From: Burkholderia pyrrocinia
GTDB lineage: Bacteria > Pseudomonadota > Gammaproteobacteria > Burkholderiales > Burkholderiaceae
Direction: 5' to 3'
Length of the DNA stretch: 64,000 nt
NCBI RefSeq assembly: GCF_018417535.1
Contig: NZ_CP070979.1
Location: 372,001 to 436,000 of the forward strand
Part shown: piece after piece, positions 1-64,000 of the stretch
Layout of the letters: every line of letters begins with the position of its first letter
Position numbering within the stretch: the first letter of the stretch is position 1
Notes under the pieces: generated by a model
What the model was told of the DNA's origin: nothing
The model's input: the letters and a program-made list of their open reading frames with translations, nothing else
Database searches by the model: none
Program-made: the position numbers and the translations under genes

Positions 1-1482
1 GCTCGACCGTGCGATGCCACCGCTCATGCCGATCTGGCGATGCTGCTTCAAGAGATTGGGCGACTCGACGAAGCGGAGCAGCATTATCGGGAATCGCTCG
101 CGCACGAGCCGAACGATGCAGCGGCGCTCAACAATTTCGGGGCCTTGCTTCACAAGCTCGCGCGGTTGCCGGAGGCCGAGACTTGCTTCCGGCGTGCGCT
201 TTCGCTGAAACCCGACTATCGCGACGCGCGCGGCAATCTCGGTAACGTGCTGTTTGCACAGCAGCGATACGGTGAAGCCGAAGCGTGTTACCGCGATGTG
301 CTCGCGGACGATCCGTCGTTCGCGGAGGGATGGAACAACCTGGGCCGCCTGCTGCATGACGCCGGCCGCCTGGACGAGGCAGCCGATGCGTTGAGGCACG
401 CGCTAACGCTCGATCACGATCGCGTGCCGACCACGTTCAACCTGAGCCTGGTGCTGCTGGCGATGGGGCAGTACGAAGAAGGATGGCGGCTCTACGAAGC
501 GCGCTATCGGCCGTCGTCGTACTGGGGCGACGATGCGCCACATCACGTTTTACCGAAGCTGCCGGCGCCGCTCTGGCAGGGCGAGTCGCTCGACGGAAAA
601 TCGCTTGTCGTGTGGCCCGAGCAGGGGCTTGGCGATGTCGTGCAATTCGCGCGCTATTTGCCGCTGCTCAAGCGGAGAGGATTGTCGATGCTGACGGTGG
701 TGTGTCCGGCTGCGTTGACGAACCTGATCGCGACGGTCGACGGCGTGGATCGTTGTGTCGGGCTTGACGACGCGTCGGCGCTTCCGACGCACGATTACGC
801 ATGCCCGATCATGAGTCTTCCGTTGCGTTGCGGGACGACGATCGACACGATACCTGCGACGGTTCCCTATCTGCGCGTGCCCGCGCCGCTCGTCGAGCGC
901 TGGCGGAGCAGCGTTCCGGCAGGCGGCTTCAAGGTCGGGCTGGTCTGGGCGGGCGATCCGCGGCCCGATCAGGCGCAGGCACACGCGACGGACCGCCGGC
1001 GCTCGCTTTCGGCGAGTGCGTATCTGCCCCTGCTGCAAATTCCGGGCGTGAGTTTCGTGAGCTTGCAGAAGGGCGAAACGACACGCCGGCAGATCGACAC
1101 GATTCCGTCGTCAATCCGTCCTGTCGATCCGATGGAACATGTGCGCGACTTCGCGGACACGGCGGCGATCATCTCCCATCTGGATCTCGTGATTACGGTC
1201 GATACGTCGGTTGCACATGTGGCAGGCGCATTGAACAAGCCGGTATGGATCCTGTCGCGCTTCGACGGCTGCTGGCGCTGGTTCGCGGATCGGGACGATT
1301 CGCCGTGGTATCCGGGAGCACGGTTGTTTCGACAATCGGAACCGGGGCAGTGGGCCGATGTGGTCGAGCGGGTTGTGTCTGCGCTCGAGCACCATCGTGT
1401 CGAATCGACTTCATTGCCGATATCCGCGGCGCAACAGGAAGAATCGGATCACTTTGGGTTGCCGACGTCGTATTTCGAGTGA
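1..1482 (+). CDS. TPR-GT9-like glycosyltransferase, 5'-truncated by window edge
   Basis: The reading frame is open from base 1 and the first residues already lie inside a TPR helix, so the true start is upstream of the window. Four or so TPR units (motifs such as GRLDEAEQHYRESL and YGEAEACYRDVL) fill about the first 150 residues. A GT9/heptosyltransferase-like domain follows: WPEQGLGDVVQFARYLPLL near its start, and VITVDTSVAHVAGALNKPVW with a PWYPGARLFRQ tail near its end. Proteins of this architecture transfer sugars to proteins, often flagellin or adhesins, with the TPRs holding the acceptor. It is paralogous to the genes at 3106-4695 and 23836-25224. The acceptor is not shown by the sequence; proximity to flagellar genes suggests, but does not prove, flagellin. 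Confidence 0.85.
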   Translation, partial: ARPCDATAHADLAMLLQEIGRLDEAEQHYRESLAHEPNDAAALNNFGALLHKLARLPEAETCFRRALSLKPDYRDARGNLGNVLFAQQRYGEAEACYRDVLADDPSFAEGWNNLGRLLHDAGRLDEAADALRHALTLDHDRVPTTFNLSLVLLAMGQYEEGWRLYEARYRPSSYWGDDAPHHVLPKLPAPLWQGESLDGKSLVVWPEQGLGDVVQFARYLPLLKRRGLSMLTVVCPAALTNLIATVDGVDRCVGLDDASALPTHDYACPIMSLPLRCGTTIDTIPATVPYLRVPAPLVERWRSSVPAGGFKVGLVWAGDPRPDQAQAHATDRRRSLSASAYLPLLQIPGVSFVSLQKGETTRRQIDTIPSSIRPVDPMEHVRDFADTAAIISHLDLVITVDTSVAHVAGALNKPVWILSRFDGCWRWFADRDDSPWYPGARLFRQSEPGQWADVVERVVSALEHHRVESTSLPISAAQQEESDHFGLPTSYFE

Positions 1483-1631
1483 TTCAAGAAACGGGCAAAA
1501 ATGGACGATAGGACGGAGTTGCTTCGAATTGAGCACAACAACAGCCTCGATCTGATGCCGTCGAATCCGTGGGTGCGTGATGTCGATCTTGGGCCTGCAG
1601 CTCCCATGTCCATGCAACGACTCATGAGGTC

Positions 1632-1982
1632 ATGCATGTCATCGCGGAGCACTCGCCTGAACGCAGGCCATCGGATGACGAGTGGCGAGCAATGCTGCCA
1701 ACTTGGCTAAAGGGGGAGAACCGCGAGTTGTCGAAGGATGAGACGGGCAGGTTGCTTTCGGTGACACCCAAGGAAAAGCGGGATCGCCTGCCTTGGGAGT
1801 TTCTCTCGTGGCTTGACGCAATTCGAGACCGCGGTTGGCACTGGTGGGGATACAAGCGGAAAGGCACGGAGGCGACACTTGTTTTGCATATTGCCATTTT
1901 TCCGGAGTGGATTGATGCATTTAGGGAACGAATGCGAGCGGCTGGCATTCGATTAATTCAGGAGCGTTACGCAGCTCTGTAG
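1632..1982 (+). CDS. Small hypothetical protein (116 aa)
   Basis: A 116-residue charged, Trp-rich protein with no signal peptide or membrane segment. The segments LPTWLKGENRELSKDE and PWEFLSWLDAIRDRGWHWWG look like genuine folded protein rather than a chance frame. The ATG at 1632 has no strong ribosome-binding site, and the frame is open upstream to a TGA at 1578-1580, so the start is uncertain. It lies between two transferase genes and might be an orphan immunity-type or accessory protein, but I do not recognise the family. Confidence 0.5.
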   Translation: MHVIAEHSPERRPSDDEWRAMLPTWLKGENRELSKDETGRLLSVTPKEKRDRLPWEFLSWLDAIRDRGWHWWGYKRKGTEATLVLHIAIFPEWIDAFRERMRAAGIRLIQERYAAL

Positions 1983-2050
1983 GTTGGTTATCTGCTTAGC
2001 TTCTTCGGGTCATTTGTGCCGGTTGCATCATTCTGATAAGACAGACTACC

Positions 2051-2170
2051 ATGCTGCAATTCGAGAAATTTGATGTGAATATCCATGGCGAGCTCGCCGG
2101 TACGTTTTTCGACGGCCCCGTACGTGATGGGGTGCGGTGGAAATCATTTGCAGTGAAGCTGGAAACGTGA
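2051..2170 (+). CDS. Possible short ORF or gene remnant (39 aa)
   Basis: The ATG at 2051 opens a 39-codon frame with the protein-like composition FEKFDVNIHGELAG...FFDGP, ending in TGA. There is no convincing ribosome-binding site. It may be the N-terminal scrap of a decayed gene. The rest of 1983-2248 shows nothing else recognisable apart from the lipoprotein's ribosome-binding site. Confidence 0.25.
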   Translation: MLQFEKFDVNIHGELAGTFFDGPVRDGVRWKSFAVKLET

Positions 2171-2248
2171 CGATTAATCAGGCAGGAAGTCGCGCGATGA
2201 ATTATAAGAAGGGGTTGAAGTTTAGATAAAAATAGAGGAGCCAACTAA

Positions 2249-2713
2249 ATGCTGTCGAGAAAATTGATCCCGCTGAGCGTCTCACTGTCGATCCTGGCCG
2301 GCTGTGCCTCGGTGCCGATGGGCGATCCGCAACACGATGCCGAGCTGAAGAGGTTCAGCGCTCCGCAAGAGAAAGCAGCGATTTACGTATATCGGAACGA
2401 GAGCATGGGCGCGGGCGTCAAGATGACGGTCATGCTCGACGGGAAGACTTTGGGCGACACCGCCGCGAAGACCTACCTGTATAGCGAAGTCGAGCCCGGC
2501 CGCCATCAGTTGGTTTCAAAGGCTGAAAACGATTCGACGCTCGACGTCGATACGGTCGCCGGAAAGATCTACTACGTCTGGCAGGAGGTCAAGATGGGCA
2601 TCATGTACGCTCGCAATAGGCTGCAACTCGTCGACGACACGACCGGTCAGGACGGAGTAAAGGAATCGAAGCTGGCTGTTCTCAAATCGGAGCCGATCGA
2701 GCCCGCAAAGTGA
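2249..2713 (+). CDS. DUF2846-like lipoprotein (copy 1)
   Basis: A 154-residue protein with a lipoprotein signal: a basic N-terminus, hydrophobic stretch and LAGC lipobox with Cys near residue 19. The mature part contains KAAIYVYRNESMG, VMLDGKTLGDTAAKTYLY and EVEPGRHQLVSKAEN, the pattern of the DUF2846 beta-domain. It is probably anchored in the envelope. GAGGAG lies 8 nt before the ATG. It differs from the copy at 21576-22040 at only about 20 of 154 positions, so the two arose by recent duplication. A GC hairpin follows the stop. The role is unknown. Confidence 0.8.
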   Translation: MLSRKLIPLSVSLSILAGCASVPMGDPQHDAELKRFSAPQEKAAIYVYRNESMGAGVKMTVMLDGKTLGDTAAKTYLYSEVEPGRHQLVSKAENDSTLDVDTVAGKIYYVWQEVKMGIMYARNRLQLVDDTTGQDGVKESKLAVLKSEPIEPAK

Positions 2714-2743
2714 CGATCGATTGTTGTTGGGGTTCGCGTTGAC

Positions 2744-2759
2744 GCCCGCATTTGCGGGC
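2744..2759 (+). terminator. Short GC hairpin after lipoprotein copy 1
   Basis: GCCCGC, a 4-base ATTT loop and GCGGGC form a 6-bp stem about 30 nt after the lipoprotein stop. There is no T-run, so it could be a weak terminator or an mRNA-stabilising hairpin. The lipoprotein copy at 21576-22040 has a related hairpin in the same place. Confidence 0.4.
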
Positions 2760-2768
2760 ATCGATACA

Positions 2769-2820
2769 TTGGTACCCGATGCGTATCGGTCGTCTATCCG
2801 ACCGGTACAGATCGGCTTGT
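2769..2820. repeat. 52-bp intergenic repeat, copy A
   Basis: Matches 4706-4757 at 43 of 52 positions in direct orientation. The shared blocks are CGTCTATCCG and ATCGGCTTGT. In this copy GTATCGGTCG, a 6-base TCTATC loop and CGACCGGTAC form a 10-bp stem with one wobble pair. The two copies lie on either side of the 3106-4695 transferase gene. The rest of the 392-bp gap 2714-3105 holds nothing I can identify except the ribosome-binding site for the next gene. Confidence 0.7.
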
Positions 2821-3105
2821 TGACTGACCGGCAAGGTTCTTCGGAGCGCCGCGCGTCCCGCGCACCAAAACGGCAGCCGTGAAACGCTCACGACAACCTG
2901 CCGGTACGACACCAACGCTCGGATATCCACCGGGCATCGACGGCCGTCGCATCCCGCACACCGATTGCCGAACGATGCGTACACCGGGATACCACGACGT
3001 CGACGTTGGCGACCATTCGTAGCGCCAGTCCGTGTGGAGCGGCAACAGCAGAATGACAGTCAGGTTGAGGCTGATTTCATGTGTGACTTGCGACCGGAGG
3101 ATTGG

Positions 3106-4695
3106 ATGTCGTTTGACGAGGATTTCAACAGCGTCGTTGCACAGGTGCGCGATGCGGAGGCTGCCGGACAGTTCGACCGGGCGGCTGATTTTTTCCAGAT
3201 CCTCTTTGAAAAACATCCTCACAGCGATACCGCGCTGAAATCCTATATGGATGCGCTATTGCGTTTGGGCCAGGCGAACCAGGCTGTGGAGGCCTGTGAT
3301 CGCGCCATAGCCGCGACACCGCGGTCCACCGTTCCGTGGCGCGACAAGGCTCTTATCTGCTTCAATCACCTGAACGATCGCGCCGCTGCCGTCACCAGTC
3401 TAAAAGCGGGATTGGCGGCATTTCCGACCAATGCCGAATTGCATCTCATGCTTGCCGATGCGAGTTTTCAGATGCTCGACTTTGATGCAGCTCGCCGGCA
3501 CGGCTTGAAAGCGGCCGAATTCGGCGATTTGAGTATCGTGTTGAGGGCGCGCCATCGATTCCTCGACGATCATGAGGGGGCAGTACACACCGCTCGCGCC
3601 ATCCTGGAACAGCACCCGTCAGATGTCGGCACGCTTATACAGTGCGGCATCTCGCTCTACCTCCTGGGGCGCCTTGAGGAAAGCTCGGGCTATCTGTACC
3701 GTGCCGCCGAACATGAACCCTATCGAGGCGATGTCATCTTTCCGCTGGCGAATCTGCTCTTGCTGCTGGGTGACACCAAAGCGGGCTGGCGCCGATACGA
3801 AATGCTCGCAGACCTCGCGCCGCTCGCCGGCGGCCCCAATGTATTGACCGCATATCACGACCGCTTGTGGCGCGGACAGCCTCTTAAAGACAAGCGTATT
3901 CTGGTGATCAGCCATCTCGGTCTCGGTGATTGCCTGATGTACGCACGTTACGCTCGAGACCTGAAAGCAGCGGGCGCCCATGTCACGTTGTGCGTCAAAC
4001 CGGAGTTGATGCGGCTTTTGCGCGAACTCGACGGAGTCGACGAGCTGTTGAGCACTTGGCCTGTCGAAAGTTGGGGCAGCTACGACTACTGGATATTCGA
4101 AAACTTGCTGCCCGCAAGGTTGGGGGCGAGCGACGGAGAGGTGCCTACCTACCGGGACGGTTATATCAAGCTGACCGATCCGGATACCGCCAATGCACTG
4201 GCCAGCCGCCATCGAGCGTCCGATCGACTGAGAATCGGCCTATGCTGGGACACGTCGCCCAATTACTTTGCGGGGCGGTCACGCAGTCTTGCGCCTGAAG
4301 ATCTCCAACCCTTGGCAGAGATTGCGAACGTCGACTGGTTCGTGCTTCAGAAACATCCTCTTGAGCCGGATTTCGTGGCACGTAGCGGACTGTCGATTTT
4401 GAATCACTCCCACGAATGGGACGATTTTTACGACACTGCCGTTTTTGCGACTTCCCTGGATCTGACTATCTCGATCTGCTCGGCGCCCGTGCACCTGGCC
4501 GGAGCACTGGGCCTTCCGGCATGGGTGATGATCGGTGCGCCAGAATGGCGCTGGGGCGCGCAAGGAGACGCTGGTCCGTGGTATCCGCATATTCGTATCT
4601 TTCGCCAGACGGCACCTGGTAATTGGCGGAGCGTTACCGAGGCTGTTCGTGACGCGTTGGAATCAGAGCGCAGTATCTTGCGCGGAATGGGTTGA
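3106..4695 (+). CDS. TPR-GT9-like glycosyltransferase (529 aa)
   Basis: TPR-type helical repeats occupy roughly residues 1-240 and a GT9-like transferase domain the rest. The latter is marked by ILVISHLGLGDCLMYARYA at its start and by SLDLTISICSAPVHLAGALG and GPWYPHIRIFRQTAPGNW near the C-terminus. I chose the ATG at 3106 because GGAGG lies 5 nt upstream. Longer starts at 3079 or 2965 add Arg/Gln-rich residues unlike the family. It probably transfers a sugar to a protein acceptor in the cytoplasm, by analogy with TPR-fused transferases that modify flagellins or adhesins. It is a paralogue of 1-1482 and 23836-25224, and both flanking gaps carry the 52-bp repeat. Confidence 0.85.
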   Translation: MSFDEDFNSVVAQVRDAEAAGQFDRAADFFQILFEKHPHSDTALKSYMDALLRLGQANQAVEACDRAIAATPRSTVPWRDKALICFNHLNDRAAAVTSLKAGLAAFPTNAELHLMLADASFQMLDFDAARRHGLKAAEFGDLSIVLRARHRFLDDHEGAVHTARAILEQHPSDVGTLIQCGISLYLLGRLEESSGYLYRAAEHEPYRGDVIFPLANLLLLLGDTKAGWRRYEMLADLAPLAGGPNVLTAYHDRLWRGQPLKDKRILVISHLGLGDCLMYARYARDLKAAGAHVTLCVKPELMRLLRELDGVDELLSTWPVESWGSYDYWIFENLLPARLGASDGEVPTYRDGYIKLTDPDTANALASRHRASDRLRIGLCWDTSPNYFAGRSRSLAPEDLQPLAEIANVDWFVLQKHPLEPDFVARSGLSILNHSHEWDDFYDTAVFATSLDLTISICSAPVHLAGALGLPAWVMIGAPEWRWGAQGDAGPWYPHIRIFRQTAPGNWRSVTEAVRDALESERSILRGMG

Positions 4696-4705
4696 CGGGT
4701 AATGA

Positions 4706-4757
4706 TTGGTATCTGATCCGTATCGATCGTCTATCCGACTGTATCGGATCGGCTTGT
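4706..4757. repeat. 52-bp intergenic repeat, copy B
   Basis: Direct repeat of 2769-2820 (43 of 52 identical). Here the stem pairs less well because most changes fall in its right arm, so a conserved hairpin is not supported. It lies just after the TPR transferase stop and ahead of the next transferase gene. The remainder of 4696-4867 shows no clear terminator or promoter. Confidence 0.7.
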
Positions 4758-4867
4758 ATACGGCTCAACTCCAGTCCGCCTGCAGGAATCCCTCGGTATT
4801 CACTACAATCGTGCGTCCCTTTGTCAATGAACGGGTAAGCCCTTGAATTGATTCCTGCCGATATCGT

Positions 4868-6247
4868 ATGACGATAACGGATGCTCGACTGTTTCCCGAT
4901 AATCGGCCTCGCGCGTCAAAACCTGCAGCCGGACCAATTCGAAACGCGGACTTCCAATTCATCACCACACGCATGAACACGCCCGACAACAACGAGACCA
5001 ACCGCCGTCATCTCGTCGCCTTCGCGATCGACGACAACACGCAGGCCTGGTACGAGATGGTCATCCCCTTCATCGTATCGCTGCGCGCGACGGACTACCG
5101 GGGGCGCATCGGCGTCATCGGCTATGGCTTGTCCGAGGCGAAACAGCAGCGGCTGCGTGCCAACGGTATCGAGGTCTACGCCGCGGCAGGCGTCGGCGAC
5201 CTTGCGTGGGATCGCTACATCTCCGCAGCCGCGGTCTTCGACGCGGATCCGGAACTGCAGACGCTCGCCCTCTACGATGCCGATATCTGGTTCCCAGGGC
5301 CGCGGTTCGATATCTTCGACGTCGTGTCGGACGACGATGTCCTCCACGTCGCGCCTGACGCCCATTTCTGTGCATTCGTGATGTCCCCGATTATCGGCGA
5401 ACGGAGGGACGCGCTGATCCGTCAGTGCGTTCAGAACGTGCTCGATCGGGTGGGGCATCCGCTGCAGGCGGGGCTCGTCGTGGGCGGTCGTGCGCCGTGG
5501 GCGCGATTTGCGCAGTATGCCCGCGAGCAGGCCGCAAGGATCGGCCAGGACTTCGCGGCGATTCACGGACTGGACACGACGTTCCTGCATCTGTGGGGCG
5601 GCCTTGGGCAGGTTCGACTCGTGGGCTGCGAACAGAATTTCGTCACGAAATGGGGCCTTCACGAGCGGCACGATTTCGATGCGGTCCGGATCGTGCTCGA
5701 GCATCAGGGCAAACCGATCCGTGGCCTGCACATGACGGGCGACGTGCGCTTTCTCAACCACTGGCGATATCTGGCTCGCCATGCCGAGCACGCGATCGCT
5801 CTCGGGCAGGCGTTCGCACTGGAGCCCGAATCCGGCATGCGGGAACAGCCGGCCGACCTCGACCTGCTTCGGCCCGAACGCTTTGCCGCGAGCGGGTTGT
5901 CGCTCGTGGCCGCGCACGAGGACTTGCTGGCGAATGTCCCGCGTCTCGCCGCGGGACCCTCGTTCCGGAACCCGCAGGGCTGTGCGCTCAATGCGTGGGC
6001 GTCGCACACCGTCGAATTTGCGGTGACGCGCGAACGGATGGTGCTGGACATCTGCCTGTCGCATCTGAGCGGCCAGCCTTCGGCACCCTGCGTCCAACTG
6101 GAGCACAACGGCGGAACGGTGTCGCTGCAGGTGCCTCAGAAGCTCAGCCTTGCGACGCAACCGGGCGATCGAATCGCGCTGCGTGCGCTCACGCTGCCGG
6201 GGCAGGCGTGTCATACCGCGTGGGATATTGTCGTGCGGTACGCGTGA
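4868..6247 (+). CDS. Nucleotide-sugar transferase-like protein (459 aa)
   Basis: The N-terminal half resembles nucleotide-diphospho-sugar transferases: HLVAFAIDDNTQAWYEM begins the fold, and LALYDADIWFPGPRFD contains a DxD-type metal/sugar-nucleotide site (Asp-Ala-Asp). The C-terminal ~120 residues look like a separate beta-rich module. The start is unsettled. ATG 4868 gives 459 aa; ATG 4973 (MNTPDNN) gives 424 aa and begins closer to the conserved fold; neither has a good ribosome-binding site. Placed beside two TPR transferases, it probably works in the same surface-glycosylation pathway. The family assignment rests on the DxD region only. Confidence 0.65.
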   Translation: MTITDARLFPDNRPRASKPAAGPIRNADFQFITTRMNTPDNNETNRRHLVAFAIDDNTQAWYEMVIPFIVSLRATDYRGRIGVIGYGLSEAKQQRLRANGIEVYAAAGVGDLAWDRYISAAAVFDADPELQTLALYDADIWFPGPRFDIFDVVSDDDVLHVAPDAHFCAFVMSPIIGERRDALIRQCVQNVLDRVGHPLQAGLVVGGRAPWARFAQYAREQAARIGQDFAAIHGLDTTFLHLWGGLGQVRLVGCEQNFVTKWGLHERHDFDAVRIVLEHQGKPIRGLHMTGDVRFLNHWRYLARHAEHAIALGQAFALEPESGMREQPADLDLLRPERFAASGLSLVAAHEDLLANVPRLAAGPSFRNPQGCALNAWASHTVEFAVTRERMVLDICLSHLSGQPSAPCVQLEHNGGTVSLQVPQKLSLATQPGDRIALRALTLPGQACHTAWDIVVRYA

Positions 6248-6490
6248 CGTCGCGATAAATCCGGTTCGCTGCGGCCCCCGTGCCGGTCGGAACCCGGACA
6301 GTGGACGGGCGTCATCGAGCGTGTTGCGTGAGCGCTCGAACGTTGTGCGACGGTCGGGCGGGTGGTGGTGTCCTGAGGGGCATGGGGCATGTCCAACGCG
6401 CAAGCATGCGGGGATACCCAGCGGCAAAATCGGTTCGCAATGGAAGGTGTGCCGCGTCGGTCAGCAGGAATACGATCTCAATCGCCGATG

Positions 6491-6528
6491 TATAAATGTA
6501 ACAAAATGTAACTAAGCGATCGGATCGC
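6491..6528 (+). promoter_or_regulatory. Putative promoter/operator for the giant YD-repeat gene
   Basis: A TATAAAT box (6491-6497) overlaps two tandem AAATGTAAC copies (6494-6502 and 6504-6512) spaced 10 bp apart, one helical turn. They are followed by the palindrome GCGATC-G-GATCGC (6516-6528). No good -35 element is visible 17 bp upstream. The arrangement looks like a regulated promoter with repeat half-sites. GGGAGAG precedes the ATG at 6627 by 7 nt. The rest of the 379-bp gap (6248-6626) shows no other recognisable element. Confidence 0.4.
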
Positions 6529-6626
6529 TAAACGAATTTCGAAAGCTTCGGATAACTCCCGTACGAAAGCCGTCTCCGGCCCACCCGGTCAGGCGGCAAC
6601 CACACCGAATACGGGAGAGCAAGCGC

Positions 6627-9600
6627 ATGGTAGCGATCGTTACGGGCCAAGGGCTGGGTCTGCAATCATCTTCGTCCACGGCGTTGGGCAGCAGAGGCGT
6701 GTTGGGTAACGCTGCCTTCGGCCAGACAGGCGAGCAGATCTACGTGAATGCCGAGAACGGCAACCTGATGCTGCAGGATCGCGATCAGCTGCTGTTGGGA
6801 CAGGGAATCAACGGCACGGTTTACCGGGCTTATAACAGCCTGGGGCAGCTCAATTGGCGCGAAGGAGCATCGCGCACGGTAGACGGGCTGACCGGGACGT
6901 TGAATGCCGCCGACAGCACGATCACGTTGACCGACTGGGACGGTTCCGTGACGATGTTCGCGTACGACGCGACACGCAAGCTCTACGTATCGAAAGCGGG
7001 CGTCGGCGCGAACATCGGCGATGCGAACAAGCCGGGGCCGGTCGCCGTGGCGACGACGGGGCCGCGAGCGACGCTTCAGTTCGATGAACAGACGAACAGC
7101 TGGCTCTGGACCGACGGCAATCGGCAGGTGACGGAAACCTACGACGCGTCCCAGGGCGGACGCCTTGTATCAAGTCGTGATGCCGATGGCAATACCGTGA
7201 AGTACGGCTATGACGCAGCCGGCCGACTGGCGCAAATCACGACGGCGGGCGGCGATGTCACCTACCTCGACTATGACACCGCCGGACGGCTCTCGGCCCT
7301 GCGCTCCGTCTACCAGCAAGCGAGCGGACAGTCCGCGACCGAAACCACGGTGCGCTACACATACGATGCGCAAGGGAGGTTGTCTCAGGTCGTGACCGAC
7401 CTGTCGCCGGAGGACAACAGCATTGCCGACGGCAATGTGTACACGACGACGTACACGTACGATGGCACGAGCAACCGGATTGCATCGATCAGGCAAACCG
7501 ATGGCTCCCGGGTGGAGTTCACGTACGCGTTGATCGACGGCGAGTATCGCGTCGCGGAGATCGCCCAGTTTGCAGACAACAGCGCCCCGAGGATCACGAA
7601 GCTGCAATACGATCTGGCGAACCGCACGACGACGATAACCGACCCGCTCGGCTTTGCCCAGCAGATGATCTGGAATTCGTCGGGTCAACTCGAGCGAGTC
7701 CAGACGATGCCGTCCAACGGGACCTGGGAAATTCTGCAAACTGTCTTCCTCTATGACGACGCGGGAAACGTCAGCCGCCGAAACGACGTCTTGCTCGGAA
7801 GCGTGTTTCTCAAGTATGACCAAGCGGGCAATCTGATCCAGCAGGATGGCAGCGTTAGCGGCGGCACGGTAAAGCGGACCTACGGAGCGCGCAATGAAGT
7901 GCTGACGGAGACGGTCAATGGTGGTTCGACGACGCGCTATGCATACGATGACCTCGGGCATTTGCGCTACGTGGTGAGCGCCGAAGGGCGTATCACGGAA
8001 TATCGATATAACAGTGCAGGGCAGCGCATCTCGGAGATCCGCTACGGCGGAGCAACATTCGACGTGACCCGGCTGTCCGAGTCGACGGCGCCGTCGTTCG
8101 ATGCACTCGACACCTGGATCACGGCGCAGAGCGATCGGCAGAATGCGCTGCGAATCGATTCGACATATGACTGGCGTGGCAATGTTGCGGTCGAAACGCG
8201 CTATGAGCGGCTGCTTGCGGATGGGACGGGAGACGAAACTGGCGGCGTTTCGCGCACGCGCTATATCTACGATCCGCACGGACGACTGTTACAGCGCTAC
8301 GTCGGGGAAGCCGGGAAGGAGCAGGTCGAGCAGTTCGCTTACGACGGTTTGGGCCGGCTGCTCAGCACGATCAGCTTCAATGGCGCGCTGACGACCTATC
8401 AGTACGACGATGCGCACCATACCGCGGTGGTGACGTTTGCCAACGGAATGACGCGCACGTCGACATACAACGCGGCGGGCGAACTCGTCGCGACAGCCGA
8501 TACCGTGCAAGGGCGTCTGCTGTCGCAAACGAAAAACTGGTATGACGCGGACGGCCGGCTGCGCATGACGACCGACGCGAATGGACAGAATACGCACTAC
8601 CTGTACAACACCCGAAATCAACGGGTTGCCACCATCGCGCCCGACGGTGTATTGACGGAGGCTGTCTTCCACCCGAACTATGGGGTACAGACCCGCACCG
8701 TCACGTACGCAACACGTCTGAGCGCCGCGCAACTGGCTACGCTGACCGACGCTACCGGACGACCGGTCGAACGCTTGGCATCCGGCGGCGGCTTGACGCT
8801 CGACACGTCGAATCTTCGGCCTGCCGAAACAGCCTCCGATCGATCCGAGTGGCTCATTCGTTACGGCAACTTCTATTCGCTGGATCATACGGTCGACGCA
8901 GACGGCACGGTCACCCAATTCAACTATGACAAGGCGGGTCGGTTGATCGGGAAGACGGTGTTTGCGAACCGGCTAGACATCGGGTCCGTGTCGAACACGG
9001 CCTTTCCCCGCTCGGACCTTCCGCCAGCGGACTCGGTGCGGGATCGAACGACACGTTATATGTATGATCGTGACGGCCTGCTGCGCGCGGAGCTGGATCC
9101 TGAAAGATTCCTGACGGAATACCGCTACAACGCAGCAGGCGAGCGTATAGAGACGGTCCGTTATGCAACGCCAGTAAGCGAGTCGGCTCTCGGCGCATAC
9201 ATTTCTTCCGCCTTTCCGAATTTCGATTCGCTCATTCCGGCCGCGAGCGCACAAGATATCTCGTCGCGCTTCGTGTACGACGCGCGAGGCTGGCTGGCTG
9301 CAGAGATCGACGGCGAAGGCTACGTGACGCGCTATCAGCACGATGCGCAGGGCAATGTGGTCGAACGCACGCGAGGACAACGGATCGCACTGGGCGCGTT
9401 GAGCCAGCCCCAGCAAGTGCCGATGAGCATCGAGGCGGCTGGCCCGAAGGGCGCGGTGCTCGAGATCTGGCTCGACGGCGTGCTGGCCGGCAAAGTGACA
9501 CTCACGTCGTCGGACTATACGCGCTATACGCTTTCGGTTTCAAACACGATTCCGCTTGCCAGCCATACGGTCGAATTCCGCGGACCGAGATACGATCCAA

Positions 9601-12600
9601 TTACGGTAAGGGCTGCAACGCTTGGCAATCACGAATTCGTTCGTGTTGTTGCGACGCAACCCGCGATAACCCTGCCCGATGACCCGAACGGCCATGTTCG
9701 CTTCACGTTGAACGCGGCGGATCTGGTTGCGTCGGCATCTGCACCCGGCAGCCTCGAACGCACGACCTACGCGTATGACGCGACGGGCCGGCTGCTGGAG
9801 CAAGTGACCTATGGCGTGATGGGCGCCAAAACGTCGAGCTTCACGTACGACCAGATGGGCCACGTGCTGACGGAAACACAGGGCAAGCCGCCGTTCAATC
9901 GCACGACGACTTATCGCTACGACGAAGAAGGACGTGTGGTCAGGAAGTATTCCGGAGAAGGTAGCCGGATACTCGAGCTGATCGACTTGTACGAAAAGAG
10001 TGGCGATGCGGCCATGCTCGCGCAGCTTTGGCGCGACGAGTTCTACGAAACCTACACGTACGATGCGACCGGCCTGCGGACGTCCGCGACCGATGCGGAC
10101 GGCCGCAAGACGCTCTACTACTACGACGCGAACGGCAATCTCGCGGCGACGATCAACGCGGCCGGTGAAGTCGTCGAGCATCGTCGTGACGCGTTCGGCG
10201 ACATCGAGCAGACCACCGCTTATGCCGTGCGGCTGTCGGCCGATGTGCTCAAGATGTTGCAGGGTGGCCGTCTCACGGATGACGTGGCGAGCGCCTTGGC
10301 CGCGCTCGACAACGCCGACGCCTCCCACACGTACTTCAGCTACAGCGCTGCGGGCCGGTTGACGAAGCGCACCGATGCGATGGGCGCGACCACCGACTAT
10401 GCGTACAACGCATTCGGCGAAGTGACGTCGCAATCGCAACAGGTGGGTATCAATACGCACCGAATCACGACGTACGACTACGACCGCGTCGGGCATCAGA
10501 TTCAACAGGCGACGGACCCGGGATACCTGAATCTGATCACGAAGGCCGTCTACGATGCGTTCGGCCGAGTGGTTCAATCCGTCGACGCGAACGGCGTTTC
10601 GCGCGTCACGGAATATGATCGCAACGGGCGGGTTGTCGGTACGCGCGATGCGTTCGGGCAGACGAGCACGACGTACGATGCGTTCAACAACTTGTTGACG
10701 TATACGGACCGGCTCGGCGGTACGTCGTTGTACACCTATAGCTCGAAAATGCAATCGATGTCCGTCAGGTCGGCCGCGGGTGTTTGGTCGACGACGACAT
10801 ACAACGAGTTCGGTCAGGTGGAGAATGTGACCGATGATCAGGAGAACGTCCTTCAATACCAGTACGACCGAGACGGCCTGCTGAAGTACGTCAGTCATCT
10901 CAGTCGGACGCTTCATGGATACGACGACACTCAGACCCATGGATACGACCGCGATCATAGCGGGAATGTGCGGACGGAGTCCGACGGTGGCTACAAATCG
11001 GTCGAATATTCGTACGACGCAGTCGGCCGCGTCCTGACGCGAAAGGAAAAGACCAACCAGAGCGCGCCGTGGAGCGGCCCCGATGGCTGGACGCCGGTCG
11101 AACTGGTGACCCGCTACGAATACGACGCGAAAGGACAGCAGGTTCGCACGACGGATCCGTCGGGAACGGTGACCGACACGCACTACGACCTGAATGGCCG
11201 CAAGCTGACCGTGGTCGTCGACCCGGACGGCCAGAAACTGTCGACGACCTTCACCTACGACGGCACGGGTCAGGTCCTGACGGTGACCGAGGGCGCGGAC
11301 AGCGCGGCCGCGAAGGTCACGCAGAACACCTACGACGGCGCCGGCCGGCTGATCGAGCAGATCGTGGACCCGGCCGGGTTGAAGCTGACGACGCACTATG
11401 CCTACGACCCGGTCGGCAACCTGGTCTCCGAGACCAATGCGGCGGGTGGCGTCACGCATCATGTCTATGACGCCGCCGGCCGGGAGATCGGCTCGGTCGG
11501 ACCGACGGGCACGGTGATCCGCATCGACCGCGACGCCGAAGGACGGATCGTCAAACGCACCGTATACGCGACGCCGGTGTCGCTGGCCGGCTTGCCGGAG
11601 CGGCTGACGGCGGAGCAATTGCGCGACCTGGTGCCGGCGTCGCAACAGGACGAGATCGGGCGGAACGTCTACGACGCGGACGGCAGACTGCGCTTTACCG
11701 TCGACGCAGCAGGCGCGGTAACGGAATTGACGTACGACGCCAGCAACAACGTGATTCGCAAGACGGCGTACGCGGGATTCATCAATCCGGCGGAAGGCGA
11801 GTCGCAAGACGCCATTCGCACTGCGCTGTCGCGCATCGATGCGCAGACCCGGTCTGGCGACCGCGTCACGCGCATGGTGTACGACGTCAAGCATCGTTTG
11901 GTTGCGACGATCAACGCGGCAGGTTTCGTCACGCGCAACACGTACAACCCGAGCGATCAGCTTGTCGACACCAAGTACTACGCGACGCCTTACACCGGCA
12001 ATGACAATCCGAACTACGCGACCTTTACGGATCTGCTGAATACGTGGGATGCGCAGGGCGCGCAGAACACCGTGCGCGAAACCCGGTGGTTCTACGATGA
12101 CGCGAACCGGCCGGTGTACGCGGTCGACGCCGAAGGCTACGTCACCGAAAATCAGTACGACAACGCTGGCCGTCTTGCGAAGACGATCCGTTATGCACGT
12201 GCTCATCCTGAGGCGACGGGCTACAAGAAGACCTACGACATGTGGCTGGCGTTCAGGTCCGAAACGCTCGACCAGGCTGCGGTCACGGCCTATCGCTACG
12301 ATGGCGCCGGCCGTCTGATCGAGACGACCAACGCCCTCGGCATCAAGACCAGCTATACGCTCAATGCGCTTGGTCGTGCGATCGACACGACCGTGGCGGC
12401 CGGTACGAGCGATGCATCGACGACGCATGCCGTCTACGATCTGGCGGGCAATCTGGTTGCGAAGACGCTGGCGTACGGTACGGCCATCGCGAGTACGACG
12501 CGCTATGCATACGACGCGGCAGGCCGGCAAATCGCGGCGACCGACCCGCGCGGCGTCGAACTCGCCGAGCAGGACACGGCCTGGGCGCTGGCGGAGCGCA

Positions 12601-15600
12601 GTGCGCGAGGCATCGTGGATGGTGCCGGTAATGCGCTGGCTGCGGCGGCGCTGACCGACGACCAGAAGCATGCGTTGCTGCAGGCGTATACGAGCACGCA
12701 ATCCTACGACGCCGCCGGCCGGGTGATCGAGAAGGCCGATGCGTTGCACAACGTGACGCGCTATCAGTACGACGCGTTCGGCAATCAGGTGATGATGACC
12801 GATCCGTTGTCGGCAACCACGGTGTCGTTCTACGACAAGCTCAACCGGGTCGTCGCGCAGGTCAGCCCGGAAAACTGGGTCGTCGGTACGCAATACGATG
12901 CGTTCGGCAACGTGACGCAGGTAACCGATTACCGGCTTGCCAGACCTGGCGCGGTCGACGACGCATGGAAGCGCGATGGTTGGAAATCGGATCTGTCGCA
13001 GATCCTGCCCGCCGGCGATCCGGCCGATGCCGTCACGCGCATGGAGTATGACAAGCTCGGTCGCGTCATCAAGTCGACCGACGCGGAGGGATATTTCGAA
13101 ACCTACGGGTATGACAGTCTCGGCAATCGCACCAGCTATACGAACAAGCTGGGTGGCACGTTCATCTATACGTACGACCATCTTGGGCGGATGACATCCG
13201 AGACGTTGCCGGTGCGGTCGATTCACAACAACAGCATCGTCGTCAACCGCTTCGAGTACGATTCGCGCGGCAACCGAACCAAGATGATCGAGGCGCAGGG
13301 GCTCGACGAAGAGCGAACTACCGAGTATGGGTATGACCTGCTCGATCGGCAGGTCAGAACCTATCAGTCGGTTTATCTGTACGAGTCGGTGGGCGATGCG
13401 ATCGAAACATCAGTCTACGATGCGCGTGGCAACCTGGTATCAAAGATCGGTGTCAACGGCGGGGTCACGACGTGGTACTACGATGCGGCCGGTCGCAAGA
13501 CGGGGCAAGTCAGCCCGAGCGGCACGCTCACGTTGTGGGAGTACGACCCAGGTGGCAACGCGACGCGTACGCGGATCTTCGGCGACCCGGTGAAGCCTAC
13601 GCAAGGTTCGCAGCCGCCGGCGCCGGTCGATGCAACCAGCGTGCGCGAAACACGTATGGTCTATGACGCAGACGGCCGCCTTGTCCAGTCGCGCGTGATG
13701 AACGTCGCGACCGGGTATTTCGATCCGAGCGCGGGTGAAGACCAGCGCGGTGAATACTTCATCACGTCCGGGAGCGAGCTCGTCACGCAATGGGAATACG
13801 ACGGACGGGGTGCCGTCATCGCCAAAACGGATCCGGGCGGCGGTCGTACGCTGTATTTCTACAATGGCAGCGGTAAGAAGACGCTGGAAATCGACGCCAA
13901 GGGATACGGGATCGCCTATACGCTGAACGAGCGAGGCGACGTGACACGGGAAATCCGGTTCGCCAAACCGTATCCGGATCCGGTGACGGCGAACCCGTCG
14001 CTCGGCACCACGCTGATCAACGCCTGGCCGCGCAGCGAAGACGACCGGATTACCGACTATACGTGGGACCGCAATGGGCGAAAGACGAGCGAAACTCGCG
14101 AAAACGTGCAGTTCGCGTCGGTTGACGGCAATGGAAAGCTGACGCAGCAGGTCGGTGCGGCGACGACGCGATATGCATACGATGGCGAAGGCCATCTGCT
14201 GCGGCAGGTTGACGCCAACGGCAATCAATACGACTACGAATACGATGTACTCGGCCATCGCACGCTGGAAAGGTTACCCGAATTTACCGATTACCAGGGG
14301 CAACAGGTCCGGGCTAGGACCGACTACCAATACGATGGTCTCGGCAATATCACCCGGGAAATTCGGCGAGACGGCAATCAAACTCAAGAGACTGCCTATA
14401 CGTACAATCGCGGACGAATCAAGGGCAAGTGGTTTGCCGACGGCACCTTGACTATCTACCACTACGATCTGGCAGGAAACGTGGTGGTCACGGGTTTCGG
14501 ATACAACGATGCCGACGGGAAGGGGACGTTCTATTCCAGCGTGACTCGCTATGACCTGGAAAACCGCGAGATAAAACGATATAACGGGTCGGATTATTGG
14601 GGACCGGCCGCGCCGGCTATCCAGACAGAGTTTCGATACAACGCATATGGGGAACTGATTGGCCGCCGCACGAACGGCGGCGGCGCGTACGCCGATCAAA
14701 GCGGCGTGTGGCAGGAATACACGGACTACGACAATGCTGGCCGTGTCGTTCGCACGAACTTCAATGACGGCATCTCGCATCTGTACATGTACGATCGCAA
14801 CGGGAATGCGACGCTGAAGGTCGAGTCGATGCAGACCGACCTGCGCGGGTTCGCGATCAAAACGGGCGAGGATCTCGAGAAACTGCTCCAGAAGGCCGAC
14901 ATGATGCAGACCTTTACGCGCTACGACGCGCGTAACCAGGTCATCCAGATCCGTCAACCGAAGACGTCGGGCAGCGTGCCGCGCATCAGCTTCAGCCCGG
15001 TCGACATTCCGATCGACGGCGGGGTGTTTGCGAATACGCAGTTGAGTATCGGCGGGTGGATCGAGAAGCAGAATCGCCCAGTTGCTGGTCCGGTGTACAC
15101 GGAACCGGCGGAAGTGAGCTTGACTACGTCAGCGGGAGCCGCAGCTACAGCCAGCGTGTCGTGGAATCTGGTGTCGTCTTATATTGAAATATATAGCCTC
15201 GACATCAATCTCCCGGACCTGAAAGACGTATACGGAGCGTATCAGTATGAGGTCGTTGCGACGTATCGGGAGCAAGGTGAAAATCTCGGGACATCACGGC
15301 CTTCCGGGGTAGACCACGATCCGGTTGACATCACGCAGACCCAAACGATTCAAACAGCGGTCAACCAGTCGGGTAAGGTTACTTTTCCGGTCAATAGCTA
15401 CGTCCGGATAGGTACGCCTAGCGGCGACTATCCCTTTAAACCGCTCCAATTCGATTACTCCATCGAAGTCTATGTCAAGCCTCAAAATGGCTCCGGCGAA
15501 CGGCGTTTGCTCGGAAAGGTGGAAAAGGGGGCTGTCCTGTATGAAGCCTGGGTATCCAACGGCAACGTTCAGGCCAAAGTGGCTGATCAGGGCGCCCTCA

Positions 15601-18600
15601 ATTCGTCGCAGGAGCTGCAGTCGGTATCCAATCGATTGAGTCTGGCCAATCACACGTTACCCCAGGGTGCGCGTGCGATGCTGTACTACCGCCCATCTGG
15701 GTCGACCGAAGCATTCCGGACGCTCGGCAAGGATCCCAACAGCGAACCCGGTTCATACACGATCGACGTAGGTAATTTGCCCGACGACGATTACGAAATG
15801 ATCTTCATGGCCATATCGGACGGCAGCGACGGGCGTGAGCCCGGCACGTTGTTGCGTCGTGACGGCTATAACGCACATATCGCGCGAGGCGGCAACTCGA
15901 CGGTAACGTCGTCGCCGATCCCCGCTTACGAGGAAAGCAGCCGTGCCGGTTTCCTGGCCGATGCATCCGGCAGCTACATTTGGACGTCGCCGCAAACCCT
16001 GAACCTCTACTCGGTGCGCGATTCAGCGTTGCATCTGGCCGACCACGTCGTCGTGAAGATCCGCCCGCAGGGTGGCACCACATGGAACGAAGAACGAACG
16101 CTCTGGCGCGATCCGGCCACGGGCGCATTCTCGATCGACCTGTCGGGATATGCGCCGGGCAACCTCGACGTGGAGTTCGACCTGTACAACGCGGCGGGCC
16201 AAAAGCTCGACGCCGTACTGAGTTCGGTCGGGTTGCCGGGAGGAAACGGCTCGCCGTCGTTCAGCACGAACTATCTCGCCGATCTGAAATCGACGATCGT
16301 ATTCCATACGCAACCTGCCGACACCGATTACATCATGGTGTCGTGGGTGCAGGACGGCACGACACGCTACTCGCGCGTCACGCGTATGGGTAACGGCGAG
16401 TTCACCTGGGACGTTCAGGCGGGTGGCTTGGTCCCGCAGCCCGGCCAGTCGTACGGCTACGCGATCAAATACACCGCCTACGACGCCGCGGGCATACCGC
16501 TGGCGATGGGCGCCGGCGACATCACCGTCGGCACGCTGGGCAATTCGCAGGTCACATTGACGGGCAGCGAGCGGCCGAGCATTTTCGAGTTCAAGCCGGT
16601 CGGCGCGGATGGTCAGCTACTGACGAACGTCAATACGATCACGCTCTACTACCGTCAATCCACGGTAAAGGACCAGGTGTACGACCGTCCCTTTACCGAA
16701 GTGACGCTGACGCGCGACGCTCTCGGACGCTTCCTGTTCGACGCGTCGGCGTTGCCCACACGCGCGGAATTCGAGTATCGCTATCTTGCGAAGGATGCGA
16801 CCGGCACCGTATTGACCGAGCGTCAAAGCTATTTCCTGACCGGGACGCGTAACAACCCGGTGACGAACGTCGACATCGTCGGCGTGATCGAGGAAACGGC
16901 GAAAGACATGACGATCGACCGGCTGCAGCAGCACAACGCATTCGGCGAGGTGTCGGCCGAGCGTGACGGCCGCGGCAACTGGACGACTTCCTCTTACAAC
17001 ACGATGGGGAATCTGACGCTCAAGCACGAGCCGAAGGTCAGCGTGACACTCACGAATGGTGCACAGGTGGAAGTCGAACCGGAGACGCGGTTCTACTACG
17101 ACCTCACCGGCAACCTGGTCGGATTGAAGGATGCCAACGGCAACTTGACCACGCAGCAGTGGAACTATGGGTTAACCAAGGCCGCAGTGGCCCGGACATG
17201 GGACGCACTGGGGTTCAGCAAGACGATGCAGTACGACGCGTATGGCGATCTGCGTACGACGATCGACGAGCTGGGGCGACGCACCGACTATCGCTACGAC
17301 AAACTAGATCGCCTGATCGAAGTCGATCGGCCGGCGCTGGCCGACGGTCAGCGGAGCATCGACCGCTACGAATATGATTCGCTGGACCGGCGCATCGCGC
17401 ATACGGATGCACTGGGTAACCGGGAGCGCACCTTCTACGATGTCGATGGTCGGGTCGTTAAAACGATCAGTGCGGCGGGCCGTGAAGTGAAATACGACTA
17501 CAAGTGGGCCACAAGCATGGGGTCGGCCGGGACGGCGACCGCCGGCGGGTGGATCCGCACGACGACCAATGCAAACGGCATGACGACGGTCGACGAGAAC
17601 GATCAGTTCGGGCGTCTGATGAAGCACACGGACTTCGGTGGGCACGTGTTCCAGTACACGTACAACTGGGCTGGGCTGCTTGCCAAGCAGTCTGGATCGA
17701 GCGGACAGGATGTTGACTATACGTATTACTCGAACGGGCTGGTGCGCTCGATCAAGGATAACGCGACGAAGACACAGTCGTTGTACGAATACGATGGCGA
17801 CGGCAACCGGACGGCGGAGTACTTCTCGAACTTCGGCGACGTCTACGTGTTCGCGCAGTCGCGAGTCAAGTACGACGCGCTGAACCGGGTGACGGCGATC
17901 GAGGACGACGCGTACAAGGTCTATTACGAGTACGACGCAGTAGGTAATCGTCGGCACATGCTCGCGAAGTACACCGATATGGTTGGCTATCACGATCGCG
18001 AGCAGGAGTACTGGTACGAATACGACGCGTTGAATCGTTTCACGGTGTCGATGGGTAGTCTGTCGGGTGCGCGTGCGACCGATCCGAACGACACGAGCGT
18101 TTCGATCGTGAAGGGAGCACTTGGCGGCGACGGCGTGCAGCTTGGCTACAACGCGGCGGGCGAGCGCGTGCTGGCTGTGTACGCGAAGGACGGCCGGACT
18201 GAGCGTTATACGTACGATGCGAACGGTTACCTGACCACGCAGAGCGTCAACGACATCGTCGTGCAGGAGCGCAAGAACGACCTGCTGGGCCGCGTGACGG
18301 GATTCATCGAACGCGATGCGAAAACGGGTCAGCAGGTTACCGGGATCGACCGCACCTGGGACGCGGACGGGACGATCACGCAGGAGCGCGACACGCTGCA
18401 TCGCGCGACGACCGCGTATTCGCGTATGGCGGATGGCACGTTGACGAAGGTCGAGACGACGCCGGACGACTCGAGCGAGACGCGTACGACTTCCACGTAT
18501 GCATACGAGTGGTGGGACAGCGCGAAGCAATCCCGCGTGACGGTGCAGGCATCCAATCCGAATGCACCGGGCTGGCGGCCAGCGACGTCGTACTTCAACT

Positions 18601-21251
18601 ACGACGAGAACGGCAATCTGAAGAGCACGTACGACGACGGCGGAAACGATCCGGGCAAGGCGCGCGCATTCCAGTACTGGACCGACCTTCGCGGCCAGGT
18701 GCAGCGGCGCGACGAGCTTACCGGCGTCACGGTGGACGCAAATGGGCGAATCAACGGGGCGGCAGGCGATCGCAAGCACAACTATTACTACCTGAACGGT
18801 AACCGGGTAGGGAATCAGGGCAACGACGGGATCGACCAGATCGACTATATGCAGGAACTTGCCGGCAAGCTTGGCAAGGGCAACGAGAATCAGTATCGGG
18901 TCTTCACACCGATCAGTGCCGCCGACTTCGACGAGAACTACATGGCGATCAACGGCACGTATCCGGCAGCAAGCGCGGGCCAGTGGACGGTGCGGGCAGG
19001 CGATACGCTGAAGTCGGTTGCGTCGGCGCTGTGGGGCGATTCGAGCCTGTGGTACATCCTGGCGGACGCGAATGGTCTGAAGAGTACGGACGAGCTGCGG
19101 GCCGGTCAGTTGCTGACCGTTCCGAACAAGGTGACGAACGTCCACAACACGTCGACGACGTTCAAGCCGTACGATCCGGGCCTCGCGATTGGCAATACGC
19201 AGCCAACGCTGCCGGCGCCGCCTCCACCGCCGGGGCCCAGCGGGTGTGGCGGATTCATGCCGATTATTGCGATCGTCGTGGCGGTAGTGGCAACGGTGTT
19301 TACGGCGGGGGCGTTGACTGCGCCGGCCGGGGCATCGTTCAGCGCGATTATGTCGGCGGGTGGCACTGCGCTGACGGGGGGAGCGGGTCTGGCAGGTGTG
19401 GGTGCGTCGGTCGCGGGTGGCGCAGTGGGTGCAGCCGCCTCTCAGGGTGTCATGATTGCGTCCGGCGAGCAGCACGGCTTGGATTTGAACGGCATCACGC
19501 TGGGAGCCATAGCAGCGGGGGTTACGGCTGGTATCGGAGCCGCAGTGAGCGCGCCGGCGAACGCGTTGAGCGCAGCGGCTCAAGGCGCCGTGAGATCGGT
19601 GGCAACGCAAGGCATCGGTGTGGTAACGGGGCTGCAGGAACATTTTGACTGGAAGGGTGTGGCGGCCAGCGCGATTGCGTCGGGTGTAGGATACGGCGTG
19701 GGCGAGCAGGTCGGGAAGGTGGCGATCGGAGCGGGTGTCGGCGCTGGTATGGGCCGGTTCGTGAGCGGTGTAGCGGGCGGGTTGAGCGCGGGAGTTGCAA
19801 GTACACTGGTTCGCGGCGGGAGTCTGGGGCGTAACATCGGGGCAATCGCGGCGGATGCGGTGGCGACCACCGTTGGCAATATGGTGGCCGACCGGATGAA
19901 GAGTCAGCCGACATCGACCGCGCTGCGCACCCAGCAGGCGATTGACGCGATGAACGGGCAGATCCTGCCAAGTAGTGTAGGTTCCGCCGGGACGGGTTTC
20001 GTACCCGCCAATGCGCCGTATATCCGGTTCGAAAACAGTCCGCAGGCCAGCGCCACAATGGCACTGGCAAACTACGACTCCCCTGCGGGCATTGAACAAG
20101 CGAGGGCGCAACGCATCGCCGAGTTGCAATTGCTCGCCGATCAGCCTCTCGACCGTGGATTCTCCGGGGTACAGGTTCTGATCGAAGGTGTTGGTTCGAC
20201 TGGCGGACCAGCCCCTCATCCGGCCGCTGAGCTGGGCACGATTCGAAATCTAAACTGGTTCGAAAGCCAGTTGGCCTTCAATCCGGTTGCGCAGGCAGCG
20301 CAAGGGTTTGTCGACCAAGGGTTAGCGCTCGCGAGCGGCGCTTGGAATGTCGTGTCGCATCCCATGAATACGGTAGCCGCGATCGGCGCGCACTACGCGA
20401 ACGCGTATGAAGCTGGCAACCTTGGTGGCGCGATTCTGCGCGACGCAAGCGGTATCGCGGCCGGTGCGGTGAAGGGCGCGCTCAGCCCGATTGATGCGCT
20501 GTATCGGCAAAACGAGGCGGGTGGAGCTTACCGACTGGGCGGGTCCATGATGGATGCGGCGCTGTCGGCGGCAACCCCCGGTGCCACGAACGCAGCGATT
20601 CGTCTAACCGGAGCTGGACTCGAACGTGGCGCTGCAGCGTTTGGACCGGCACTCGACAGGGTGGCAAGCGGCTTCTTGGTGAACAGGGGCATGCTGCTGA
20701 ACGCTGTACCTGAAAGCGGAGGTTTCGGAGGTGCTGCTGCAACGCTGTCGCGAGTCGAAAGCAGATTCGCCAGCGCATCGCGAGAAGTTGGTTTCATTAT
20801 CGATAGTAAGTCGGGGGATATTCTTGCCGTGCGAAGAGCAGGGTTGGGTAACGGGACACAGATTAGCCTTAATTCCGCTACGGATTTCCCGTTGATGAGC
20901 GGCAATGTTTTTACCCATAACCATCCGTTAGGCGGTAATTTGTCGCCTGGCGACGTATCAACCGCGATTGGCGCAGGTGTGCGGGAGTTCCGAGCAGTTA
21001 CACCGACACGTACCACTTCTATTGCGTTTGCTAATCCGCCTGATGGGCTGATTGGTGCGCCTGGCCCAGCCGTTCTATTCATGGATGGCGAGAAGTCTGC
21101 GATTGCTGCCACATACAGGGCAGGTTTGGCTGATGGAAGTCTGATTCCGCCGACTGATCTGGCCACGAGGAACGTTTGGCTGAGTGACTATTTCATACAG
21201 CAGTTGTCAGCACGAAATCCTTGGATTCAGTACACGGTAACTACACAATAA
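6627..21251 (+). CDS. Giant YD/RHS-repeat protein with LysM and C-terminal JAMM-type metalloprotease motif (4874 aa)
   Basis: It begins without a Sec signal or PAAR domain. Dozens of YD repeats (YDAAGRL-type) fill residues ~165-925, 1045-2780 and 3425-4100. Between blocks sit a ~110-residue module (~929-1040) resembling a calcium-dependent carbohydrate-binding domain and a ~640-residue beta-rich insertion without YD motifs (~2784-3421). A LysM domain (WTVRAGDTL...LTVPNK, ~4117-4170) follows. Next comes a Pro-rich linker and ~220 residues of Gly/Ala-rich hydrophobic sequence (~4209-4428), possibly membrane-active. The tip carries Glu4720 (REVGF) and His4764-Asn-His4766-Pro...Ser4773...Asp4776, matching the JAMM/MPN+ zinc pattern E...HxHP...SxxD. 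Known RHS proteins form a shell around a toxic tip, and JAB/JAMM tips are a described polymorphic-toxin class. The DPxGL motif that normally ends the RHS core is absent before the tip. The secretion route is unknown. Confidence 0.9.
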   Translation: MVAIVTGQGLGLQSSSSTALGSRGVLGNAAFGQTGEQIYVNAENGNLMLQDRDQLLLGQGINGTVYRAYNSLGQLNWREGASRTVDGLTGTLNAADSTITLTDWDGSVTMFAYDATRKLYVSKAGVGANIGDANKPGPVAVATTGPRATLQFDEQTNSWLWTDGNRQVTETYDASQGGRLVSSRDADGNTVKYGYDAAGRLAQITTAGGDVTYLDYDTAGRLSALRSVYQQASGQSATETTVRYTYDAQGRLSQVVTDLSPEDNSIADGNVYTTTYTYDGTSNRIASIRQTDGSRVEFTYALIDGEYRVAEIAQFADNSAPRITKLQYDLANRTTTITDPLGFAQQMIWNSSGQLERVQTMPSNGTWEILQTVFLYDDAGNVSRRNDVLLGSVFLKYDQAGNLIQQDGSVSGGTVKRTYGARNEVLTETVNGGSTTRYAYDDLGHLRYVVSAEGRITEYRYNSAGQRISEIRYGGATFDVTRLSESTAPSFDALDTWITAQSDRQNALRIDSTYDWRGNVAVETRYERLLADGTGDETGGVSRTRYIYDPHGRLLQRYVGEAGKEQVEQFAYDGLGRLLSTISFNGALTTYQYDDAHHTAVVTFANGMTRTSTYNAAGELVATADTVQGRLLSQTKNWYDADGRLRMTTDANGQNTHYLYNTRNQRVATIAPDGVLTEAVFHPNYGVQTRTVTYATRLSAAQLATLTDATGRPVERLASGGGLTLDTSNLRPAETASDRSEWLIRYGNFYSLDHTVDADGTVTQFNYDKAGRLIGKTVFANRLDIGSVSNTAFPRSDLPPADSVRDRTTRYMYDRDGLLRAELDPERFLTEYRYNAAGERIETVRYATPVSESALGAYISSAFPNFDSLIPAASAQDISSRFVYDARGWLAAEIDGEGYVTRYQHDAQGNVVERTRGQRIALGALSQPQQVPMSIEAAGPKGAVLEIWLDGVLAGKVTLTSSDYTRYTLSVSNTIPLASHTVEFRGPRYDPITVRAATLGNHEFVRVVATQPAITLPDDPNGHVRFTLNAADLVASASAPGSLERTTYAYDATGRLLEQVTYGVMGAKTSSFTYDQMGHVLTETQGKPPFNRTTTYRYDEEGRVVRKYSGEGSRILELIDLYEKSGDAAMLAQLWRDEFYETYTYDATGLRTSATDADGRKTLYYYDANGNLAATINAAGEVVEHRRDAFGDIEQTTAYAVRLSADVLKMLQGGRLTDDVASALAALDNADASHTYFSYSAAGRLTKRTDAMGATTDYAYNAFGEVTSQSQQVGINTHRITTYDYDRVGHQIQQATDPGYLNLITKAVYDAFGRVVQSVDANGVSRVTEYDRNGRVVGTRDAFGQTSTTYDAFNNLLTYTDRLGGTSLYTYSSKMQSMSVRSAAGVWSTTTYNEFGQVENVTDDQENVLQYQYDRDGLLKYVSHLSRTLHGYDDTQTHGYDRDHSGNVRTESDGGYKSVEYSYDAVGRVLTRKEKTNQSAPWSGPDGWTPVELVTRYEYDAKGQQVRTTDPSGTVTDTHYDLNGRKLTVVVDPDGQKLSTTFTYDGTGQVLTVTEGADSAAAKVTQNTYDGAGRLIEQIVDPAGLKLTTHYAYDPVGNLVSETNAAGGVTHHVYDAAGREIGSVGPTGTVIRIDRDAEGRIVKRTVYATPVSLAGLPERLTAEQLRDLVPASQQDEIGRNVYDADGRLRFTVDAAGAVTELTYDASNNVIRKTAYAGFINPAEGESQDAIRTALSRIDAQTRSGDRVTRMVYDVKHRLVATINAAGFVTRNTYNPSDQLVDTKYYATPYTGNDNPNYATFTDLLNTWDAQGAQNTVRETRWFYDDANRPVYAVDAEGYVTENQYDNAGRLAKTIRYARAHPEATGYKKTYDMWLAFRSETLDQAAVTAYRYDGAGRLIETTNALGIKTSYTLNALGRAIDTTVAAGTSDASTTHAVYDLAGNLVAKTLAYGTAIASTTRYAYDAAGRQIAATDPRGVELAEQDTAWALAERSARGIVDGAGNALAAAALTDDQKHALLQAYTSTQSYDAAGRVIEKADALHNVTRYQYDAFGNQVMMTDPLSATTVSFYDKLNRVVAQVSPENWVVGTQYDAFGNVTQVTDYRLARPGAVDDAWKRDGWKSDLSQILPAGDPADAVTRMEYDKLGRVIKSTDAEGYFETYGYDSLGNRTSYTNKLGGTFIYTYDHLGRMTSETLPVRSIHNNSIVVNRFEYDSRGNRTKMIEAQGLDEERTTEYGYDLLDRQVRTYQSVYLYESVGDAIETSVYDARGNLVSKIGVNGGVTTWYYDAAGRKTGQVSPSGTLTLWEYDPGGNATRTRIFGDPVKPTQGSQPPAPVDATSVRETRMVYDADGRLVQSRVMNVATGYFDPSAGEDQRGEYFITSGSELVTQWEYDGRGAVIAKTDPGGGRTLYFYNGSGKKTLEIDAKGYGIAYTLNERGDVTREIRFAKPYPDPVTANPSLGTTLINAWPRSEDDRITDYTWDRNGRKTSETRENVQFASVDGNGKLTQQVGAATTRYAYDGEGHLLRQVDANGNQYDYEYDVLGHRTLERLPEFTDYQGQQVRARTDYQYDGLGNITREIRRDGNQTQETAYTYNRGRIKGKWFADGTLTIYHYDLAGNVVVTGFGYNDADGKGTFYSSVTRYDLENREIKRYNGSDYWGPAAPAIQTEFRYNAYGELIGRRTNGGGAYADQSGVWQEYTDYDNAGRVVRTNFNDGISHLYMYDRNGNATLKVESMQTDLRGFAIKTGEDLEKLLQKADMMQTFTRYDARNQVIQIRQPKTSGSVPRISFSPVDIPIDGGVFANTQLSIGGWIEKQNRPVAGPVYTEPAEVSLTTSAGAAATASVSWNLVSSYIEIYSLDINLPDLKDVYGAYQYEVVATYREQGENLGTSRPSGVDHDPVDITQTQTIQTAVNQSGKVTFPVNSYVRIGTPSGDYPFKPLQFDYSIEVYVKPQNGSGERRLLGKVEKGAVLYEAWVSNGNVQAKVADQGALNSSQELQSVSNRLSLANHTLPQGARAMLYYRPSGSTEAFRTLGKDPNSEPGSYTIDVGNLPDDDYEMIFMAISDGSDGREPGTLLRRDGYNAHIARGGNSTVTSSPIPAYEESSRAGFLADASGSYIWTSPQTLNLYSVRDSALHLADHVVVKIRPQGGTTWNEERTLWRDPATGAFSIDLSGYAPGNLDVEFDLYNAAGQKLDAVLSSVGLPGGNGSPSFSTNYLADLKSTIVFHTQPADTDYIMVSWVQDGTTRYSRVTRMGNGEFTWDVQAGGLVPQPGQSYGYAIKYTAYDAAGIPLAMGAGDITVGTLGNSQVTLTGSERPSIFEFKPVGADGQLLTNVNTITLYYRQSTVKDQVYDRPFTEVTLTRDALGRFLFDASALPTRAEFEYRYLAKDATGTVLTERQSYFLTGTRNNPVTNVDIVGVIEETAKDMTIDRLQQHNAFGEVSAERDGRGNWTTSSYNTMGNLTLKHEPKVSVTLTNGAQVEVEPETRFYYDLTGNLVGLKDANGNLTTQQWNYGLTKAAVARTWDALGFSKTMQYDAYGDLRTTIDELGRRTDYRYDKLDRLIEVDRPALADGQRSIDRYEYDSLDRRIAHTDALGNRERTFYDVDGRVVKTISAAGREVKYDYKWATSMGSAGTATAGGWIRTTTNANGMTTVDENDQFGRLMKHTDFGGHVFQYTYNWAGLLAKQSGSSGQDVDYTYYSNGLVRSIKDNATKTQSLYEYDGDGNRTAEYFSNFGDVYVFAQSRVKYDALNRVTAIEDDAYKVYYEYDAVGNRRHMLAKYTDMVGYHDREQEYWYEYDALNRFTVSMGSLSGARATDPNDTSVSIVKGALGGDGVQLGYNAAGERVLAVYAKDGRTERYTYDANGYLTTQSVNDIVVQERKNDLLGRVTGFIERDAKTGQQVTGIDRTWDADGTITQERDTLHRATTAYSRMADGTLTKVETTPDDSSETRTTSTYAYEWWDSAKQSRVTVQASNPNAPGWRPATSYFNYDENGNLKSTYDDGGNDPGKARAFQYWTDLRGQVQRRDELTGVTVDANGRINGAAGDRKHNYYYLNGNRVGNQGNDGIDQIDYMQELAGKLGKGNENQYRVFTPISAADFDENYMAINGTYPAASAGQWTVRAGDTLKSVASALWGDSSLWYILADANGLKSTDELRAGQLLTVPNKVTNVHNTSTTFKPYDPGLAIGNTQPTLPAPPPPPGPSGCGGFMPIIAIVVAVVATVFTAGALTAPAGASFSAIMSAGGTALTGGAGLAGVGASVAGGAVGAAASQGVMIASGEQHGLDLNGITLGAIAAGVTAGIGAAVSAPANALSAAAQGAVRSVATQGIGVVTGLQEHFDWKGVAASAIASGVGYGVGEQVGKVAIGAGVGAGMGRFVSGVAGGLSAGVASTLVRGGSLGRNIGAIAADAVATTVGNMVADRMKSQPTSTALRTQQAIDAMNGQILPSSVGSAGTGFVPANAPYIRFENSPQASATMALANYDSPAGIEQARAQRIAELQLLADQPLDRGFSGVQVLIEGVGSTGGPAPHPAAELGTIRNLNWFESQLAFNPVAQAAQGFVDQGLALASGAWNVVSHPMNTVAAIGAHYANAYEAGNLGGAILRDASGIAAGAVKGALSPIDALYRQNEAGGAYRLGGSMMDAALSAATPGATNAAIRLTGAGLERGAAAFGPALDRVASGFLVNRGMLLNAVPESGGFGGAAATLSRVESRFASASREVGFIIDSKSGDILAVRRAGLGNGTQISLNSATDFPLMSGNVFTHNHPLGGNLSPGDVSTAIGAGVREFRAVTPTRTTSIAFANPPDGLIGAPGPAVLFMDGEKSAIAATYRAGLADGSLIPPTDLATRNVWLSDYFIQQLSARNPWIQYTVTTQ

Positions 21252-21260
21252 GGCGCGGCG

Positions 21261-21563
21261 ATGAGCAATACGAATACTCTTCAAGCGGTGGTCAATGACT
21301 TCGTTGGGTCGCTGAGTACGAGCGATAGGGAAGTTGTTCGTCTACTGATTCTTAATCATCAGATTCGGCAAAGCTTGGCGTGGTACAAAGAGGTGGCCGA
21401 TCGCTATCTTCGGGGACCGAGGGCGGCTGAGCTGATCAACGAGATAGAGAGGAAATATCCGGATGAGAGCATGTGGAAAAGCCTAGATTCATCTCCCGAG
21501 ACATTGATGTTTGAAGCGGGAATTATTTTGCGCGAAACACAAGCAGTGCTGAATGCAGATTAA
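21261..21563 (+). CDS. Candidate immunity protein for the YD-repeat toxin (100 aa)
   Basis: A 100-residue, helical, Glu/Asp-rich soluble protein (NTLQAVVNDFVGSLSTSDRE...IINEIERKYPDE-type composition). It starts 9 bp after the giant gene's stop and has no signal peptide. No strong ribosome-binding site precedes the ATG, so translational coupling to the upstream gene is likely. Position, size and single-gene pairing are those of cognate immunity genes of polymorphic toxins. If the JAMM tip acts in the cytoplasm, a cytoplasmic immunity protein fits. The family is not recognised and the role is inferred from context. Confidence 0.6.
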   Translation: MSNTNTLQAVVNDFVGSLSTSDREVVRLLILNHQIRQSLAWYKEVADRYLRGPRAAELINEIERKYPDESMWKSLDSSPETLMFEAGIILRETQAVLNAD

Positions 21564-21575
21564 GGAACGAACAAA

Positions 21576-22040
21576 ATGCAGTTGACGAAATTGATCCCGC
21601 TGGGCGTTACGCTGTTGATTCTGGCAGGCTGCGCATCAGTACCGATGGGCGATCCCCAGCGAGACGCGGAACTGAAGACGTTCAGCGCACCGCAGGAGAA
21701 AGCGGCCATTTACGTGTATCGGAACGAAAGCATGGGCGGTGCCGTCAAGATGCCGGTGACGCTTGATGGTAAGACGTTGGGCGATACGGCCGCGAAGACT
21801 TACCTGTATAGCGAGGTTGAGCCTGGCCGTCACCAGTTGGTCTCGAAGGCGGAAAACGATTCGACGCTGGACGTCGATACGGTCGCCGGAAAGATCTATT
21901 ACGTCTGGCAGGAGGTCAAGATGGGCATCCTGTACGCTCGCAGCAAACTGCAACTCGTCGACGACACGACTGGGCAGGACGGGGTGAAAGCATCGAAGCT
22001 GGCGGTCTTGAAACCTGAGCAGGTCGAGGCTGCAAAATGA
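21576..22040 (+). CDS. DUF2846-like lipoprotein (copy 2)
   Basis: Same 154-residue architecture as 2249-2713: a lipobox LAGC near residue 19, then the DUF2846-like segments KAAIYVYRNESMG and GDTAAKTYLYSEVEPGRHQ. AAGGAAC lies about 7 nt upstream of the ATG, 12 bp after the candidate immunity gene. The near-identity of residues 65-120 with copy 1 points to recent duplication or gene conversion. It may simply be carried along with the toxin locus, or it may be an envelope accessory; nothing in the sequence decides. Confidence 0.8.
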   Translation: MQLTKLIPLGVTLLILAGCASVPMGDPQRDAELKTFSAPQEKAAIYVYRNESMGGAVKMPVTLDGKTLGDTAAKTYLYSEVEPGRHQLVSKAENDSTLDVDTVAGKIYYVWQEVKMGILYARSKLQLVDDTTGQDGVKASKLAVLKPEQVEAAK

Positions 22041-22068
22041 CGATCTGCTGTTGCTAGCGCTTGTACCG

Positions 22069-22088
22069 ACGCCCGAATACGTGGGCGT
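22069..22088 (+). terminator. Hairpin after lipoprotein copy 2
   Basis: ACGCCC and GGGCGT pair across an 8-base loop about 28 nt after the lipoprotein stop, extendable through a wobble pair. There is no T-run. It is the counterpart of the hairpin after copy 1. Confidence 0.4.
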
Positions 22089-22127
22089 TGTCGTATCTGC
22101 ACCCGGAATCTCAGAAGAGCTCTCTCT

Positions 22128-22271
22128 CGACGCGTTGGTGATCGCGCGTGCTTCGTGTTCGGCTTCGCGAAAAACGAGCGGACCAATGTGAGCGCGAAGG
22201 AGTTGCAGGTGCTGAAGCTGTTGGCGGCGCAGTTGCTGGGTTACGACGCGCGGACGTTGGCGAACGCGTAG
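22128..22271 (+). pseudogene. C-terminal remnant of RelE/HigB-family toxin
   Basis: The frame ending in TAG at 22269 reads VGDRACFVFGFAKNERTN followed by VSAKELQVLKLLAAQLLGYD. This is the characteristic C-terminal half of phage Gp49-like/HigB toxins of type II toxin-antitoxin systems. No start codon or N-terminal half is present; upstream is intergenic sequence and a hairpin. The antitoxin remnant follows 32 bp later, the normal toxin-first order for this family. The gene is dead by truncation. Confidence 0.65.
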
Positions 22272-22303
22272 GCCCCGGGGCGAATTATATGAGGTGGAAA
22301 GCG

Positions 22304-22465
22304 ATGAGTGACAAACTGCTGAAGGTACTGCACGAGACGGCGTAGGGCCTGCATGAGGCGGGTGCGATGGACGCGGTGACGCTGCGCGACGACGCGTTGT
22401 GCCTGCCGCCAGTGAACGCCGCCGGATCCGGGATCGTTTTCTATCGAGCGACGGAGGTCGCGTGA
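22304..22465 (+). pseudogene. N-terminal remnant of HigA-type antitoxin
   Basis: From ATG 22304 the frame reads MSDKLLKVLHETA, then an in-frame TAG (22343-22345), then GLHEAGAMDAVTLRDDALCLPPV. This matches the N-terminus of XRE-family antitoxins (HETA..LH..G.MD..TLR..DALCLPPV) with one codon lost before DALCLPPV. After PPV the sequence diverges and the helix-turn-helix is missing. It is broken by a nonsense codon and by truncation, and pairs with the toxin remnant just upstream. Confidence 0.65.
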
Positions 22466-22495
22466 TTTTGCAGCACCGACAATAATGCTCAAAAA

Positions 22496-22996
22496 ATGAA
22501 GAAATTTGCCCTTGCCTTCCTAAATTCGATTGCTGTTTGTAACATGATTGTCTTGTCTGGATGTGCAATACGTGGCACACCATACATCACCTACGATGAG
22601 AAAAAGCCGCTTGTTGAGACGGCGATTTTCTCCGCTTTCGATAAAACGCAAAAGCTGGCAACTGTTGATGAAGTAGACGGCAGGGTATTGCCGCTATGCT
22701 ATATCAGCGGTTACTGTCCGTTTTGGGTTCGAGTTCTACCCGGCGAACATACCTTCAAAGTTAGGTATCAGACCGACGTCGTTCTCTTCGGGTCCATGAT
22801 GACTGCAAAGGTGGCAAATTTCTCTCTCACCGTCCCAGACATGAAGCCGTCACACGTTTACACGGTCGAATATCAGAAAGTTGGAAGTGGCGTATACGCA
22901 ACCGTGCGTGATTTAGGAGAAAACCCCACGTATGGGGTGAGAGCCGGCTTTTCTGGTGAATACTTCCCGGCGACGTTTTCTGATGTCGAAAACTAA
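22496..22996 (+). CDS. Hypothetical lipoprotein (166 aa), low GC
   Basis: A hydrophobic N-terminus ends in VLSGCA (Cys near residue 22), a lipobox. The mature domain contains a paired-cysteine stretch (PLCYISGYCPFWVRVLPGEH) and a beta-rich body. The phrase LPGEHTFKVRYQTDV recalls the PGxH signature of the DUF2846-like lipoproteins nearby, so it may be a distant relative. GC is visibly lower than in the neighbours, suggesting a different origin. No clear ribosome-binding site. The function is unknown. Confidence 0.65.
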   Translation: MKKFALAFLNSIAVCNMIVLSGCAIRGTPYITYDEKKPLVETAIFSAFDKTQKLATVDEVDGRVLPLCYISGYCPFWVRVLPGEHTFKVRYQTDVVLFGSMMTAKVANFSLTVPDMKPSHVYTVEYQKVGSGVYATVRDLGENPTYGVRAGFSGEYFPATFSDVEN

Positions 22997-23180
22997 AACT
23001 ATGGTGTCAGTGATTGCCATTTTTTGGATGCGTCCCGACGATGGCGTGCGAGTAAGGTGAAGCTGAATTTCTGTTGTAAGCTTCGTGGTTATGAAAATCG
23101 ACTTCATCATAACCAATAGATCCAGTCCCGTGGCTGACTTCTGTTTGACGCGGCACCATACGACGAGGTGATGTTCTCGC

Positions 23181-23457
23181 ATGATCCATGCGGCTGAATC
23201 ATTTGATGATGCGACTTACGTTCAAGGTCTCCTATTAGACGCGCTGCCCAAGCTCGTGCAGGTTGCACCGAAATGGGCGTCTATCGCGCTTATGCGCGTT
23301 CTCAACAATGCGTCCAAAGGCGGAGTTGGTGCAGGCGCTGTTGGGCGCATCACCGGACGCCAAGCACGCGGTAACTTGGTTGTGTGAGAAGCTCAACGAG
23401 CGCGGTGCGTCGTTTATAGAGAAGACGCTTGCCGTTTCATTGGCAGCTAAAAATTAG
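23181..23457 (+). pseudogene. Frameshifted small gene (immunity-like remnant?)
   Basis: ATG 23181 (GAGGTG about 14 nt upstream) begins FDDATYVQGLLLDALPKLVQ...IALMRVLNNASK. Near 23310 the coherent protein continues in another frame as AELVQALLGASPDAKHAV, then WLCEKLNERGASFIEKTLAVS, and stops at 23455-23457. A one-base shift would join the two halves into a single soluble helical protein of about 90 residues. The family is not recognised; size and location beside a toxin locus make an orphan immunity gene plausible. It ends 7 bp before a strong hairpin. The preceding gap 22997-23180 shows nothing. Confidence 0.5.
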
Positions 23458-23464
23458 TTCGTGT

Positions 23465-23500
23465 ATGCAATAACGCCCGCGAAAGCGGGCGTTATTGCAT
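23465..23500. terminator. Perfect 16-bp hairpin, bidirectional terminator
   Basis: ATGCAATAACGCCCGC and GCGGGCGTTATTGCAT are exact reverse complements around a GAAA tetraloop. The GC core flanked by A/T arms works as a terminator on both strands. It lies between the frameshifted plus-strand gene (ending 23457) and the truncated minus-strand frame (ending 23514), the expected place for a shared convergent terminator. Confidence 0.8.
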
Positions 23501-23513
23501 CTCCGTTCGAAAC

Positions 23514-23690
23514 TCAGAAGATCTGTTTGGCGATGCGTCGCCGCTCGCCGTCATTGAGGTGCATTGAGCGCATCCCGTCGATCGCACGACGCAGCCAGTG
23601 GTCGACGATAACGCGATGTGCGCCGTTCGCTCCGGCCGCCGTCGAGGCCGGCAATTGCCGAATTCCGGCGCTTGTCCGTGCCGATCGAAT
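23514..23690 (-). pseudogene. C-terminal fragment of an unidentified gene
   Basis: On the minus strand a frame ending in TGA (23514-23516) reads AHRVIVDHWLRRAIDGMRS followed by MHLNDGERRRIAKQIF. This is coherent, charged and helical, and very unlike the other frames. It ends 13 bp before the 16-bp hairpin, as a real gene end would. No start is found; upstream it runs into the IS-like sequence at about 23690. It is probably the tail of a gene truncated by insertion. I do not recognise the family. Confidence 0.4.
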
Positions 23691-23790
23691 TTTGACCGGG
23701 TGGGGATGCGGACAAATCTTGGACTACTTTGGAGGTAGTCCATGTGTTCATACCAAAAACGCGTTCGGGCGGTCGAGTTGTACCTGAAAC
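23690..23790 (+). mobile_element. IS3-family remnant (5' end and start of orfA)
   Basis: After a GGAGG, the ATG at 23742 encodes MCSYQKRVRAVELYLKL, matching the first residues of IS3-family OrfA proteins (S.YE.R.RAVKLYIKLGKR). The frame then decays and is cut off next to the 3' end of the 23836-25224 gene. The leader just upstream may belong to the IS left end. No second terminal repeat or orfB is present. The left boundary is a guess. Confidence 0.4.
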
Positions 23791-23835
23791 TCTGGCCGGT
23801 CCACTATTCTCGAAATCACGGTAGGGGCAGACAAC

Positions 23836-25224
23836 CTATGAGTCTGTCAAACCATCAAGCTTTGAAGCAAGCTTCGTTGTCACTTCGTCCCAGTTACCCA
23901 TCGTGTCGGGCCTTAGTATTTCCAGCGATGTGTACCAAGGTGTCGCGACCGCACTTTGTTCGTAGCGCCAATCTGCGCATCGCGAGTTGAGTAGCAAATA
24001 GCCGGGCTTGTTGAGGGCCCCGGCTGCATGAGAGAGCACTCCGTCGTTACCAACGAAGCCATCGAGTCGATCCATTACGCCGATGGCTTGCCTGAGAGTC
24101 AGTTGCTCTGGCAAAGGGGTGGAGCGTTGCGAGTCCTTCGAGCGCGGATTGTTGATCCAGCGCGTACGCTCATAACCTCGTTGCATTACGACCCAATGAA
24201 TGTCGTCTGAAGCCTCGAATAGCGGATCAAGATGTGTGTGACACATACTCTTGCGAGCATAAAGATCGGTTGATTCGCAGGATGACCAAAAAAGCCCGAC
24301 ACATCTTCTCCCCTGTGCACGGCGTCGGATGTTGCTTAGTGCTTGCTCAACCTGCGTGTCAGTGTGGGATTCAATGTAGCGGTCCGTAGTGGCGTAACCG
24401 AGAACGGGGAATAGCGACGCAAAAAGTGTGAATGGATCCGTCCACATGCATGTGTCATGACTCGAGCAAAAGAATCCGGCTGCAACCAGTTGTTTCGAGA
24501 GATGATGGTTGTATTCGCCGAGCTTATAGTCATCGAGGAGTCCATTGAGTCGGGCATCCCAGACGATCTCCACTCCGAGCGCTTGCAAAGCCTGTGCATA
24601 ACGAGCCCATTGAACGAAATCTCCATATCCGCTCGAATGCCCGTCGATAGAGAGGCGTTTCGGCAGTTCGAGTTGGCCGTTCCAATAACGATCAGCATTG
24701 AGATGTGGCCACAACTCAGTGACGGCCTCTCGGCTACAATACGTCTGATGGAATTCCCGTACGCCTGCGGTGATTCCCTTGCTACGCATCATGCTGCGTC
24801 CGCGATAATGCTCTCGTGTATGTGTGAATGGCGTGCTGGCATCGCGCTGCAAAGTCAGAACGGCGTCATCTTCACCAAGATAGTGATAGCTGGCAATTCT
24901 CATATGGTAAGCTGAGGGGCCAGAAAACTCGGGTTTGGCAGCCAGGGTATCCAGTGCCGTAAGTCCAATATCTTTGATGCCTAGATGTCCGCATATATCT
25001 GCGATACAGTGGAAGTGCATGCCATATCCATGCGCTTCACGGCTTATTTTGAAAAATATATCGAGGGCTTGCAGATGCCGCCCGGACCGATAATACATTT
25101 GAGCAAGCCAGTACCAATATTCTACCGTTCCTTTGTCGGAATCGTGGCGCGATGCCAAGAACGCATCGCATTCTTCGATACGACCATTAAGCAACGCAGA
25201 CTGAATCTGATCATAGCTATTCAT
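23836..25224 (-). CDS. TPR-GT9-like glycosyltransferase (462 aa), lower GC
   Basis: N-terminal TPR-like helices (~1-130: VEYWYWLAQMYYRSGRHLQA, ALDTLAAKPEFSG) precede a GT9-like domain. The latter is marked by SIDGHSSGYGDFVQWARYA, then VGNDGVLSHAAGALNKPGYL and ATPWYTSLEILRPDTMGNW, the same C-terminal signature as the transferases at 1-1482 and 3106-4695. The final motif lacks the usual Thr-Asp/Ser pattern (VGNDGVLSH instead of VDTSVAH). Its start lies 39 nt after the last gene of the flagellar run and on the same strand, so it may be cotranscribed and act on a flagellar substrate. GC is clearly lower than in the flagellar genes, suggesting separate acquisition. Confidence 0.75.
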   Translation of the reverse strand: MNSYDQIQSALLNGRIEECDAFLASRHDSDKGTVEYWYWLAQMYYRSGRHLQALDIFFKISREAHGYGMHFHCIADICGHLGIKDIGLTALDTLAAKPEFSGPSAYHMRIASYHYLGEDDAVLTLQRDASTPFTHTREHYRGRSMMRSKGITAGVREFHQTYCSREAVTELWPHLNADRYWNGQLELPKRLSIDGHSSGYGDFVQWARYAQALQALGVEIVWDARLNGLLDDYKLGEYNHHLSKQLVAAGFFCSSHDTCMWTDPFTLFASLFPVLGYATTDRYIESHTDTQVEQALSNIRRRAQGRRCVGLFWSSCESTDLYARKSMCHTHLDPLFEASDDIHWVVMQRGYERTRWINNPRSKDSQRSTPLPEQLTLRQAIGVMDRLDGFVGNDGVLSHAAGALNKPGYLLLNSRCADWRYEQSAVATPWYTSLEILRPDTMGNWDEVTTKLASKLDGLTDS

Positions 25225-25263
25225 ACACGTTCTTAGGGTTGCGAGATTCTGGTTCTATCTGTG

Positions 25264-25626
25264 TTACTTGCGCGGTGTGAGCGCCGCCATCAAGTCGGCT
25301 TTGAGCTTGTCGTCCTCCAGGATGGTCTGGGCCACCCGGCCCGTGATCGACTGGAATGACGGATCGTTGACCAGTTCGTCGCCGAACTGCCGATGAAGGA
25401 CATGCTCGACCGCGGCACGCGTCAACTGGAACTCGTCCGTCACGCCAGCCGCGAGCAACTGGTCGATATGCGCCGGGAGCGTTTCACCCAACGGGCGCGG
25501 CCCGCCTTTCGATGTCGTACTGCCGGCCGATGTCGCACCTGCGGCGCCGGGCCGCGCACGGGCCTTCTTGTCGAGCTCGCTGCGCAGTATCTCGGTGAGC
25601 TGGTCGAGCGTGGTGCGGGAAATCAT
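25264..25626 (-). CDS. Conserved-position small protein at the end of the flagellar operon (120 aa)
   Basis: I place the start at ATG 25626 because the frame upstream overlaps the TPR gene. The protein has a helical N-terminus (TTLDQLTEILRSELDKKARA), a Gly/Ser-rich linker, and a helical C-terminal domain (DEFQLTRAAVEHVLHRQFGD, QSITGRVAQTILEDD). It has no signal or membrane segment, so it is cytoplasmic or an export substrate. The N-terminal amphipathic helix plus linker is compatible with a secreted rod/hook component or a chaperone, but I do not recognise a family. It lies 17 nt after the TPR gene. Confidence 0.65.
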   Translation of the reverse strand: MISRTTLDQLTEILRSELDKKARARPGAAGATSAGSTTSKGGPRPLGETLPAHIDQLLAAGVTDEFQLTRAAVEHVLHRQFGDELVNDPSFQSITGRVAQTILEDDKLKADLMAALTPRK

Positions 25627-25643
25627 GGCGATGTGAAGGCTTG

Positions 25644-26216
25644 TCAGCGAGACATGGAGGAGGCGGGATCGATTTCCGGAAGCATACCCGCCTTTTCGGA
25701 TGGCAAGCGGCTGCCCGCCGACGCACGAACGATCGATTCGACATGCTGCAGCACGTCGGAAATATAGCGATTGATCAGCGGGTATTTCGTGTTCGACGCG
25801 ATGCCCGCGCGCAACTGTTCGACGGCCAGATCGAAGCGATCGTCCGCGAGATTCAGCAATCCGGTTTTCAGCATGCGAAGCGTATCGTCGGCCGGCAGCG
25901 TATCGAGCGGCTGCCACGCGTCGACGGCGCGATCGACGTGACCGTGAGTCAGATGGAGAAAACCCAGCATGAAGCCCGCGATCGGGAAATCGGGCGTCAA
26001 TTGCTGCGATGCGTCGAAATCGCTTCTGGCGGCATCGTAACGCTGCGATCCGGCATGGATTGCGCCGCGCAGGAACCACAGGCGGTAGTCGTCCGGCCAG
26101 CGCTCGAGCGCGTTGTTCAACGCGTGGAGCGCGGTTTCGTCGCTTGATCGCATTGTTTCTACCAGCACGGCCATCCGGTCGTCCGGGCACAGGGTCGATG
26201 ACGGTTTGTTTTCCAT
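25644..26216 (-). CDS. TPR protein of the flagellar operon, chaperone-like (190 aa)
   Basis: Three or so TPR-like units: DYRLWFLRGAIHAGSQRYDA, FPIAGFMLGFLHLTHGHVDR, and LRMLKTGLLNLADDRFDLAV. It is soluble and acidic. It starts 6 nt after the sigma-factor stop. Small TPR proteins encoded with type III secretion systems are often chaperones for exported subunits (SycD/LcrH type) or regulators; that role is inferred from context, not from a specific motif. No flagellin-specific chaperone such as fliS is visible in the window. Confidence 0.7.
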   Translation of the reverse strand: MENKPSSTLCPDDRMAVLVETMRSSDETALHALNNALERWPDDYRLWFLRGAIHAGSQRYDAARSDFDASQQLTPDFPIAGFMLGFLHLTHGHVDRAVDAWQPLDTLPADDTLRMLKTGLLNLADDRFDLAVEQLRAGIASNTKYPLINRYISDVLQHVESIVRASAGSRLPSEKAGMLPEIDPASSMSR

Positions 26217-26222
26217 GGCGAT

Positions 26223-26987
26223 TCACGCAAGAAGGTAGAAGTCGTCGGTGCCGATCTGGCGACGAAGCTCGTCAAGCGCCGCGCGATGCAACTGCGAAAT
26301 GCGGCCCTTGGAGAGATTGAGAATGTCGGCGATGTGCTCGAAGCTCAAGCGGTGAAAGTAGTGGTAGCGAATGATCTTTTGCTCGCGCGCCGGCAAGCGG
26401 TCGACCGCTTCGTACAGGCGGGAGCGCGTCTGTTGCTGCGCCAGCGTCCGGTACGGATGATCCTGGAACGGCTGCACGGCACCGGGATCGGCGCCGACCA
26501 TGCCCGTATCGTCGAGCATGAAGCTGATCGCCAGGCCGACCGTGACGCCCGCGAGCACGCGGAACACGTCGCGCGGTTCGTCGCCGGGTGCATCCTTCAG
26601 CGATTCCAGCCGTTCCCTGCGAATGCTGGCACGCAGTGCCGTTTGCTCCTGGGCGTCGGTGAGCCGGACAACGCCGTCCAGCACGCTTCCCTTGATTCGC
26701 TGCGTGGCGAACGTCGTAAATGCGACGCCGCGGGTCCGGTCGAACCGGTCGATGGATTCGAGCAGGCCGACGCAGGAGAACTGCATGTAGTCCTGGTACT
26801 CGACATCGTCGCGGTGTCGCCCACGATACAGCTTGCCTGCGAGTGCGGCCGCGTACGACAGATAGAAATCGAACAACGCCTCTCTTGCATCGGGATCGCG
26901 ACTGCGCTCGAAGGCGAGCCACAGATCGTGTTCTCGTCCGACGGTCGATATGGCGTCTGCTGCGCCCGGCAGATCCTGCAGCGTCAT
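26223..26987 (-). CDS. fliA: Sigma-28-family RNA polymerase sigma factor
   Basis: Region 2 is clear (VEYQDYMQFSCVGLLESIDR, FTTFATQRIKGSVLDG) and region 4 carries the helix-turn-helix (LPAREQKIIRYHYFHRLSF, EHIADILNLSKGRISQLH). At 254 aa it has the usual FliA length. The start is ATG 26987, whose ATGA overlaps the fliP stop. Known relatives transcribe late flagellar genes (filament, stator, chemotaxis). In lateral systems the equivalent is LafS. Here it sits near the end of the export/hook operon with no flgM anti-sigma nearby, so its target genes should lie elsewhere in the genome. Confidence 0.9.
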   Translation of the reverse strand: MTLQDLPGAADAISTVGREHDLWLAFERSRDPDAREALFDFYLSYAAALAGKLYRGRHRDDVEYQDYMQFSCVGLLESIDRFDRTRGVAFTTFATQRIKGSVLDGVVRLTDAQEQTALRASIRRERLESLKDAPGDEPRDVFRVLAGVTVGLAISFMLDDTGMVGADPGAVQPFQDHPYRTLAQQQTRSRLYEAVDRLPAREQKIIRYHYFHRLSFEHIADILNLSKGRISQLHRAALDELRRQIGTDDFYLLA

Positions 26988-27757
26988 TTGAAGCTGCCCA
27001 GCACGCCACGCAGGATGAGGCCCCAGCCGTCTACCAGCACGAACATCAGGACCTTGAGCGGCAGCGAGATCGTCGCCGGCGGCACCATCAGCATGCCGAG
27101 CGACAGCAGTACGCTGGAGACGACGAGGTCGATCAGCAGGAACGGCAGCAGGATGACGAAGCCGATCTGGAACGACACGCGCAGCTCGTTCAGAATGAAC
27201 GCGGGCGTCAATTGCAGCAGGCTGACGTCGGCGGGTGTCGCGGGAAGCGGCTGGTGCGACATTTCGTACATCCACTTCAGTTCGTCTTCGCGCACCTGGC
27301 GCAGCATGAAGTCGCGCAGCGGCCCGCTGCTGCGTTCGAGCGCCTGCGACAACTCGAGGTGGCCGCCGATGAAAGGCTGAAGCGCGTCGTGGTTGATCGT
27401 CTGCAGCGTCGGCAGCATTGCGAACACGGTCAGGAACAACGCGAGGCTGATCAGTACCGGCGTCGGCGGCGTTTCAGGCATGCCGAATGCATGGCGGATC
27501 ATCGACAGCACGATCGCGATCCGGATAAAGGCCGTCATCGAGACGACGAATGCGGGGAGGAGGCTGAGCACCGTCAGCAATACGGCAATGCGTACGGCTT
27601 CGGACATGCCGGCCCCGGAACGCGCGAAATCGGCGACACCCAGCGACGACAGCGGCGCCGCGGCCTGCAGCGCAGGCGCCGCATGAGCCCAGCCCGCCGC
27701 GCCACTCAGCAGTGCGAACAGCAGGATGGCCAGAACGCGGTGCAACGTTGCGCGCAT
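26984..27757 (-). CDS. fliP: FliP, flagellar export gate protein
   Basis: 257 aa from ATG 27757, with GGAG 7 nt upstream. A cleavable signal (RVLAILLFALLSGAAGWAHA) is followed by the FliP core with four membrane segments: SMTAFIRIAIVLSMIRHAFG, PTPVLISLALFLTVFAML, and near the C-terminus FQIGFVILLPFLLIDLVV with SLPLKVLMFVLVDGW. FliP pentamers form the export gate with FliQ and FliR. It begins 1 nt after the fliO stop and overlaps the sigma factor by 4 nt. Confidence 0.95.
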   Translation of the reverse strand: MRATLHRVLAILLFALLSGAAGWAHAAPALQAAAPLSSLGVADFARSGAGMSEAVRIAVLLTVLSLLPAFVVSMTAFIRIAIVLSMIRHAFGMPETPPTPVLISLALFLTVFAMLPTLQTINHDALQPFIGGHLELSQALERSSGPLRDFMLRQVREDELKWMYEMSHQPLPATPADVSLLQLTPAFILNELRVSFQIGFVILLPFLLIDLVVSSVLLSLGMLMVPPATISLPLKVLMFVLVDGWGLILRGVLGSFK

Positions 27758-27758
27758 C

Positions 27759-28106
27759 TCAGGACTCCGACGGCGACTGGTCGCGTGCATCGACGACGCG
27801 GCTGCCGTTCGCATCGGACATGAGAAGAACAACGCGCTGGTCATATTGGATCAAATGCAGGGTGGTCCGGGGGGAAAGACGGGCATGTTCGATCACGCGA
27901 ATGCGCGGAGCATTCGCCGGATCGCGAGGCGTGCCGCGCACGGTGCGCGCCCGAATGACGAGCGCGGCGACGACGCCGATCGCGAGACACAACAGCAACG
28001 CCAGCACGACGCGAACCCAGTCCACGCCGAGGTGCGAGAACAGGCCGGCGGCCGGCGCGGTATCGGTCGCGCGTTCGAGCCACGACGTTTGCACCGGCGC
28101 GGTCAT
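27759..28106 (-). CDS. fliO: FliO, export gate assembly protein
   Basis: 115 aa with one membrane segment (VDWVRVVLALLLCLAIGVVA) followed by a basic cytoplasmic domain typical of FliO (IRVIEHARLSPRTTLHLIQY, RVVLLM). FliO scaffolds assembly of the FliP ring. The ATGA start overlaps the fliN stop by 4 nt. Position between fliN and fliP supports the call more than sequence does, as the family is poorly conserved. Confidence 0.85.
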   Translation of the reverse strand: MTAPVQTSWLERATDTAPAAGLFSHLGVDWVRVVLALLLCLAIGVVAALVIRARTVRGTPRDPANAPRIRVIEHARLSPRTTLHLIQYDQRVVLLMSDANGSRVVDARDQSPSES

Positions 28107-28435
28107 CGATCGGCGGTTCCGACGCTGACGATGCGCACGCCGAAGCGGCCGTCGACGGCCACGATTTCTCCGGTCGCGATCGTCTTGCCGTTCAACGCGA
28201 TCTCGACCGGATCGCCGATCGATCGGTCGAGTTCGAGAACGCCGCCCGATTGCAGCGTCATCATGTCCTTGATGTTCATCGTGGTGCGACCGAGCAGCAC
28301 GTCGACGGTGACCTTGACGCCGTCGAGCAACTCGAGCATCGGGCGCGGCGATTCTTCCGCGTTCGCATCGGCGTGCTGTTCGGGCAGATCGACGCGGGCC
28401 GCGACGGCCTGTTTGGGAAACGTATGGGTAGTCAT
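28103..28435 (-). CDS. fliN: FliN, C-ring/export-cargo platform protein
   Basis: 110 aa. A short variable N-terminus is followed by the SpoA domain: MLELLDGVKVTVDVLLGRTT, GVLELDRSIGDPVEIALNGK, GEIVAVDGRFGVRIVSV. FliN forms the lower C-ring, where it binds FliH and export complexes and, with FliM, takes part in switching. The start ATG 28435 overlaps the fliM-like stop by 4 nt (ATGA). This is the most canonical of the C-ring proteins here. Confidence 0.95.
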   Translation of the reverse strand: MTTHTFPKQAVAARVDLPEQHADANAEESPRPMLELLDGVKVTVDVLLGRTTMNIKDMMTLQSGGVLELDRSIGDPVEIALNGKTIATGEIVAVDGRFGVRIVSVGTADR

Positions 28436-29256
28436 GGCGAATCGGGCGTCGCGAGCGACGTCAGTTTGAAGGAAAGCGAGGTGCCGGTACGGCCGGGTGT
28501 GCCGAATGCGACGGCGCACGCGGTTTCGTCGACGACCAGCGCGGCAGGCGCGTCGATAGCGCGATCGAGGACGACGACGTCGCCCGGCGACAAGGTCGTC
28601 AACTGGGCCGCGGACAGTTCGCATCGGCCGAGCAGCACGGACAGCGCGACCGGACACGCATCGAGGGCGGCACGGCGGGGTGTCAGGTCGCCGTCGGTGT
28701 GTCGACCTGACGCGAAAGACGCTTCGGCGGCGGCTTCGTTCCAGATGTGGCGGACGTCACAGAACAGCATGCCAAGCGTGTCGTCATTCGATGCGGCGAT
28801 CGCCAGCCGGATGACGCCGTATCCGCTGAACGACGCGGCGGCAGCGCCGCGTGCTTCATTCGAAGTGTGCGCTGAACCGATCTGCGTGGAAGAGGGCGAC
28901 ACGCGAAGCGACGCGATCAGGTCGTCGCGGATTTCAGTCGCGATCGACGCAAGGAAGTCGTGGCACGCACGGCTGTCGAAAGCGTGCCCGCCCGCTGCGA
29001 ATGCGGCATCGACCAGACGCCGGTCGCTGCGCTCGAACATGTCCAGGCGGATGCCCGGTGCGCACACGTGACAGGTCTGCCCCGACCCGTCGGTTTCGGG
29101 CGGGTTGCCGGGCAAGCGGACGATCTCACCGAAGGAAAAGCACGGCCGGACGAACCAGCGCGATTGCCAGTCGGCGAGTGCGGTCTCGAACAGCGCCCGC
29201 GCGATGTCCGGATCGCGGTCGCTGGCCGGGCGCCAGGTGACGGGGCCGATGCTCAT
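28432..29256 (-). CDS. fliM: FliM/SctQ-like C-ring protein lacking the CheY-binding N-terminus
   Basis: 274 aa with a C-terminal SpoA domain (ALSVLLGRCELSAAQLTTL, SPGDVVVLDRAIDAPA), just upstream of fliN. Canonical FliM is ~330 aa and starts with an LSQDEIDALL-type CheY-binding peptide. That motif is absent here, and the N-terminal ~190 residues (FVRPCFSFGEIVRLPG, GIRLDMFERSDRRLVDA) do not show the usual FliM middle-domain signatures. It therefore resembles the SctQ proteins of virulence type III systems as much as FliM. The symbol reflects its locus position. Overlaps flgE and fliN by 4 nt each. Confidence 0.75.
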   Translation of the reverse strand: MSIGPVTWRPASDRDPDIARALFETALADWQSRWFVRPCFSFGEIVRLPGNPPETDGSGQTCHVCAPGIRLDMFERSDRRLVDAAFAAGGHAFDSRACHDFLASIATEIRDDLIASLRVSPSSTQIGSAHTSNEARGAAAASFSGYGVIRLAIAASNDDTLGMLFCDVRHIWNEAAAEASFASGRHTDGDLTPRRAALDACPVALSVLLGRCELSAAQLTTLSPGDVVVLDRAIDAPAALVVDETACAVAFGTPGRTGTSLSFKLTSLATPDSP

Positions 29257-30446
29257 CCCTGACTCCGCATCTGAAGCAACTGCATCATCATCTCGTTCGC
29301 CGCGCTCACGACCTGCGACGAGGCCTGGAAGCCGCGCTGGATCAGGATGAGCTGACCGAACTCGTTCGACAGGTCGACATTCGATGCCTCGGTCGCGCCG
29401 GAAAGCAGCTTGCCGACGCCCGCACCATTGCTGGAGCGATACGCGGGCGGCGCGGCGTGGCTCGCATCGAACAGCCCCTTGCCGGTCTGGATCAGTTGCT
29501 GCGGATTGGTGAAGCTGGCGAGGGCGATCGCGCCGAGTTTGCCGTTCTGGCCGTTGGAATAGCCGATGACGAGCTGGCCGTCCTGATCGACGCTCAGCGA
29601 CGACAGCGTCCCGGTCGCATAACCGTCCTTGGACGACACGCGAAGCGTCGACGTGGTCCCTGCCGAATAGCTCGTCACGCCGCTCGAGAAGTCGAGCGAC
29701 ACGGTGAGCAGCGGGGCGTTGGCCGGGCGCAGCGTGACGTCGATCTTGTTGCGCCCCGGGTCGGGAATGCCGCCGGTGAACTGCAGCATGCTTTCCTGGA
29801 CGGGCAGGCCGTTCTCGTCGCTGACGGACACTTTCCAGCGTCCCGGAAGCGGGCCGGAATCGGGCTTGAAATCGAGTTTGAGCGTATGTTTCCCGCCGCT
29901 GGCGTCATACACGTCGACGTTCGGGATCGAGAAGCTGGTCGAGCCGGTCGACAGGTTGTCGGTGAACTTGACGACGGTCGTCGCCTGCGGTGGATTCAAC
30001 TGCTTGCCGGCAACCGACAGCCCGGAGAGATCGCCCGATCCGGTGAGCGCCGCCAGTTGCAGGCCGCTGGTCTTGTCGCGGATCGAGCCGTCGCCGTCGA
30101 CGATGAACTGGCCCGTTCTCGTGTAGCGGGCATCCTTCCCGTCGAGCAGCGTCAGGAATCCGTTGCCCTGGATCGCGAGGTCGAGCTGGCCGTCGCTCGG
30201 CCGCGTATCGCCTTGCTTGAAATTCAGCGATGCGTAGCCGTATTCGACGCCGCTGCCCGAATACGTGACGTTCGGATTGCCGCTGGAGCCGGGCGCGAAT
30301 TGCTGCCCGTAGTACAGGTCGGCGAACTGCGGCGTCGACGTCTTGAAGCCGGCGGTATTGAGGTTGGCCACGTTGTTGCTGATGGTCTGCAAACCGCGCG
30401 AATAGGCGGTCAAGCCGCTCATACCGATATAGATGCTTTCAAGCAT
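29253..30446 (-). CDS. flgE: FlgE, flagellar hook protein
   Basis: 397 aa, a normal hook-protein length. N-terminal rod-type signature IGMSGLTAYSRGLQTISNNV ANLNTAGFK (split here), a central variable beta domain, and the C-terminal signature EASNVDLSNEFGQLILIQRG with SAANEMMMQLLQM. FlgE polymerises into the hook after export. Its presence shows that the system encodes a hook, not just a needle-like rod. It starts 22 nt after flgD and overlaps the fliM-like gene by 4 nt. Confidence 0.95.
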   Translation of the reverse strand: MLESIYIGMSGLTAYSRGLQTISNNVANLNTAGFKTSTPQFADLYYGQQFAPGSSGNPNVTYSGSGVEYGYASLNFKQGDTRPSDGQLDLAIQGNGFLTLLDGKDARYTRTGQFIVDGDGSIRDKTSGLQLAALTGSGDLSGLSVAGKQLNPPQATTVVKFTDNLSTGSTSFSIPNVDVYDASGGKHTLKLDFKPDSGPLPGRWKVSVSDENGLPVQESMLQFTGGIPDPGRNKIDVTLRPANAPLLTVSLDFSSGVTSYSAGTTSTLRVSSKDGYATGTLSSLSVDQDGQLVIGYSNGQNGKLGAIALASFTNPQQLIQTGKGLFDASHAAPPAYRSSNGAGVGKLLSGATEASNVDLSNEFGQLILIQRGFQASSQVVSAANEMMMQLLQMRSQG

Positions 30447-30468
30447 GGGTTTCTCCCGGACAGGTCGA

Positions 30469-30876
30469 CTATCGAACGGAGACGATCTGCGCGACCGTCG
30501 CGTTGGTCAGGAACTGGCCGTCGGCGGTCTCGATCGTCAACTGCGGTTGTCCGTCCTTGAACGACACGCTTTTGACGACACCGCTTATCTGGGCCGTGTC
30601 GGTCTGCACATCCACGTTGCGGCCGAGCAGGCCGACCGTTCTCGTCGCCGATTGCACCGTCAGCAGGCTGTCGATCTTGTCCGTCATCTGGCGGCTCTGT
30701 TCGAGCGACGTGAACTGCGCGAGCTGCGAAACGAACTCGAAGTTGTCGACGGGCTTCAGCGGATCCTGGTAGGTGAGCTGGGTCAGGATGATCTGAAGCA
30801 GCGACTGCATGTTCAGGCCGAGCGAATCTGCCCGGGTGCCGAGATTGGTGGACGAGGCAATGGGATCAATCGCCAT
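30469..30876 (-). CDS. flgD: FlgD, hook-capping protein (short form)
   Basis: Only 135 aa against ~220 in Salmonella. The hallmark NMQSLLQIILTQLTYQDPL KPVDNFEFVSQLAQ FTSLEQ (split here) is present, followed by LLGRNVDVQTDTAQISGVV and a C-terminal QFLTNATVAQIVSV. The central Fn3/Ig-like cap domains are reduced. FlgD caps the growing hook. The start ATG 30876 has GGAG about 9 nt upstream and overlaps the fliK-like 3' end by 11 nt. Confidence 0.9.
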   Translation of the reverse strand: MAIDPIASSTNLGTRADSLGLNMQSLLQIILTQLTYQDPLKPVDNFEFVSQLAQFTSLEQSRQMTDKIDSLLTVQSATRTVGLLGRNVDVQTDTAQISGVVKSVSFKDGQPQLTIETADGQFLTNATVAQIVSVR

Positions 30877-31579
30877 GAGGGGTTTCTCCGGGAGCGTTGC
30901 GGTCGATGCCGTTGACGACGAGCTTCGACGCGCGGAAACCGCTCTGCTGCAGAGCGGCGCGAACATGTGAATCGAGTGTTTCGAGATCCTCCGCATCGGC
31001 CTGTGCGACGCGGAGCGACACGAACGGCGCGCCGTCGCCGGGCAGAACCGTCACGCGGAACGGTGCGGTGGTTGGTGGCGGCGACACATAGGCGGCCGGT
31101 ACGTTGCGGCTGCGAGCGGCGTCGGCCGCGCGTTCGGTCGATCCGGTCGCGTTCGCGGCCGGTTGCCCGGGCCGCCCGGGCTGAGGGACCGGACAAGGAG
31201 CCTGGTATGCATTCGCCGGCCGTGCCGCGTACTCGCGTTGCCCCTGCACTGTCGGTACGCCCGTTTGCGTGACCGTTACTGCGAGGCGATCGCTGGCCGC
31301 AGCCGTTTCCGAGGCTTTCGCCTGGCGCTCGGCCGCAGTCGATGCGGCGGATTGCTCGACGCCGCACGGTGCGCCAGCCCTTGATTCGACGGCAACCGCC
31401 CTGCCGGGCGCGGGCCGGGCGGAGCGGCCGGCCGGGAGCGCAGACGCCGCGTTGCGCCACATGTCCTGCTCCATCGAACGCAGCAATTGGTCAAATGCGT
31501 TGTCGGTGCCGCCTGTCGACACACGCGACCGGTCGGCCGACACGTCGGCGGGGCGAAGCAGATGAATGCCCGTCGTCAT
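30866..31579 (-). CDS. fliK: FliK-like hook-length protein (candidate)
   Basis: 237 aa with an Ala/Pro/Arg-rich, probably disordered N-terminal two-thirds and a compact C-terminal domain (FRVTVLPGDGAPFVSLRVAQ, LDSHVRAALQQSGFRASKLV). That layout and the slot between fliJ and flgD match FliK, the exported molecular ruler that switches FlhB specificity. The usual FliK C-terminal consensus is not obvious and canonical proteins are longer (~400 aa), so the call rests mainly on position. Overlaps fliJ by 4 nt. Confidence 0.65.
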   Translation of the reverse strand: MTTGIHLLRPADVSADRSRVSTGGTDNAFDQLLRSMEQDMWRNAASALPAGRSARPAPGRAVAVESRAGAPCGVEQSAASTAAERQAKASETAAASDRLAVTVTQTGVPTVQGQREYAARPANAYQAPCPVPQPGRPGQPAANATGSTERAADAARSRNVPAAYVSPPPTTAPFRVTVLPGDGAPFVSLRVAQADAEDLETLDSHVRAALQQSGFRASKLVVNGIDRNAPGETPHGD

Positions 31580-32025
31580 CGATTCCCCCCGGAAAGTGCC
31601 ACGCGGATTTCAAGCTCGGTCATCCGGCGTTCGTCGAGTGCCGCACGATGTCGCTTCTCCGCATGCAATACGTGACGATCGGCGGATTCGGCGAGACGGT
31701 CGCGTTGCTGGAGGGTTGCGCGGACGGCTTCCAGTTCCGCGGTTCGCAGGTCGACGCGGCGCGACGCGGCATCCCGTTGCACGGAAACGGACAGGAGCGC
31801 GGCCGAGCAGTTGGCAAGCAGCGCGGGCGACAGCCGGTCGCCCATGGCCGCGTCGCGCCACGCCGCAAGATGAGCGTCATGCACGGCTTCGACGCGCCGC
31901 TGCCGGTCGCGTTCGACATCGAGCGCGGCGCGTGCCTGCGCGGCACGCGAGATCGCCTGCTGCAGTTGAAGCTGACGGACGAGCGCGATGTCGAGCGCCC
32001 CGTCCCGTTGTGATCGACGGGTCAT
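31576..32025 (-). CDS. fliJ: FliJ-like export chaperone/stalk
   Basis: 149 aa, almost entirely charged alpha helix (LDIALVRQLQLQQAISRAAQ, HAEKRHRAALDERRMTELEI), as expected for the FliJ/YscO coiled-coil stalk that sits in the FliI hexamer. It follows fliI with a 4-nt overlap. FliJ is poorly conserved, so position is the main evidence. Confidence 0.85.
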   Translation of the reverse strand: MTRRSQRDGALDIALVRQLQLQQAISRAAQARAALDVERDRQRRVEAVHDAHLAAWRDAAMGDRLSPALLANCSAALLSVSVQRDAASRRVDLRTAELEAVRATLQQRDRLAESADRHVLHAEKRHRAALDERRMTELEIRVALSGGNR

Positions 32026-33344
32026 GTTGTCGCCCCTAGCAAGGTCTTCAGCAATGCGATAGCGCGATCGCGATCCGTCGCCTGTCCGACGTCCTGCCGA
32101 AGAAAATCGATGAGGTCGGTGCGTACGCGTAGTGCGTCGTCGAGCACGGGATTGCTGCCGGCGACGTAGAGGCCGGCTTCGATGAGCGTACGCGACCGCT
32201 CGTACAGCGACAGCCCGGCGAGCGCGCGTGCAGCCTGATGGCGTGCGTCGTCGCTTGCGACGTGCTGCATCACGCGGCTGACGCTACGCGTGACGTCGAT
32301 GGCCGGGAAGTGCCCCTGTTCGGCCAGCGTCCGCGTCAGCACAAGATGACCGTCCAGCAGCGCGCGCATGGTTTCGGCCATCGGATCGTCGATTTCGTCG
32401 GTTTCGGCCAGCACCGTCATCAGCGCGGTAATGGCGCCGCCACCTCGCACTGCGCCGCACCGTTCGACGATCTTCGGCAATGCGGCGAAGACGCTCGGCG
32501 TATAGGCGCGAAGGGTCGGCGGCTCTCCCGCCGCGAGGCCGATCTCGCGCAGCGCGAGCGCATAGCGCGTGATCGAGTCGAGCAGCAGCAAGACATGCTT
32601 GCCCTGCGAGCGGAAATATTCCGCATGAGCGAGTGCCGCCGATACGCTGCGTGCGCGCAGGATGGCGGGCTGGTCGGATGTGGCGATCACCATCACGGAG
32701 CGCGCGCGCGATTCATCCTGAAGCGACCGGTGCCAGAAATCCTCGGCTTCGCGCCCGCGTTCGCCGACGAGGCACATCACGCAGACATCCGCATCGACGT
32801 GGCGGGCCAATGCGGACAGCAACGTCGTTTTGCCGACGCCGCTTCCGGCAAAGATGCCGATGCGCTGACCGACGCCGAGCGTCAGCAGCGTGTCGATCGC
32901 CCGTATCCCCGTTTCGAGCGCGCGGTCAGGGGTCGTACGATCGAGCGGCGACGTGTGCAGGCCCGCGAGCGGCCACGGATATCGGGAGGCAATCGCGGCC
33001 CCGCCGTCGAGCGGCTGACCGAGCGGATCGACGATCCGCCCCAGGTAGGCATCGCCGACCGGCAGCGTCGCGTCCGAGCCGATCGCGCGCACCGTATCCC
33101 CGATGCAGAGCGACGAGGTTGCCCGGTAGGGCGCAAGGGTAATCCGGCCGACCTCCGCACGCGTCACTTCGGCATAGAGCGGCGGCGACTGTTCTCCCAA
33201 TACGCACAGCGAACCGACCGACACGCCCGGGCCGTCGGCGTCGACGAAGGTCGGCATGATGCGGGTCACGTTGCCGACGCGCTCGACGGGGTCGAGGCGG
33301 CGCAGCGCGTCGACATACGGGTGTGGAGTTCGCCGCTCATGCAT
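32022..33344 (-). CDS. fliI: FliI, flagellar export ATPase
   Basis: 440 aa, the usual length. The beta domain is followed by Walker A (GSGVGKTT, residues 167-174), the downstream type III ATPase signature (MCLVGERGREAEDFWHR) and Walker B (HVLLLLDSITRYALALREIG). It energises unfolding and docking of export substrates with FliH and FliJ. It overlaps fliH by 8 nt and fliJ by 4 nt. Confidence 0.97.
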   Translation of the reverse strand: MHERRTPHPYVDALRRLDPVERVGNVTRIMPTFVDADGPGVSVGSLCVLGEQSPPLYAEVTRAEVGRITLAPYRATSSLCIGDTVRAIGSDATLPVGDAYLGRIVDPLGQPLDGGAAIASRYPWPLAGLHTSPLDRTTPDRALETGIRAIDTLLTLGVGQRIGIFAGSGVGKTTLLSALARHVDADVCVMCLVGERGREAEDFWHRSLQDESRARSVMVIATSDQPAILRARSVSAALAHAEYFRSQGKHVLLLLDSITRYALALREIGLAAGEPPTLRAYTPSVFAALPKIVERCGAVRGGGAITALMTVLAETDEIDDPMAETMRALLDGHLVLTRTLAEQGHFPAIDVTRSVSRVMQHVASDDARHQAARALAGLSLYERSRTLIEAGLYVAGSNPVLDDALRVRTDLIDFLRQDVGQATDRDRAIALLKTLLGATT

Positions 33345-34047
33345 TGCCGATCGCCTCCCGGATCGTCGCGGCGACGCCGGCCAACTGGCGCGGGATGCCG
33401 GCGTCGAGCTTGCCGAGCGTCAGGTCGATGACGCATGCGCCGGCGGGCAGCTGCGGATCGGCGACGAGCGACACCGACGGCGCGGTGTCGAGCGCGCGCC
33501 GGACGGTATCGAGCAGCGCCGGATCGCGGAAATCGTCCGCGGACACCCGGATCCCGACGAGCGATCCCTGTGCGATCGACGTCAGGCGATGGCGTACGGT
33601 TTCGACGACGAGTTCCGCATGGCGGGTCGGGTCGCCCAGGACGCGCTCCAGCCCGACGAGCGCCACCTCTGCCGCGAGCGCGTCCAGCGACGCGATGCGT
33701 GCAATGAATGCGTCGCGCGCGGTATCGATACCGCTTTTCAGTAGTGCAATCCGCTCGGCTTCGGCGCGTGTCGCCCGCTGGATGCCATCTTCGATGCCGC
33801 GTTCGAACGCCGCTCGCGCCCGTTGCTCGAGTTCATCCTCGTGCCCCGATGCTACTGCCTCGAGCTCGGCAATCCGTGCGAGCAGGCGATCGCGCTCCGG
33901 CGCAAATGCGTCGCCACGGTCGTGCGAAGGCGTGATGGGCGTGTGCTCGAGCGGCAGTGCACGACGCTCGTCAGCGGCGGGCTGCGCACCGAGCGGCACG
34001 CGCTCGACGCTCAGCACGACCTGTCCGGCCTTGATGATCGCGGTCAC
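33337..34047 (-). CDS. fliH: FliH-like export ATPase regulator
   Basis: 236 aa. A long charged helix in the middle (LLARIAELEAVASGHEDELE, RAAFERGIEDGIQRATRAEA) is followed by a C-terminal FliH/SctL domain (VGLERVLGDPTRHAELVVET, ALDTAPSVSLVADPQL). FliH dimers tether FliI to FliN at the C-ring. It overlaps the neighbouring genes by 4 and 8 nt. Confidence 0.9.
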   Translation of the reverse strand: MTAIIKAGQVVLSVERVPLGAQPAADERRALPLEHTPITPSHDRGDAFAPERDRLLARIAELEAVASGHEDELEQRARAAFERGIEDGIQRATRAEAERIALLKSGIDTARDAFIARIASLDALAAEVALVGLERVLGDPTRHAELVVETVRHRLTSIAQGSLVGIRVSADDFRDPALLDTVRRALDTAPSVSLVADPQLPAGACVIDLTLGKLDAGIPRQLAGVAATIREAIGNA

Positions 34048-34574
34048 GTGCGTCCTCTGCGAAGGCCGTCGAGCAGGCGTCGCCGCCAGGAATGGGGCGG
34101 GCGCGGCGATGCTTCATCGATGTCGACGATCGGAGGAAGCGCACGGATCGCTTCGTCCGCCGCTTTCAGCAGTGCATCGCGTGCACGCGGGGCGAGCGGC
34201 GACACGGGATGGCGTCGCCATGCGGGATGGCCTGCGAACAGGCGCGTGCGCTGTGCGTCGTCGACGCAACCGGCCAGTTGCGCGAGCAGCGCATCGGGCC
34301 AGTGGCCGGCCAGGCGCTCGATCGCCGGGTAAGCGTGATCGGGCGATGCGTGGCCGACGGCTGCCGACGGCGCGGCAGACAGTACCGATGCGAATCCCTT
34401 CTGGTCGCCGGACCCGAGCGACGCCGCGTCTTCGAGAAGCGGGCGCAACTGTTTTCGTTCGGCGTCCGACAGCGCATGCCAGACCGCTTCGATGTCGTTG
34501 GCCGACCGATCGGCAAGATCGGCAACCAGGCCGCGCAGGCGGCGGTCGGTACGCGAGCGGTCGTTAACCTTCAT
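34044..34574 (-). CDS. Unknown 176-aa protein in the fliG position
   Basis: It lies exactly where fliG sits in canonical operons, between fliF and fliH, overlapping them by 11 and 4 nt. FliG is ~330 aa with armadillo repeats and a charged torque domain. This protein is half that size and I see no FliG motif. The sequence is Arg/Ala/Asp-rich and helical: VWHALSDAERKQLRPLLEDA, ERLAGHWPDALLAQLAGCVD, APRARDALLKAADEAIRALP. In virulence type III systems the same slot (between SctJ and SctL) holds SctK, an adaptor of about 200 aa between basal body and cytoplasmic platform. An SctK-like or minimal FliG-like adaptor is the most economical guess, unproven. Confidence 0.7.
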   Translation of the reverse strand: MKVNDRSRTDRRLRGLVADLADRSANDIEAVWHALSDAERKQLRPLLEDAASLGSGDQKGFASVLSAAPSAAVGHASPDHAYPAIERLAGHWPDALLAQLAGCVDDAQRTRLFAGHPAWRRHPVSPLAPRARDALLKAADEAIRALPPIVDIDEASPRPPHSWRRRLLDGLRRGRT

Positions 34575-36042
34575 GATGCTGGCGGCTCTCGGAAAGAAGG
34601 ACGCGCAGGCGCGTGACGTACTCGGCGCGTTCCGTCGAGGTCATGGCGTGCGCGCCGACAGGCCGTCGTCTACCGGCCAGCGGGCGCCACAGCAGGACGC
34701 TTCCGGCCAGCAGCACGAGCACCGTTGCGTATGCAATGAACGGCCCAGGCAACCCGAGCCGTGTCCAGATGCGCCGAACGTCGTCCGGCTGCACAGGCGT
34801 CCGGTCGGCGTGCGAATCGCCGGTGTTGTTCGATGCAGTGACGGTGGGGCCTGCGCCTTCGACGGGCAGCGGCGAGGCGATTCCGGTTGCCGATCCGTCG
34901 GCCGGTTGCGAGCGCGCGAAGATGACGACCGTGTCGCCGCGTGACGTGTCCGCGCCGACCGCCGCGGCCGCGACGGACTTCAACTGGGCCAGCATGTCGT
35001 CCGGCACGGTGCCGTCGATCACGACGCCGACGCTCAGATGCTTCAGCGAACCCGGGGCCGACACGATCTGCTCGAGCTTGCGCTCCGTCCGCGTGCCGTC
35101 TGACGACGGCGCGGCCGGCAACGGCGGAAGCCCCGGCGGCGATCCGAAGCCTTTCGCCGTCGTCGACGAAGGCGGCAGCGGGATGCCGGTCCCGCCGGCG
35201 CCGGCGATCGGCCGGTTCAGATCGGATTCGTTGGTGACGCGAATCTGATCGAAGTTCAGCGTCGCGTCGACGCTCACGGTCGCATGACGCGATCCGAGCA
35301 GCGGCGCGATCTGCACGCCGATCTTGCGCTCGTACTCGCGTTCGAGGGCATGCTTGAGCGCGTAGTGCGGATCGTCGACGGGCACGTCGCGTCCGGCTGC
35401 CGGTTCCCCGCGCTGATCGACCACCGTCACGTCGGTCGCGGACAACTGCGGAACCGCCGCGGCGACCAGGCGCTGGATGCCGCGGACCGTATCGGGGCCG
35501 AGCGTATGCCCGCTGCGCATGAACAGCGCGACGGACGCCTTGGGGCGATCGTCCGCGCGCCGGAAGATCGACGAATCGGGAAACGCCAGATGGACGCGCG
35601 CGAGTTCGATCTCGTCGAGCGACATGATGGTCCGGGCGAGTTCGCCCTGCAGCGCCCGCTGGTAATTGACCTTCTGCGCGAAATCGGTGATGCCGAGGTC
35701 CGAGTTGTTGAACAGCTCGAAGCCGACGGCGCCCTGCAGCCTCATGTCGCTGCTCATCAGCTTGAGGCGCATGACCTGGGCATCCGCGGCCGGGACGAGC
35801 ACGGCCGACGACGATTCGTCGACCCGGAACGGGACTTTCTGTCGTTCGAGTTCGGCGACGATGGTTGCCGCGTCCTGCGGTTTCAGGTCCCGGAACAGCA
35901 CCTGATAGCGCGGACGCAGCGCGACATAGCCGACCGCGATCAGCGACGCGATGATCGCGACGAGCACGGCAACACCGGCCAGCTGGCGACGCGGCGAAGC
36001 GTCGGCGAACGATGCGCGAATACGGGAAAGCAGGGATTCCAT
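34564..36042 (-). CDS. fliF: FliF, MS-ring protein
   Basis: 492 aa with an N-terminal membrane segment (LAGVAVLVAIIASLIAVGYV), the YscJ-like ring-building domains (YQVLFRDLKPQDAATIVAEL, LARTIMSLDEIELARVHLAF, SSIFRRADDRPKASV) and a C-terminal membrane segment (FIAYATVLVLLAGSVLLW). The cytoplasmic tail is short. In canonical FliF the tail binds FliG; here the adjacent gene is not a recognisable fliG, so the partner is uncertain. Slightly shorter than Salmonella FliF (560 aa). Confidence 0.95.
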   Translation of the reverse strand: MESLLSRIRASFADASPRRQLAGVAVLVAIIASLIAVGYVALRPRYQVLFRDLKPQDAATIVAELERQKVPFRVDESSSAVLVPAADAQVMRLKLMSSDMRLQGAVGFELFNNSDLGITDFAQKVNYQRALQGELARTIMSLDEIELARVHLAFPDSSIFRRADDRPKASVALFMRSGHTLGPDTVRGIQRLVAAAVPQLSATDVTVVDQRGEPAAGRDVPVDDPHYALKHALEREYERKIGVQIAPLLGSRHATVSVDATLNFDQIRVTNESDLNRPIAGAGGTGIPLPPSSTTAKGFGSPPGLPPLPAAPSSDGTRTERKLEQIVSAPGSLKHLSVGVVIDGTVPDDMLAQLKSVAAAAVGADTSRGDTVVIFARSQPADGSATGIASPLPVEGAGPTVTASNNTGDSHADRTPVQPDDVRRIWTRLGLPGPFIAYATVLVLLAGSVLLWRPLAGRRRPVGAHAMTSTERAEYVTRLRVLLSESRQHHEG

Positions 36043-36045
36043 GGT

Positions 36046-36351
36046 CTACATCTGCATCCGCATCAGTTCCTGGTAACCCTCGACGATGCGAGAGCGCACT
36101 TGCAACGCAAACTGCAACGACATGCGCGCTTCTTCCAGCGCGATCATGACCTGGTGCGGCGGTACCGCGCCGTCGAGCGCAAACCGGGTTACCGCGTCGT
36201 CGGCGAGCCTGGCGGTCTGGTCGACGCGGGTCGCGCCCGCGACGAGCCAGTCCGAGAAGCTGGATTGCTGCGCCAAAGGCGACATTGCGGCCGTCTCCGA
36301 AAGCGGCGCGCCCTGGAGCATCGAGATCGATTCGATCGGATTGGCACTCAT
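36046..36351 (-). CDS. fliE: FliE, MS-ring/rod junction protein
   Basis: 101 aa. The C-terminal signature (HQVMIALEEARMSLQFALQV, RSRIVEGYQELMRMQM) is typical of FliE, which joins the MS ring and export gate to the proximal rod. It overlaps flgC by 4 nt and ends 3 nt before fliF. Confidence 0.95.
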   Translation of the reverse strand: MSANPIESISMLQGAPLSETAAMSPLAQQSSFSDWLVAGATRVDQTARLADDAVTRFALDGAVPPHQVMIALEEARMSLQFALQVRSRIVEGYQELMRMQM

Positions 36352-36794
36352 GAGCGCGCTCCCAGTTCGAGCGCGCGCATGTACATCGATCGCGCGGCGT
36401 TGAAGATCACGGTGTCTGCTTCGTAGCTGCGCAGTGTCTGCACCATCAGCGCCATTTCGCCGGCGTGGTCGATACCCGGATAGGCGACCATGCCGTTGGC
36501 GTCGGCATGCGGATGGGCGGGATCGTGGACGAGTCGTGGCGGCGTATCCATGCGCTCGACGCCGTAGCTCTGGACGCCGGTCATGCCGAAGGTCGGCGAC
36601 GTAGCGCCGTTGCGCAGGTGCTCCTCGAACGTTGCGCCGATCCTCGGGCCCGAGACGAGCCGCAGCGGGTGGTACGGCTGCCCGTCCGCCGTGCGGGTCG
36701 TGCCGGCATTGGCGAGATTCTGGGCGATGACTTCCATGCGCTGGCGCTCGACGTCGAGCCCCGAGCGCGCGATCGCGAAAAGGCTGTTTTCCAT
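36348..36794 (-). CDS. flgC: FlgC, proximal rod protein
   Basis: 148 aa with both FlgC ends: IARSGLDVERQRMEVIAQNL ANAGTTRT at the N-terminus and HAGEMALMVQTLRSYEADTV FNAARSMYMRALELG at the C-terminus. It is exported and assembled into the rod. It begins 3 nt after the flgB stop. Confidence 0.95.
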   Translation of the reverse strand: MENSLFAIARSGLDVERQRMEVIAQNLANAGTTRTADGQPYHPLRLVSGPRIGATFEEHLRNGATSPTFGMTGVQSYGVERMDTPPRLVHDPAHPHADANGMVAYPGIDHAGEMALMVQTLRSYEADTVIFNAARSMYMRALELGARS

Positions 36795-36797
36795 CGC

Positions 36798-37163
36798 TTA
36801 CATTCCCTTGATGGCCAGTTGGCGGATCTGCAGCGTCCGGTCGAGCATGCCGATCAGCATCGCGTAGCGCGCGGCGGTTTCGGAGGCGGACGCGATTTCG
36901 TCGTCGAGGCGGACCGTGTTGACGTCGATCGGCAGCGGCGTGCCGATCGACGGCTCGACCGACCGGATACGCGCGAGGCGGGCATCGACGGTGTCGCCGG
37001 GACGCGCTTCGGCGGCGTCGCGCAACACGTCCTCGAACGTCACGCGGACCGGCACGTAGCCGACGGAATTGGCGTTCGCGATGTTCTGCGCGGTGGCGGC
37101 CTGTCGGGCGAACAGCCCGTCGAGGGCCTTGGTTGCGATCGACGCCACGAGATCGATGGACAT
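36798..37163 (-). CDS. flgB: FlgB, proximal rod protein
   Basis: 121 aa, with the N-terminal rod signature LFARQAATAQNIANANSVGY and a C-terminal helix (AMLIGMLDRTLQIRQLAIKG). AAGGAGAGG precedes the start, one of the few strong ribosome-binding sites inside the operon and a likely fresh translation entry after flgI (12-nt gap). Confidence 0.95.
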   Translation of the reverse strand: MSIDLVASIATKALDGLFARQAATAQNIANANSVGYVPVRVTFEDVLRDAAEARPGDTVDARLARIRSVEPSIGTPLPIDVNTVRLDDEIASASETAARYAMLIGMLDRTLQIRQLAIKGM

Positions 37164-37175
37164 GAATCCCTCTCC

Positions 37176-38309
37176 TTATTGAACGATGATGTCGGCATGC
37201 AGCGCGCCGGCGGCCTTGATCGCTTCCAGGATCGCGATCACGTCGCGCGTGCTGATCCTGCTGGCCTTGAGCGCCTGGACGAGATCGCCGACGCTGCCCT
37301 GCGGGAACGACGCGGCGACCGTCTGGCCGGGTTCGTCGACATAGAGCTCGCTGTTGCCGACGACGAGGCTTCGAACGTTCGGGCCCGTGATCCCGATGAG
37401 GCCCGGCTGCGACGCGTTGTATTGCGTTGCGACGGTCACCTTGATGTCGCCGTGCGAGATCGTGACCGGTGCGATGTGCGTGTCGCCACCAGCGACGACC
37501 GTGCCGGAGCGCTCGTTGATCACGACGCGCGAGCGCTGGTCGGGCGCGACGGCGAGCGATTCGATGCGGGCGACGTAGCTGTTCAGGCCGCCGCCGTCCA
37601 GCGGCGCACGGATTCGCACGGTGCGCGCGTCGAGCGAGCGTGCGGTACCGCCGCCAAACGAACGGTTGATCTGCGACGCGATGCGCTCGGCCGTGATCGC
37701 GTCGGCATCCTTCAGCACGAAGCTGAGGTAGCCGTCGCGATTCACGAGTTCGGCCGTGACCGGCACTTCGACGGTCGCGCCTTCGGGAATGGTGCCCGCG
37801 GTGGGGTGATTCTTCATCCGCAGGTTGCCGTTGGCGTCGTAGCGATAACCGCCGACGGATACCGGCCCCTGGGCGAGCGCATAGACCCTGCGGTCCGGCC
37901 CGCGCAGCGGCGTCATGATCAGCGTGCCGCCGGACAGGCTGCGCGCATCGCCCATCGACGTCACGTTGACGTCGATCTTGTCGCCGACGTCCGAGGTCGG
38001 CGGCAGCGACGCCGCGATCATCACCATTGCGACGTTACGGCTCTGCAGTTGATCCTGCGTCAGATTCAGATCGAACTGCGACAGCATGTTCGTCATCGCC
38101 TGGCGTGTTGCCTGATTGCGCGGCGAGTCGCCCGAGCCCGACAGGCCGGTCACGATCCCGTATCCGACGAGCATGTTGTCGCGCCAGCCGAGGAAACGGC
38201 CGAGATCCTTGAGGCGAACGTCGGCCGTGGCCGCACCGGCCCCGGTCGAGAGCACGCAGAGCAGCCATGCGGCATGGATGAGGAGGCGCTTTACCATAGG
38301 CCGAGCCAT
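37176..38309 (-). CDS. flgI: FlgI, P-ring protein
   Basis: 377 aa with a signal peptide (HAAWLLCVLSTGAGAATA) and FlgI signatures (RLKDLGRFLGWRDNMLVGYG, VTGLSGSGD, FDLNLTQDQLQSRNVAMVMI, TAERIASQIN). It builds the P ring in the peptidoglycan layer around the rod. The start may be ATG 38309 or ATG 38297; both overlap the end of flgH. Confidence 0.95.
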   Translation of the reverse strand: MARPMVKRLLIHAAWLLCVLSTGAGAATADVRLKDLGRFLGWRDNMLVGYGIVTGLSGSGDSPRNQATRQAMTNMLSQFDLNLTQDQLQSRNVAMVMIAASLPPTSDVGDKIDVNVTSMGDARSLSGGTLIMTPLRGPDRRVYALAQGPVSVGGYRYDANGNLRMKNHPTAGTIPEGATVEVPVTAELVNRDGYLSFVLKDADAITAERIASQINRSFGGGTARSLDARTVRIRAPLDGGGLNSYVARIESLAVAPDQRSRVVINERSGTVVAGGDTHIAPVTISHGDIKVTVATQYNASQPGLIGITGPNVRSLVVGNSELYVDEPGQTVAASFPQGSVGDLVQALKASRISTRDVIAILEAIKAAGALHADIIVQ

Positions 38310-38881
38310 GCGAAGAAGCGGGGAATGAGGCCGGGCCGCGAACGATCGGTGATGAAGCCTTCGCCGGTGTAGTCGATCTTTGCATCGGCCAGCCGCGTCG
38401 ACAGCACCGTGTTGTTCGCGGCAATATCGATCGGCCGGATGCGGCCTTCAAGGCGAATGCGGGTCTTTTCGCCGTTGACGTCGATGTCCTGCGTGCCGGC
38501 GACGACGAGGTCACCGCTTGGCGTCACGCCCGTGACGCTGGCGCTCAGCTGGGCAAGCAGCCGGCCCGTGCGCTGTATCTGGCCTTTGCCGCCGTAGTTG
38601 TCGCCGAGGCCGACTTGCGCGGAATTCTTGCCCGCATACAGCGTCGACACGTTGCCCTGCACGCCGAAGCCGGTTTTCGTCGACGTGTCCGCGGTGTTGC
38701 TCGCGCTCGAATTTTCGTAAATGAGGATCGTGACGATGTCGCCCGGCCGCGACGCGCGCCGGTCTGCCGTCAGCGATTCATAGGTCGATCCTTGATAGAG
38801 ATCGGCCGCCGGCGCGGGGATCGCCCCGAGCAGGGTCGACGCAAGGACGGCCACGTGCGCGAAAGAACAGAGACGGCGCAT
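38291..38881 (-). CDS. flgH: FlgH, L-ring protein without a lipobox
   Basis: 196 aa from ATG 38881, 1 nt after the flgA stop. FlgH signatures are clear: YESLTADRRASRPGDIVTIL, IYENSSASNTADT, VNGEKTRIRLEGRIRPIDIA, NNTVLSTRLADAKIDYTGEG. FlgH is normally an outer-membrane lipoprotein with Cys after a lipobox. Here the signal peptide ends LGAIPAPAADLY with no Cys, so lipidation is not expected; cleavage probably follows APA or APAA. It forms the L ring that lets the rod cross the outer membrane. Confidence 0.95.
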   Translation of the reverse strand: MRRLCSFAHVAVLASTLLGAIPAPAADLYQGSTYESLTADRRASRPGDIVTILIYENSSASNTADTSTKTGFGVQGNVSTLYAGKNSAQVGLGDNYGGKGQIQRTGRLLAQLSASVTGVTPSGDLVVAGTQDIDVNGEKTRIRLEGRIRPIDIAANNTVLSTRLADAKIDYTGEGFITDRSRPGLIPRFFAWLGLW

Positions 38882-38882
38882 G

Positions 38883-39641
38883 TCACAGTCCCCGCTCGGC
38901 GGACGGCGCCCGCCAGATCTGGATCTCCGCATGGCCCGTCAGCACGGGCGCGGCATGCCGTGACCCGGCGTCGGTCAGCGCCGTACCGGATCGCGTCACG
39001 GTAATGGCGCCGACCCGGACGGTATCGAACACGCGGCCGCCGCGATGGACGGCGGCCAGACGCGACGTGGCCGGCCATGGCACGATCTCGCCGACTGCGA
39101 TATCCCGGGCCGAGCGAACCACATGCGAGTCCGCGTCGTAGCGCCAGGCCCGCGCGGCGCCGTCGCCCGTGCAGTGCACCGGCCGGATCTGGTCGGCCGA
39201 CGGGCTGGTGTCGACCGGAAGATCCGTGAGCAGGGTCGCGCAAGCGGGCGCGGCCGTGCGACTGACGTTATCGGCCTGGCCAAGCTTGATGTCGACGTTG
39301 GCGGTCGGCACGTTCGTGAGCCATGGGGCGAGCATCGGCATTCCGCGCCGTGCTGATTCGGCGAGCCGTCGAGCATCCACGCGAACCGCTGTTGCCGATC
39401 GGGCGAGCGAGATCACGGGAACGGTTGCCGCGCGTTGCGCGACGGGTTCCGGCAGGGCGGTCAGATCGGCGACATCTGTCAGCATGACCGTCGGACGATC
39501 GACAACCACGGTGGGCCGAAACCGGATCGCGGGATCCGGCGACGGGGCGCCGAGCACCGACGCGGGAACGAGCGCGCCGATGCAAAGCAGCCGGACACGC
39601 GTTCCGAATGTTGCGTGCGGTCGGAACAGGCTGTGTGTCAT
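38883..39641 (-). CDS. flgA: FlgA, P-ring assembly chaperone
   Basis: 252 aa with an N-terminal signal (RLLCIGALVPASVLGA) and a C-terminal SAF-like domain (VVRSARDIAVGEIVPW, GRVFDTVRVGAITVTRSGTA, VLTGHAEIQIWRA). FlgA is a periplasmic chaperone for FlgI. Placement directly upstream of flgH-flgI agrees. It overlaps flgG by 4 nt. Confidence 0.88.
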   Translation of the reverse strand: MTHSLFRPHATFGTRVRLLCIGALVPASVLGAPSPDPAIRFRPTVVVDRPTVMLTDVADLTALPEPVAQRAATVPVISLARSATAVRVDARRLAESARRGMPMLAPWLTNVPTANVDIKLGQADNVSRTAAPACATLLTDLPVDTSPSADQIRPVHCTGDGAARAWRYDADSHVVRSARDIAVGEIVPWPATSRLAAVHRGGRVFDTVRVGAITVTRSGTALTDAGSRHAAPVLTGHAEIQIWRAPSAERGL

Positions 39642-40411
39642 CGCTTGAGCCCGTTGGCGATGGACATCAGCTCGTCCCCGACCTGGACCAGTCGCGCGTT
39701 GGCCGCATAGGTGCGCTGATAGAGCATCAGGCCGACGAGTTCGTCGGACATCGACACGTTCGACGCCTCGCTGAACCCCTGGACCAGCACACCGGCGTTA
39801 TCCTCTCCCGGGCGAACGCGCGTCAGTGATGACGCATCGTCCCGCGCGCGATAGACGCCGCCGCCGACCGATTCGAGCGCGCGCACGTCGGAGGGCACCA
39901 GCACCTCGAGTTCGCCGATATCGAGCGGATCGGCCTGGCCGGGCACGGTCGCCTGGACCTGGCCGGTCTGCGAGATCGTGATCGCCGATGCGTCGCGCGG
40001 CACCGAAATCATCGCTCTCAGGCGCTGGCCGTCCGCCGTGGCGAGATAGCCGTCCGATCCAACCCGTAGCGTGCCGCCACGCCAGAGGAGCGTCTGCCCG
40101 GAATCGGACGCGAGTTCGATGAAGCCGTTGCCGCGAATCGCCAGATCCAGCGCATTGTTGGTCGGCCGCAATTCGCCCTGCGTATGGACATGCAGCGACG
40201 GATCCGCGCTGACGCCCGCCGCGACGCTCGACGTTTCGTTCGCGTAGTCGCGCACGAGCGGCGCCGGAACGGTCGTGAGCAGTTCGGAGAATGTGACGGT
40301 GCCGCGCTTGAACGCGGGCGTGGTCATGTTGGCGACGTTGTTCGCCGTCACGTCGATGGCGGTTTGCTGTGCGTTGAGGCCCGTCGCGCCGATGTAGAAC
40401 ACGTTGTTCAC
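39638..40411 (-). CDS. flgG: FlgG, distal rod protein
   Basis: 257 aa from a GTG start (40411) with GGGAG about 10 nt upstream and only 2 nt after the flgF stop. The longer frame to 40777 overlaps flgF entirely and is rejected. Signatures: GLNAQQTAIDVTANNVANMT TPAFKRG at the N-terminus, NNALDLAIRGNGFIELASD in the middle and EASNVSMSDELVGLMLYQRT at the C-terminus. It forms the distal rod. Confidence 0.93.
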   Translation of the reverse strand: MNNVFYIGATGLNAQQTAIDVTANNVANMTTPAFKRGTVTFSELLTTVPAPLVRDYANETSSVAAGVSADPSLHVHTQGELRPTNNALDLAIRGNGFIELASDSGQTLLWRGGTLRVGSDGYLATADGQRLRAMISVPRDASAITISQTGQVQATVPGQADPLDIGELEVLVPSDVRALESVGGGVYRARDDASSLTRVRPGEDNAGVLVQGFSEASNVSMSDELVGLMLYQRTYAANARLVQVGDELMSIANGLKR

Positions 40412-40413
40412 GA

Positions 40414-41130
40414 TTACATGTCTCCCAGACGTTGCAGGACGGTGCCCATCATGTCGTCGTACGCATGGACGAGCTTCTGTCCGGACTCGACGCGTCGCAT
40501 CGCGGCCATCATCCGGATCATCTCGTCGGCGTTCGATACGTTCGACGCTTCCAGATAGCCTTGCATGACACGCGGATCCGCGAGTTCGAGCGGTTGAGCG
40601 CCGTTGGCGCGATACAGGCCGTCGCCGATGCGTGCGAGTCGATTCGGATTGGCGAACGAGGCCGTCCCGATCACGGCGACAGGCTGACCGTCGTCGAGCA
40701 CGGTTCCGTCGGCGAGGACTCGCCAGTTCTGCGAGCGCACGACGACGTCGCCCCCACCGCTGCTTTGCAGCGCCCATCCTTGCCGCGTGACCAGCCGGCC
40801 GTCGGCATCGAGCCGGAACGCGCCGCCTCGCAGATAGGCGGTGCCATCGGGGGTGGAAACCGCGAAAAACCCGCCGCTCGACAGCGCAAGGTCCAGCGGG
40901 TTGCCCGTATGCATCATTCGGCCCGCCGTGAAGTCGGTTGCGGCGTCGCGAGCGGATGTCGGAGGCGCCGCCATTCGCGAGGAGGACTCGGCCTGCGAAA
41001 ACGCGTCGGCGAACGTGATCAGCCGCTTGTAGCCCGGCGTGGCGAGATTCGCGACGTTTTGCGCGGCGGTTTCGACCTGGCGCGTCTCGGACGAGATCAG
41101 GCCGACGGCGGTGGTCATCAGGTTATCCAT
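40414..41130 (-). CDS. flgF: FlgF, rod protein
   Basis: 238 aa with the rod-protein N-terminus (TRQVETAAQNVANLATPGYK), the central NPLDLALSSGGFFAV motif and C-terminal EASNVSNADEMIRMMAAMRR. It is distinguished from flgG by its order and the weaker core. It starts 35 nt after flhA, the largest gap in the first half of the operon. Confidence 0.92.
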   Translation of the reverse strand: MDNLMTTAVGLISSETRQVETAAQNVANLATPGYKRLITFADAFSQAESSSRMAAPPTSARDAATDFTAGRMMHTGNPLDLALSSGGFFAVSTPDGTAYLRGGAFRLDADGRLVTRQGWALQSSGGGDVVVRSQNWRVLADGTVLDDGQPVAVIGTASFANPNRLARIGDGLYRANGAQPLELADPRVMQGYLEASNVSNADEMIRMMAAMRRVESGQKLVHAYDDMMGTVLQRLGDM

Positions 41131-41165
41131 GGGCGAGGCGGGTATCGTTCATGAGACAGGGGCGG

Positions 41166-43229
41166 TCATGCCGCGGGAGCGGTGCGGTCGATGCCGACCA
41201 TCCCGAACGAACGCAGATTGATCGCGTGCGGGATTTCGTTCATCGACAGGACCGCGAGGCGAGGGGCGATACGGCGTGAAAAAATCTTCAGGTGCCGGCG
41301 AAGCTCGGGCCGGCAGAGCAGTGCGGGGGACAGATTCTGTCGAAGCATCGCGTCGACCTGTTCGGCGAGCCGCGTGAGGAACGATTCGGCCAGGCCCGGA
41401 TCGAGCACGAACGCGCTGCTGCCGTCGGCGCCCTGCAAATTGTGCGCAATCGTGTTTTCGAGCATCGGCTCGAGCGTCAGCACCGCGAGCGCCTCCTTTT
41501 CGCCGATCAGGCGCTGGCAGATGCTGTGTCCGAGCTTCTGGCGTACGCGTTCGCCGAGCAACGCCGGATCCTTCTCGTGCCGCCCCGCGTCCGCCAGCAC
41601 TTCGACGATCTGGTCGATGTTACGGATCGGCACATGCTCGGACAGCAGGCCCTGCAACACGGCCTGCACGTCGCCGATCGACAGGATGTTGGGCACCAGT
41701 TCCTCGACGAGGCCGGGCGAGCGTGTGCGAACGCCTTCGAGCAAGGTCACGACATCGGTGCGGGACAGGAGCGTCGAGATGTTGGCGCGGACGACTTCGG
41801 TGACGTGCGTGACGAGTACCGTCATCGGGTCGACGGCCGTATAGCCCAGCGACGATGCACGAGAAAGCTGCGGTTCGTCGATCCACAATGCCGGCAGGCC
41901 GAATGCCGGATCGCGCGTCGCGATGCCCGCGAGGTCGCCGGGTTTGCCGCCGGGGTGGATCGCCAGCGTCTTGTCGGCATGCAGCGCAGCCTGGCCGAAG
42001 CGATTGCCGTACAGCGAGATGCGGTAGTCGTTCGAGCCGAGTTGCGCGGCGTCGCGGAACGTCACCGGCGGAATCGTGACGCCCATCTCTTCGGCATACT
42101 GCTTTCGGAATGCGGAAACGCGCTCCGCCAGAACGCCTTGCAGCGGAATCCAGGCGCGCGCGAGTTCCGCGCCGAAGCCGACTTCGACAGGCGCAACGGG
42201 CATCGCTTGCGAGTCGGGCGCGGTACCGGACGCAGCGGGCGCATCGTCGCCGGCCATTGCAGCGGTTGCCACGGCCGAGCGGCCGCGCGCGATCCACCAG
42301 GCGAAGAAGACCACCGGCGCGAGAATCAGGATCGGCCACTTCGGCATGCCCGGCAGGATCAGCAGGCCGATCAGCGCGCCCGTCACGAGGAACCGGATCT
42401 TGGGGAACTGCGCGAGCTGGCGGAATACTTCGTTGCTCAGTTCGCCGTCGGACGCCGAGCGCGTGACGATGATCCCGGTCGCGACCGAGATCACGAGCGC
42501 GGGTACCTGCGTGACGATGCCGTCGCCGATCGTCAGCAGCGTGAACTTCTGCAGCGCATGCCCGAGCGACATGCCCATCTGCGCGACGCCGACGGCCCAG
42601 CCGCCGAGGATATCGATGAGCATGATGATGATGCCGGCGATCGCGTCGCCCTTGACGAACTTGCTCGCGCCGTCCATCGAGCCGTAGAACGCGGCTTCCT
42701 TCTCCAGCGCCTTTCTGCGGGCCCGTGCTTCATCCTGGTCGATCAGGCCCATGTTCAGGTCGGCATCGATACTCATCTGCTGACCGGGCATCGCGTCGAG
42801 CACGAAGCGGGCAGCAACCTCGGACACGCGCTGCGCGCCGTTCGTCACGACCACGTACTGGACGACGATCAGGATGAAAAAGATGATCAGGCCGATGACG
42901 AAATTGCCCTGTACGACGAATTCGCCGATTGCGCCGATCACCTGACCGGCTTCCGCCCCGGACAGGATGAGTCTCGTCGCCGCGATGTTCAACGACAGCC
43001 GGAAGAGCGTCGCGATCAGCAGCAGCGACGGGAAGGTCGAGAAGTCGACGGGCCGGACAACGTAGATCGTCAGCAGCAGGATCGTGAATGCGAACGCGAA
43101 GTTCGTGATGATCAGCAGATCGAGCGCGGCGGACGGAATCGGTGCAAAGAGGATCAGCAGGATCGCCATGACGGCGAGCACGAGCGCGAGATCCTGTTGC
43201 CGGCCCAGGCGGGACATGAGCGCGTTCAT
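41166..43229 (-). CDS. flhA: FlhA, export gate protein
   Basis: 687 aa. The N-terminal half has eight membrane segments (LALVLAVMAILLILFAPI, GNFVIGLIIFFILIVVQYVV) with the FHIPEP-family loop FVLDAMPGQQMSIDADLNMG. The C-terminal half is the cytoplasmic substrate-docking domain (LVTHVTEVVRANISTLLSRT, PNILSIGDVQAVLQGLLSEH). FlhA forms the nonameric ring that receives chaperone-substrate complexes. It overlaps flhB by 4 nt. Confidence 0.97.
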   Translation of the reverse strand: MNALMSRLGRQQDLALVLAVMAILLILFAPIPSAALDLLIITNFAFAFTILLLTIYVVRPVDFSTFPSLLLIATLFRLSLNIAATRLILSGAEAGQVIGAIGEFVVQGNFVIGLIIFFILIVVQYVVVTNGAQRVSEVAARFVLDAMPGQQMSIDADLNMGLIDQDEARARRKALEKEAAFYGSMDGASKFVKGDAIAGIIIMLIDILGGWAVGVAQMGMSLGHALQKFTLLTIGDGIVTQVPALVISVATGIIVTRSASDGELSNEVFRQLAQFPKIRFLVTGALIGLLILPGMPKWPILILAPVVFFAWWIARGRSAVATAAMAGDDAPAASGTAPDSQAMPVAPVEVGFGAELARAWIPLQGVLAERVSAFRKQYAEEMGVTIPPVTFRDAAQLGSNDYRISLYGNRFGQAALHADKTLAIHPGGKPGDLAGIATRDPAFGLPALWIDEPQLSRASSLGYTAVDPMTVLVTHVTEVVRANISTLLSRTDVVTLLEGVRTRSPGLVEELVPNILSIGDVQAVLQGLLSEHVPIRNIDQIVEVLADAGRHEKDPALLGERVRQKLGHSICQRLIGEKEALAVLTLEPMLENTIAHNLQGADGSSAFVLDPGLAESFLTRLAEQVDAMLRQNLSPALLCRPELRRHLKIFSRRIAPRLAVLSMNEIPHAINLRSFGMVGIDRTAPAA

Positions 43230-44293
43230 GCGTTGACCTCGGCGGCGCGGCGGCGAATGCGCAGGTAGACCGATGCGGCGTCGCGATACGAGTCGGCGGA
43301 AATCTCCTGGTCGACCCGCGTTTCACGAAAGATCCGCCGGGCCAGCGCCGGCGATTCGACGACGGGAACGCCGTACACGAATGCGACCTTCTTGAGCCGT
43401 TGCGCGAAATCGCCGGCACCTCGTGCGATCACCTTGGGCGCTGCCATTTGCGACGGCACGTACTTCAGGCCGATCGCGTAGTGCGTCGGATTCGTGATGA
43501 GGACGTCGGCGTTCCGGACGCTGCGGAGGCTGCGCGTGTTCTGGACCAGCTCGCGACGAATCTTCCGCCGCTGGTTCTTGATCCGCGGGTCGCCTTCGCG
43601 CTGTTTGTACTCCTGCTTGATTTCGTGGCGGCTCATGCGCATCTTCTTCGCGAAGACGCGATGGACGACCACGAGATCGAGTGCCGCGAACACGGCGGCT
43701 GCAATCAGCAGTTTCGCGAAGAAGCTCAGGCCGGACGTCTGCATCAACTCGCCCAGGCGATGCGGGGCGAGCGGCGTATGTGCGACGCTTTCGATCACGG
43801 ACAGGATGCAGAACCATGCGATCAGGCTGTACACGACCATCTTGACGAGTGTGCGACCCGAGTCGAAGAGCGTCTGCAACGAAAAGACGCGGCGAAACCC
43901 CTGAACGGGGTTGAGACGCGACATGTCCGCCTTGACGGCCGCCGGCGCAAAGAGGAAGCGGGTTTGCAGCACGGCGACCAGCAGCCCGGTGCCCATCGAC
44001 AGCAATGCCATCGGCGCGATCAGGCGAAAGGCGTCCAGCACGGCGGTCATCAGCCACGTCGACATTGCACCGGGTGTATGCGCGGCGGCAGGAATCTCCG
44101 CAAGCAAGCGAACGCCGCGGGTTGCGATGGCGGCGGCGAGGTGCGCGCCGTCGGTCCACAGATAGGCCGCACAGGCGGCAAGACTGGCCAGCATGCCGAG
44201 CTCCTGGCTCTTGGGCGTCATGCCCTTCTTGCGCGCCTGCTCGAGACGATAGGCAGTGGCGGCTTCGGACCGGTTCTCGTCTTGTTCAGCCAT
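43226..44293 (-). CDS. flhB: FlhB, export switch protein
   Basis: 355 aa from ATG 44293. N-terminal signature EAATAYRLEQARKKGMTPKS, four membrane segments, and the autocleavage site NPTH at residues 268-271 within VLITNPTHYAIGLKYV. FlhB switches export from rod/hook to late substrates after self-cleavage. The intact NPTH, together with a candidate fliK, implies that a substrate switch still happens. The start overlaps fliR by 8 nt. Confidence 0.97.
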   Translation of the reverse strand: MAEQDENRSEAATAYRLEQARKKGMTPKSQELGMLASLAACAAYLWTDGAHLAAAIATRGVRLLAEIPAAAHTPGAMSTWLMTAVLDAFRLIAPMALLSMGTGLLVAVLQTRFLFAPAAVKADMSRLNPVQGFRRVFSLQTLFDSGRTLVKMVVYSLIAWFCILSVIESVAHTPLAPHRLGELMQTSGLSFFAKLLIAAAVFAALDLVVVHRVFAKKMRMSRHEIKQEYKQREGDPRIKNQRRKIRRELVQNTRSLRSVRNADVLITNPTHYAIGLKYVPSQMAAPKVIARGAGDFAQRLKKVAFVYGVPVVESPALARRIFRETRVDQEISADSYRDAASVYLRIRRRAAEVNA

Positions 44294-45047
44294 AGTGTCG
44301 GAACGTGGTCGGAACAAAGTCGAGCGCCAGCCGCACGAGCCGCAATGCGACCGGCCCGAGCGTGCCGGCTGCCAGCGCCATCGCGGCGAGCGTGACGAAC
44401 GCCTTGACCTGGAAGCCGAGCATCAGCGCATTCATTTGAGGCAGGGCGCGGGCCAGGAATGCAATCGCGAGATCGGTCAGGAACAGCGTCAGCATGACGG
44501 CGGCGGTCGCGCCCAGCGCGACGGCTGTCAGCGAGCCGAAATACGACGTGAACGACGCGGGGTCGCCGATGATGTGGACGGACGCAGGCGGAAACGACTG
44601 CGTGAGCTCGAACAGCAGACGGAGGAGGTCGCGATGCCCGTTGGACGCGAAGAAGATGACGCCCGCGGTCATGGTCAGGATGGAGCCGAGCAGCGGCGCC
44701 TGGCCGCGCGAACCCGGATCGATGACCATCGCCAGGCCATAGCCGGCCTGAACGTCCAGCACGCGACCGACGAACGAGAGGGCCGCGAAACTGGCCTGGA
44801 ACGCAAAGGCGATCGAGACCCCGAGCAGGCATTCCCATGCTGCAACGGGAATCATGCCCGCGTCGATCGGCCCCCGATAAGCGACCGAGGTGGCGAGACA
44901 CGCGGACAACGCGAGTGTCATGGCGACCTTGACTCGCATGGGCGTGACCATTTGCGAGAAGGGCGGGGCGAGCGCAAACACCGGGCCAATGCGCAACGAC
45001 AGCAACAGCGTCGCAGCAGCCCATCCGATACTCGGATTGGCGGCCAT
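44286..45047 (-). CDS. fliR: FliR, export gate protein
   Basis: 253 aa with six membrane segments. The order and signatures are those of FliR: RIGPVFALAPPFSQMVTPMR, EGLLGVSIAFAF-type segment at ECLLGVSIAFAFQASFAALS, and DLAIAFLARALPQMNALMLG. With FliP and FliQ it forms the gate core. It begins 2 nt after the fliQ stop. Confidence 0.95.
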   Translation of the reverse strand: MAANPSIGWAAATLLLSLRIGPVFALAPPFSQMVTPMRVKVAMTLALSACLATSVAYRGPIDAGMIPVAAWECLLGVSIAFAFQASFAALSFVGRVLDVQAGYGLAMVIDPGSRGQAPLLGSILTMTAGVIFFASNGHRDLLRLLFELTQSFPPASVHIIGDPASFTSYFGSLTAVALGATAAVMLTLFLTDLAIAFLARALPQMNALMLGFQVKAFVTLAAMALAAGTLGPVALRLVRLALDFVPTTFRHYG

Positions 45048-45049
45048 GG

Positions 45050-45316
45050 TTAACCCAGCGTTGGAATGAGATTAAAGAGGGATTGGGTAAAGCCGGTCAA
45101 TCGGGCCAACATCCAGGAGCCGAGCAAAACAATGACGAAACCGACGACAACCAGCTTCGGCACGTAAGAAAGACTCATTTCCTGAAGTTGCGTGACGACT
45201 TGAAACAGGCTGATGACCAGGCCCGTTACCAGTGCGGCGAGAAGAATGGGACCCGCGACAAGCAAGCCTGTCCACATTAACTGAGCCATGAGGCTCAGTG
45301 CGCTGTCGCTCGACAT
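45050..45316 (-). CDS. fliQ: FliQ, export gate protein; first gene of the flagellar operon
   Basis: 88 aa with two membrane hairpin segments (LLVAGPILLAALVTGLVISL and LVVVGFVIVLLGSWML) joined by QVVTQLQEMSLSYVPK, the classical FliQ loop. It is the first gene of a run of 27 that overlap or are separated by at most 35 nt down to 25264, so the whole run is probably one transcript. A candidate promoter lies about 50 bp upstream. Confidence 0.95.
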   Translation of the reverse strand: MSSDSALSLMAQLMWTGLLVAGPILLAALVTGLVISLFQVVTQLQEMSLSYVPKLVVVGFVIVLLGSWMLARLTGFTQSLFNLIPTLG

Positions 45317-45346
45317 TCTCTCATTCCCCCGCGGGTGTTACTGTTT

Positions 45347-45392
45347 ATTACGATTATTTCGTTATGTTGAAGTGCAATCGTAATGATGTCAA
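45347..45392 (-). promoter_or_regulatory. Candidate promoter and operator of the flagellar operon
   Basis: On the minus strand TTGACA (45387-45392) and CAACAT (45364-45369) lie 17 bp apart, giving a perfect -35 and a weak -10 about 48 bp before the fliQ ATG. ATTACGATT (45347-45355) and AATCGTAAT (45376-45384) are exact inverted repeats that bracket the -10 box, an arrangement expected of an operator. No -24/-12 sigma-54 pair is seen. The remaining 45317-45685 is AT-rich around 45460-45530 and otherwise empty. Confidence 0.5.
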
Positions 45393-45685
45393 CGAGACTG
45401 AAAGGATTTAATCGATGCCGAGAATCAACCGGGAGTTGTCAATCCCGGCGTTGGCGATGCTTCTAATTAGTTAATTGAATATTGTGAAATATTGTTTTTG
45501 GGAAACATTATCTCCGCCTGATGTTTAATCCGATGCCGGAGCGACGACGGCCGGGACGACACGACGGAATGATTGCGCGATGAGGGGACTCGGCTGCGCC
45601 GCGTATCGCGCAATCGAGCAAGTGCCCCCGTCCCGCCTCTTGTCGGGGCGGCCGGGGGCAAGCGGACGGCCGCGCGATGCGCGCC

Positions 45686-46831
45686 TTACGCCGGATTTTG
45701 CGTACGCTTCAGGCCGAATGCCGTCAGTGACTGAGCAAGCGTACGGCCGGTCGGCCCCAGGGGACGATTCAGCGCGGCATCCCTGAGGGTGTTGGCAGAC
45801 TCGATGTTGTTCGCCGCTTCAAGTTCCAGCGTCTTTGCAAGTGTGGCGGACAAGGACGCCGGATCGAGGCGCAGTGCAACTTCGGCGTGGTGTCGAGCAT
45901 CGTCTTGACGCCCCTGAAGACGCAACGCAACGGCAAGTGACCCGTGAGCCTCGGCAAACCCCCGATCGAGGGTTGCCGCGTGCTGAAAGCGTTCGCCTGC
46001 CGCGACCGGATTCCCGTCGAAGAGCCAGGCCCAGCCGGCCGCAAGCCAGGAGCCTGCATGGCTGGCAAGCCGTTCCGCAGCTTGATCGAGCGTTGCTGCC
46101 GCGTCCGGGTATCGTTCCTGCGCGAGCAGGCAAAGGCCACGCCCCAGCGTGGCGCGTGCTTCCAGCGGGTTGCTGTCGGCCGCCCGTCCAAGCAGTTCGG
46201 CAGCACGCTCGATGTTGCCCGCTTCGAGTTCGGCCAATCCGGTTATTACGAGGCTGTCGGCAGATTCCGGCGCACGCGCCGCGTAGCGGCGAGCATTCGC
46301 CAGATCCCCCAGATCAAACAACAGCGCCGCGTAGGCGCCCGCAAACCCGGGAGGCGGGGCGGCCTGATCCGCCAGCGGGGCGCCCATCCGAACGGCTTCG
46401 TCGAAACGACCCAAGTGATGAAGGGCCCGCAACTTCAGGAGGGCGGCCCCTGGAACCGCTTCGAGACAGGCCGGCTCCATGTCGGCAGCAGGTTCGAACG
46501 AGCCGCACATGGCGCTCGCATAGGCCAGGTTGTAGTAAAGAGCAGGATTCGCGTCATGTTCGGCGAGTGCGCGGAAATCGGCCAGGGCGGCTTCAAACCG
46601 ACCTTCCGACATGGCGGACAAGCCCCTTGTATTCACGAGCGATGGCGTGAGCGGCTGAATCGTTTCGTGGCGCGTCAGCAATTCATTGCAGAGGCGATAC
46701 TGACCGGCGTCAAATGCGGCAATCGCGGTGTCGGCCAGCAGATTGAGATTGTTTGAATCCTCGTTCAGGAAGCTCAAAAGACGATCGAGATGCGCTTGGG
46801 AGGATTGGGGCGCCTGCAGATCGGCTGCCAT
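45686..46831 (-). CDS. TPR-repeat protein upstream of the flagellar operon
   Basis: About 380 aa of TPR-like repeats (GLSAMSEGRFEAALADFRAL, GLAELEAGNIERAAELLGRA, GRGLCLLAQERYPDAAATLD, SLAVALRLQGRQDDARHHAE) with no transferase domain, signal or membrane segment. I prefer ATG 46831 because AAAGGA lies 10 nt upstream; ATG 46879 or 46852 would add 16 or 7 residues without a ribosome-binding site. It reads towards fliQ but is separated by 369 bp, so it has its own promoter. It may be a chaperone or an acceptor-binding partner of the TPR transferases; the role is unknown. Confidence 0.75.
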   Translation of the reverse strand: MAADLQAPQSSQAHLDRLLSFLNEDSNNLNLLADTAIAAFDAGQYRLCNELLTRHETIQPLTPSLVNTRGLSAMSEGRFEAALADFRALAEHDANPALYYNLAYASAMCGSFEPAADMEPACLEAVPGAALLKLRALHHLGRFDEAVRMGAPLADQAAPPPGFAGAYAALLFDLGDLANARRYAARAPESADSLVITGLAELEAGNIERAAELLGRAADSNPLEARATLGRGLCLLAQERYPDAAATLDQAAERLASHAGSWLAAGWAWLFDGNPVAAGERFQHAATLDRGFAEAHGSLAVALRLQGRQDDARHHAEVALRLDPASLSATLAKTLELEAANNIESANTLRDAALNRPLGPTGRTLAQSLTAFGLKRTQNPA

Positions 46832-47166
46832 AAATTGGGAATCCTTTGGCATGAGCGAATAACGCGTTATTGAATTCAAAAGCGTAAATATCCTGAATCA
46901 ATCCATTCCAATCCGATCGATTCCAGATTATCGGGAATTAATTCCTGATGAGGATGGTGGATGTCAGGCAGTGTAACAAAGCCGTCAGGTATTCGAGCGG
47001 GTTTTGACGGGCGCACACCGCGCGCGCTTGCCGGTGCCGTCACGTTGTTCAAGGACGTTTCAGGCGGGCCGCGGCACCGGTGCGGCTGACATCGGATCGT
47101 ACGTGTCGGCGGACCGCGCGCGCATGCGGCTGCCGACCGTTGTCGACACGGACCAGCGTCACGTCA
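46832..47166. other. Gap upstream of the TPR gene, no gene seen
   Basis: The part next to the TPR gene (to about 46980) is AT-richer and presumably holds its promoter. It includes the palindromic-looking CGCGTTATTGAATTC stretch near 46862. I cannot assign -35/-10 boxes with confidence. The remainder is GC-rich and featureless. Confidence 0.3.
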
Positions 47167-47220
47167 TGCATATCGATCATTCCGGCAAGTTTGCCGTCGT
47201 CAGCGGCGCGGCCGCTGGCC
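47167..47220 (+). pseudogene. N-terminal scrap of a short-chain dehydrogenase
   Basis: ATG 47167 reads MHIDHSGKFAVVSGAAAG, matching the first beta strand and start of the glycine-rich NAD-binding loop of short-chain dehydrogenases (M.IDL.GK.AVVTG..AG). The frame then runs straight into antisense of the monooxygenase 3' end, so the gene has been deleted beyond its first 18 codons. No ribosome-binding site remains. Confidence 0.45.
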
Positions 47221-47222
47221 GG

Positions 47223-48365
47223 TCACGCGCGCCCCATGATCCGCGTGCCGAGCGAGATGCCGAGTTCGGACAGCGACGCATTGGTCGCGAGTTGAAGGGC
47301 TTCCCAGCGCGACAGCGCGGCGTCGAACGCGGGGCCGCGCCCGACGCCGCGCAGCGCCTCGGCGAGACCGACCGCATTCTCCGCCGCTTTCGCGACGCCG
47401 GCGGCCGTGTGCGGCCGGACGAGGCAGGCCGCGTCGCCGAGCAACACCGTGCGGCCGAACGCCATGCGCTCGACCGAGAGATCCAGGATCGCCTGCGCAA
47501 ACGGCGCGTGCGTCGCGTCGACGAGCGCGGCGAGCGTCGGCGCGAGCATCCGGCGGCCGGCCTCCACGAGTTCGAGCCGGTTGTCGTCCCGCATCGCGCC
47601 GGGCGGCAGCGAACCGTCGCGCTGCGTGCCGTCCTGCGCCAGGAACAGCGACGGCACGCGATCCTGCGCGAGCCGCCGGTACCAGACCCAGTTCACGCGC
47701 CGTTTGCCCGGTTCGATCGCGCCGTCGCGGCCGGGTACCAGATAGGTCAGGAACAGATGCGCGTCGCCTTGCTGAAACGTGAAGCGGTCGCGCAGTACCC
47801 GCAGCACCGTATCGGGAAGCAGGTGCTCGTCGACGAGCCCGCGCCACGCGACATAACCCGCATACGCGGGCCGCGCATCGGGAAGCAGTTGCGCGCGGAC
47901 GTTCGAGCGGCCGCCGTCGGCGCCGACCAGCAGGTCGGCCTGCTCGACGCGGCCGTCCGCGAAATGCGCGATCACGCTGCCGCCCTCCTGCGCGAACCGC
48001 TCGAACGATACGCCGGCGTGCACGATGCCGGCGGGCAGCGCGCGCCTCAGCGCCGTGTAGATCACGTTCCACGCGGTCTGCGTTTGCGGCATGTAAAGGC
48101 GTTGGACGATCCGGTCGTGTTCGTCGAGATAGATCCGGTCGACCGAATCGACGCCCGCATCGCGCGGCACGGGCACGCCGCCGAACGTGAATGCGCGTTC
48201 GATCGGCGCTTGCAGCACGATGCCGCCGCCGCGGCTGTCGAGGTCGTTCGGCGATTGCTCGAACACCTTGACGCGCCATCCGGCCGCACGCAGCGCGGTC
48301 GCGGTGAAAAGCCCGCCCACCGATCCGCCGATGACGACCGCCAGCGGGCTCGAAACGTCGCTCAT
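47223..48365 (-). CDS. FAD-dependent monooxygenase (PHBH family)
   Basis: 380 aa. The N-terminal dinucleotide-binding loop (LAVVIGGSVGGLFTATALRA) and the second FAD motif (FGRTVLLGDAACLVRPHTAA) identify a class A flavoprotein monooxygenase; ADLLVGADGGRSNVRAQL is the middle DG motif. The C-terminal substrate region resembles 2,6-dihydroxypyridine/salicylate-type hydroxylases, so an aromatic or N-heteroaromatic substrate is likely but unspecified. On either side are remnants of an alpha/beta hydrolase (48403-48552) and a short-chain dehydrogenase (47167-47220), suggesting a partly deleted catabolic cluster. The TetR gene at 48900-49619 may have been its regulator. Confidence 0.88.
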   Translation of the reverse strand: MSDVSSPLAVVIGGSVGGLFTATALRAAGWRVKVFEQSPNDLDSRGGGIVLQAPIERAFTFGGVPVPRDAGVDSVDRIYLDEHDRIVQRLYMPQTQTAWNVIYTALRRALPAGIVHAGVSFERFAQEGGSVIAHFADGRVEQADLLVGADGGRSNVRAQLLPDARPAYAGYVAWRGLVDEHLLPDTVLRVLRDRFTFQQGDAHLFLTYLVPGRDGAIEPGKRRVNWVWYRRLAQDRVPSLFLAQDGTQRDGSLPPGAMRDDNRLELVEAGRRMLAPTLAALVDATHAPFAQAILDLSVERMAFGRTVLLGDAACLVRPHTAAGVAKAAENAVGLAEALRGVGRGPAFDAALSRWEALQLATNASLSELGISLGTRIMGRA

Positions 48366-48402
48366 GATTGCTTCCTCCGGATGATTCGTCGCGCGCGGCG
48401 AT

Positions 48403-48552
48403 TCAGCCTTCCCATTGCTTCAGGAAGTCGAGCAGCAGCGCGTTCACGCGCTCCGGCTGCTCCTCCTGCGGCAGGTGCCCGCATTGCGCGATCGGCTCGG
48501 CACGCAGGTTCGTCGCCATGCTTTGATGGGTGATCGAAGGCGCGAGGGTCAT
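48403..48552 (-). pseudogene. C-terminal remnant of an alpha/beta hydrolase
   Basis: The frame reads MATNLRAEPIAQCGHLPQEE then QPERVNALLLDFLKQW and stops. This is the end of epoxide-hydrolase/haloacid-type alpha/beta hydrolases, including the catalytic His in QCGHLPQEE. The nucleophile and acid residues and everything upstream are missing; the first codons to 48552 are fusion sequence. It lies 37 bp upstream of the monooxygenase start, so it was probably once cotranscribed with it. Confidence 0.65.
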
Positions 48553-48899
48553 GCGACGGTCCCGGTTCGGTTCGGCCTGCGCGCAGCAGGCGCGGCCGCG
48601 AATGCCTATCGAGGATAGGTGAAGCGCGCGGCGCGCCGGATAAATTGTTCTGAATTCGTCTGGTTGCGCGCGCGGCCGGCATCGACCGCTTCATCACGCT
48701 CAAGTTGTGGCCGGGTGGCCGGCGTCTTCTGATCCTCGCGTGAATCGTGGATCGTGAATCGCGCCGCAAGCGGCGGTCCGGCGATCTGCCCGACCGACGC
48801 AGGCGCCCGAGCGCGAAATGCCGGATGTCGATTCGACCGTCGTCGAGCGTCGCGCGACGATTGCACGCGATCTGCGCGCGCCTGCCGGCCGCCGCCGCG
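48553..48899. other. Intergenic stretch, no gene seen
   Basis: About 350 bp between the hydrolase remnant and the TetR stop. It contains short imperfect direct repeats of a GTGAATCG/GTGGATCG type near 48740-48765 but no convincing coding frame, promoter or terminator. It is likely part of the deletion scar that removed most of the hydrolase gene. Confidence 0.3.
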
Positions 48900-49619
48900 T
48901 CAGGTGCGCCGGCGGCGCCGGGCGGTCGCGCCCGACGCGAGCTGCTTCAGCGCGGCGGGCGTGCCGTTCAGGAATGCGTCGATCAGCCGTTCGATTTCGG
49001 TGTCGAGATCGTCGGGCACCGGCAGGCCGTAGACCCACTTGCGGACGCCGAGATAGAAGATGCTCGCGTGCAGGCTCCAGACCAGTTCGATTTCCGCATT
49101 GCGCTGGGCTTCCGTCGCCGGCGTGGCGATGTCGTATTCGTGCCGCAGCTCGCGCAGCACCGGCAGGAAGACGCGTTCGCGCAGCCGCGACAGGTAGCGC
49201 GTGTTGAACCCCTCGCGGCTGAGCCCCGCGAAGATGAAGGTGCGGATCCATTCGCGCCGCAGGATGGTTTGCGCGTACGCGCGGTAGAACGCGACGAGCC
49301 GATCCTGCAGCGACAGCGTGCGATCGGCGATCAGTTTTTCCCAGTCGGGATTCCACGTGTAGATCTCGTCGTACACGCGATCGATCAGCGCCTCCTTGCT
49401 CGGGAAGTATCGGTACAGCAGCGGCTGGGTGACGCCGATCTGCCGCGCGAGCTCGCGCGTGCTGCCGGAAAAGCCGTGCGTCGCGAAGTGCTCGATCGCC
49501 TTCTCGACGATCTGCCGCTCGCGCGCTTCCGGCGCGAGCCGGCGGCCCGGCGTGACGGCGTTGCCGTCGGCGTCCGTCCCGCGCTCGCGGGCCGGCGTGC
49601 TGCGTTTTCTTTCGGTCAT
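48900..49619 (-). CDS. TetR-family transcriptional regulator
   Basis: 239 aa from ATG 49619. The DNA-binding domain is typical: QIVEKAIEHFATHGFSGSTR, ELARQIGVTQPLLYRYFPSK, EALIDRVYDEIY. The C-terminal ligand domain is helical (TRLRERVFLPVLRELRHEYD). It is divergent from the DUF1275 gene and upstream of the remnant hydrolase/monooxygenase locus, either of which may be its target. Confidence 0.9.
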   Translation of the reverse strand: MTERKRSTPARERGTDADGNAVTPGRRLAPEARERQIVEKAIEHFATHGFSGSTRELARQIGVTQPLLYRYFPSKEALIDRVYDEIYTWNPDWEKLIADRTLSLQDRLVAFYRAYAQTILRREWIRTFIFAGLSREGFNTRYLSRLRERVFLPVLRELRHEYDIATPATEAQRNAEIELVWSLHASIFYLGVRKWVYGLPVPDDLDTEIERLIDAFLNGTPAALKQLASGATARRRRRT

Positions 49620-49980
49620 GCATCGGCTCCTGATGACGCGCATTCTTAACTATCGATCGAAAAATAACACGATCGGGGCGTCGAATACGGCTCGCGACGC
49701 GGTTTTGTGGCGGCGCGGGATCCGTTGCGGGATCGTCCCGCGTCGAACCTGGCCGGCGGCCCGGTCCGCCGCGCGCGGCGGATTCAGAAAAATTCAGGCC
49801 GCCGCCATGACATTAAGGTTGCCCTTCACTAGTCTTGCTCCCGAACCGCCGGATGGGCCGGATGCCAGTCGGCAAGCCGGGCCGGTCGGTGAAACCGGAG
49901 CGGAACATGCGTTATCTGATCTGGCCGGACGCTGGCATGGCGGGCGCCGGCGCCGTCGACACCTTCCACGGAGCCGGGCC
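49620..49980. promoter_or_regulatory. Divergent promoter region between tetR and DUF1275 genes
   Basis: 361 bp without a gene. Near the tetR start the AT-rich stretch around 49648-49670 contains TATCGATCGA, a short palindrome that could be an autoregulatory TetR site. GGAG lies 7 nt before the DUF1275 ATG at 49981. No confident -35/-10 pair can be named. Confidence 0.35.
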
Positions 49981-50718
49981 ATGCCGTCGCAGCCGGTAAC
50001 CGCGGGCACCGCCCCAGCGCCCGATCATGTGCGCGGCGAGGACGTGTTTCTCGCGTCGATCGCGGGTTATGTCGACACGCTCGGCTTCGTCGCGCTGTTC
50101 GGCCTGTTCACCGCGCACGTCACCGGCAACTTCATCCTGATCGGTTCGGGGCTGGCCGGCGTCGGGCAAGGGCTCGCGATCAAGTGGCTCGCGTTTCCGG
50201 CCTTCATCGCCGGCATCGTCGGCGCGCGCGTGCTCGACCACCGGATGCGTTCGCTGGGCCACGGCGTGCGCGCGCGTTCGCTGTATGCGCTGCAGGCCGT
50301 GCTGCTGGCCGGGTTCATGCTGGCCGGCGTGATGGCGTCGCCGATCGCCGATGCCGATGCGCCGAGGACGATCCTGTGCGGCCTGCTCGGCGCCGCGGCG
50401 ATGGGCGTCCAGAACGCACACGGCCGGCTGACGGCCCGCTCGGTCGTCGCCAATACGGTGATGACGGGCAATGTCACGCAGGCGGTGATCGATGCATTCG
50501 ACTGGCTCGTGCCGCTCGCGGCGCCGGCCGAACGGGAAGCCGCGCGCGTGCGGCTGCGGCGCACGCTGCCGCCGGTCGCGAGCTTTGCGATCGGTGCCGG
50601 CGCGGGGGCGGCGGCCTATGTGTTCGCCGCCTTCTGGGCGCTGGCGTTGCCGCTTGCGGCGCTGTGCTTCCTCGCCTATCAATCCGGTCGGCCCGACGAG
50701 CGGCCGACGTCACGCTGA
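49981..50718 (+). CDS. YoaK/DUF1275 family membrane protein
   Basis: 245 aa with about six membrane segments. Family signatures: FLASIAGYVDTLGFVALFGL FTAHVTGNFILIGSGLAG near the N-terminus and AAMGVQNAHGRLTARSVVAN TVMTGNVTQAVIDAF in the second half. The biochemical role of the family is unknown. GGAG precedes the start by 7 nt. The VOC gene follows after 48 nt and may be cotranscribed. Confidence 0.92.
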   Translation: MPSQPVTAGTAPAPDHVRGEDVFLASIAGYVDTLGFVALFGLFTAHVTGNFILIGSGLAGVGQGLAIKWLAFPAFIAGIVGARVLDHRMRSLGHGVRARSLYALQAVLLAGFMLAGVMASPIADADAPRTILCGLLGAAAMGVQNAHGRLTARSVVANTVMTGNVTQAVIDAFDWLVPLAAPAEREAARVRLRRTLPPVASFAIGAGAGAAAYVFAAFWALALPLAALCFLAYQSGRPDERPTSR

Positions 50719-50766
50719 ATGCGCGCGCAGCGTGCGGCTGCGCTTGCCATTTTCAAGGAGAACTCG

Positions 50767-51708
50767 ATGATTGCACTGAAGTTGCGACAGGTATTGCGGA
50801 TGACGGCCGCGTCGACGGCCGTGCTCGGTGTTTTGCTGGCGACCGCGCCGGCCCATGCCGACGAGACGCGCCTGCTCCAGTCCTCGTCCGCGCGTGTGCC
50901 GGCCGTCGCGGTCGGCCCGCAATACGACACGACGCACGTGTGCGTCGCGCCGGAAGATTTCGACCGCTTCACCGACAGCTTCGTCGCGACGTTCGGCGGC
51001 AAGAAGTCGCAGCAGGGCGTGTTCCAGGTCACGCCGACGCCGAGCCAGACGATGTCGCAGCTCGTGTTCACGCCGTCCGGCACGATCTCGGTGTTCGGCT
51101 TCAAGACGCCGATCCCGTATCCGTTCTGCGCGGAGCGCACCGGCTATCTCGTCACCGACATGGACGTCGCGATGAAGTCGGCGCGCGCGCACGGCGCGGA
51201 CGTGATCGTCGACACGTTCCCCGACCCGATCGGCCGCGACGCGATCATCCGCTGGCCGGGCGGCGTGAACATGCAGCTTTACTGGCACACCCAGGCGCCG
51301 CACTACGACCCGCTGCAGACGGTGCCGGAAAACCGCGTGTACGTGTCGCCGGAAAGCGCGAGCAAGCTGGTGCACGACTTCGTCGCGTTCTCGCGCGGCA
51401 AGGTCGTGTCCGACGTGCGCAAGGCGCCGGGCATCGAGATCGGCCGGCCGAACGATACGTATCGCCGCATCCGCATCGAGTCGGGTTTCGGCAAGATGAC
51501 CGTGCTGGCGACGGACGGCCATCTTCCTTATCCGTTCGGCCGCGAGATGACGGGCTACGAAGTGCCGGACCTGGCCGCGACGCTGAAGCAGGCGCAGGCC
51601 GCGGGCGTGACCGTGCTGGTGCCGGCGTTCACGTCGGACGGGCGCGATGCCGCGCTCGTGCAGTTCCCGGGCGGCTACGTCGCCGAGATCCACGCGCGGT
51701 CGAAATAA
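50767..51708 (+). CDS. Secreted VOC/glyoxalase-like protein
   Basis: 313 aa from ATG 50767 (GGAG 6 nt upstream). A signal peptide (TAVLGVLLATAPAHA) is followed by two glyoxalase/bleomycin-resistance-like halves: TTHVCVAPEDFDRFTDSFVA and AIIRWPGGVNMQLYWHTQAP, then RIRIESGFGKMTVLA and AALVQFPGGYVAEIHARS. The terminal ...WPGG...QLYWH and ...FPGG...EIH pairs would supply metal ligands. Periplasmic location is unusual for this superfamily. Its stop overlaps the porin start (TAATG). Confidence 0.85.
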   Translation: MIALKLRQVLRMTAASTAVLGVLLATAPAHADETRLLQSSSARVPAVAVGPQYDTTHVCVAPEDFDRFTDSFVATFGGKKSQQGVFQVTPTPSQTMSQLVFTPSGTISVFGFKTPIPYPFCAERTGYLVTDMDVAMKSARAHGADVIVDTFPDPIGRDAIIRWPGGVNMQLYWHTQAPHYDPLQTVPENRVYVSPESASKLVHDFVAFSRGKVVSDVRKAPGIEIGRPNDTYRRIRIESGFGKMTVLATDGHLPYPFGREMTGYEVPDLAATLKQAQAAGVTVLVPAFTSDGRDAALVQFPGGYVAEIHARSK

Positions 51709-53171
51709 TGGCTCGCCGGTCGATGGGGCGGGCATGGCGGCGCGTGCTGCCGGCCGCCGTGCTGGCGGGCGGCGTCGCGACGTACGCCGGGACGGCGGCC
51801 GGTGCCGAGGAAGCCGCGGCACCGGCTTCGACCACGACCGCCGGCACGTCGTGCACGGCCAAGCGGCCGACCGTGTTGTTCAACCGCTGGCAGGAAGACT
51901 GGTCGGTGCTTGCGAATCCGTGCGTGCCGCGCCAGCCGCTCGATTCGCTGAAGTACATCCCGCTGGGCGGCGACCCGTCGACCTACCTGTCGCTCGGCGC
52001 GAACCTGCGCGAGCGCTTCGAGCTGAACAACGCGCCGCTGTTCGGGCTCGGCGCCGCGCATGACGACAATTACGTGATCCAGCGCGCGACGGTGCATGCG
52101 GATCTGCGTTATGCCGGGCATTTTCAGGCGTTCGTCCAGTTCGTCGATGCGCGGCCGTTCGGCAAGGATACGGTCGGGTCCGTCGACAAGGATCAGCTCG
52201 ATATCGAGCAGGCATTCGTCGCGTATGTCGACCAGGTGGGCGGCGGCACGTTCAAGACCCGTATCGGCCGGCAGGAGATGGCCTTCGACTTGCAGCGGTT
52301 CGTGTCGGTGCGGGACGGGCCGAACGTGCGTCAGGCGTTCGACGCGCTGTGGGCGGATTACGAAATCGGCAAATGGCGGCTGATCGGCTATGTGACGCGC
52401 CCGGTGCAGTACCGCAACGACGCGGTGTTCGACGACGTGTCGAACCGGCACCTGCGATTCGACGGCGTGCGTATCGAGCGCAACGGCACGGGCCCCGGCG
52501 ACCTGTCGGGCTACTGGTCGCGCTATACGCGCGACAACGCGCGCTATCTGGCCGGGGCCGGGAACGAGCGGCGCGACGTATTCGACATGCGCTACGCGGG
52601 CAAATCCGGCCGGCTCGACTGGGACGTCGAGGCGATGCTGCAGACGGGGCACATCGGGCAGGACACGATCGGTGCGTGGGCGTTCGGCGCGCTGGGCGGC
52701 TACACATTCACGAAGACGCCGGGCACGCCGCGCATCGGCATCCAGGTCGACGGCGCGTCGGGCGACAGGCACCCCGGCGACGGGCGCATGGGCACCTTCA
52801 ACCCGCTGTTCCCGAACGGCTATTACTTCACGCTCGCCGGCTACACCGGCTACAGCAACCTGATTCACGTGAAGCCGTCGCTGACGTTCAAGCCCGCCGG
52901 CAACGTGACGGTGCTGACCGCGGTCGGTTTCCAGTGGCGCGAGACGACGGCCGACGCGATCTACGGGCAAGGGATGCAGGCGGTGCCTGGCACGGCCGGC
53001 AAGGGCGGTTCGTGGACGGGCATGTATGCGCAGGCCCGGGTGGACTGGCTCGTCAATGCGAACGTGGCGCTGGCCGTCGAGGCCGTGCACTTCCAGGTCG
53101 CCGACTCGATTCGCGCGCTCGGTGCGCGCAATGCCGACTATGTCGGCGTGGAAGCGAAGTTCGGCTGGTAA
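51708..53171 (+). CDS. Outer-membrane channel, alginate-export (AlgE-like) family
   Basis: 487 aa. A signal peptide (RRVLPAAVLAGGVATYAGTA AGA) precedes a beta-barrel: YLSLGANLRERFELNNAPLF, ATVHADLRYAGHFQAFVQFV, FKTRIGRQEMAFDLQRFVSV, and a final Trp (VGVEAKFGW), the usual C-terminal aromatic for outer-membrane insertion. Members export or import uncharged or sugar-like polymers and aromatics. The start overlaps the VOC stop by 1 nt, so the two are translationally coupled; ATG 51723 is an alternative start. Confidence 0.88.
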   Translation: MARRSMGRAWRRVLPAAVLAGGVATYAGTAAGAEEAAAPASTTTAGTSCTAKRPTVLFNRWQEDWSVLANPCVPRQPLDSLKYIPLGGDPSTYLSLGANLRERFELNNAPLFGLGAAHDDNYVIQRATVHADLRYAGHFQAFVQFVDARPFGKDTVGSVDKDQLDIEQAFVAYVDQVGGGTFKTRIGRQEMAFDLQRFVSVRDGPNVRQAFDALWADYEIGKWRLIGYVTRPVQYRNDAVFDDVSNRHLRFDGVRIERNGTGPGDLSGYWSRYTRDNARYLAGAGNERRDVFDMRYAGKSGRLDWDVEAMLQTGHIGQDTIGAWAFGALGGYTFTKTPGTPRIGIQVDGASGDRHPGDGRMGTFNPLFPNGYYFTLAGYTGYSNLIHVKPSLTFKPAGNVTVLTAVGFQWRETTADAIYGQGMQAVPGTAGKGGSWTGMYAQARVDWLVNANVALAVEAVHFQVADSIRALGARNADYVGVEAKFGW

Positions 53172-53189
53172 TGCGCCGCGCCGCGCGGC

Positions 53190-54095
53190 TCAGTGCTGCG
53201 CGCGTGCCAGCGACTCGACGAAATCGATGAACGCCGTGACGCGTTTCGAGCCGCGCTGATTCGGCAGGTAGAGTGCGGTGACGACCGAGCGGGCCGCGTC
53301 GGGCGTGACGTCGTACTGCTCGAAGAGCCGGCGCAGGCGGCCCGACTGGACATCGGCATCGACCAGCCAGTCGGGCAGCAGCGCGATGCCGGCGCCGTCG
53401 AGTACGGCATCGCGCAACACTTCGCTGTGGTTCGATTTCAGGCGCCCGGCGACGAGCACTTTCGTCGTGCCGTGCGCATCGGCAAACGCCCAGGCCTGCT
53501 GGTCGCCGCCGAAGTGAAAGCGCAGGCACCCGTGCTCGACCAGCTCGCCCGGCGCGGACGGCGTGCCGTGCGTATCGAGGTAGTCGTGGCTCGCGACGAC
53601 ATAACGATGGAACGTGCCGAGCTGCCGCGCGACGACTTCCGCGGACGGCGCCGCTTCGCCGAGCCGGATCGCGACATCGATCCGGCCGGTGACGAGATCG
53701 ACGCGTTCGTCGGTGAGCTGCAGGTCGAGGTCGAGCTTCGGATAACGCGCGAGGAAGGCCGCGACGTGCGGCGCGATGCGGCGCACGCCGTACGCGACCG
53801 GCACCGACACGCGCAGCGGCCCGGACGGCTCGTCGCCGCGATCGGAGACCAGCGCGTCGGCTTCCGCGAGTTCCTCGAGCAGCTGCTTCGCGCGTGCGTA
53901 GTACACGGCGCCCGCATCGGACAGCGTGACCTGTCGCGTCGTGCGGTTCAGCAGCACGGTGCCCAGCGACGCCTCGAGTGCATCCACCGCGCGCACCACC
54001 GACGACGCCGCGAGTTCGAGACGCCGCCCCGCGCTCGAGAAGCCGCCGGCTTCCGCTACTTCCACGAACGCGCGCAGCGCGGAGAATTTGTCCAT
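53190..54095 (-). CDS. LysR-family transcriptional regulator
   Basis: 301 aa. N-terminal winged helix (FSALRAFVEVAEAGGFSSAG RRLELAASSVVRAVDALEAS LGTVLLNRTTRQ) and a C-terminal periplasmic-binding-like effector domain (PLRVSVPVAYGVRRIAPHVA, DLDLQLTDERVDLVTGRIDV). It is convergent with the porin gene (18-bp gap) and divergent from the DsbA-like gene, the likelier target. Confidence 0.93.
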   Translation of the reverse strand: MDKFSALRAFVEVAEAGGFSSAGRRLELAASSVVRAVDALEASLGTVLLNRTTRQVTLSDAGAVYYARAKQLLEELAEADALVSDRGDEPSGPLRVSVPVAYGVRRIAPHVAAFLARYPKLDLDLQLTDERVDLVTGRIDVAIRLGEAAPSAEVVARQLGTFHRYVVASHDYLDTHGTPSAPGELVEHGCLRFHFGGDQQAWAFADAHGTTKVLVAGRLKSNHSEVLRDAVLDGAGIALLPDWLVDADVQSGRLRRLFEQYDVTPDAARSVVTALYLPNQRGSKRVTAFIDFVESLARAQH

Positions 54096-54220
54096 GTCGT
54101 CGCCTGTGTGACTTCCTGCCTTTGTGCGTGTCGCAATGATGCGTTGCGTGCCGTTCGCATTCTATCGCCGGCCCGCAAGCGCTATCTTCTGGACTGGCAA
54201 TGTACAGGAAGGAGCTTGCG

Positions 54221-54871
54221 ATGAAACCCCTCGAAGTGACGGTGACCTACGATCTCATCTGCCCGTGGTGTTGGATTGCGGAGCACCGGCTCGCGGAGGC
54301 GATCGACGAAGCCGGCCTGGCCGGCAACGTGAGCGTCCGGTTCGTGCCGTTCGAACTGAACCCGACGATGCCGGCCGGCGGCATCGACCGCAAGGCGTAC
54401 CGGAGCGCGAAGTTCGGCAGTTGGGCGCGCTCGCAGGCACTCGACGCGCATGTGGCCGAAGCCGGACGGTCGGCGGGCCTCGTATTCGATCATGCGCGGA
54501 TCGCGCGCACGCCGAACACGCGCCTTGCACACCGGCTCGTCTGGTTCGCGCAGCAACGCGGCAGCGCGGTCGCGCTCGTCGATGCGCTGTTTGCCGCGTA
54601 TTTCCGCGACGGCCGCGATATCGGCGATGCGGACGTGCTGGTCGAGATTGCGGCCGGCACCGGTTTGCCGGGCGACGCGGTGCGTGCATTCCTGGCGTCC
54701 GGCGAAGGGCTCGACGCGGTGGTCGTGCTCGAAGCGGATGCGGTGCGCGAAGGCGTCGCTTCGGTGCCGTCGACGCGCATCGGGCTGTCGGTCGTCAGCG
54801 GCGCGCAGCCGGCTGCCGTCTTTCGCGATGCGTTGATTGCCGCGCAGCGTGCGCCTGACCGGGCGGCCTGA
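54221..54871 (+). CDS. DsbA-family oxidoreductase (FrnE-like)
   Basis: 216 aa from ATG 54221 (AAGGAG 6 nt upstream). YDLICPWCWIAEHRLAEAID carries the CxxC pair (Cys-Pro-Trp-Cys) of FrnE-type DsbA proteins, and the insert helical domain (ARTPNTRLAHRLVWFAQQRG) and VPSTRIGLSVVSGAQP cis-Pro region follow. It has no signal peptide, so it is cytoplasmic; relatives act as thiol oxidoreductases or isomerases in stress responses or polyketide pathways. It is divergent from the LysR gene. Confidence 0.92.
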   Translation: MKPLEVTVTYDLICPWCWIAEHRLAEAIDEAGLAGNVSVRFVPFELNPTMPAGGIDRKAYRSAKFGSWARSQALDAHVAEAGRSAGLVFDHARIARTPNTRLAHRLVWFAQQRGSAVALVDALFAAYFRDGRDIGDADVLVEIAAGTGLPGDAVRAFLASGEGLDAVVVLEADAVREGVASVPSTRIGLSVVSGAQPAAVFRDALIAAQRAPDRAA

Positions 54872-54873
54872 AT

Positions 54874-54898
54874 CCGGGCCGGCGCCGCTAAGGCCCGG
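54874..54898 (+). terminator. GC hairpin after the DsbA-like gene
   Basis: CCGGGCC and GGCCCGG pair around an 11-base loop immediately after the stop. There is no T-run. The rest of the gap to the convergent araC-type gene at 55115 shows nothing recognisable. Confidence 0.4.
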
Positions 54899-55114
54899 CC
54901 TTCGGAACGATGCATGTCCCGCTCAGGATTATCGCGAATCCGGCCGGTAAGCTGGGTGTCGCGCGCACCTTGCCGGCCGGACCGGCAAGTCGCCGCGCGA
55001 CGTCGATACGCAACCCGGGGAACGGACATGAAGAACCTGAACTCGCGCACGCGCGCGGCGCCGCCTCAATGACGCGCGTGCCATGCGCGTAACGGCTGCG
55101 CGCGGCGGGCGGCG

Positions 55115-56020
55115 TCAGCGCGACAGTTCGCGCCGCCATGCGCCGGGCGGATGGCCGACGATGCGGGCGAACACGCGGTTCAGGTGGCTCTGGTCCGCGA
55201 AGCCGCAGACGGCCGCGATTTCCGCGAGCGTCATGTCGGTCGTCTCGATCAGTTGCCGGGCGCGGATCACGCGCTGTTCGAGCAGCCATTGATGCGGCGT
55301 GCGTCCCGTCGTTCGCGAGAACGCGCGGATGAAATAGCCGCGCGACAGATCGCATTCGTTGGCCACTTCCTCGATCGACACGCCGAGGTTCGCCTTTTCC
55401 ATCAGAAGTTCCTTGGCGAGCGCCGCCTTGGCCGGCGACAGCAGGCCCTTGCGCTGCAGGTCGCGCGCGTGCGCATTGCCGTAGCGGCATGCGAGATGCG
55501 TGCCGATCGCGAGCCCCATCTGCTCGACGAACAGCGTGTTCAGCGCGCCCGGCGCGTCGAGGCTGTTGGCGACGGCGTGCGCGAGATGGCCCAGCACCGC
55601 GTCCTGCACGTCGGGCGCGCAGGTCAGGCCGCCGATTTCCGTTCCGCCGTGCTCGCGGCCGAGGCGGTCGAGGTAGCTGCGCGACAGCTCGACGAGCAGG
55701 AAGTCGAATTTGCCGTACAGGTCGGCGCGGAAATTCCGGGAAAAGTCGCGAATGTAGATCGAGTTGTGCTGAAACCGCCGCTCGGATTTGCCGGCCCCGC
55801 CGTAGATCGTGCGCCGGTGCCCGCCATTCAGCGACACGCCGATCAGGAATCCGCGATCGCTGGCCGCCATCTCGATGCGCTCGAATTGCTCGTCGCGCAT
55901 GCATTTGCGGTGGAGCGTCAGGCCACCGACCGACCTTTCAATATCCTTGGATAGCAGGCTCGAGATGCATCCGAGCGTGTCTTTCGGCGCCGCCGGTGGC
56001 GCGACGAGGGGGGCTGGCAT
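55115..56020 (-). CDS. AraC-family transcriptional regulator
   Basis: 301 aa from ATG 56020 (GAAGGA about 10 nt upstream). The C-terminal ~100 residues contain two helix-turn-helix motifs: SIEEVANECDLSRGYFIRAF and LAEIAAVCGFADQSHLNRVF, followed by GHPPGAWRREL. The N-terminal domain is cupin-like (RFQHNSIYIRDFSRNFRADL). It is divergent from the winged-helix/NTPase regulator across 400 bp. The target is unknown. Confidence 0.92.
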   Translation of the reverse strand: MPAPLVAPPAAPKDTLGCISSLLSKDIERSVGGLTLHRKCMRDEQFERIEMAASDRGFLIGVSLNGGHRRTIYGGAGKSERRFQHNSIYIRDFSRNFRADLYGKFDFLLVELSRSYLDRLGREHGGTEIGGLTCAPDVQDAVLGHLAHAVANSLDAPGALNTLFVEQMGLAIGTHLACRYGNAHARDLQRKGLLSPAKAALAKELLMEKANLGVSIEEVANECDLSRGYFIRAFSRTTGRTPHQWLLEQRVIRARQLIETTDMTLAEIAAVCGFADQSHLNRVFARIVGHPPGAWRRELSR

Positions 56021-56420
56021 GGTGGAACAATCCTTCGATAGGGTACGGCGCGCGAGCATCCTGGTTGCGTGCAGTGTATACGGCGCGCCCGACAGGCCCA
56101 AGATAACTTGAATAAATGTTCGCTGGCTGACGAAATGCATCGTGCGGGACGATCCGCGCCGCGCCAGGCCCGACCGGCGCACGAACGCCGCATTCCGATC
56201 GATCTTGCCCCGCTTGTATTCGCACCGCCAGGCTTCCGTCGCGCACCTAAGCGCCGGGTGTCAGCGCATTTTCCTTCAAGATTTTTGAATTTGCGGCGTT
56301 TACACTCGGGCCACTTTTTGAGACTTTGCGCCCGGCCTGCAGGGCTGGCCGGATGCGGACTCCCGCCCCGGTGAACCGTACGTTCACATGGCGGTCATCG
56401 TGGGGAACCTGGAGGCGGCC
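56021..56420. promoter_or_regulatory. Divergent regulatory gap between AraC and winged-helix genes
   Basis: 400 bp without a gene. AT-richer patches near 56100-56120 and 56280-56320 are likely promoter zones for the two divergent genes. No confident boxes. The ATG at 56388 is in frame with the downstream gene but lacks a ribosome-binding site. Confidence 0.3.
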
Positions 56421-59312
56421 ATGATCCAGATCGGGAATTTGTCGGTGGATTTCGAGCAGCGCGACATTCGCCATCACGGCGCGTCGCTGCGTATCGGCGC
56501 ACGCGCGCTCGACATCCTTGAAGTACTGCATCGCGCCAACGGGTCCGTCGTGTCGAAGGACGACATCATGGATGCGGTCTGGCCGGGCCTGATCGTCGAG
56601 GAGAACCGGCTGCAGGTCCACGTGGCGACGTTGCGCAAGGCGCTGGGCGCGAACCGCGACCTGATCAAGACGGTGCCGGGCCGCGGCTACGTGCTGATCG
56701 CGAATCCTGCCGGCGCGCACGCGGTGGCGTCGCGCGCGAGCGCGTTGCCGCCCGGCGCCGTCGCGGCGGCCCGTCCGGTTTCGCTGGTCGGACGTCAGGC
56801 CGAAATCGAGCAGATCGTCGACATGATCGAACGCGCGCCGGTCGTCACGCTCGTCGGGGCGGGCGGCATCGGCAAGACGAGCCTGGCCGACCGGGTCGCG
56901 CACGAGCTGCGCAGCCGGTCCGGCGAGCGCGTGCTGTTCGTGGCGCTGGCGAGTGCCGCGACGCGCGACGACGTGCTGCTCGCGATTGCCGCGGAACTCG
57001 GGCTCGAGACGGACGGCTTGCCGAGCGTCGACCGGATCGCCGATGCGTTCGCCGCGTCACCGGGCCTGATCGTGCTCGACAACGCGGAGCACGTCGTCGA
57101 TCTGGTGGCCGACCTCGTCGATACGCTGACGTCGCGCGCCGCGTCGTTGCGCGTGCTCGTGACGAGTCGCGAGCCGCTGCATATCTCGGTCGAAGCCGTG
57201 TTTCGCGTGAGTCCGCTGGCGGTGCCGGACGGCAGCGCATCCGTCGACGAGATCGTGCGCCATTCGGCCGTCGAGCTGTTTCTGGCGCGGATCCGCGCCG
57301 CCACGCCCGACTGCGCGGTCGATACGGCCGGCATCAGGCTGATCGGCGATATCTGCCGGCGTCTCGACGGGCTCCCGCTTGCCATCGAACTGGCGGCCGC
57401 GCGCGTCGCGACGCTCGGGCTCGAGGTCGTCGCGGCGCGTCTCGACGACCGGCTGAACCTGCTGACGGGCGGGCTTCGCTCGGCACTGCCGCGCCACCAG
57501 ACGTTGCGCGCGACGTTCGACTGGAGCTACGTGCTGCTGGATGCCGCCGCGCGGTCGTTGTTTCGTCGGATGGCGTGCTTCATCGGCCCGTTCACGTTCG
57601 ATGCCGCCCGCGAAGTGGCGATGGATCCCGGCATGTCGGCCGCCGAGATGATCGCGGTGCTCGGCGAACTGGTCGCGAAGTCGCTGGTGACCGTCGAGTT
57701 CGACGGCGCGCTGGCGCGCTACCGGTTGACGGAATCGACGCGCGCGTACGCGCTCGAGAAGCTGCACAACGAGGGCGAATTCGACGCCATCGCCGAGCGT
57801 CATGCGCGCTACGAACGCGAGCAGGGGGAAGCGCGGATGCAGACGCAGGCACAAGCCGCGGACCTGGCGGGCCTGCGTCTCGCCGCGGGCGCGCCGGCGC
57901 CGCGCGAGCCCGCGGCGGCCGAGCCGCAGGCGCTGGAAGCGGACGCGCTGGCACTCGCGTTGCGGGAGCCGGCGCGGATGCGTGACTGTTCGATACCGGC
58001 GAAGCGAGCGCTCGACGCCATGGAGGCCGGGGGGGCCGCGGTCGTCGACGCGGCGCGCGAGATGCGCTTGCGCGCGGCCTATGCGTCGGCGCTGCTGCAT
58101 ACCGATGGCGATACGCACACGGCCGCCGCGATGTGGGACCGGACGCTCGCGCTCGCGGGCCGGATCGGCGACGAGGCGTTCGACGCGTGTGCGCTGGTCG
58201 GGCTGTGGAACACGATGCTGACGCGCTCCGACATCCACGAATCGTTGCGCTACGCGACGCGCTTCGAGCGCGCCGCCGAGCGGCGTGGCGACCGGTCGCA
58301 GCGACTGCTGGGGAACGCGATGGTCGCGACCTCGCTGCATTACTTCGGCGAGCACGCGCAGGCGCGCGAGCGGCTGGAGGCGGCGACGGCCGAGCTGGCC
58401 GAGGCCGGCGAACCGTCGTGCGCGGAGGCGGCGCTGGGGATCGACGTCGCGACGCTCGGCCGGACGATGCTGACGCGGCTCGTGTGGATGCAGGGCGATC
58501 CGGAATATGCGATGCGACTGGCGGCGCAGGCGGTCGAATGCGCGCGCCGCGCCGGGTCGGGGCTGGCGTTGTGCGTCGTGCTCGGCGCCGCGGCCGTACC
58601 GATTGCATTGCGCTATGGCGATCACGACGTGATTTCCGATTATCTCGGCACGCTGCGATCGACCGCCGAGGCGAACGGGTTCGACATCTGGCTCAGTCAC
58701 GCGGAATGTCTGGCCGGGCAGTTCGACATGCAGACCGGGCACCCCGGTGCCGGTCTCGCGCGGCTCGAGCCCGCGCTGCGGCGCATCGAAACGAGCGAAT
58801 TCCGGCGCGTGCTCGCGCCGCTGACCGTCGCGTACGCGGAAGGGCTGACGCGCACGGGCCGCGCGGCCGAGGCCTGCACGAAGCTCGACGCGACGCTCGC
58901 GCGCTGCCGCGCGCACGGCGAGCATCTGTTCGTGCCTGAACTGCTGCGCGCCAGGGGGCTGGCGATGCTCGAACAGGCCCGCACCGCCGACGCGGACCTC
59001 GCGATCGCGTGCGAAGCCGACGGGCACCGTCATCTGCTGATGGGAATCCATACCGCGAACGGGCAAGGGGCCGCGATGTGGGCGCTGCGCGGCACGCTCG
59101 ATCTCGCCGATCACCTGATCGAGCGCGGGCGGACCGGGCAGGCTTCGTCGCTGGTGGCCAACCTGTCGGGACATTTCGATCTGCATTCGCGTGCGTTCGA
59201 TGTTCGCCGGCTGGCGCGCGTGCAGAACTTCGTGCGCCCGGAGACGACACCGTCGACGGGCCGTACGCGCATGCGGCACGAGGCGGCGGATGCGATGCAG
59301 CCGGTGGCGTAG
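56421..59312 (+). CDS. Winged-helix regulator with NB-ARC-like NTPase and helical repeats (963 aa)
   Basis: The start ATG 56421 has GGAGG 5 nt upstream. Residues ~1-100 form an OmpR/CadC-type winged helix (LEVLHRANGSVVSKDDIMDA, VWPGLIVEENRLQVHVATLR). An ATPase domain follows with Walker A (LVGAGGIGKTSLADRVAHEL), Walker B (PGLIVLDNAEHVVDLVADLV) and RVLVTSREPL, as in AfsR/SARP-like and MalT-like STAND proteins. The last ~480 residues are TPR-like helices. Such proteins sense ligands and act as cytoplasmic one-component transcription factors. The amidohydrolase gene 150 bp downstream is a plausible target or partner. Confidence 0.88.
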   Translation: MIQIGNLSVDFEQRDIRHHGASLRIGARALDILEVLHRANGSVVSKDDIMDAVWPGLIVEENRLQVHVATLRKALGANRDLIKTVPGRGYVLIANPAGAHAVASRASALPPGAVAAARPVSLVGRQAEIEQIVDMIERAPVVTLVGAGGIGKTSLADRVAHELRSRSGERVLFVALASAATRDDVLLAIAAELGLETDGLPSVDRIADAFAASPGLIVLDNAEHVVDLVADLVDTLTSRAASLRVLVTSREPLHISVEAVFRVSPLAVPDGSASVDEIVRHSAVELFLARIRAATPDCAVDTAGIRLIGDICRRLDGLPLAIELAAARVATLGLEVVAARLDDRLNLLTGGLRSALPRHQTLRATFDWSYVLLDAAARSLFRRMACFIGPFTFDAAREVAMDPGMSAAEMIAVLGELVAKSLVTVEFDGALARYRLTESTRAYALEKLHNEGEFDAIAERHARYEREQGEARMQTQAQAADLAGLRLAAGAPAPREPAAAEPQALEADALALALREPARMRDCSIPAKRALDAMEAGGAAVVDAAREMRLRAAYASALLHTDGDTHTAAAMWDRTLALAGRIGDEAFDACALVGLWNTMLTRSDIHESLRYATRFERAAERRGDRSQRLLGNAMVATSLHYFGEHAQARERLEAATAELAEAGEPSCAEAALGIDVATLGRTMLTRLVWMQGDPEYAMRLAAQAVECARRAGSGLALCVVLGAAAVPIALRYGDHDVISDYLGTLRSTAEANGFDIWLSHAECLAGQFDMQTGHPGAGLARLEPALRRIETSEFRRVLAPLTVAYAEGLTRTGRAAEACTKLDATLARCRAHGEHLFVPELLRARGLAMLEQARTADADLAIACEADGHRHLLMGIHTANGQGAAMWALRGTLDLADHLIERGRTGQASSLVANLSGHFDLHSRAFDVRRLARVQNFVRPETTPSTGRTRMRHEAADAMQPVA

Positions 59313-59462
59313 CGGCGCGCCCGGCCCGCGCAGGACGCCGCCGCGCCATCGCGCGTCGGCCCGATCGTTCAACGTTCAAGGGGGAGTGGATGGTCCGTGT
59401 ATCGTCAAACCGGAGGCAGGCGGCGTGCGGCCGCATGCCGGCTTGCGGCGCGAGCGGGAGGC

Positions 59463-61349
59463 ATGACGGTGCTTAAGGCGACGGAATCCGCCGAGGCGGC
59501 GGACCTCATCGTATGCAACGGCAAGATCGCGACGCAGGACGACCGGCAGTCGTTCGTGACCGCGCTCGCGGTAAAGGACGGCCGGATCCTCGCGGCCGGC
59601 AGCGGGCACGAGGTGATGCGCCATGCGCGCGCCGACACGCCGCGCATCGACCTGAACGGCCGCACCGCGATCCCGGGGCTGAACGACTCGCACCTGCACA
59701 TGATCCGCGGCGGCCTGAATTTCAACCTGGAACTACGCTGGGACGGTGTGCCGACGCTGGCCGATGCGCTCGGCATGCTGCGTCGCCAGGTGCTGCGCAC
59801 GCCTGCGCAGCAGTGGGTGCGCGTCGTCGGCGGCTGGACCGAATTCCAGTTCGCGGAAAAGCGCGGGCCGACGGTGGCCGAACTCAACGCGATCGCGCCC
59901 GACACGCCGGTCTTCATCATGCACCTGGGCGATAGCGCGCTCCTGAACGCGGCCGCGCTGCGCGCGATCGGCTATGGTCGCGACACGTCCGATCCGCCCG
60001 GCGGCGAGATCCAGCGCGATCGCCTCGGCAGGCCGACCGGCATGCTGATCGCGCGTCCGGACATGTCCATCCTGCATGCGGCGCTCGAAAAGGCTCCAAA
60101 GCTCGGCCACGACGACCAGATGAATTCGATGCGGCACTTCATGCGCGAACTGAACCGCCTCGGCGTGACGAGCGCGATCGACGCAGGCGGCGATTTCCAG
60201 GCCTATCCGGACGACTATGGCGCGGTCCTGGCGCTCGCGCAGCGCGGCGAGATGACGGTGCGCATCGCATACAGCCTGTTCGTGCAGCATGCCGGACGGG
60301 AACTCGACGACTACGCGCGCTGGGTGACGCTGGCGAAGCCCGGCGACGGCGACGCGTTCCTGCGGATGAACGGCGCCGGCGAACTGCTGGTGTATTCGGC
60401 AGCCGATTTCGGGAATTTTCTCGAACCGCGCCCCGATCTGCCCGCAGCGCTCGAGGCCGAACTGGCCGCGGTGGTGCGGCTGCTGGTGCGGCACCGCTGG
60501 CCGTTCCGGCTGCATGCCACTTACGACGAATCGATCGGCCGCTTCCTGAACGCGCTCGAAGCCGTGAACCGCGACATGCCGTTCGACGGGCTGCGCTGGT
60601 TCTTCGACCACTGCGAGACGATTTCGGATGCGAACATCGCGCGCATCGCCGCGCTCGGCGGCGGCGTGACGGTCCAGCACCGGATGGCGTACCAGGGCGA
60701 GTACTTCATTGCGCGCTACGGCGCGGAAGCGGCCACGCGCACGCCGCCGATCCGCGCGATGCTGGCGGCCGGGCTGCCGGTCGGCGCGGGCACCGATGCG
60801 ACGCGCATCGCGAGCTACAACCCGTTCGTGTCGCTGTACTGGATGGTGTCCGGGCGCACGGTCGGCGGCACGGCGCTCTATCCCGAACGCAACCGGCTCA
60901 GCCGGATGGAAGCGCTGCGCCGCTACACGGTCGGCAGCGCCTGGTTCTCGAACGAGGACGACCGCAAGGGCGCGCTGGTGCCCGGCCAGTACGCGGATTT
61001 TGCGGTGTTGACGGACGATTACTTCACGATCGACGAAGCGCGGATCAAGTCGCTGTCGTCGGTGCTGACGATCGTCGACGGCAAGATCGTGCATGCGGAC
61101 GACGAGTTCGCGCCGTTCGCGCCGCCGCCGCTGGCGGTCAGCCCCGCGTGGTCGCCGGTGGCTGAATTCGGCGGCGTCGGCCAGCGTCGTCCGGCCGCGT
61201 CGACGCAGCCGCGCGCGGCGGCCGACGCTGGCCCGGATGCCGGTTCCGCGCGCGGTCGCGGCCGTCGTTTCGCGCAGCGCCTTCATGCGGCCGCGACAGA
61301 GGCCGTCGAGCAGTGCGAAGCATCGGGTTACCCCGGTTTCGCCTGTTAG
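59463..61349 (+). CDS. YtcJ-like metal-dependent amidohydrolase
   Basis: 628 aa from ATG 59463; a GTG at 59397 would add 22 basic residues. Amidohydrolase superfamily motifs: ADLIVCNGKIATQDD, GLNDSHLHMIRGGLNFNLEL (HxH metal site), a central LHATYDESIGRFLN His and RWFFDHCETI His, and VGAGTDATRIASYNPFVSLY with the Asp ligand. The final KGALVPGQYADFAVL is the returning beta domain. It hydrolyses an unknown amide or N-formyl bond. The last ~60 residues are a low-complexity Ala/Arg-rich tail. Confidence 0.88.
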   Translation: MTVLKATESAEAADLIVCNGKIATQDDRQSFVTALAVKDGRILAAGSGHEVMRHARADTPRIDLNGRTAIPGLNDSHLHMIRGGLNFNLELRWDGVPTLADALGMLRRQVLRTPAQQWVRVVGGWTEFQFAEKRGPTVAELNAIAPDTPVFIMHLGDSALLNAAALRAIGYGRDTSDPPGGEIQRDRLGRPTGMLIARPDMSILHAALEKAPKLGHDDQMNSMRHFMRELNRLGVTSAIDAGGDFQAYPDDYGAVLALAQRGEMTVRIAYSLFVQHAGRELDDYARWVTLAKPGDGDAFLRMNGAGELLVYSAADFGNFLEPRPDLPAALEAELAAVVRLLVRHRWPFRLHATYDESIGRFLNALEAVNRDMPFDGLRWFFDHCETISDANIARIAALGGGVTVQHRMAYQGEYFIARYGAEAATRTPPIRAMLAAGLPVGAGTDATRIASYNPFVSLYWMVSGRTVGGTALYPERNRLSRMEALRRYTVGSAWFSNEDDRKGALVPGQYADFAVLTDDYFTIDEARIKSLSSVLTIVDGKIVHADDEFAPFAPPPLAVSPAWSPVAEFGGVGQRRPAASTQPRAAADAGPDAGSARGRGRRFAQRLHAAATEAVEQCEASGYPGFAC

Positions 61350-61447
61350 GTCGAAGCTGTTTCAGCGGGCATGTCGGCACGCGTCGTGCCGCGCGGCGCG
61401 AAGCATGGACAATTTTCCGCCCCCGGCATGGGGCAGAAGGAGACGAG

Positions 61448-62119
61448 ATGAGTTCTGCGCACACCTGCGCACCGGCCGATGACGAAGTCGCCGGCGTCCG
61501 CATTCCCCGGACGCCGATGGCGATCGAAGCCGCCGACGCGGCATGCGCGTCGCTGCCGCGGGTGATCACCGACCACGCATGCCGCGTGTTCGTCCTCGCG
61601 TCGCTAGCCGCGCGCCGTGCAGGCGAGACCTGCGATGCCGATGCGCTGTACGTGGCCGCGATGTACGCGAACATGGGATTGAGTACCGCGTACGGCCGCT
61701 CGACCGAGCGCTACGAGCTCGACAGCGCCGATGCCGCGCAGGCGTTCCTGCTGCGCCATCAGACGTCGCAGCCCATGCGCGACGACGTGTGGCGCGCGAT
61801 CGCGCTGCATACGACGCCCGGCGTGGCCGCGCGCGTGTCGCCGCTCGCGCGTGCGTTGGCGTCCGCCGTATCGACCGACCTGATGGCAACCGATTTCGAC
61901 GCGTATTCGGCCGACGAGCGGCGGGCGCTGCTCGCCGCGTACCCGCGCGGCGACGGGTTCAGCGACGCGTTCCTCGATGCGATCGCGCGCGGGGTCGCGC
62001 ACCGGCCGGCGTCGACGTTCGGCACGTGGAGCGCCGACGTGCTCGAGCGCGCCGATCCGGATTTTCACCGGCCCAATTTCTGCGGACGCGTGCTGGGCGC
62101 GCGCTGGAAGGACGCCTGA
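61448..62119 (+). CDS. HD-domain family protein that lacks the HD dyad (223 aa)
   Basis: The start ATG 61448 has AAGGAGA 4 nt upstream. The fold matches cyanamide-hydratase/HD phosphohydrolase-like proteins: TDHACRVFVLASLAARRAGE, DADALYVAAMYANMGLSTAY, DVWRAIALHTTPGVA, STDLMATDF. In active relatives the second motif is (L/F)HDLGL; here it is Ala74-Asn75 (YANMGL), so two metal ligands are replaced. His43 and the His of IALHT remain. The protein is probably not a metal-dependent hydrolase in the usual way. Confidence 0.8.
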   Translation: MSSAHTCAPADDEVAGVRIPRTPMAIEAADAACASLPRVITDHACRVFVLASLAARRAGETCDADALYVAAMYANMGLSTAYGRSTERYELDSADAAQAFLLRHQTSQPMRDDVWRAIALHTTPGVAARVSPLARALASAVSTDLMATDFDAYSADERRALLAAYPRGDGFSDAFLDAIARGVAHRPASTFGTWSADVLERADPDFHRPNFCGRVLGARWKDA

Positions 62120-62162
62120 CGGCGTCCGTCCGGAAGAACCCGCCGGCTTCGGCGGCAGTCGG

Positions 62163-62193
62163 GGCAGCCCGCCGGTTGTCCCGTCGGGCTGCC
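62163..62193. terminator. Hairpin between convergent genes
   Basis: GGCAGCCCG and CGGGCTGCC form a perfect 9-bp stem with a 13-base loop between the HD-family gene (ending 62119) and the convergent ene-reductase gene (ending 62207). There is no strong T-run; a shared terminator is likely. Confidence 0.6.
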
Positions 62194-62206
62194 GCCGGTG
62201 CTGCGT

Positions 62207-63319
62207 TCAGGCGTTCCGGCCCGCCGCGTCGTGACGCGCATAGTCGACGTATCCCGCGCGGTCGCCGCCATACCAGCCGACCGTCTTCGGCGCGGCAAGC
62301 GGCGCGTTCGCCGCGAGGCGTTCGACGAGATCGGGGTTGGCGATATACGCGCGCGCGAACGCGACGAGATCGGCGTCGCCCGCATCGATCAGCGCATTCG
62401 CGGCATCCGGCGCAATGCCGCCGTTGACGATCAGCGTGCCGCCGAACGTCTTGCGCGTGTTCTCGACGATGCGCGGCAGGTCGGGCTCGCCGCTCCAGCC
62501 GTTGGTGTCCGCCGCGTGCAGATAGGCGACGCCGGCTTCGTCGAGCATGCGGCCGACATACGCGTACGTCGCATCCGGATTCGCGTCGCGCACGTTGTTG
62601 TACTTCGCGTACGGCGAGATGCGCACGCCCACGCGGGCGAGCGGCATCACGCCGCCGACCGCGTCGACGATTTCCTCGAGGAAGCGCGCGCGGTTCGCGA
62701 CCGAGCCGCCGTAAAGGTCGTCGCGGCGGTTCAGCGTCGACGACAGGAACTGGTGCGGCAGGTAGCCGTTGGCCGCATGGATCTCGACGCCGTCGAAGCC
62801 GGCCGCCATCGCGCGGATGGCCGCCTGGCGGAATTCGTCGACCGTGCCGGCGACTTCGTCCGTCGTCATCGCACGCGACGGCGTCGCGTGAATCTTCGTG
62901 TAATAGCCGTTCTGCAACTGTGCCCACACCTGCAACTGCTCGAGATCGTCGTTGACGCCGGACGGCGACAGCGGCGCGTCGCCGCCGAGCAGCGTCAGCG
63001 AGCTCACCCGGCCGCCGTGCCACAACTGCGCGAAGATGCGGCCGCCGTTCGCATGGACCGCGTCCGTGATCTGCTTCCAGCCGGCCGCCTGCCGGTCGGT
63101 GACGAGCCCCGGCGTCAGCTCGAATGACGCGGAGGCCGGGCTGACGTTGGTCGCTTCGGTCACGATCAGGCCGGCGGACGCGCGCTGCGCGTAGTACTCG
63201 GCCATGAGTTCGGTCGGCTGGCCGCGCGACGGCGCGCGCGAACGCGTCATCGGCCCCATCACGACACGGTTGGGAAGCGGCAGGCCGCGCAGATCGTAGT
63301 GGCTGAGCAGGGAAGACAT
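62207..63319 (-). CDS. nemA: Old Yellow Enzyme family alkene/nitro reductase
   Basis: 370 aa. FMN/NADPH ene-reductase signatures: LPNRVVMGPMTRSRAPSRGQ PTELMAEYYAQRASAGLIVT EATNVSP at the start, AQLWHGGRV, GFDGVEIHAANGYLPHQFLS STLNRRDDLYGGSVANRARF in the middle, and LIVNGGIAPDAANALIDAGD ADLVAFARAYIANPDLVERL near the end. The IHAAN motif supplies the His/Asn substrate pair. It reduces activated alkenes, N-ethylmaleimide or nitro compounds. A truncated MFS gene lies upstream on the same strand. Confidence 0.93.
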   Translation of the reverse strand: MSSLLSHYDLRGLPLPNRVVMGPMTRSRAPSRGQPTELMAEYYAQRASAGLIVTEATNVSPASASFELTPGLVTDRQAAGWKQITDAVHANGGRIFAQLWHGGRVSSLTLLGGDAPLSPSGVNDDLEQLQVWAQLQNGYYTKIHATPSRAMTTDEVAGTVDEFRQAAIRAMAAGFDGVEIHAANGYLPHQFLSSTLNRRDDLYGGSVANRARFLEEIVDAVGGVMPLARVGVRISPYAKYNNVRDANPDATYAYVGRMLDEAGVAYLHAADTNGWSGEPDLPRIVENTRKTFGGTLIVNGGIAPDAANALIDAGDADLVAFARAYIANPDLVERLAANAPLAAPKTVGWYGGDRAGYVDYARHDAAGRNA

Positions 63320-63472
63320 GATGGATTCCTTTGGCGTGGAGCAGGGCGGCGCCGCGTATCGTCCGGCGAGCCCTGCGGAAAATTCGGGGATGACGTGGGT
63401 GACGTGCCGGCGGCGTTCCGGCGCGCGAACGGCCCGGGCGGGATTCGCGCGTGAACCGGTGCCGGCGCCGGT

Positions 63473-64000
63473 TCAGGCCCGTGCGTGGCGTTCGGCGTGC
63501 GGACGCCCGATCACGAGGTAGTGTGCGAGTGCAACGATCGGGAACGCGCCGGCGACCGCGGCGACGAGCGGCCAGCCGCCATGCTCGTACAGCGGGCTGG
63601 CGAGCGCAGAGCCGACGGCGCCGCCGACGAAGATGCTCGTCATGTACAGCGCGTTCAGGCGGTTGCGGCTCGCCGCATGCAGCGCGTAGATCTCGCGCTG
63701 GCCGAGCACCATGTTCATCTGCACCGCGAAATCGAGCACGATGCCCGTGACGACGAGGCCGTACAGGCCGGCGCCGTGGATCAGCGCGACCGCATACGAC
63801 AGGGTGCCGGCGACCAGCGCGATCAGCGTCGCCCGCACGGTATGTCCGGCATCCGCGAGGCGGCCCGCGACCGGTGCCGACGTTGCGCCGATCGCGCCGA
63901 CGAGCGCGAACAGGCCGATGGCCGATTGCGACAGGCCGTAGTGACGCGTCAGCTCGACCGGCACGGCGGTCCAGAACAGGCTGAACGACGCGAACATCAG
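63473..64000 (-). CDS. MFS transporter, C-terminal half (truncated by window edge)
   Basis: The frame is open through base 64000, so the N-terminus lies beyond the window. At least five membrane segments are visible (SLFWTAVPVELTRHYGLSQS AIGLFALVGAIGATSAPVAG RLADAG..., LIALVAGTLSYAVALIHGAG, LVVTGIVLDFAVQMNMVLGQ, TSIFVGGAVGSALASPLYEH, LVAAVAGAFPIVALAHYLV). GRLAD is the MFS loop motif. The 153 bp between it and the ene-reductase shows no terminator. Substrate unknown. Confidence 0.88.
   Translation of the reverse strand: MMFASFSLFWTAVPVELTRHYGLSQSAIGLFALVGAIGATSAPVAGRLADAGHTVRATLIALVAGTLSYAVALIHGAGLYGLVVTGIVLDFAVQMNMVLGQREIYALHAASRNRLNALYMTSIFVGGAVGSALASPLYEHGGWPLVAAVAGAFPIVALAHYLVIGRPHAERHARA

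What the first reader, a model, noticed from the sequence alone, without database searches (positions are those of the whole stretch)
6627..21251. 4874-residue YD-repeat protein with LysM, hydrophobic segment and a JAMM-type protease tip
The tip keeps the full E...HxHP...SxxD pattern (Glu4720, His4764, His4766, Ser4773, Asp4776). The usual RHS-core DPxGL end, PAAR domain and T6SS genes are absent. LysM plus ~220 residues of Gly/Ala-rich hydrophobic sequence before the tip suggests a peptidoglycan-attached, membrane-penetrating delivery device. JAB/JAMM toxins are described, but this architecture with this size and no obvious secretion system is unusual.
Basis: partly seen in the sequence, partly recalled or inferred. 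Interest (0 to 1): 0.75.

Follow-up and report, generated by a model that had tools for sequence, protein, structure and literature searches.

The report
Giant toxin beside flagellar-type export machine
A Burkholderia-type bacterium carries a 4,874-residue interchangeable-tip toxin ending in a zinc-enzyme-like domain, and next to it, as in many relatives, a flagellum-like export machine with no filament gene, which suggests a toxin delivery route not yet described.

Summary
The ORF, LysM, hydrophobic stretch and JAMM residues are as described. The tip is very probably a JAMM-fold domain: 32 of 32 aligned rows (31 relatives) keep HNHP and D; AlphaFold2 pLDDT 90.9; the 50 PDB rows listed are JAMM/MPN proteins, at modest Z (5.4-6.8). 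No curated family model recognises it. The gene looks like a polymorphic toxin: a B. stabilis protein shares the body but not the tip; a Chromobacterium protein carries this tip on another body; four sister tips are each followed by one family of about 105-aa genes, the usual place of immunity genes. Window 25.6-45.3 kb encodes a near-complete flagellar-type export locus (gate, ATPase, rod, rings, hook, hook cap, sigma factor) without flagellin or FliG. Its FlhA forms its own clade and tracks the giant gene: 5 of 5 FlhA-positive genomes in the genus, 12 of 15 in an order sample of 399, and 3 of 3 plasmids. One carrier genome (89% complete) shows no flagellin or FliG at all. Best reading: a filament-less flagellar machine exports giant antibacterial YD-repeat toxins. 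Linkage is shown; export, killing, immunity and the JAMM substrate are inferred.

The parts
6627..21251 (+). giant YD/RHS-repeat polymorphic toxin, 4874 aa
6627..7400 (+). conserved N-terminal module (MVAIVxGxGLGL...GExxYVNAxxGNL), no Sec signal seen by eye; candidate export signal
   Evidence: motif from residue 1 in relatives; tracks the flagellar-type locus
18987..19124 (+). LysM domain, residues 4121-4166
   Evidence: Pfam E 6.6e-6
19245..19319 (+). Cys4207 and hydrophobic segment 4213-4231, behind a Pro-rich stretch
20709..21248 (+). JAMM-fold tip, about residues 4695-4874
   Evidence: GC 52.8% against 61.2% in the body
21261..21563 (+). 100-aa candidate immunity protein, 9 nt downstream; all-helical model of middling confidence (pLDDT 70.6)
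21576..22040 (+). DUF2846 lipoprotein-like (paralogue at 2249-2713)
25644..26216 (-). TPR protein, 190 aa, conserved beside many of the loci; possible chaperone
26223..27275 (-). FliA/WhiG-type sigma factor (below the FliA/WhiG family cut-offs; true start probably internal)
26984..27844 (-). FliP
   Evidence: Pfam E 3.1e-69; TIGR01103 over cut-off
28103..28657 (-). FliN-type C-ring protein
28432..29256 (-). second FliM/N C-terminal-domain protein
29253..30446 (-). FlgE-type hook protein
30469..30996 (-). FlgD hook cap
30866..31579 (-). no family hit; place of FliK (by position only)
31576..32025 (-). no family hit; place of FliJ (by position only)
32022..33344 (-). FliI/YscN-type ATPase
33337..34047 (-). 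FliH/SctL (weak, below cut-off)
34044..34574 (-). unknown, found in the closer loci (G447, G007, G018, G291); no family hit, FliG not shown
34564..36042 (-). FliF
36046..37163 (-). FliE, FlgC, FlgB (named by eye and by gene order of the annotated plasmid)
37176..38932 (-). FlgI (by order) and FlgH (Pfam E 2.1e-44)
38883..39641 (-). FlgA position (no Pfam hit)
39638..41130 (-). two rod proteins, FlgG type (Pfam) and FlgF type (40414-41130, by eye)
41166..43229 (-). FlhA of the separate clade
43226..45316 (-). FlhB (Pfam E 4.9e-92), FliR and FliQ (by order)
45686..46879 (-). TPR protein, 397 aa; its relatives lie within 2 kb of the giant gene's start in G291, G113, G424 and the B. ubonensis plasmid

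Best explanation
A contact- or surface-delivered antibacterial system in two linked parts. Part one is a dedicated flagellum-derived type III export machine that encodes export gate, ATPase, rod, P/L rings, hook and hook cap but has no filament gene and no recognisable FliG in its locus. Part two is its giant substrate, a YD-repeat protein with a conserved N-terminal module, YD repeats, LysM, hydrophobic stretch and an exchangeable toxic tip; here the tip is a JAMM-fold metalloenzyme, neutralised by the 100-aa neighbour. The JAMM motif suggests zinc-dependent hydrolysis of a cytoplasmic target (isopeptide/peptide, or nucleic acid). Shown: motif, predicted fold, tip exchange, linkage, co-occurrence, absence of flagellin and FliG matches at the locus. 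Inferred: export by this machine, delivery to bacteria, catalysis, immunity.
For: Tip: 32-row family with H, H, P, D in 32 of 32, E in 29 of 32 (3 gaps), S/T in 30 of 32; model pLDDT 90.9; 50 of 50 listed PDB rows JAMM/MPN. Toxin logic. Machine. Co-occurrence: genus, system FlhA in 5 of 65 genomes (57-100% identity; other listed matches 45% or less), all 5 among the 6 of 65 with the giant pre-tip region (7e-7); order sample of 399, FlhA 15, N-terminal module 14, both 12 (1.4e-18); plasmids, the 3 records listed with FlhA of at least 50% identity also hold the N-terminal module. Same-contig linkage in 5 of 5 genus genomes and 8 of 15 order genomes, G000 counted in both, G061 by a body piece only. 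System FlhA one clade, support 100/100. No Flagellin_N or FliG_C match beside the locus in 19 of 19 genomes; G424 has neither anywhere. Tips of other members: endolysin-like (G092, E 7.6e-42) and TreX-like ADP-ribosyltransferase (G291, E 1.1e-24).
Confidence: 0.6

Rival explanations
1. The giant protein is a polymorphic toxin exported by another route (a T6SS elsewhere in the genome, or an unknown one); the flagellar-type locus is a co-inherited neighbour with another task.
For: Other Rhs toxins use T6SS. Three of 6 plasmids and 2 of 14 genomes have the N-terminal module without this FlhA being found on the record or in the genome.
Against: No PAAR in the protein. Linkage recurs across genera and plasmids in different arrangements.
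Confidence: 0.25
2. The giant protein is a surface appendage or adhesin mounted on the hook-like structure, replacing the filament; tips are accessory.
For: LysM and long repeats; the Undibacterium pUYM01 gene beside the same locus spans 38.8 kb and is annotated as a tandem-95 repeat protein.
Against: Exchangeable enzyme-like tips with small genes directly downstream.
Confidence: 0.1
3. The JAMM tip is a nuclease or nucleotide-processing enzyme, not a peptidase (this can be true together with the delivery model).
Confidence: 0.45
4. The flagellar-type locus is an ordinary second flagellum.
For: Rod, ring and hook gene set, FliM/N-type proteins and a FliA-type sigma factor.
Against: No Flagellin_N (which also covers FlgL, recalled) or FliG_C match beside it in 19 of 19 genomes; G424 has none at all.
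Confidence: 0.07

Closest known systems
Tox-JAB-1 and Tox-JAB-2 (DUF4329) toxin domains on RHS carriers (Zhang et al. 2012, PMC3482391, passages)
   Same: JAB/JAMM fold at the tip of RHS polymorphic toxins with a neighbour gene
   Different: no Pfam match at E up to 10 for two tips; HNHP and an ExR motif; the neighbour matches no curated family over its cut-off
MuF phage toxins (PMC5576092, passages)
   Same: relatives of this tip sit at the C-terminus of Phage_min_cap2 and Phage_Mu_F proteins (L032, L059)
   Different: carrier is a phage head protein; JAB is not named in that paper's main text (0 occurrences)
T6SS Rhs effectors
   Same: YD repeats with polymorphic tip
   Different: no PAAR, no DPxGL near the tip, about three times longer (typical size recalled)
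Flagellar type III export apparatus
   Same: FlhA, FlhB, FliP/Q/R, FliI, rod, rings, hook, hook cap
   Different: no flagellin or FliG match at the locus; separate FlhA clade; linked giant toxin
Myxococcus T3SS* (type III-like predation system; PMC10433427, passages)
   Same: type III-derived machine tied to killing bacteria
   Different: that one lacks outer-membrane parts and a needle; here ring and hook genes are present
Bacterial teneurin-like toxins (PMC13018210, passages)
   Same: YD-shell toxins without obvious delivery machinery
   Different: the term LysM does not occur there and no flagellar link was seen in the passages read

Membership tests
JAMM/MPN (JAB) superfamily | E, HxHP, S/T, D metal motif | tested here: met
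JAMM/MPN (JAB) superfamily | JAMM fold | tested here: met
JAMM/MPN (JAB) superfamily | zinc-dependent catalysis | not testable with these tools
   needs biochemistry
Tox-JAB-2 / DUF4329 and other curated JAB models | sequence match to the Pfam model | tested here: not met
   0 families at E up to 10 for two tips; no JAB family among the hits of 7 members; Prok-JAB finds nothing in the own genome
Polymorphic toxin | constant body with exchangeable C-terminal tip | tested here: met
Polymorphic toxin | immunity gene directly downstream | tested here: inconclusive
   position met (9 nt); orphan homologue in G457; a shared partner family for 4 of 4 sister tips with DNA in hand; neutralisation untested
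T6SS Rhs effector | PAAR domain | tested here: not met
Flagellum | export gate, rod, rings, hook | tested here: met
   several genes named by order only
Flagellum | flagellin filament gene at the locus | tested here: not met
   19 genomes
Flagellum | FliG rotor protein at the locus | tested here: not met
   19 genomes; the 176-aa ORF at 34044-34574 has no family hit
Flagellar-type secretion substrate | export dependent on the machine | not testable with these tools
   hydrophobic extreme N-terminus MVAIV fits the signal described in the abstract of PMC8983047

The most novel reading that the evidence does not exclude
A new class of toxin delivery: a horizontally moving, filament-less flagellar machine, a hook-tipped injector, dedicated to giant YD-repeat polymorphic toxins that share one N-terminal export module, spread over Burkholderiales chromosomes and plasmids, with a new clade of JAMM metallotoxins among its warheads.
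Probability: 0.5. Interest if true: 0.92.

Novelty: new variant of a known kind. Interest (0 to 1): 0.82.

Why it matters
Giant YD-repeat toxins without PAAR often lack a known delivery route. A tight genetic link to a filament-less flagellar export locus gives a direct, testable answer for one group and could add a flagellar route to the trafficking modes of polymorphic toxins. Zhang et al. 2012 already name type III systems as toxin traffickers, list T3SS for some toxin domains, and raise flagellar delivery as an open question for a different RNase in Firmicutes (passages); I saw no such link for YD toxins there. It would also explain an extra flagellar gene set without filament. The tip adds an uncurated JAMM clade shared by Rhs toxins, phage head proteins and a plasmid protein.

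Tried and rejected
T6SS delivery was considered first and lowered (no PAAR; no T6SS gene among the window ORFs put to a family search, but 47-64 kb was not put to one). DUF4329/Prok-JAB membership was tested and not met. Weak RRP40 hits over the tip linker were set aside as below cut-off. Homology of the window's partner gene with the 105-aa partners is undecided: hhalign E 0.13, probability 0.5%; global-alignment z from about 0 to 6.9 over 28 pairs, z of 4 or more in 7 of 28, all with one member. The first genome-contig scan found nothing. An A3 viral scan had no usable pattern. A phage tblastn with the L032 tip gave 1 record. The tip profile against PDB sequences gave 0 hits at E up to 1. 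The G007 tip has by eye an HTHP JAMM-like motif; a PDB sequence search gave only nitrite reductases (best E 0.0011), taken as chance. Rows dropped: of the 33 proteins, A4 holds 31; P0019 (the window's own sequence) and P0044 were left out, as were L032, L033 and P0016. That search started from rows that already share HNHP, so its conservation counts lean that way. Thresholds (FlhA at least 50%, N-module E 3.1e-17 or better) were set after seeing the lists, at clear gaps (50% against 46%; 3.1e-17 against 4.2e-9). In one search at most 6 and at most 2 candidates per genome were scored, so misses are possible.

Full report
OBSERVATION. The ORF at 6627-21251 is intact and 4874 aa long. Pfam finds 42 RHS repeat stretches and one LysM at 4121-4166. 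A TM-like segment lies at 4213-4231, behind a Pro-rich stretch and Cys4207, the only cysteine of the protein. The JAMM residues are at the stated positions. The spaced motif occurs in 2 of 2000 shuffles of the protein.

POLYMORPHIC TOXIN. In 150-residue windows the B. stabilis protein P0007 is 61-99% identical to P0001 up to residue 4650, then 34%, then 13 of the last 74 residues: same body, other tip. P0005 is the converse, the same tip on a divergent body. Tip and neighbour have GC 52.8% and 47.9% against 61.2% for the body. The tip is found in 1 of 61 related genomes, the window's own. Sister tips in G447 (L053), Burkholderia sp. IMCC1007 (L056), Caballeronia pedi (L057) and C. jiangsuensis (L058) are each followed by one family of 105-108-aa genes (4 of 4 with DNA in hand). 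The window's own partner has homologues, one of them an orphan among small ORFs in G457. Whether the two partner families are related is undecided. Other members of the giant family end in different tips: one of the two G092 giants is like phage endolysins (E 7.6e-42), which points to peptidoglycan as its target, and G291 is like the TreX ADP-ribosyltransferase toxin (E 1.1e-24).

THE MISSED MACHINE. On the minus strand at 25.6-45.3 kb lie FliP, two FliM/N-type proteins, FlgE, FlgD, FliI, FliF, an FlgG-type rod protein, FlhA, FlhB, FlgH, a weak FliH and a FliA/WhiG-type sigma factor by family search. FlgF, FliE, FlgC, FlgB, FlgI, FlgA, FliR and FliQ are named by eye and by the order of the annotated B. 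ubonensis plasmid pMSMB2035. On that plasmid, typed as conjugative, fliQ to fliP, a sigma factor, TPR genes and the giant gene follow one another.

CO-OCCURRENCE. Genus: window FlhA matches at 57-100% in 5 of 65 genomes (G000, G447, G007, G018, G446), the other listed matches being 45% or less. The giant pre-tip region is found in 6 of 65: the same five plus G458, where it is fragmented. Chance of that overlap 7e-7. Order sample: FlhA at 50% or more in 15 of 399, the next being 46% or less. One search counts 89 of 399 genomes at E 1e-3, mostly YD repeats; the N-terminal module at E 3.1e-17 or better is in 14 (in G271 from residue 24 on), the next genome at 4.2e-9 matching repeats only. Both: 12 (1.4e-18). 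These tests ignore shared ancestry. Exceptions: G333 and G285 (module, no system FlhA); G061, G372 and G110 (FlhA, no strong module), though G061 has a 37% body piece at its contig start near FliQ. Linkage on one contig: all 5 genus genomes, and G000, G291, G422, G424, G113, G092, G213 and (by that piece) G061 of the 15, at about 0.8-30 kb. In 6 of the other 7 FliQ lies within 5 kb of a contig end; G315, viewed over 40 kb, showed no giant gene, and the far sides of G057 and G414 were not viewed. Plasmids: of 468 records matching FlhA, 15 were listed, and the 3 of 50% or more (B. ubonensis, Variovorax, Undibacterium YM2) are all among the 6 with the N-terminal module. On the YM2 plasmid the module heads a gene spanning 38.8 kb annotated as a tandem-95 repeat protein, with 9 YD..G motifs in the 12,405 residues examined. 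This suggests that the shared parts are the N-terminal module and the machine rather than the YD repeats.

NOT AN ORDINARY FLAGELLUM. In 18 of 19 genomes Flagellin_N matches exist, but on other contigs or, in G018, G092 and G447, on the same contig more than 100 kb from the locus. FliG_C gives the same picture. In draft assemblies another contig may adjoin; in G000, G447 and G092 (3 contigs each) it does not. G424 (89% complete) has no match to either but has the locus and a giant gene. FliD, FlgK and stators were not searched genome-wide; none was seen among the window ORFs examined. System FlhA form one clade against 18 canonical FlhA (21 rows, 100/100); rows were chosen by identity, so this confirms rather than discovers the split.

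MECHANISM. Best reading: the giant protein is exported through this machine and presents or injects its tip into neighbouring bacteria, with self-protection by the neighbour gene. The extreme N-terminus MVAIV is hydrophobic, as described for rod and hook export signals (abstract of PMC8983047); no gate-recognition motif was tested. The TPR proteins beside the locus score weakly to SycD/LcrH and SctY chaperone models, below cut-off. JAMM substrate is open: peptidase and nuclease readings are near equal.

LITERATURE. Ten searches listed no paper that by title or abstract start joins YD/Rhs toxins to a flagellar-type export locus; searches had more hits (43, 335 and 248) than the 20 listed each, so this is no proof of absence. 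Passages were seen in PMC3482391, PMC5576092, PMC13018210, PMC5512222, PMC13324451, PMC10433427 and PMC3459982; PMC8983047 was seen as abstract and outline. [quoted passage not shown]

Noticed in passing
window 19245-19247 (Cys4207): The only cysteine of 4874 residues sits between a Pro-rich stretch and the hydrophobic segment; a Cys is at this place in 7 of 7 full-length family members examined.
   Followed up: partly
window 2249-2713 and 21576-22040: Two DUF2846 lipoprotein-like paralogues flank the giant gene; G007 has one near its own.
   Followed up: no
window 1-1482, 2965-4695, 23836-25224: TPR proteins, two with glycosyltransferase-9 matches (one just over, one below cut-off), near the giant gene; glycosylation of the giant protein is conceivable.
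   Followed up: no
L060/L200, NZ_CP013415.1: A plasmid typed as conjugative carries the export locus plus the giant gene.
   Followed up: partly
L201, NZ_AP018442.1 129783-168629: A gene spanning 38.8 kb with the same N-terminal module, annotated as tandem-95 repeat protein, beside the same flagellar-type locus.
   Followed up: partly
L050, G007 tip: By eye a second, different JAMM-like motif (HTHPGG...SSSD) at the tip of another family member.
   Followed up: partly
L032 4083-5483, L059 4939-6435: Phage head proteins (Phage_min_cap2, Phage_Mu_F) end in relatives of this JAMM tip.
   Followed up: partly
L034 5902-6474: A stand-alone relative of the tip on a Hymenobacter plasmid lies next to a Fic family gene.
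   Followed up: no
L046 4212-7376: An orphan homologue of the 100-aa neighbour lies in a row of small ORFs in G457, like an immunity gene bank.
   Followed up: partly
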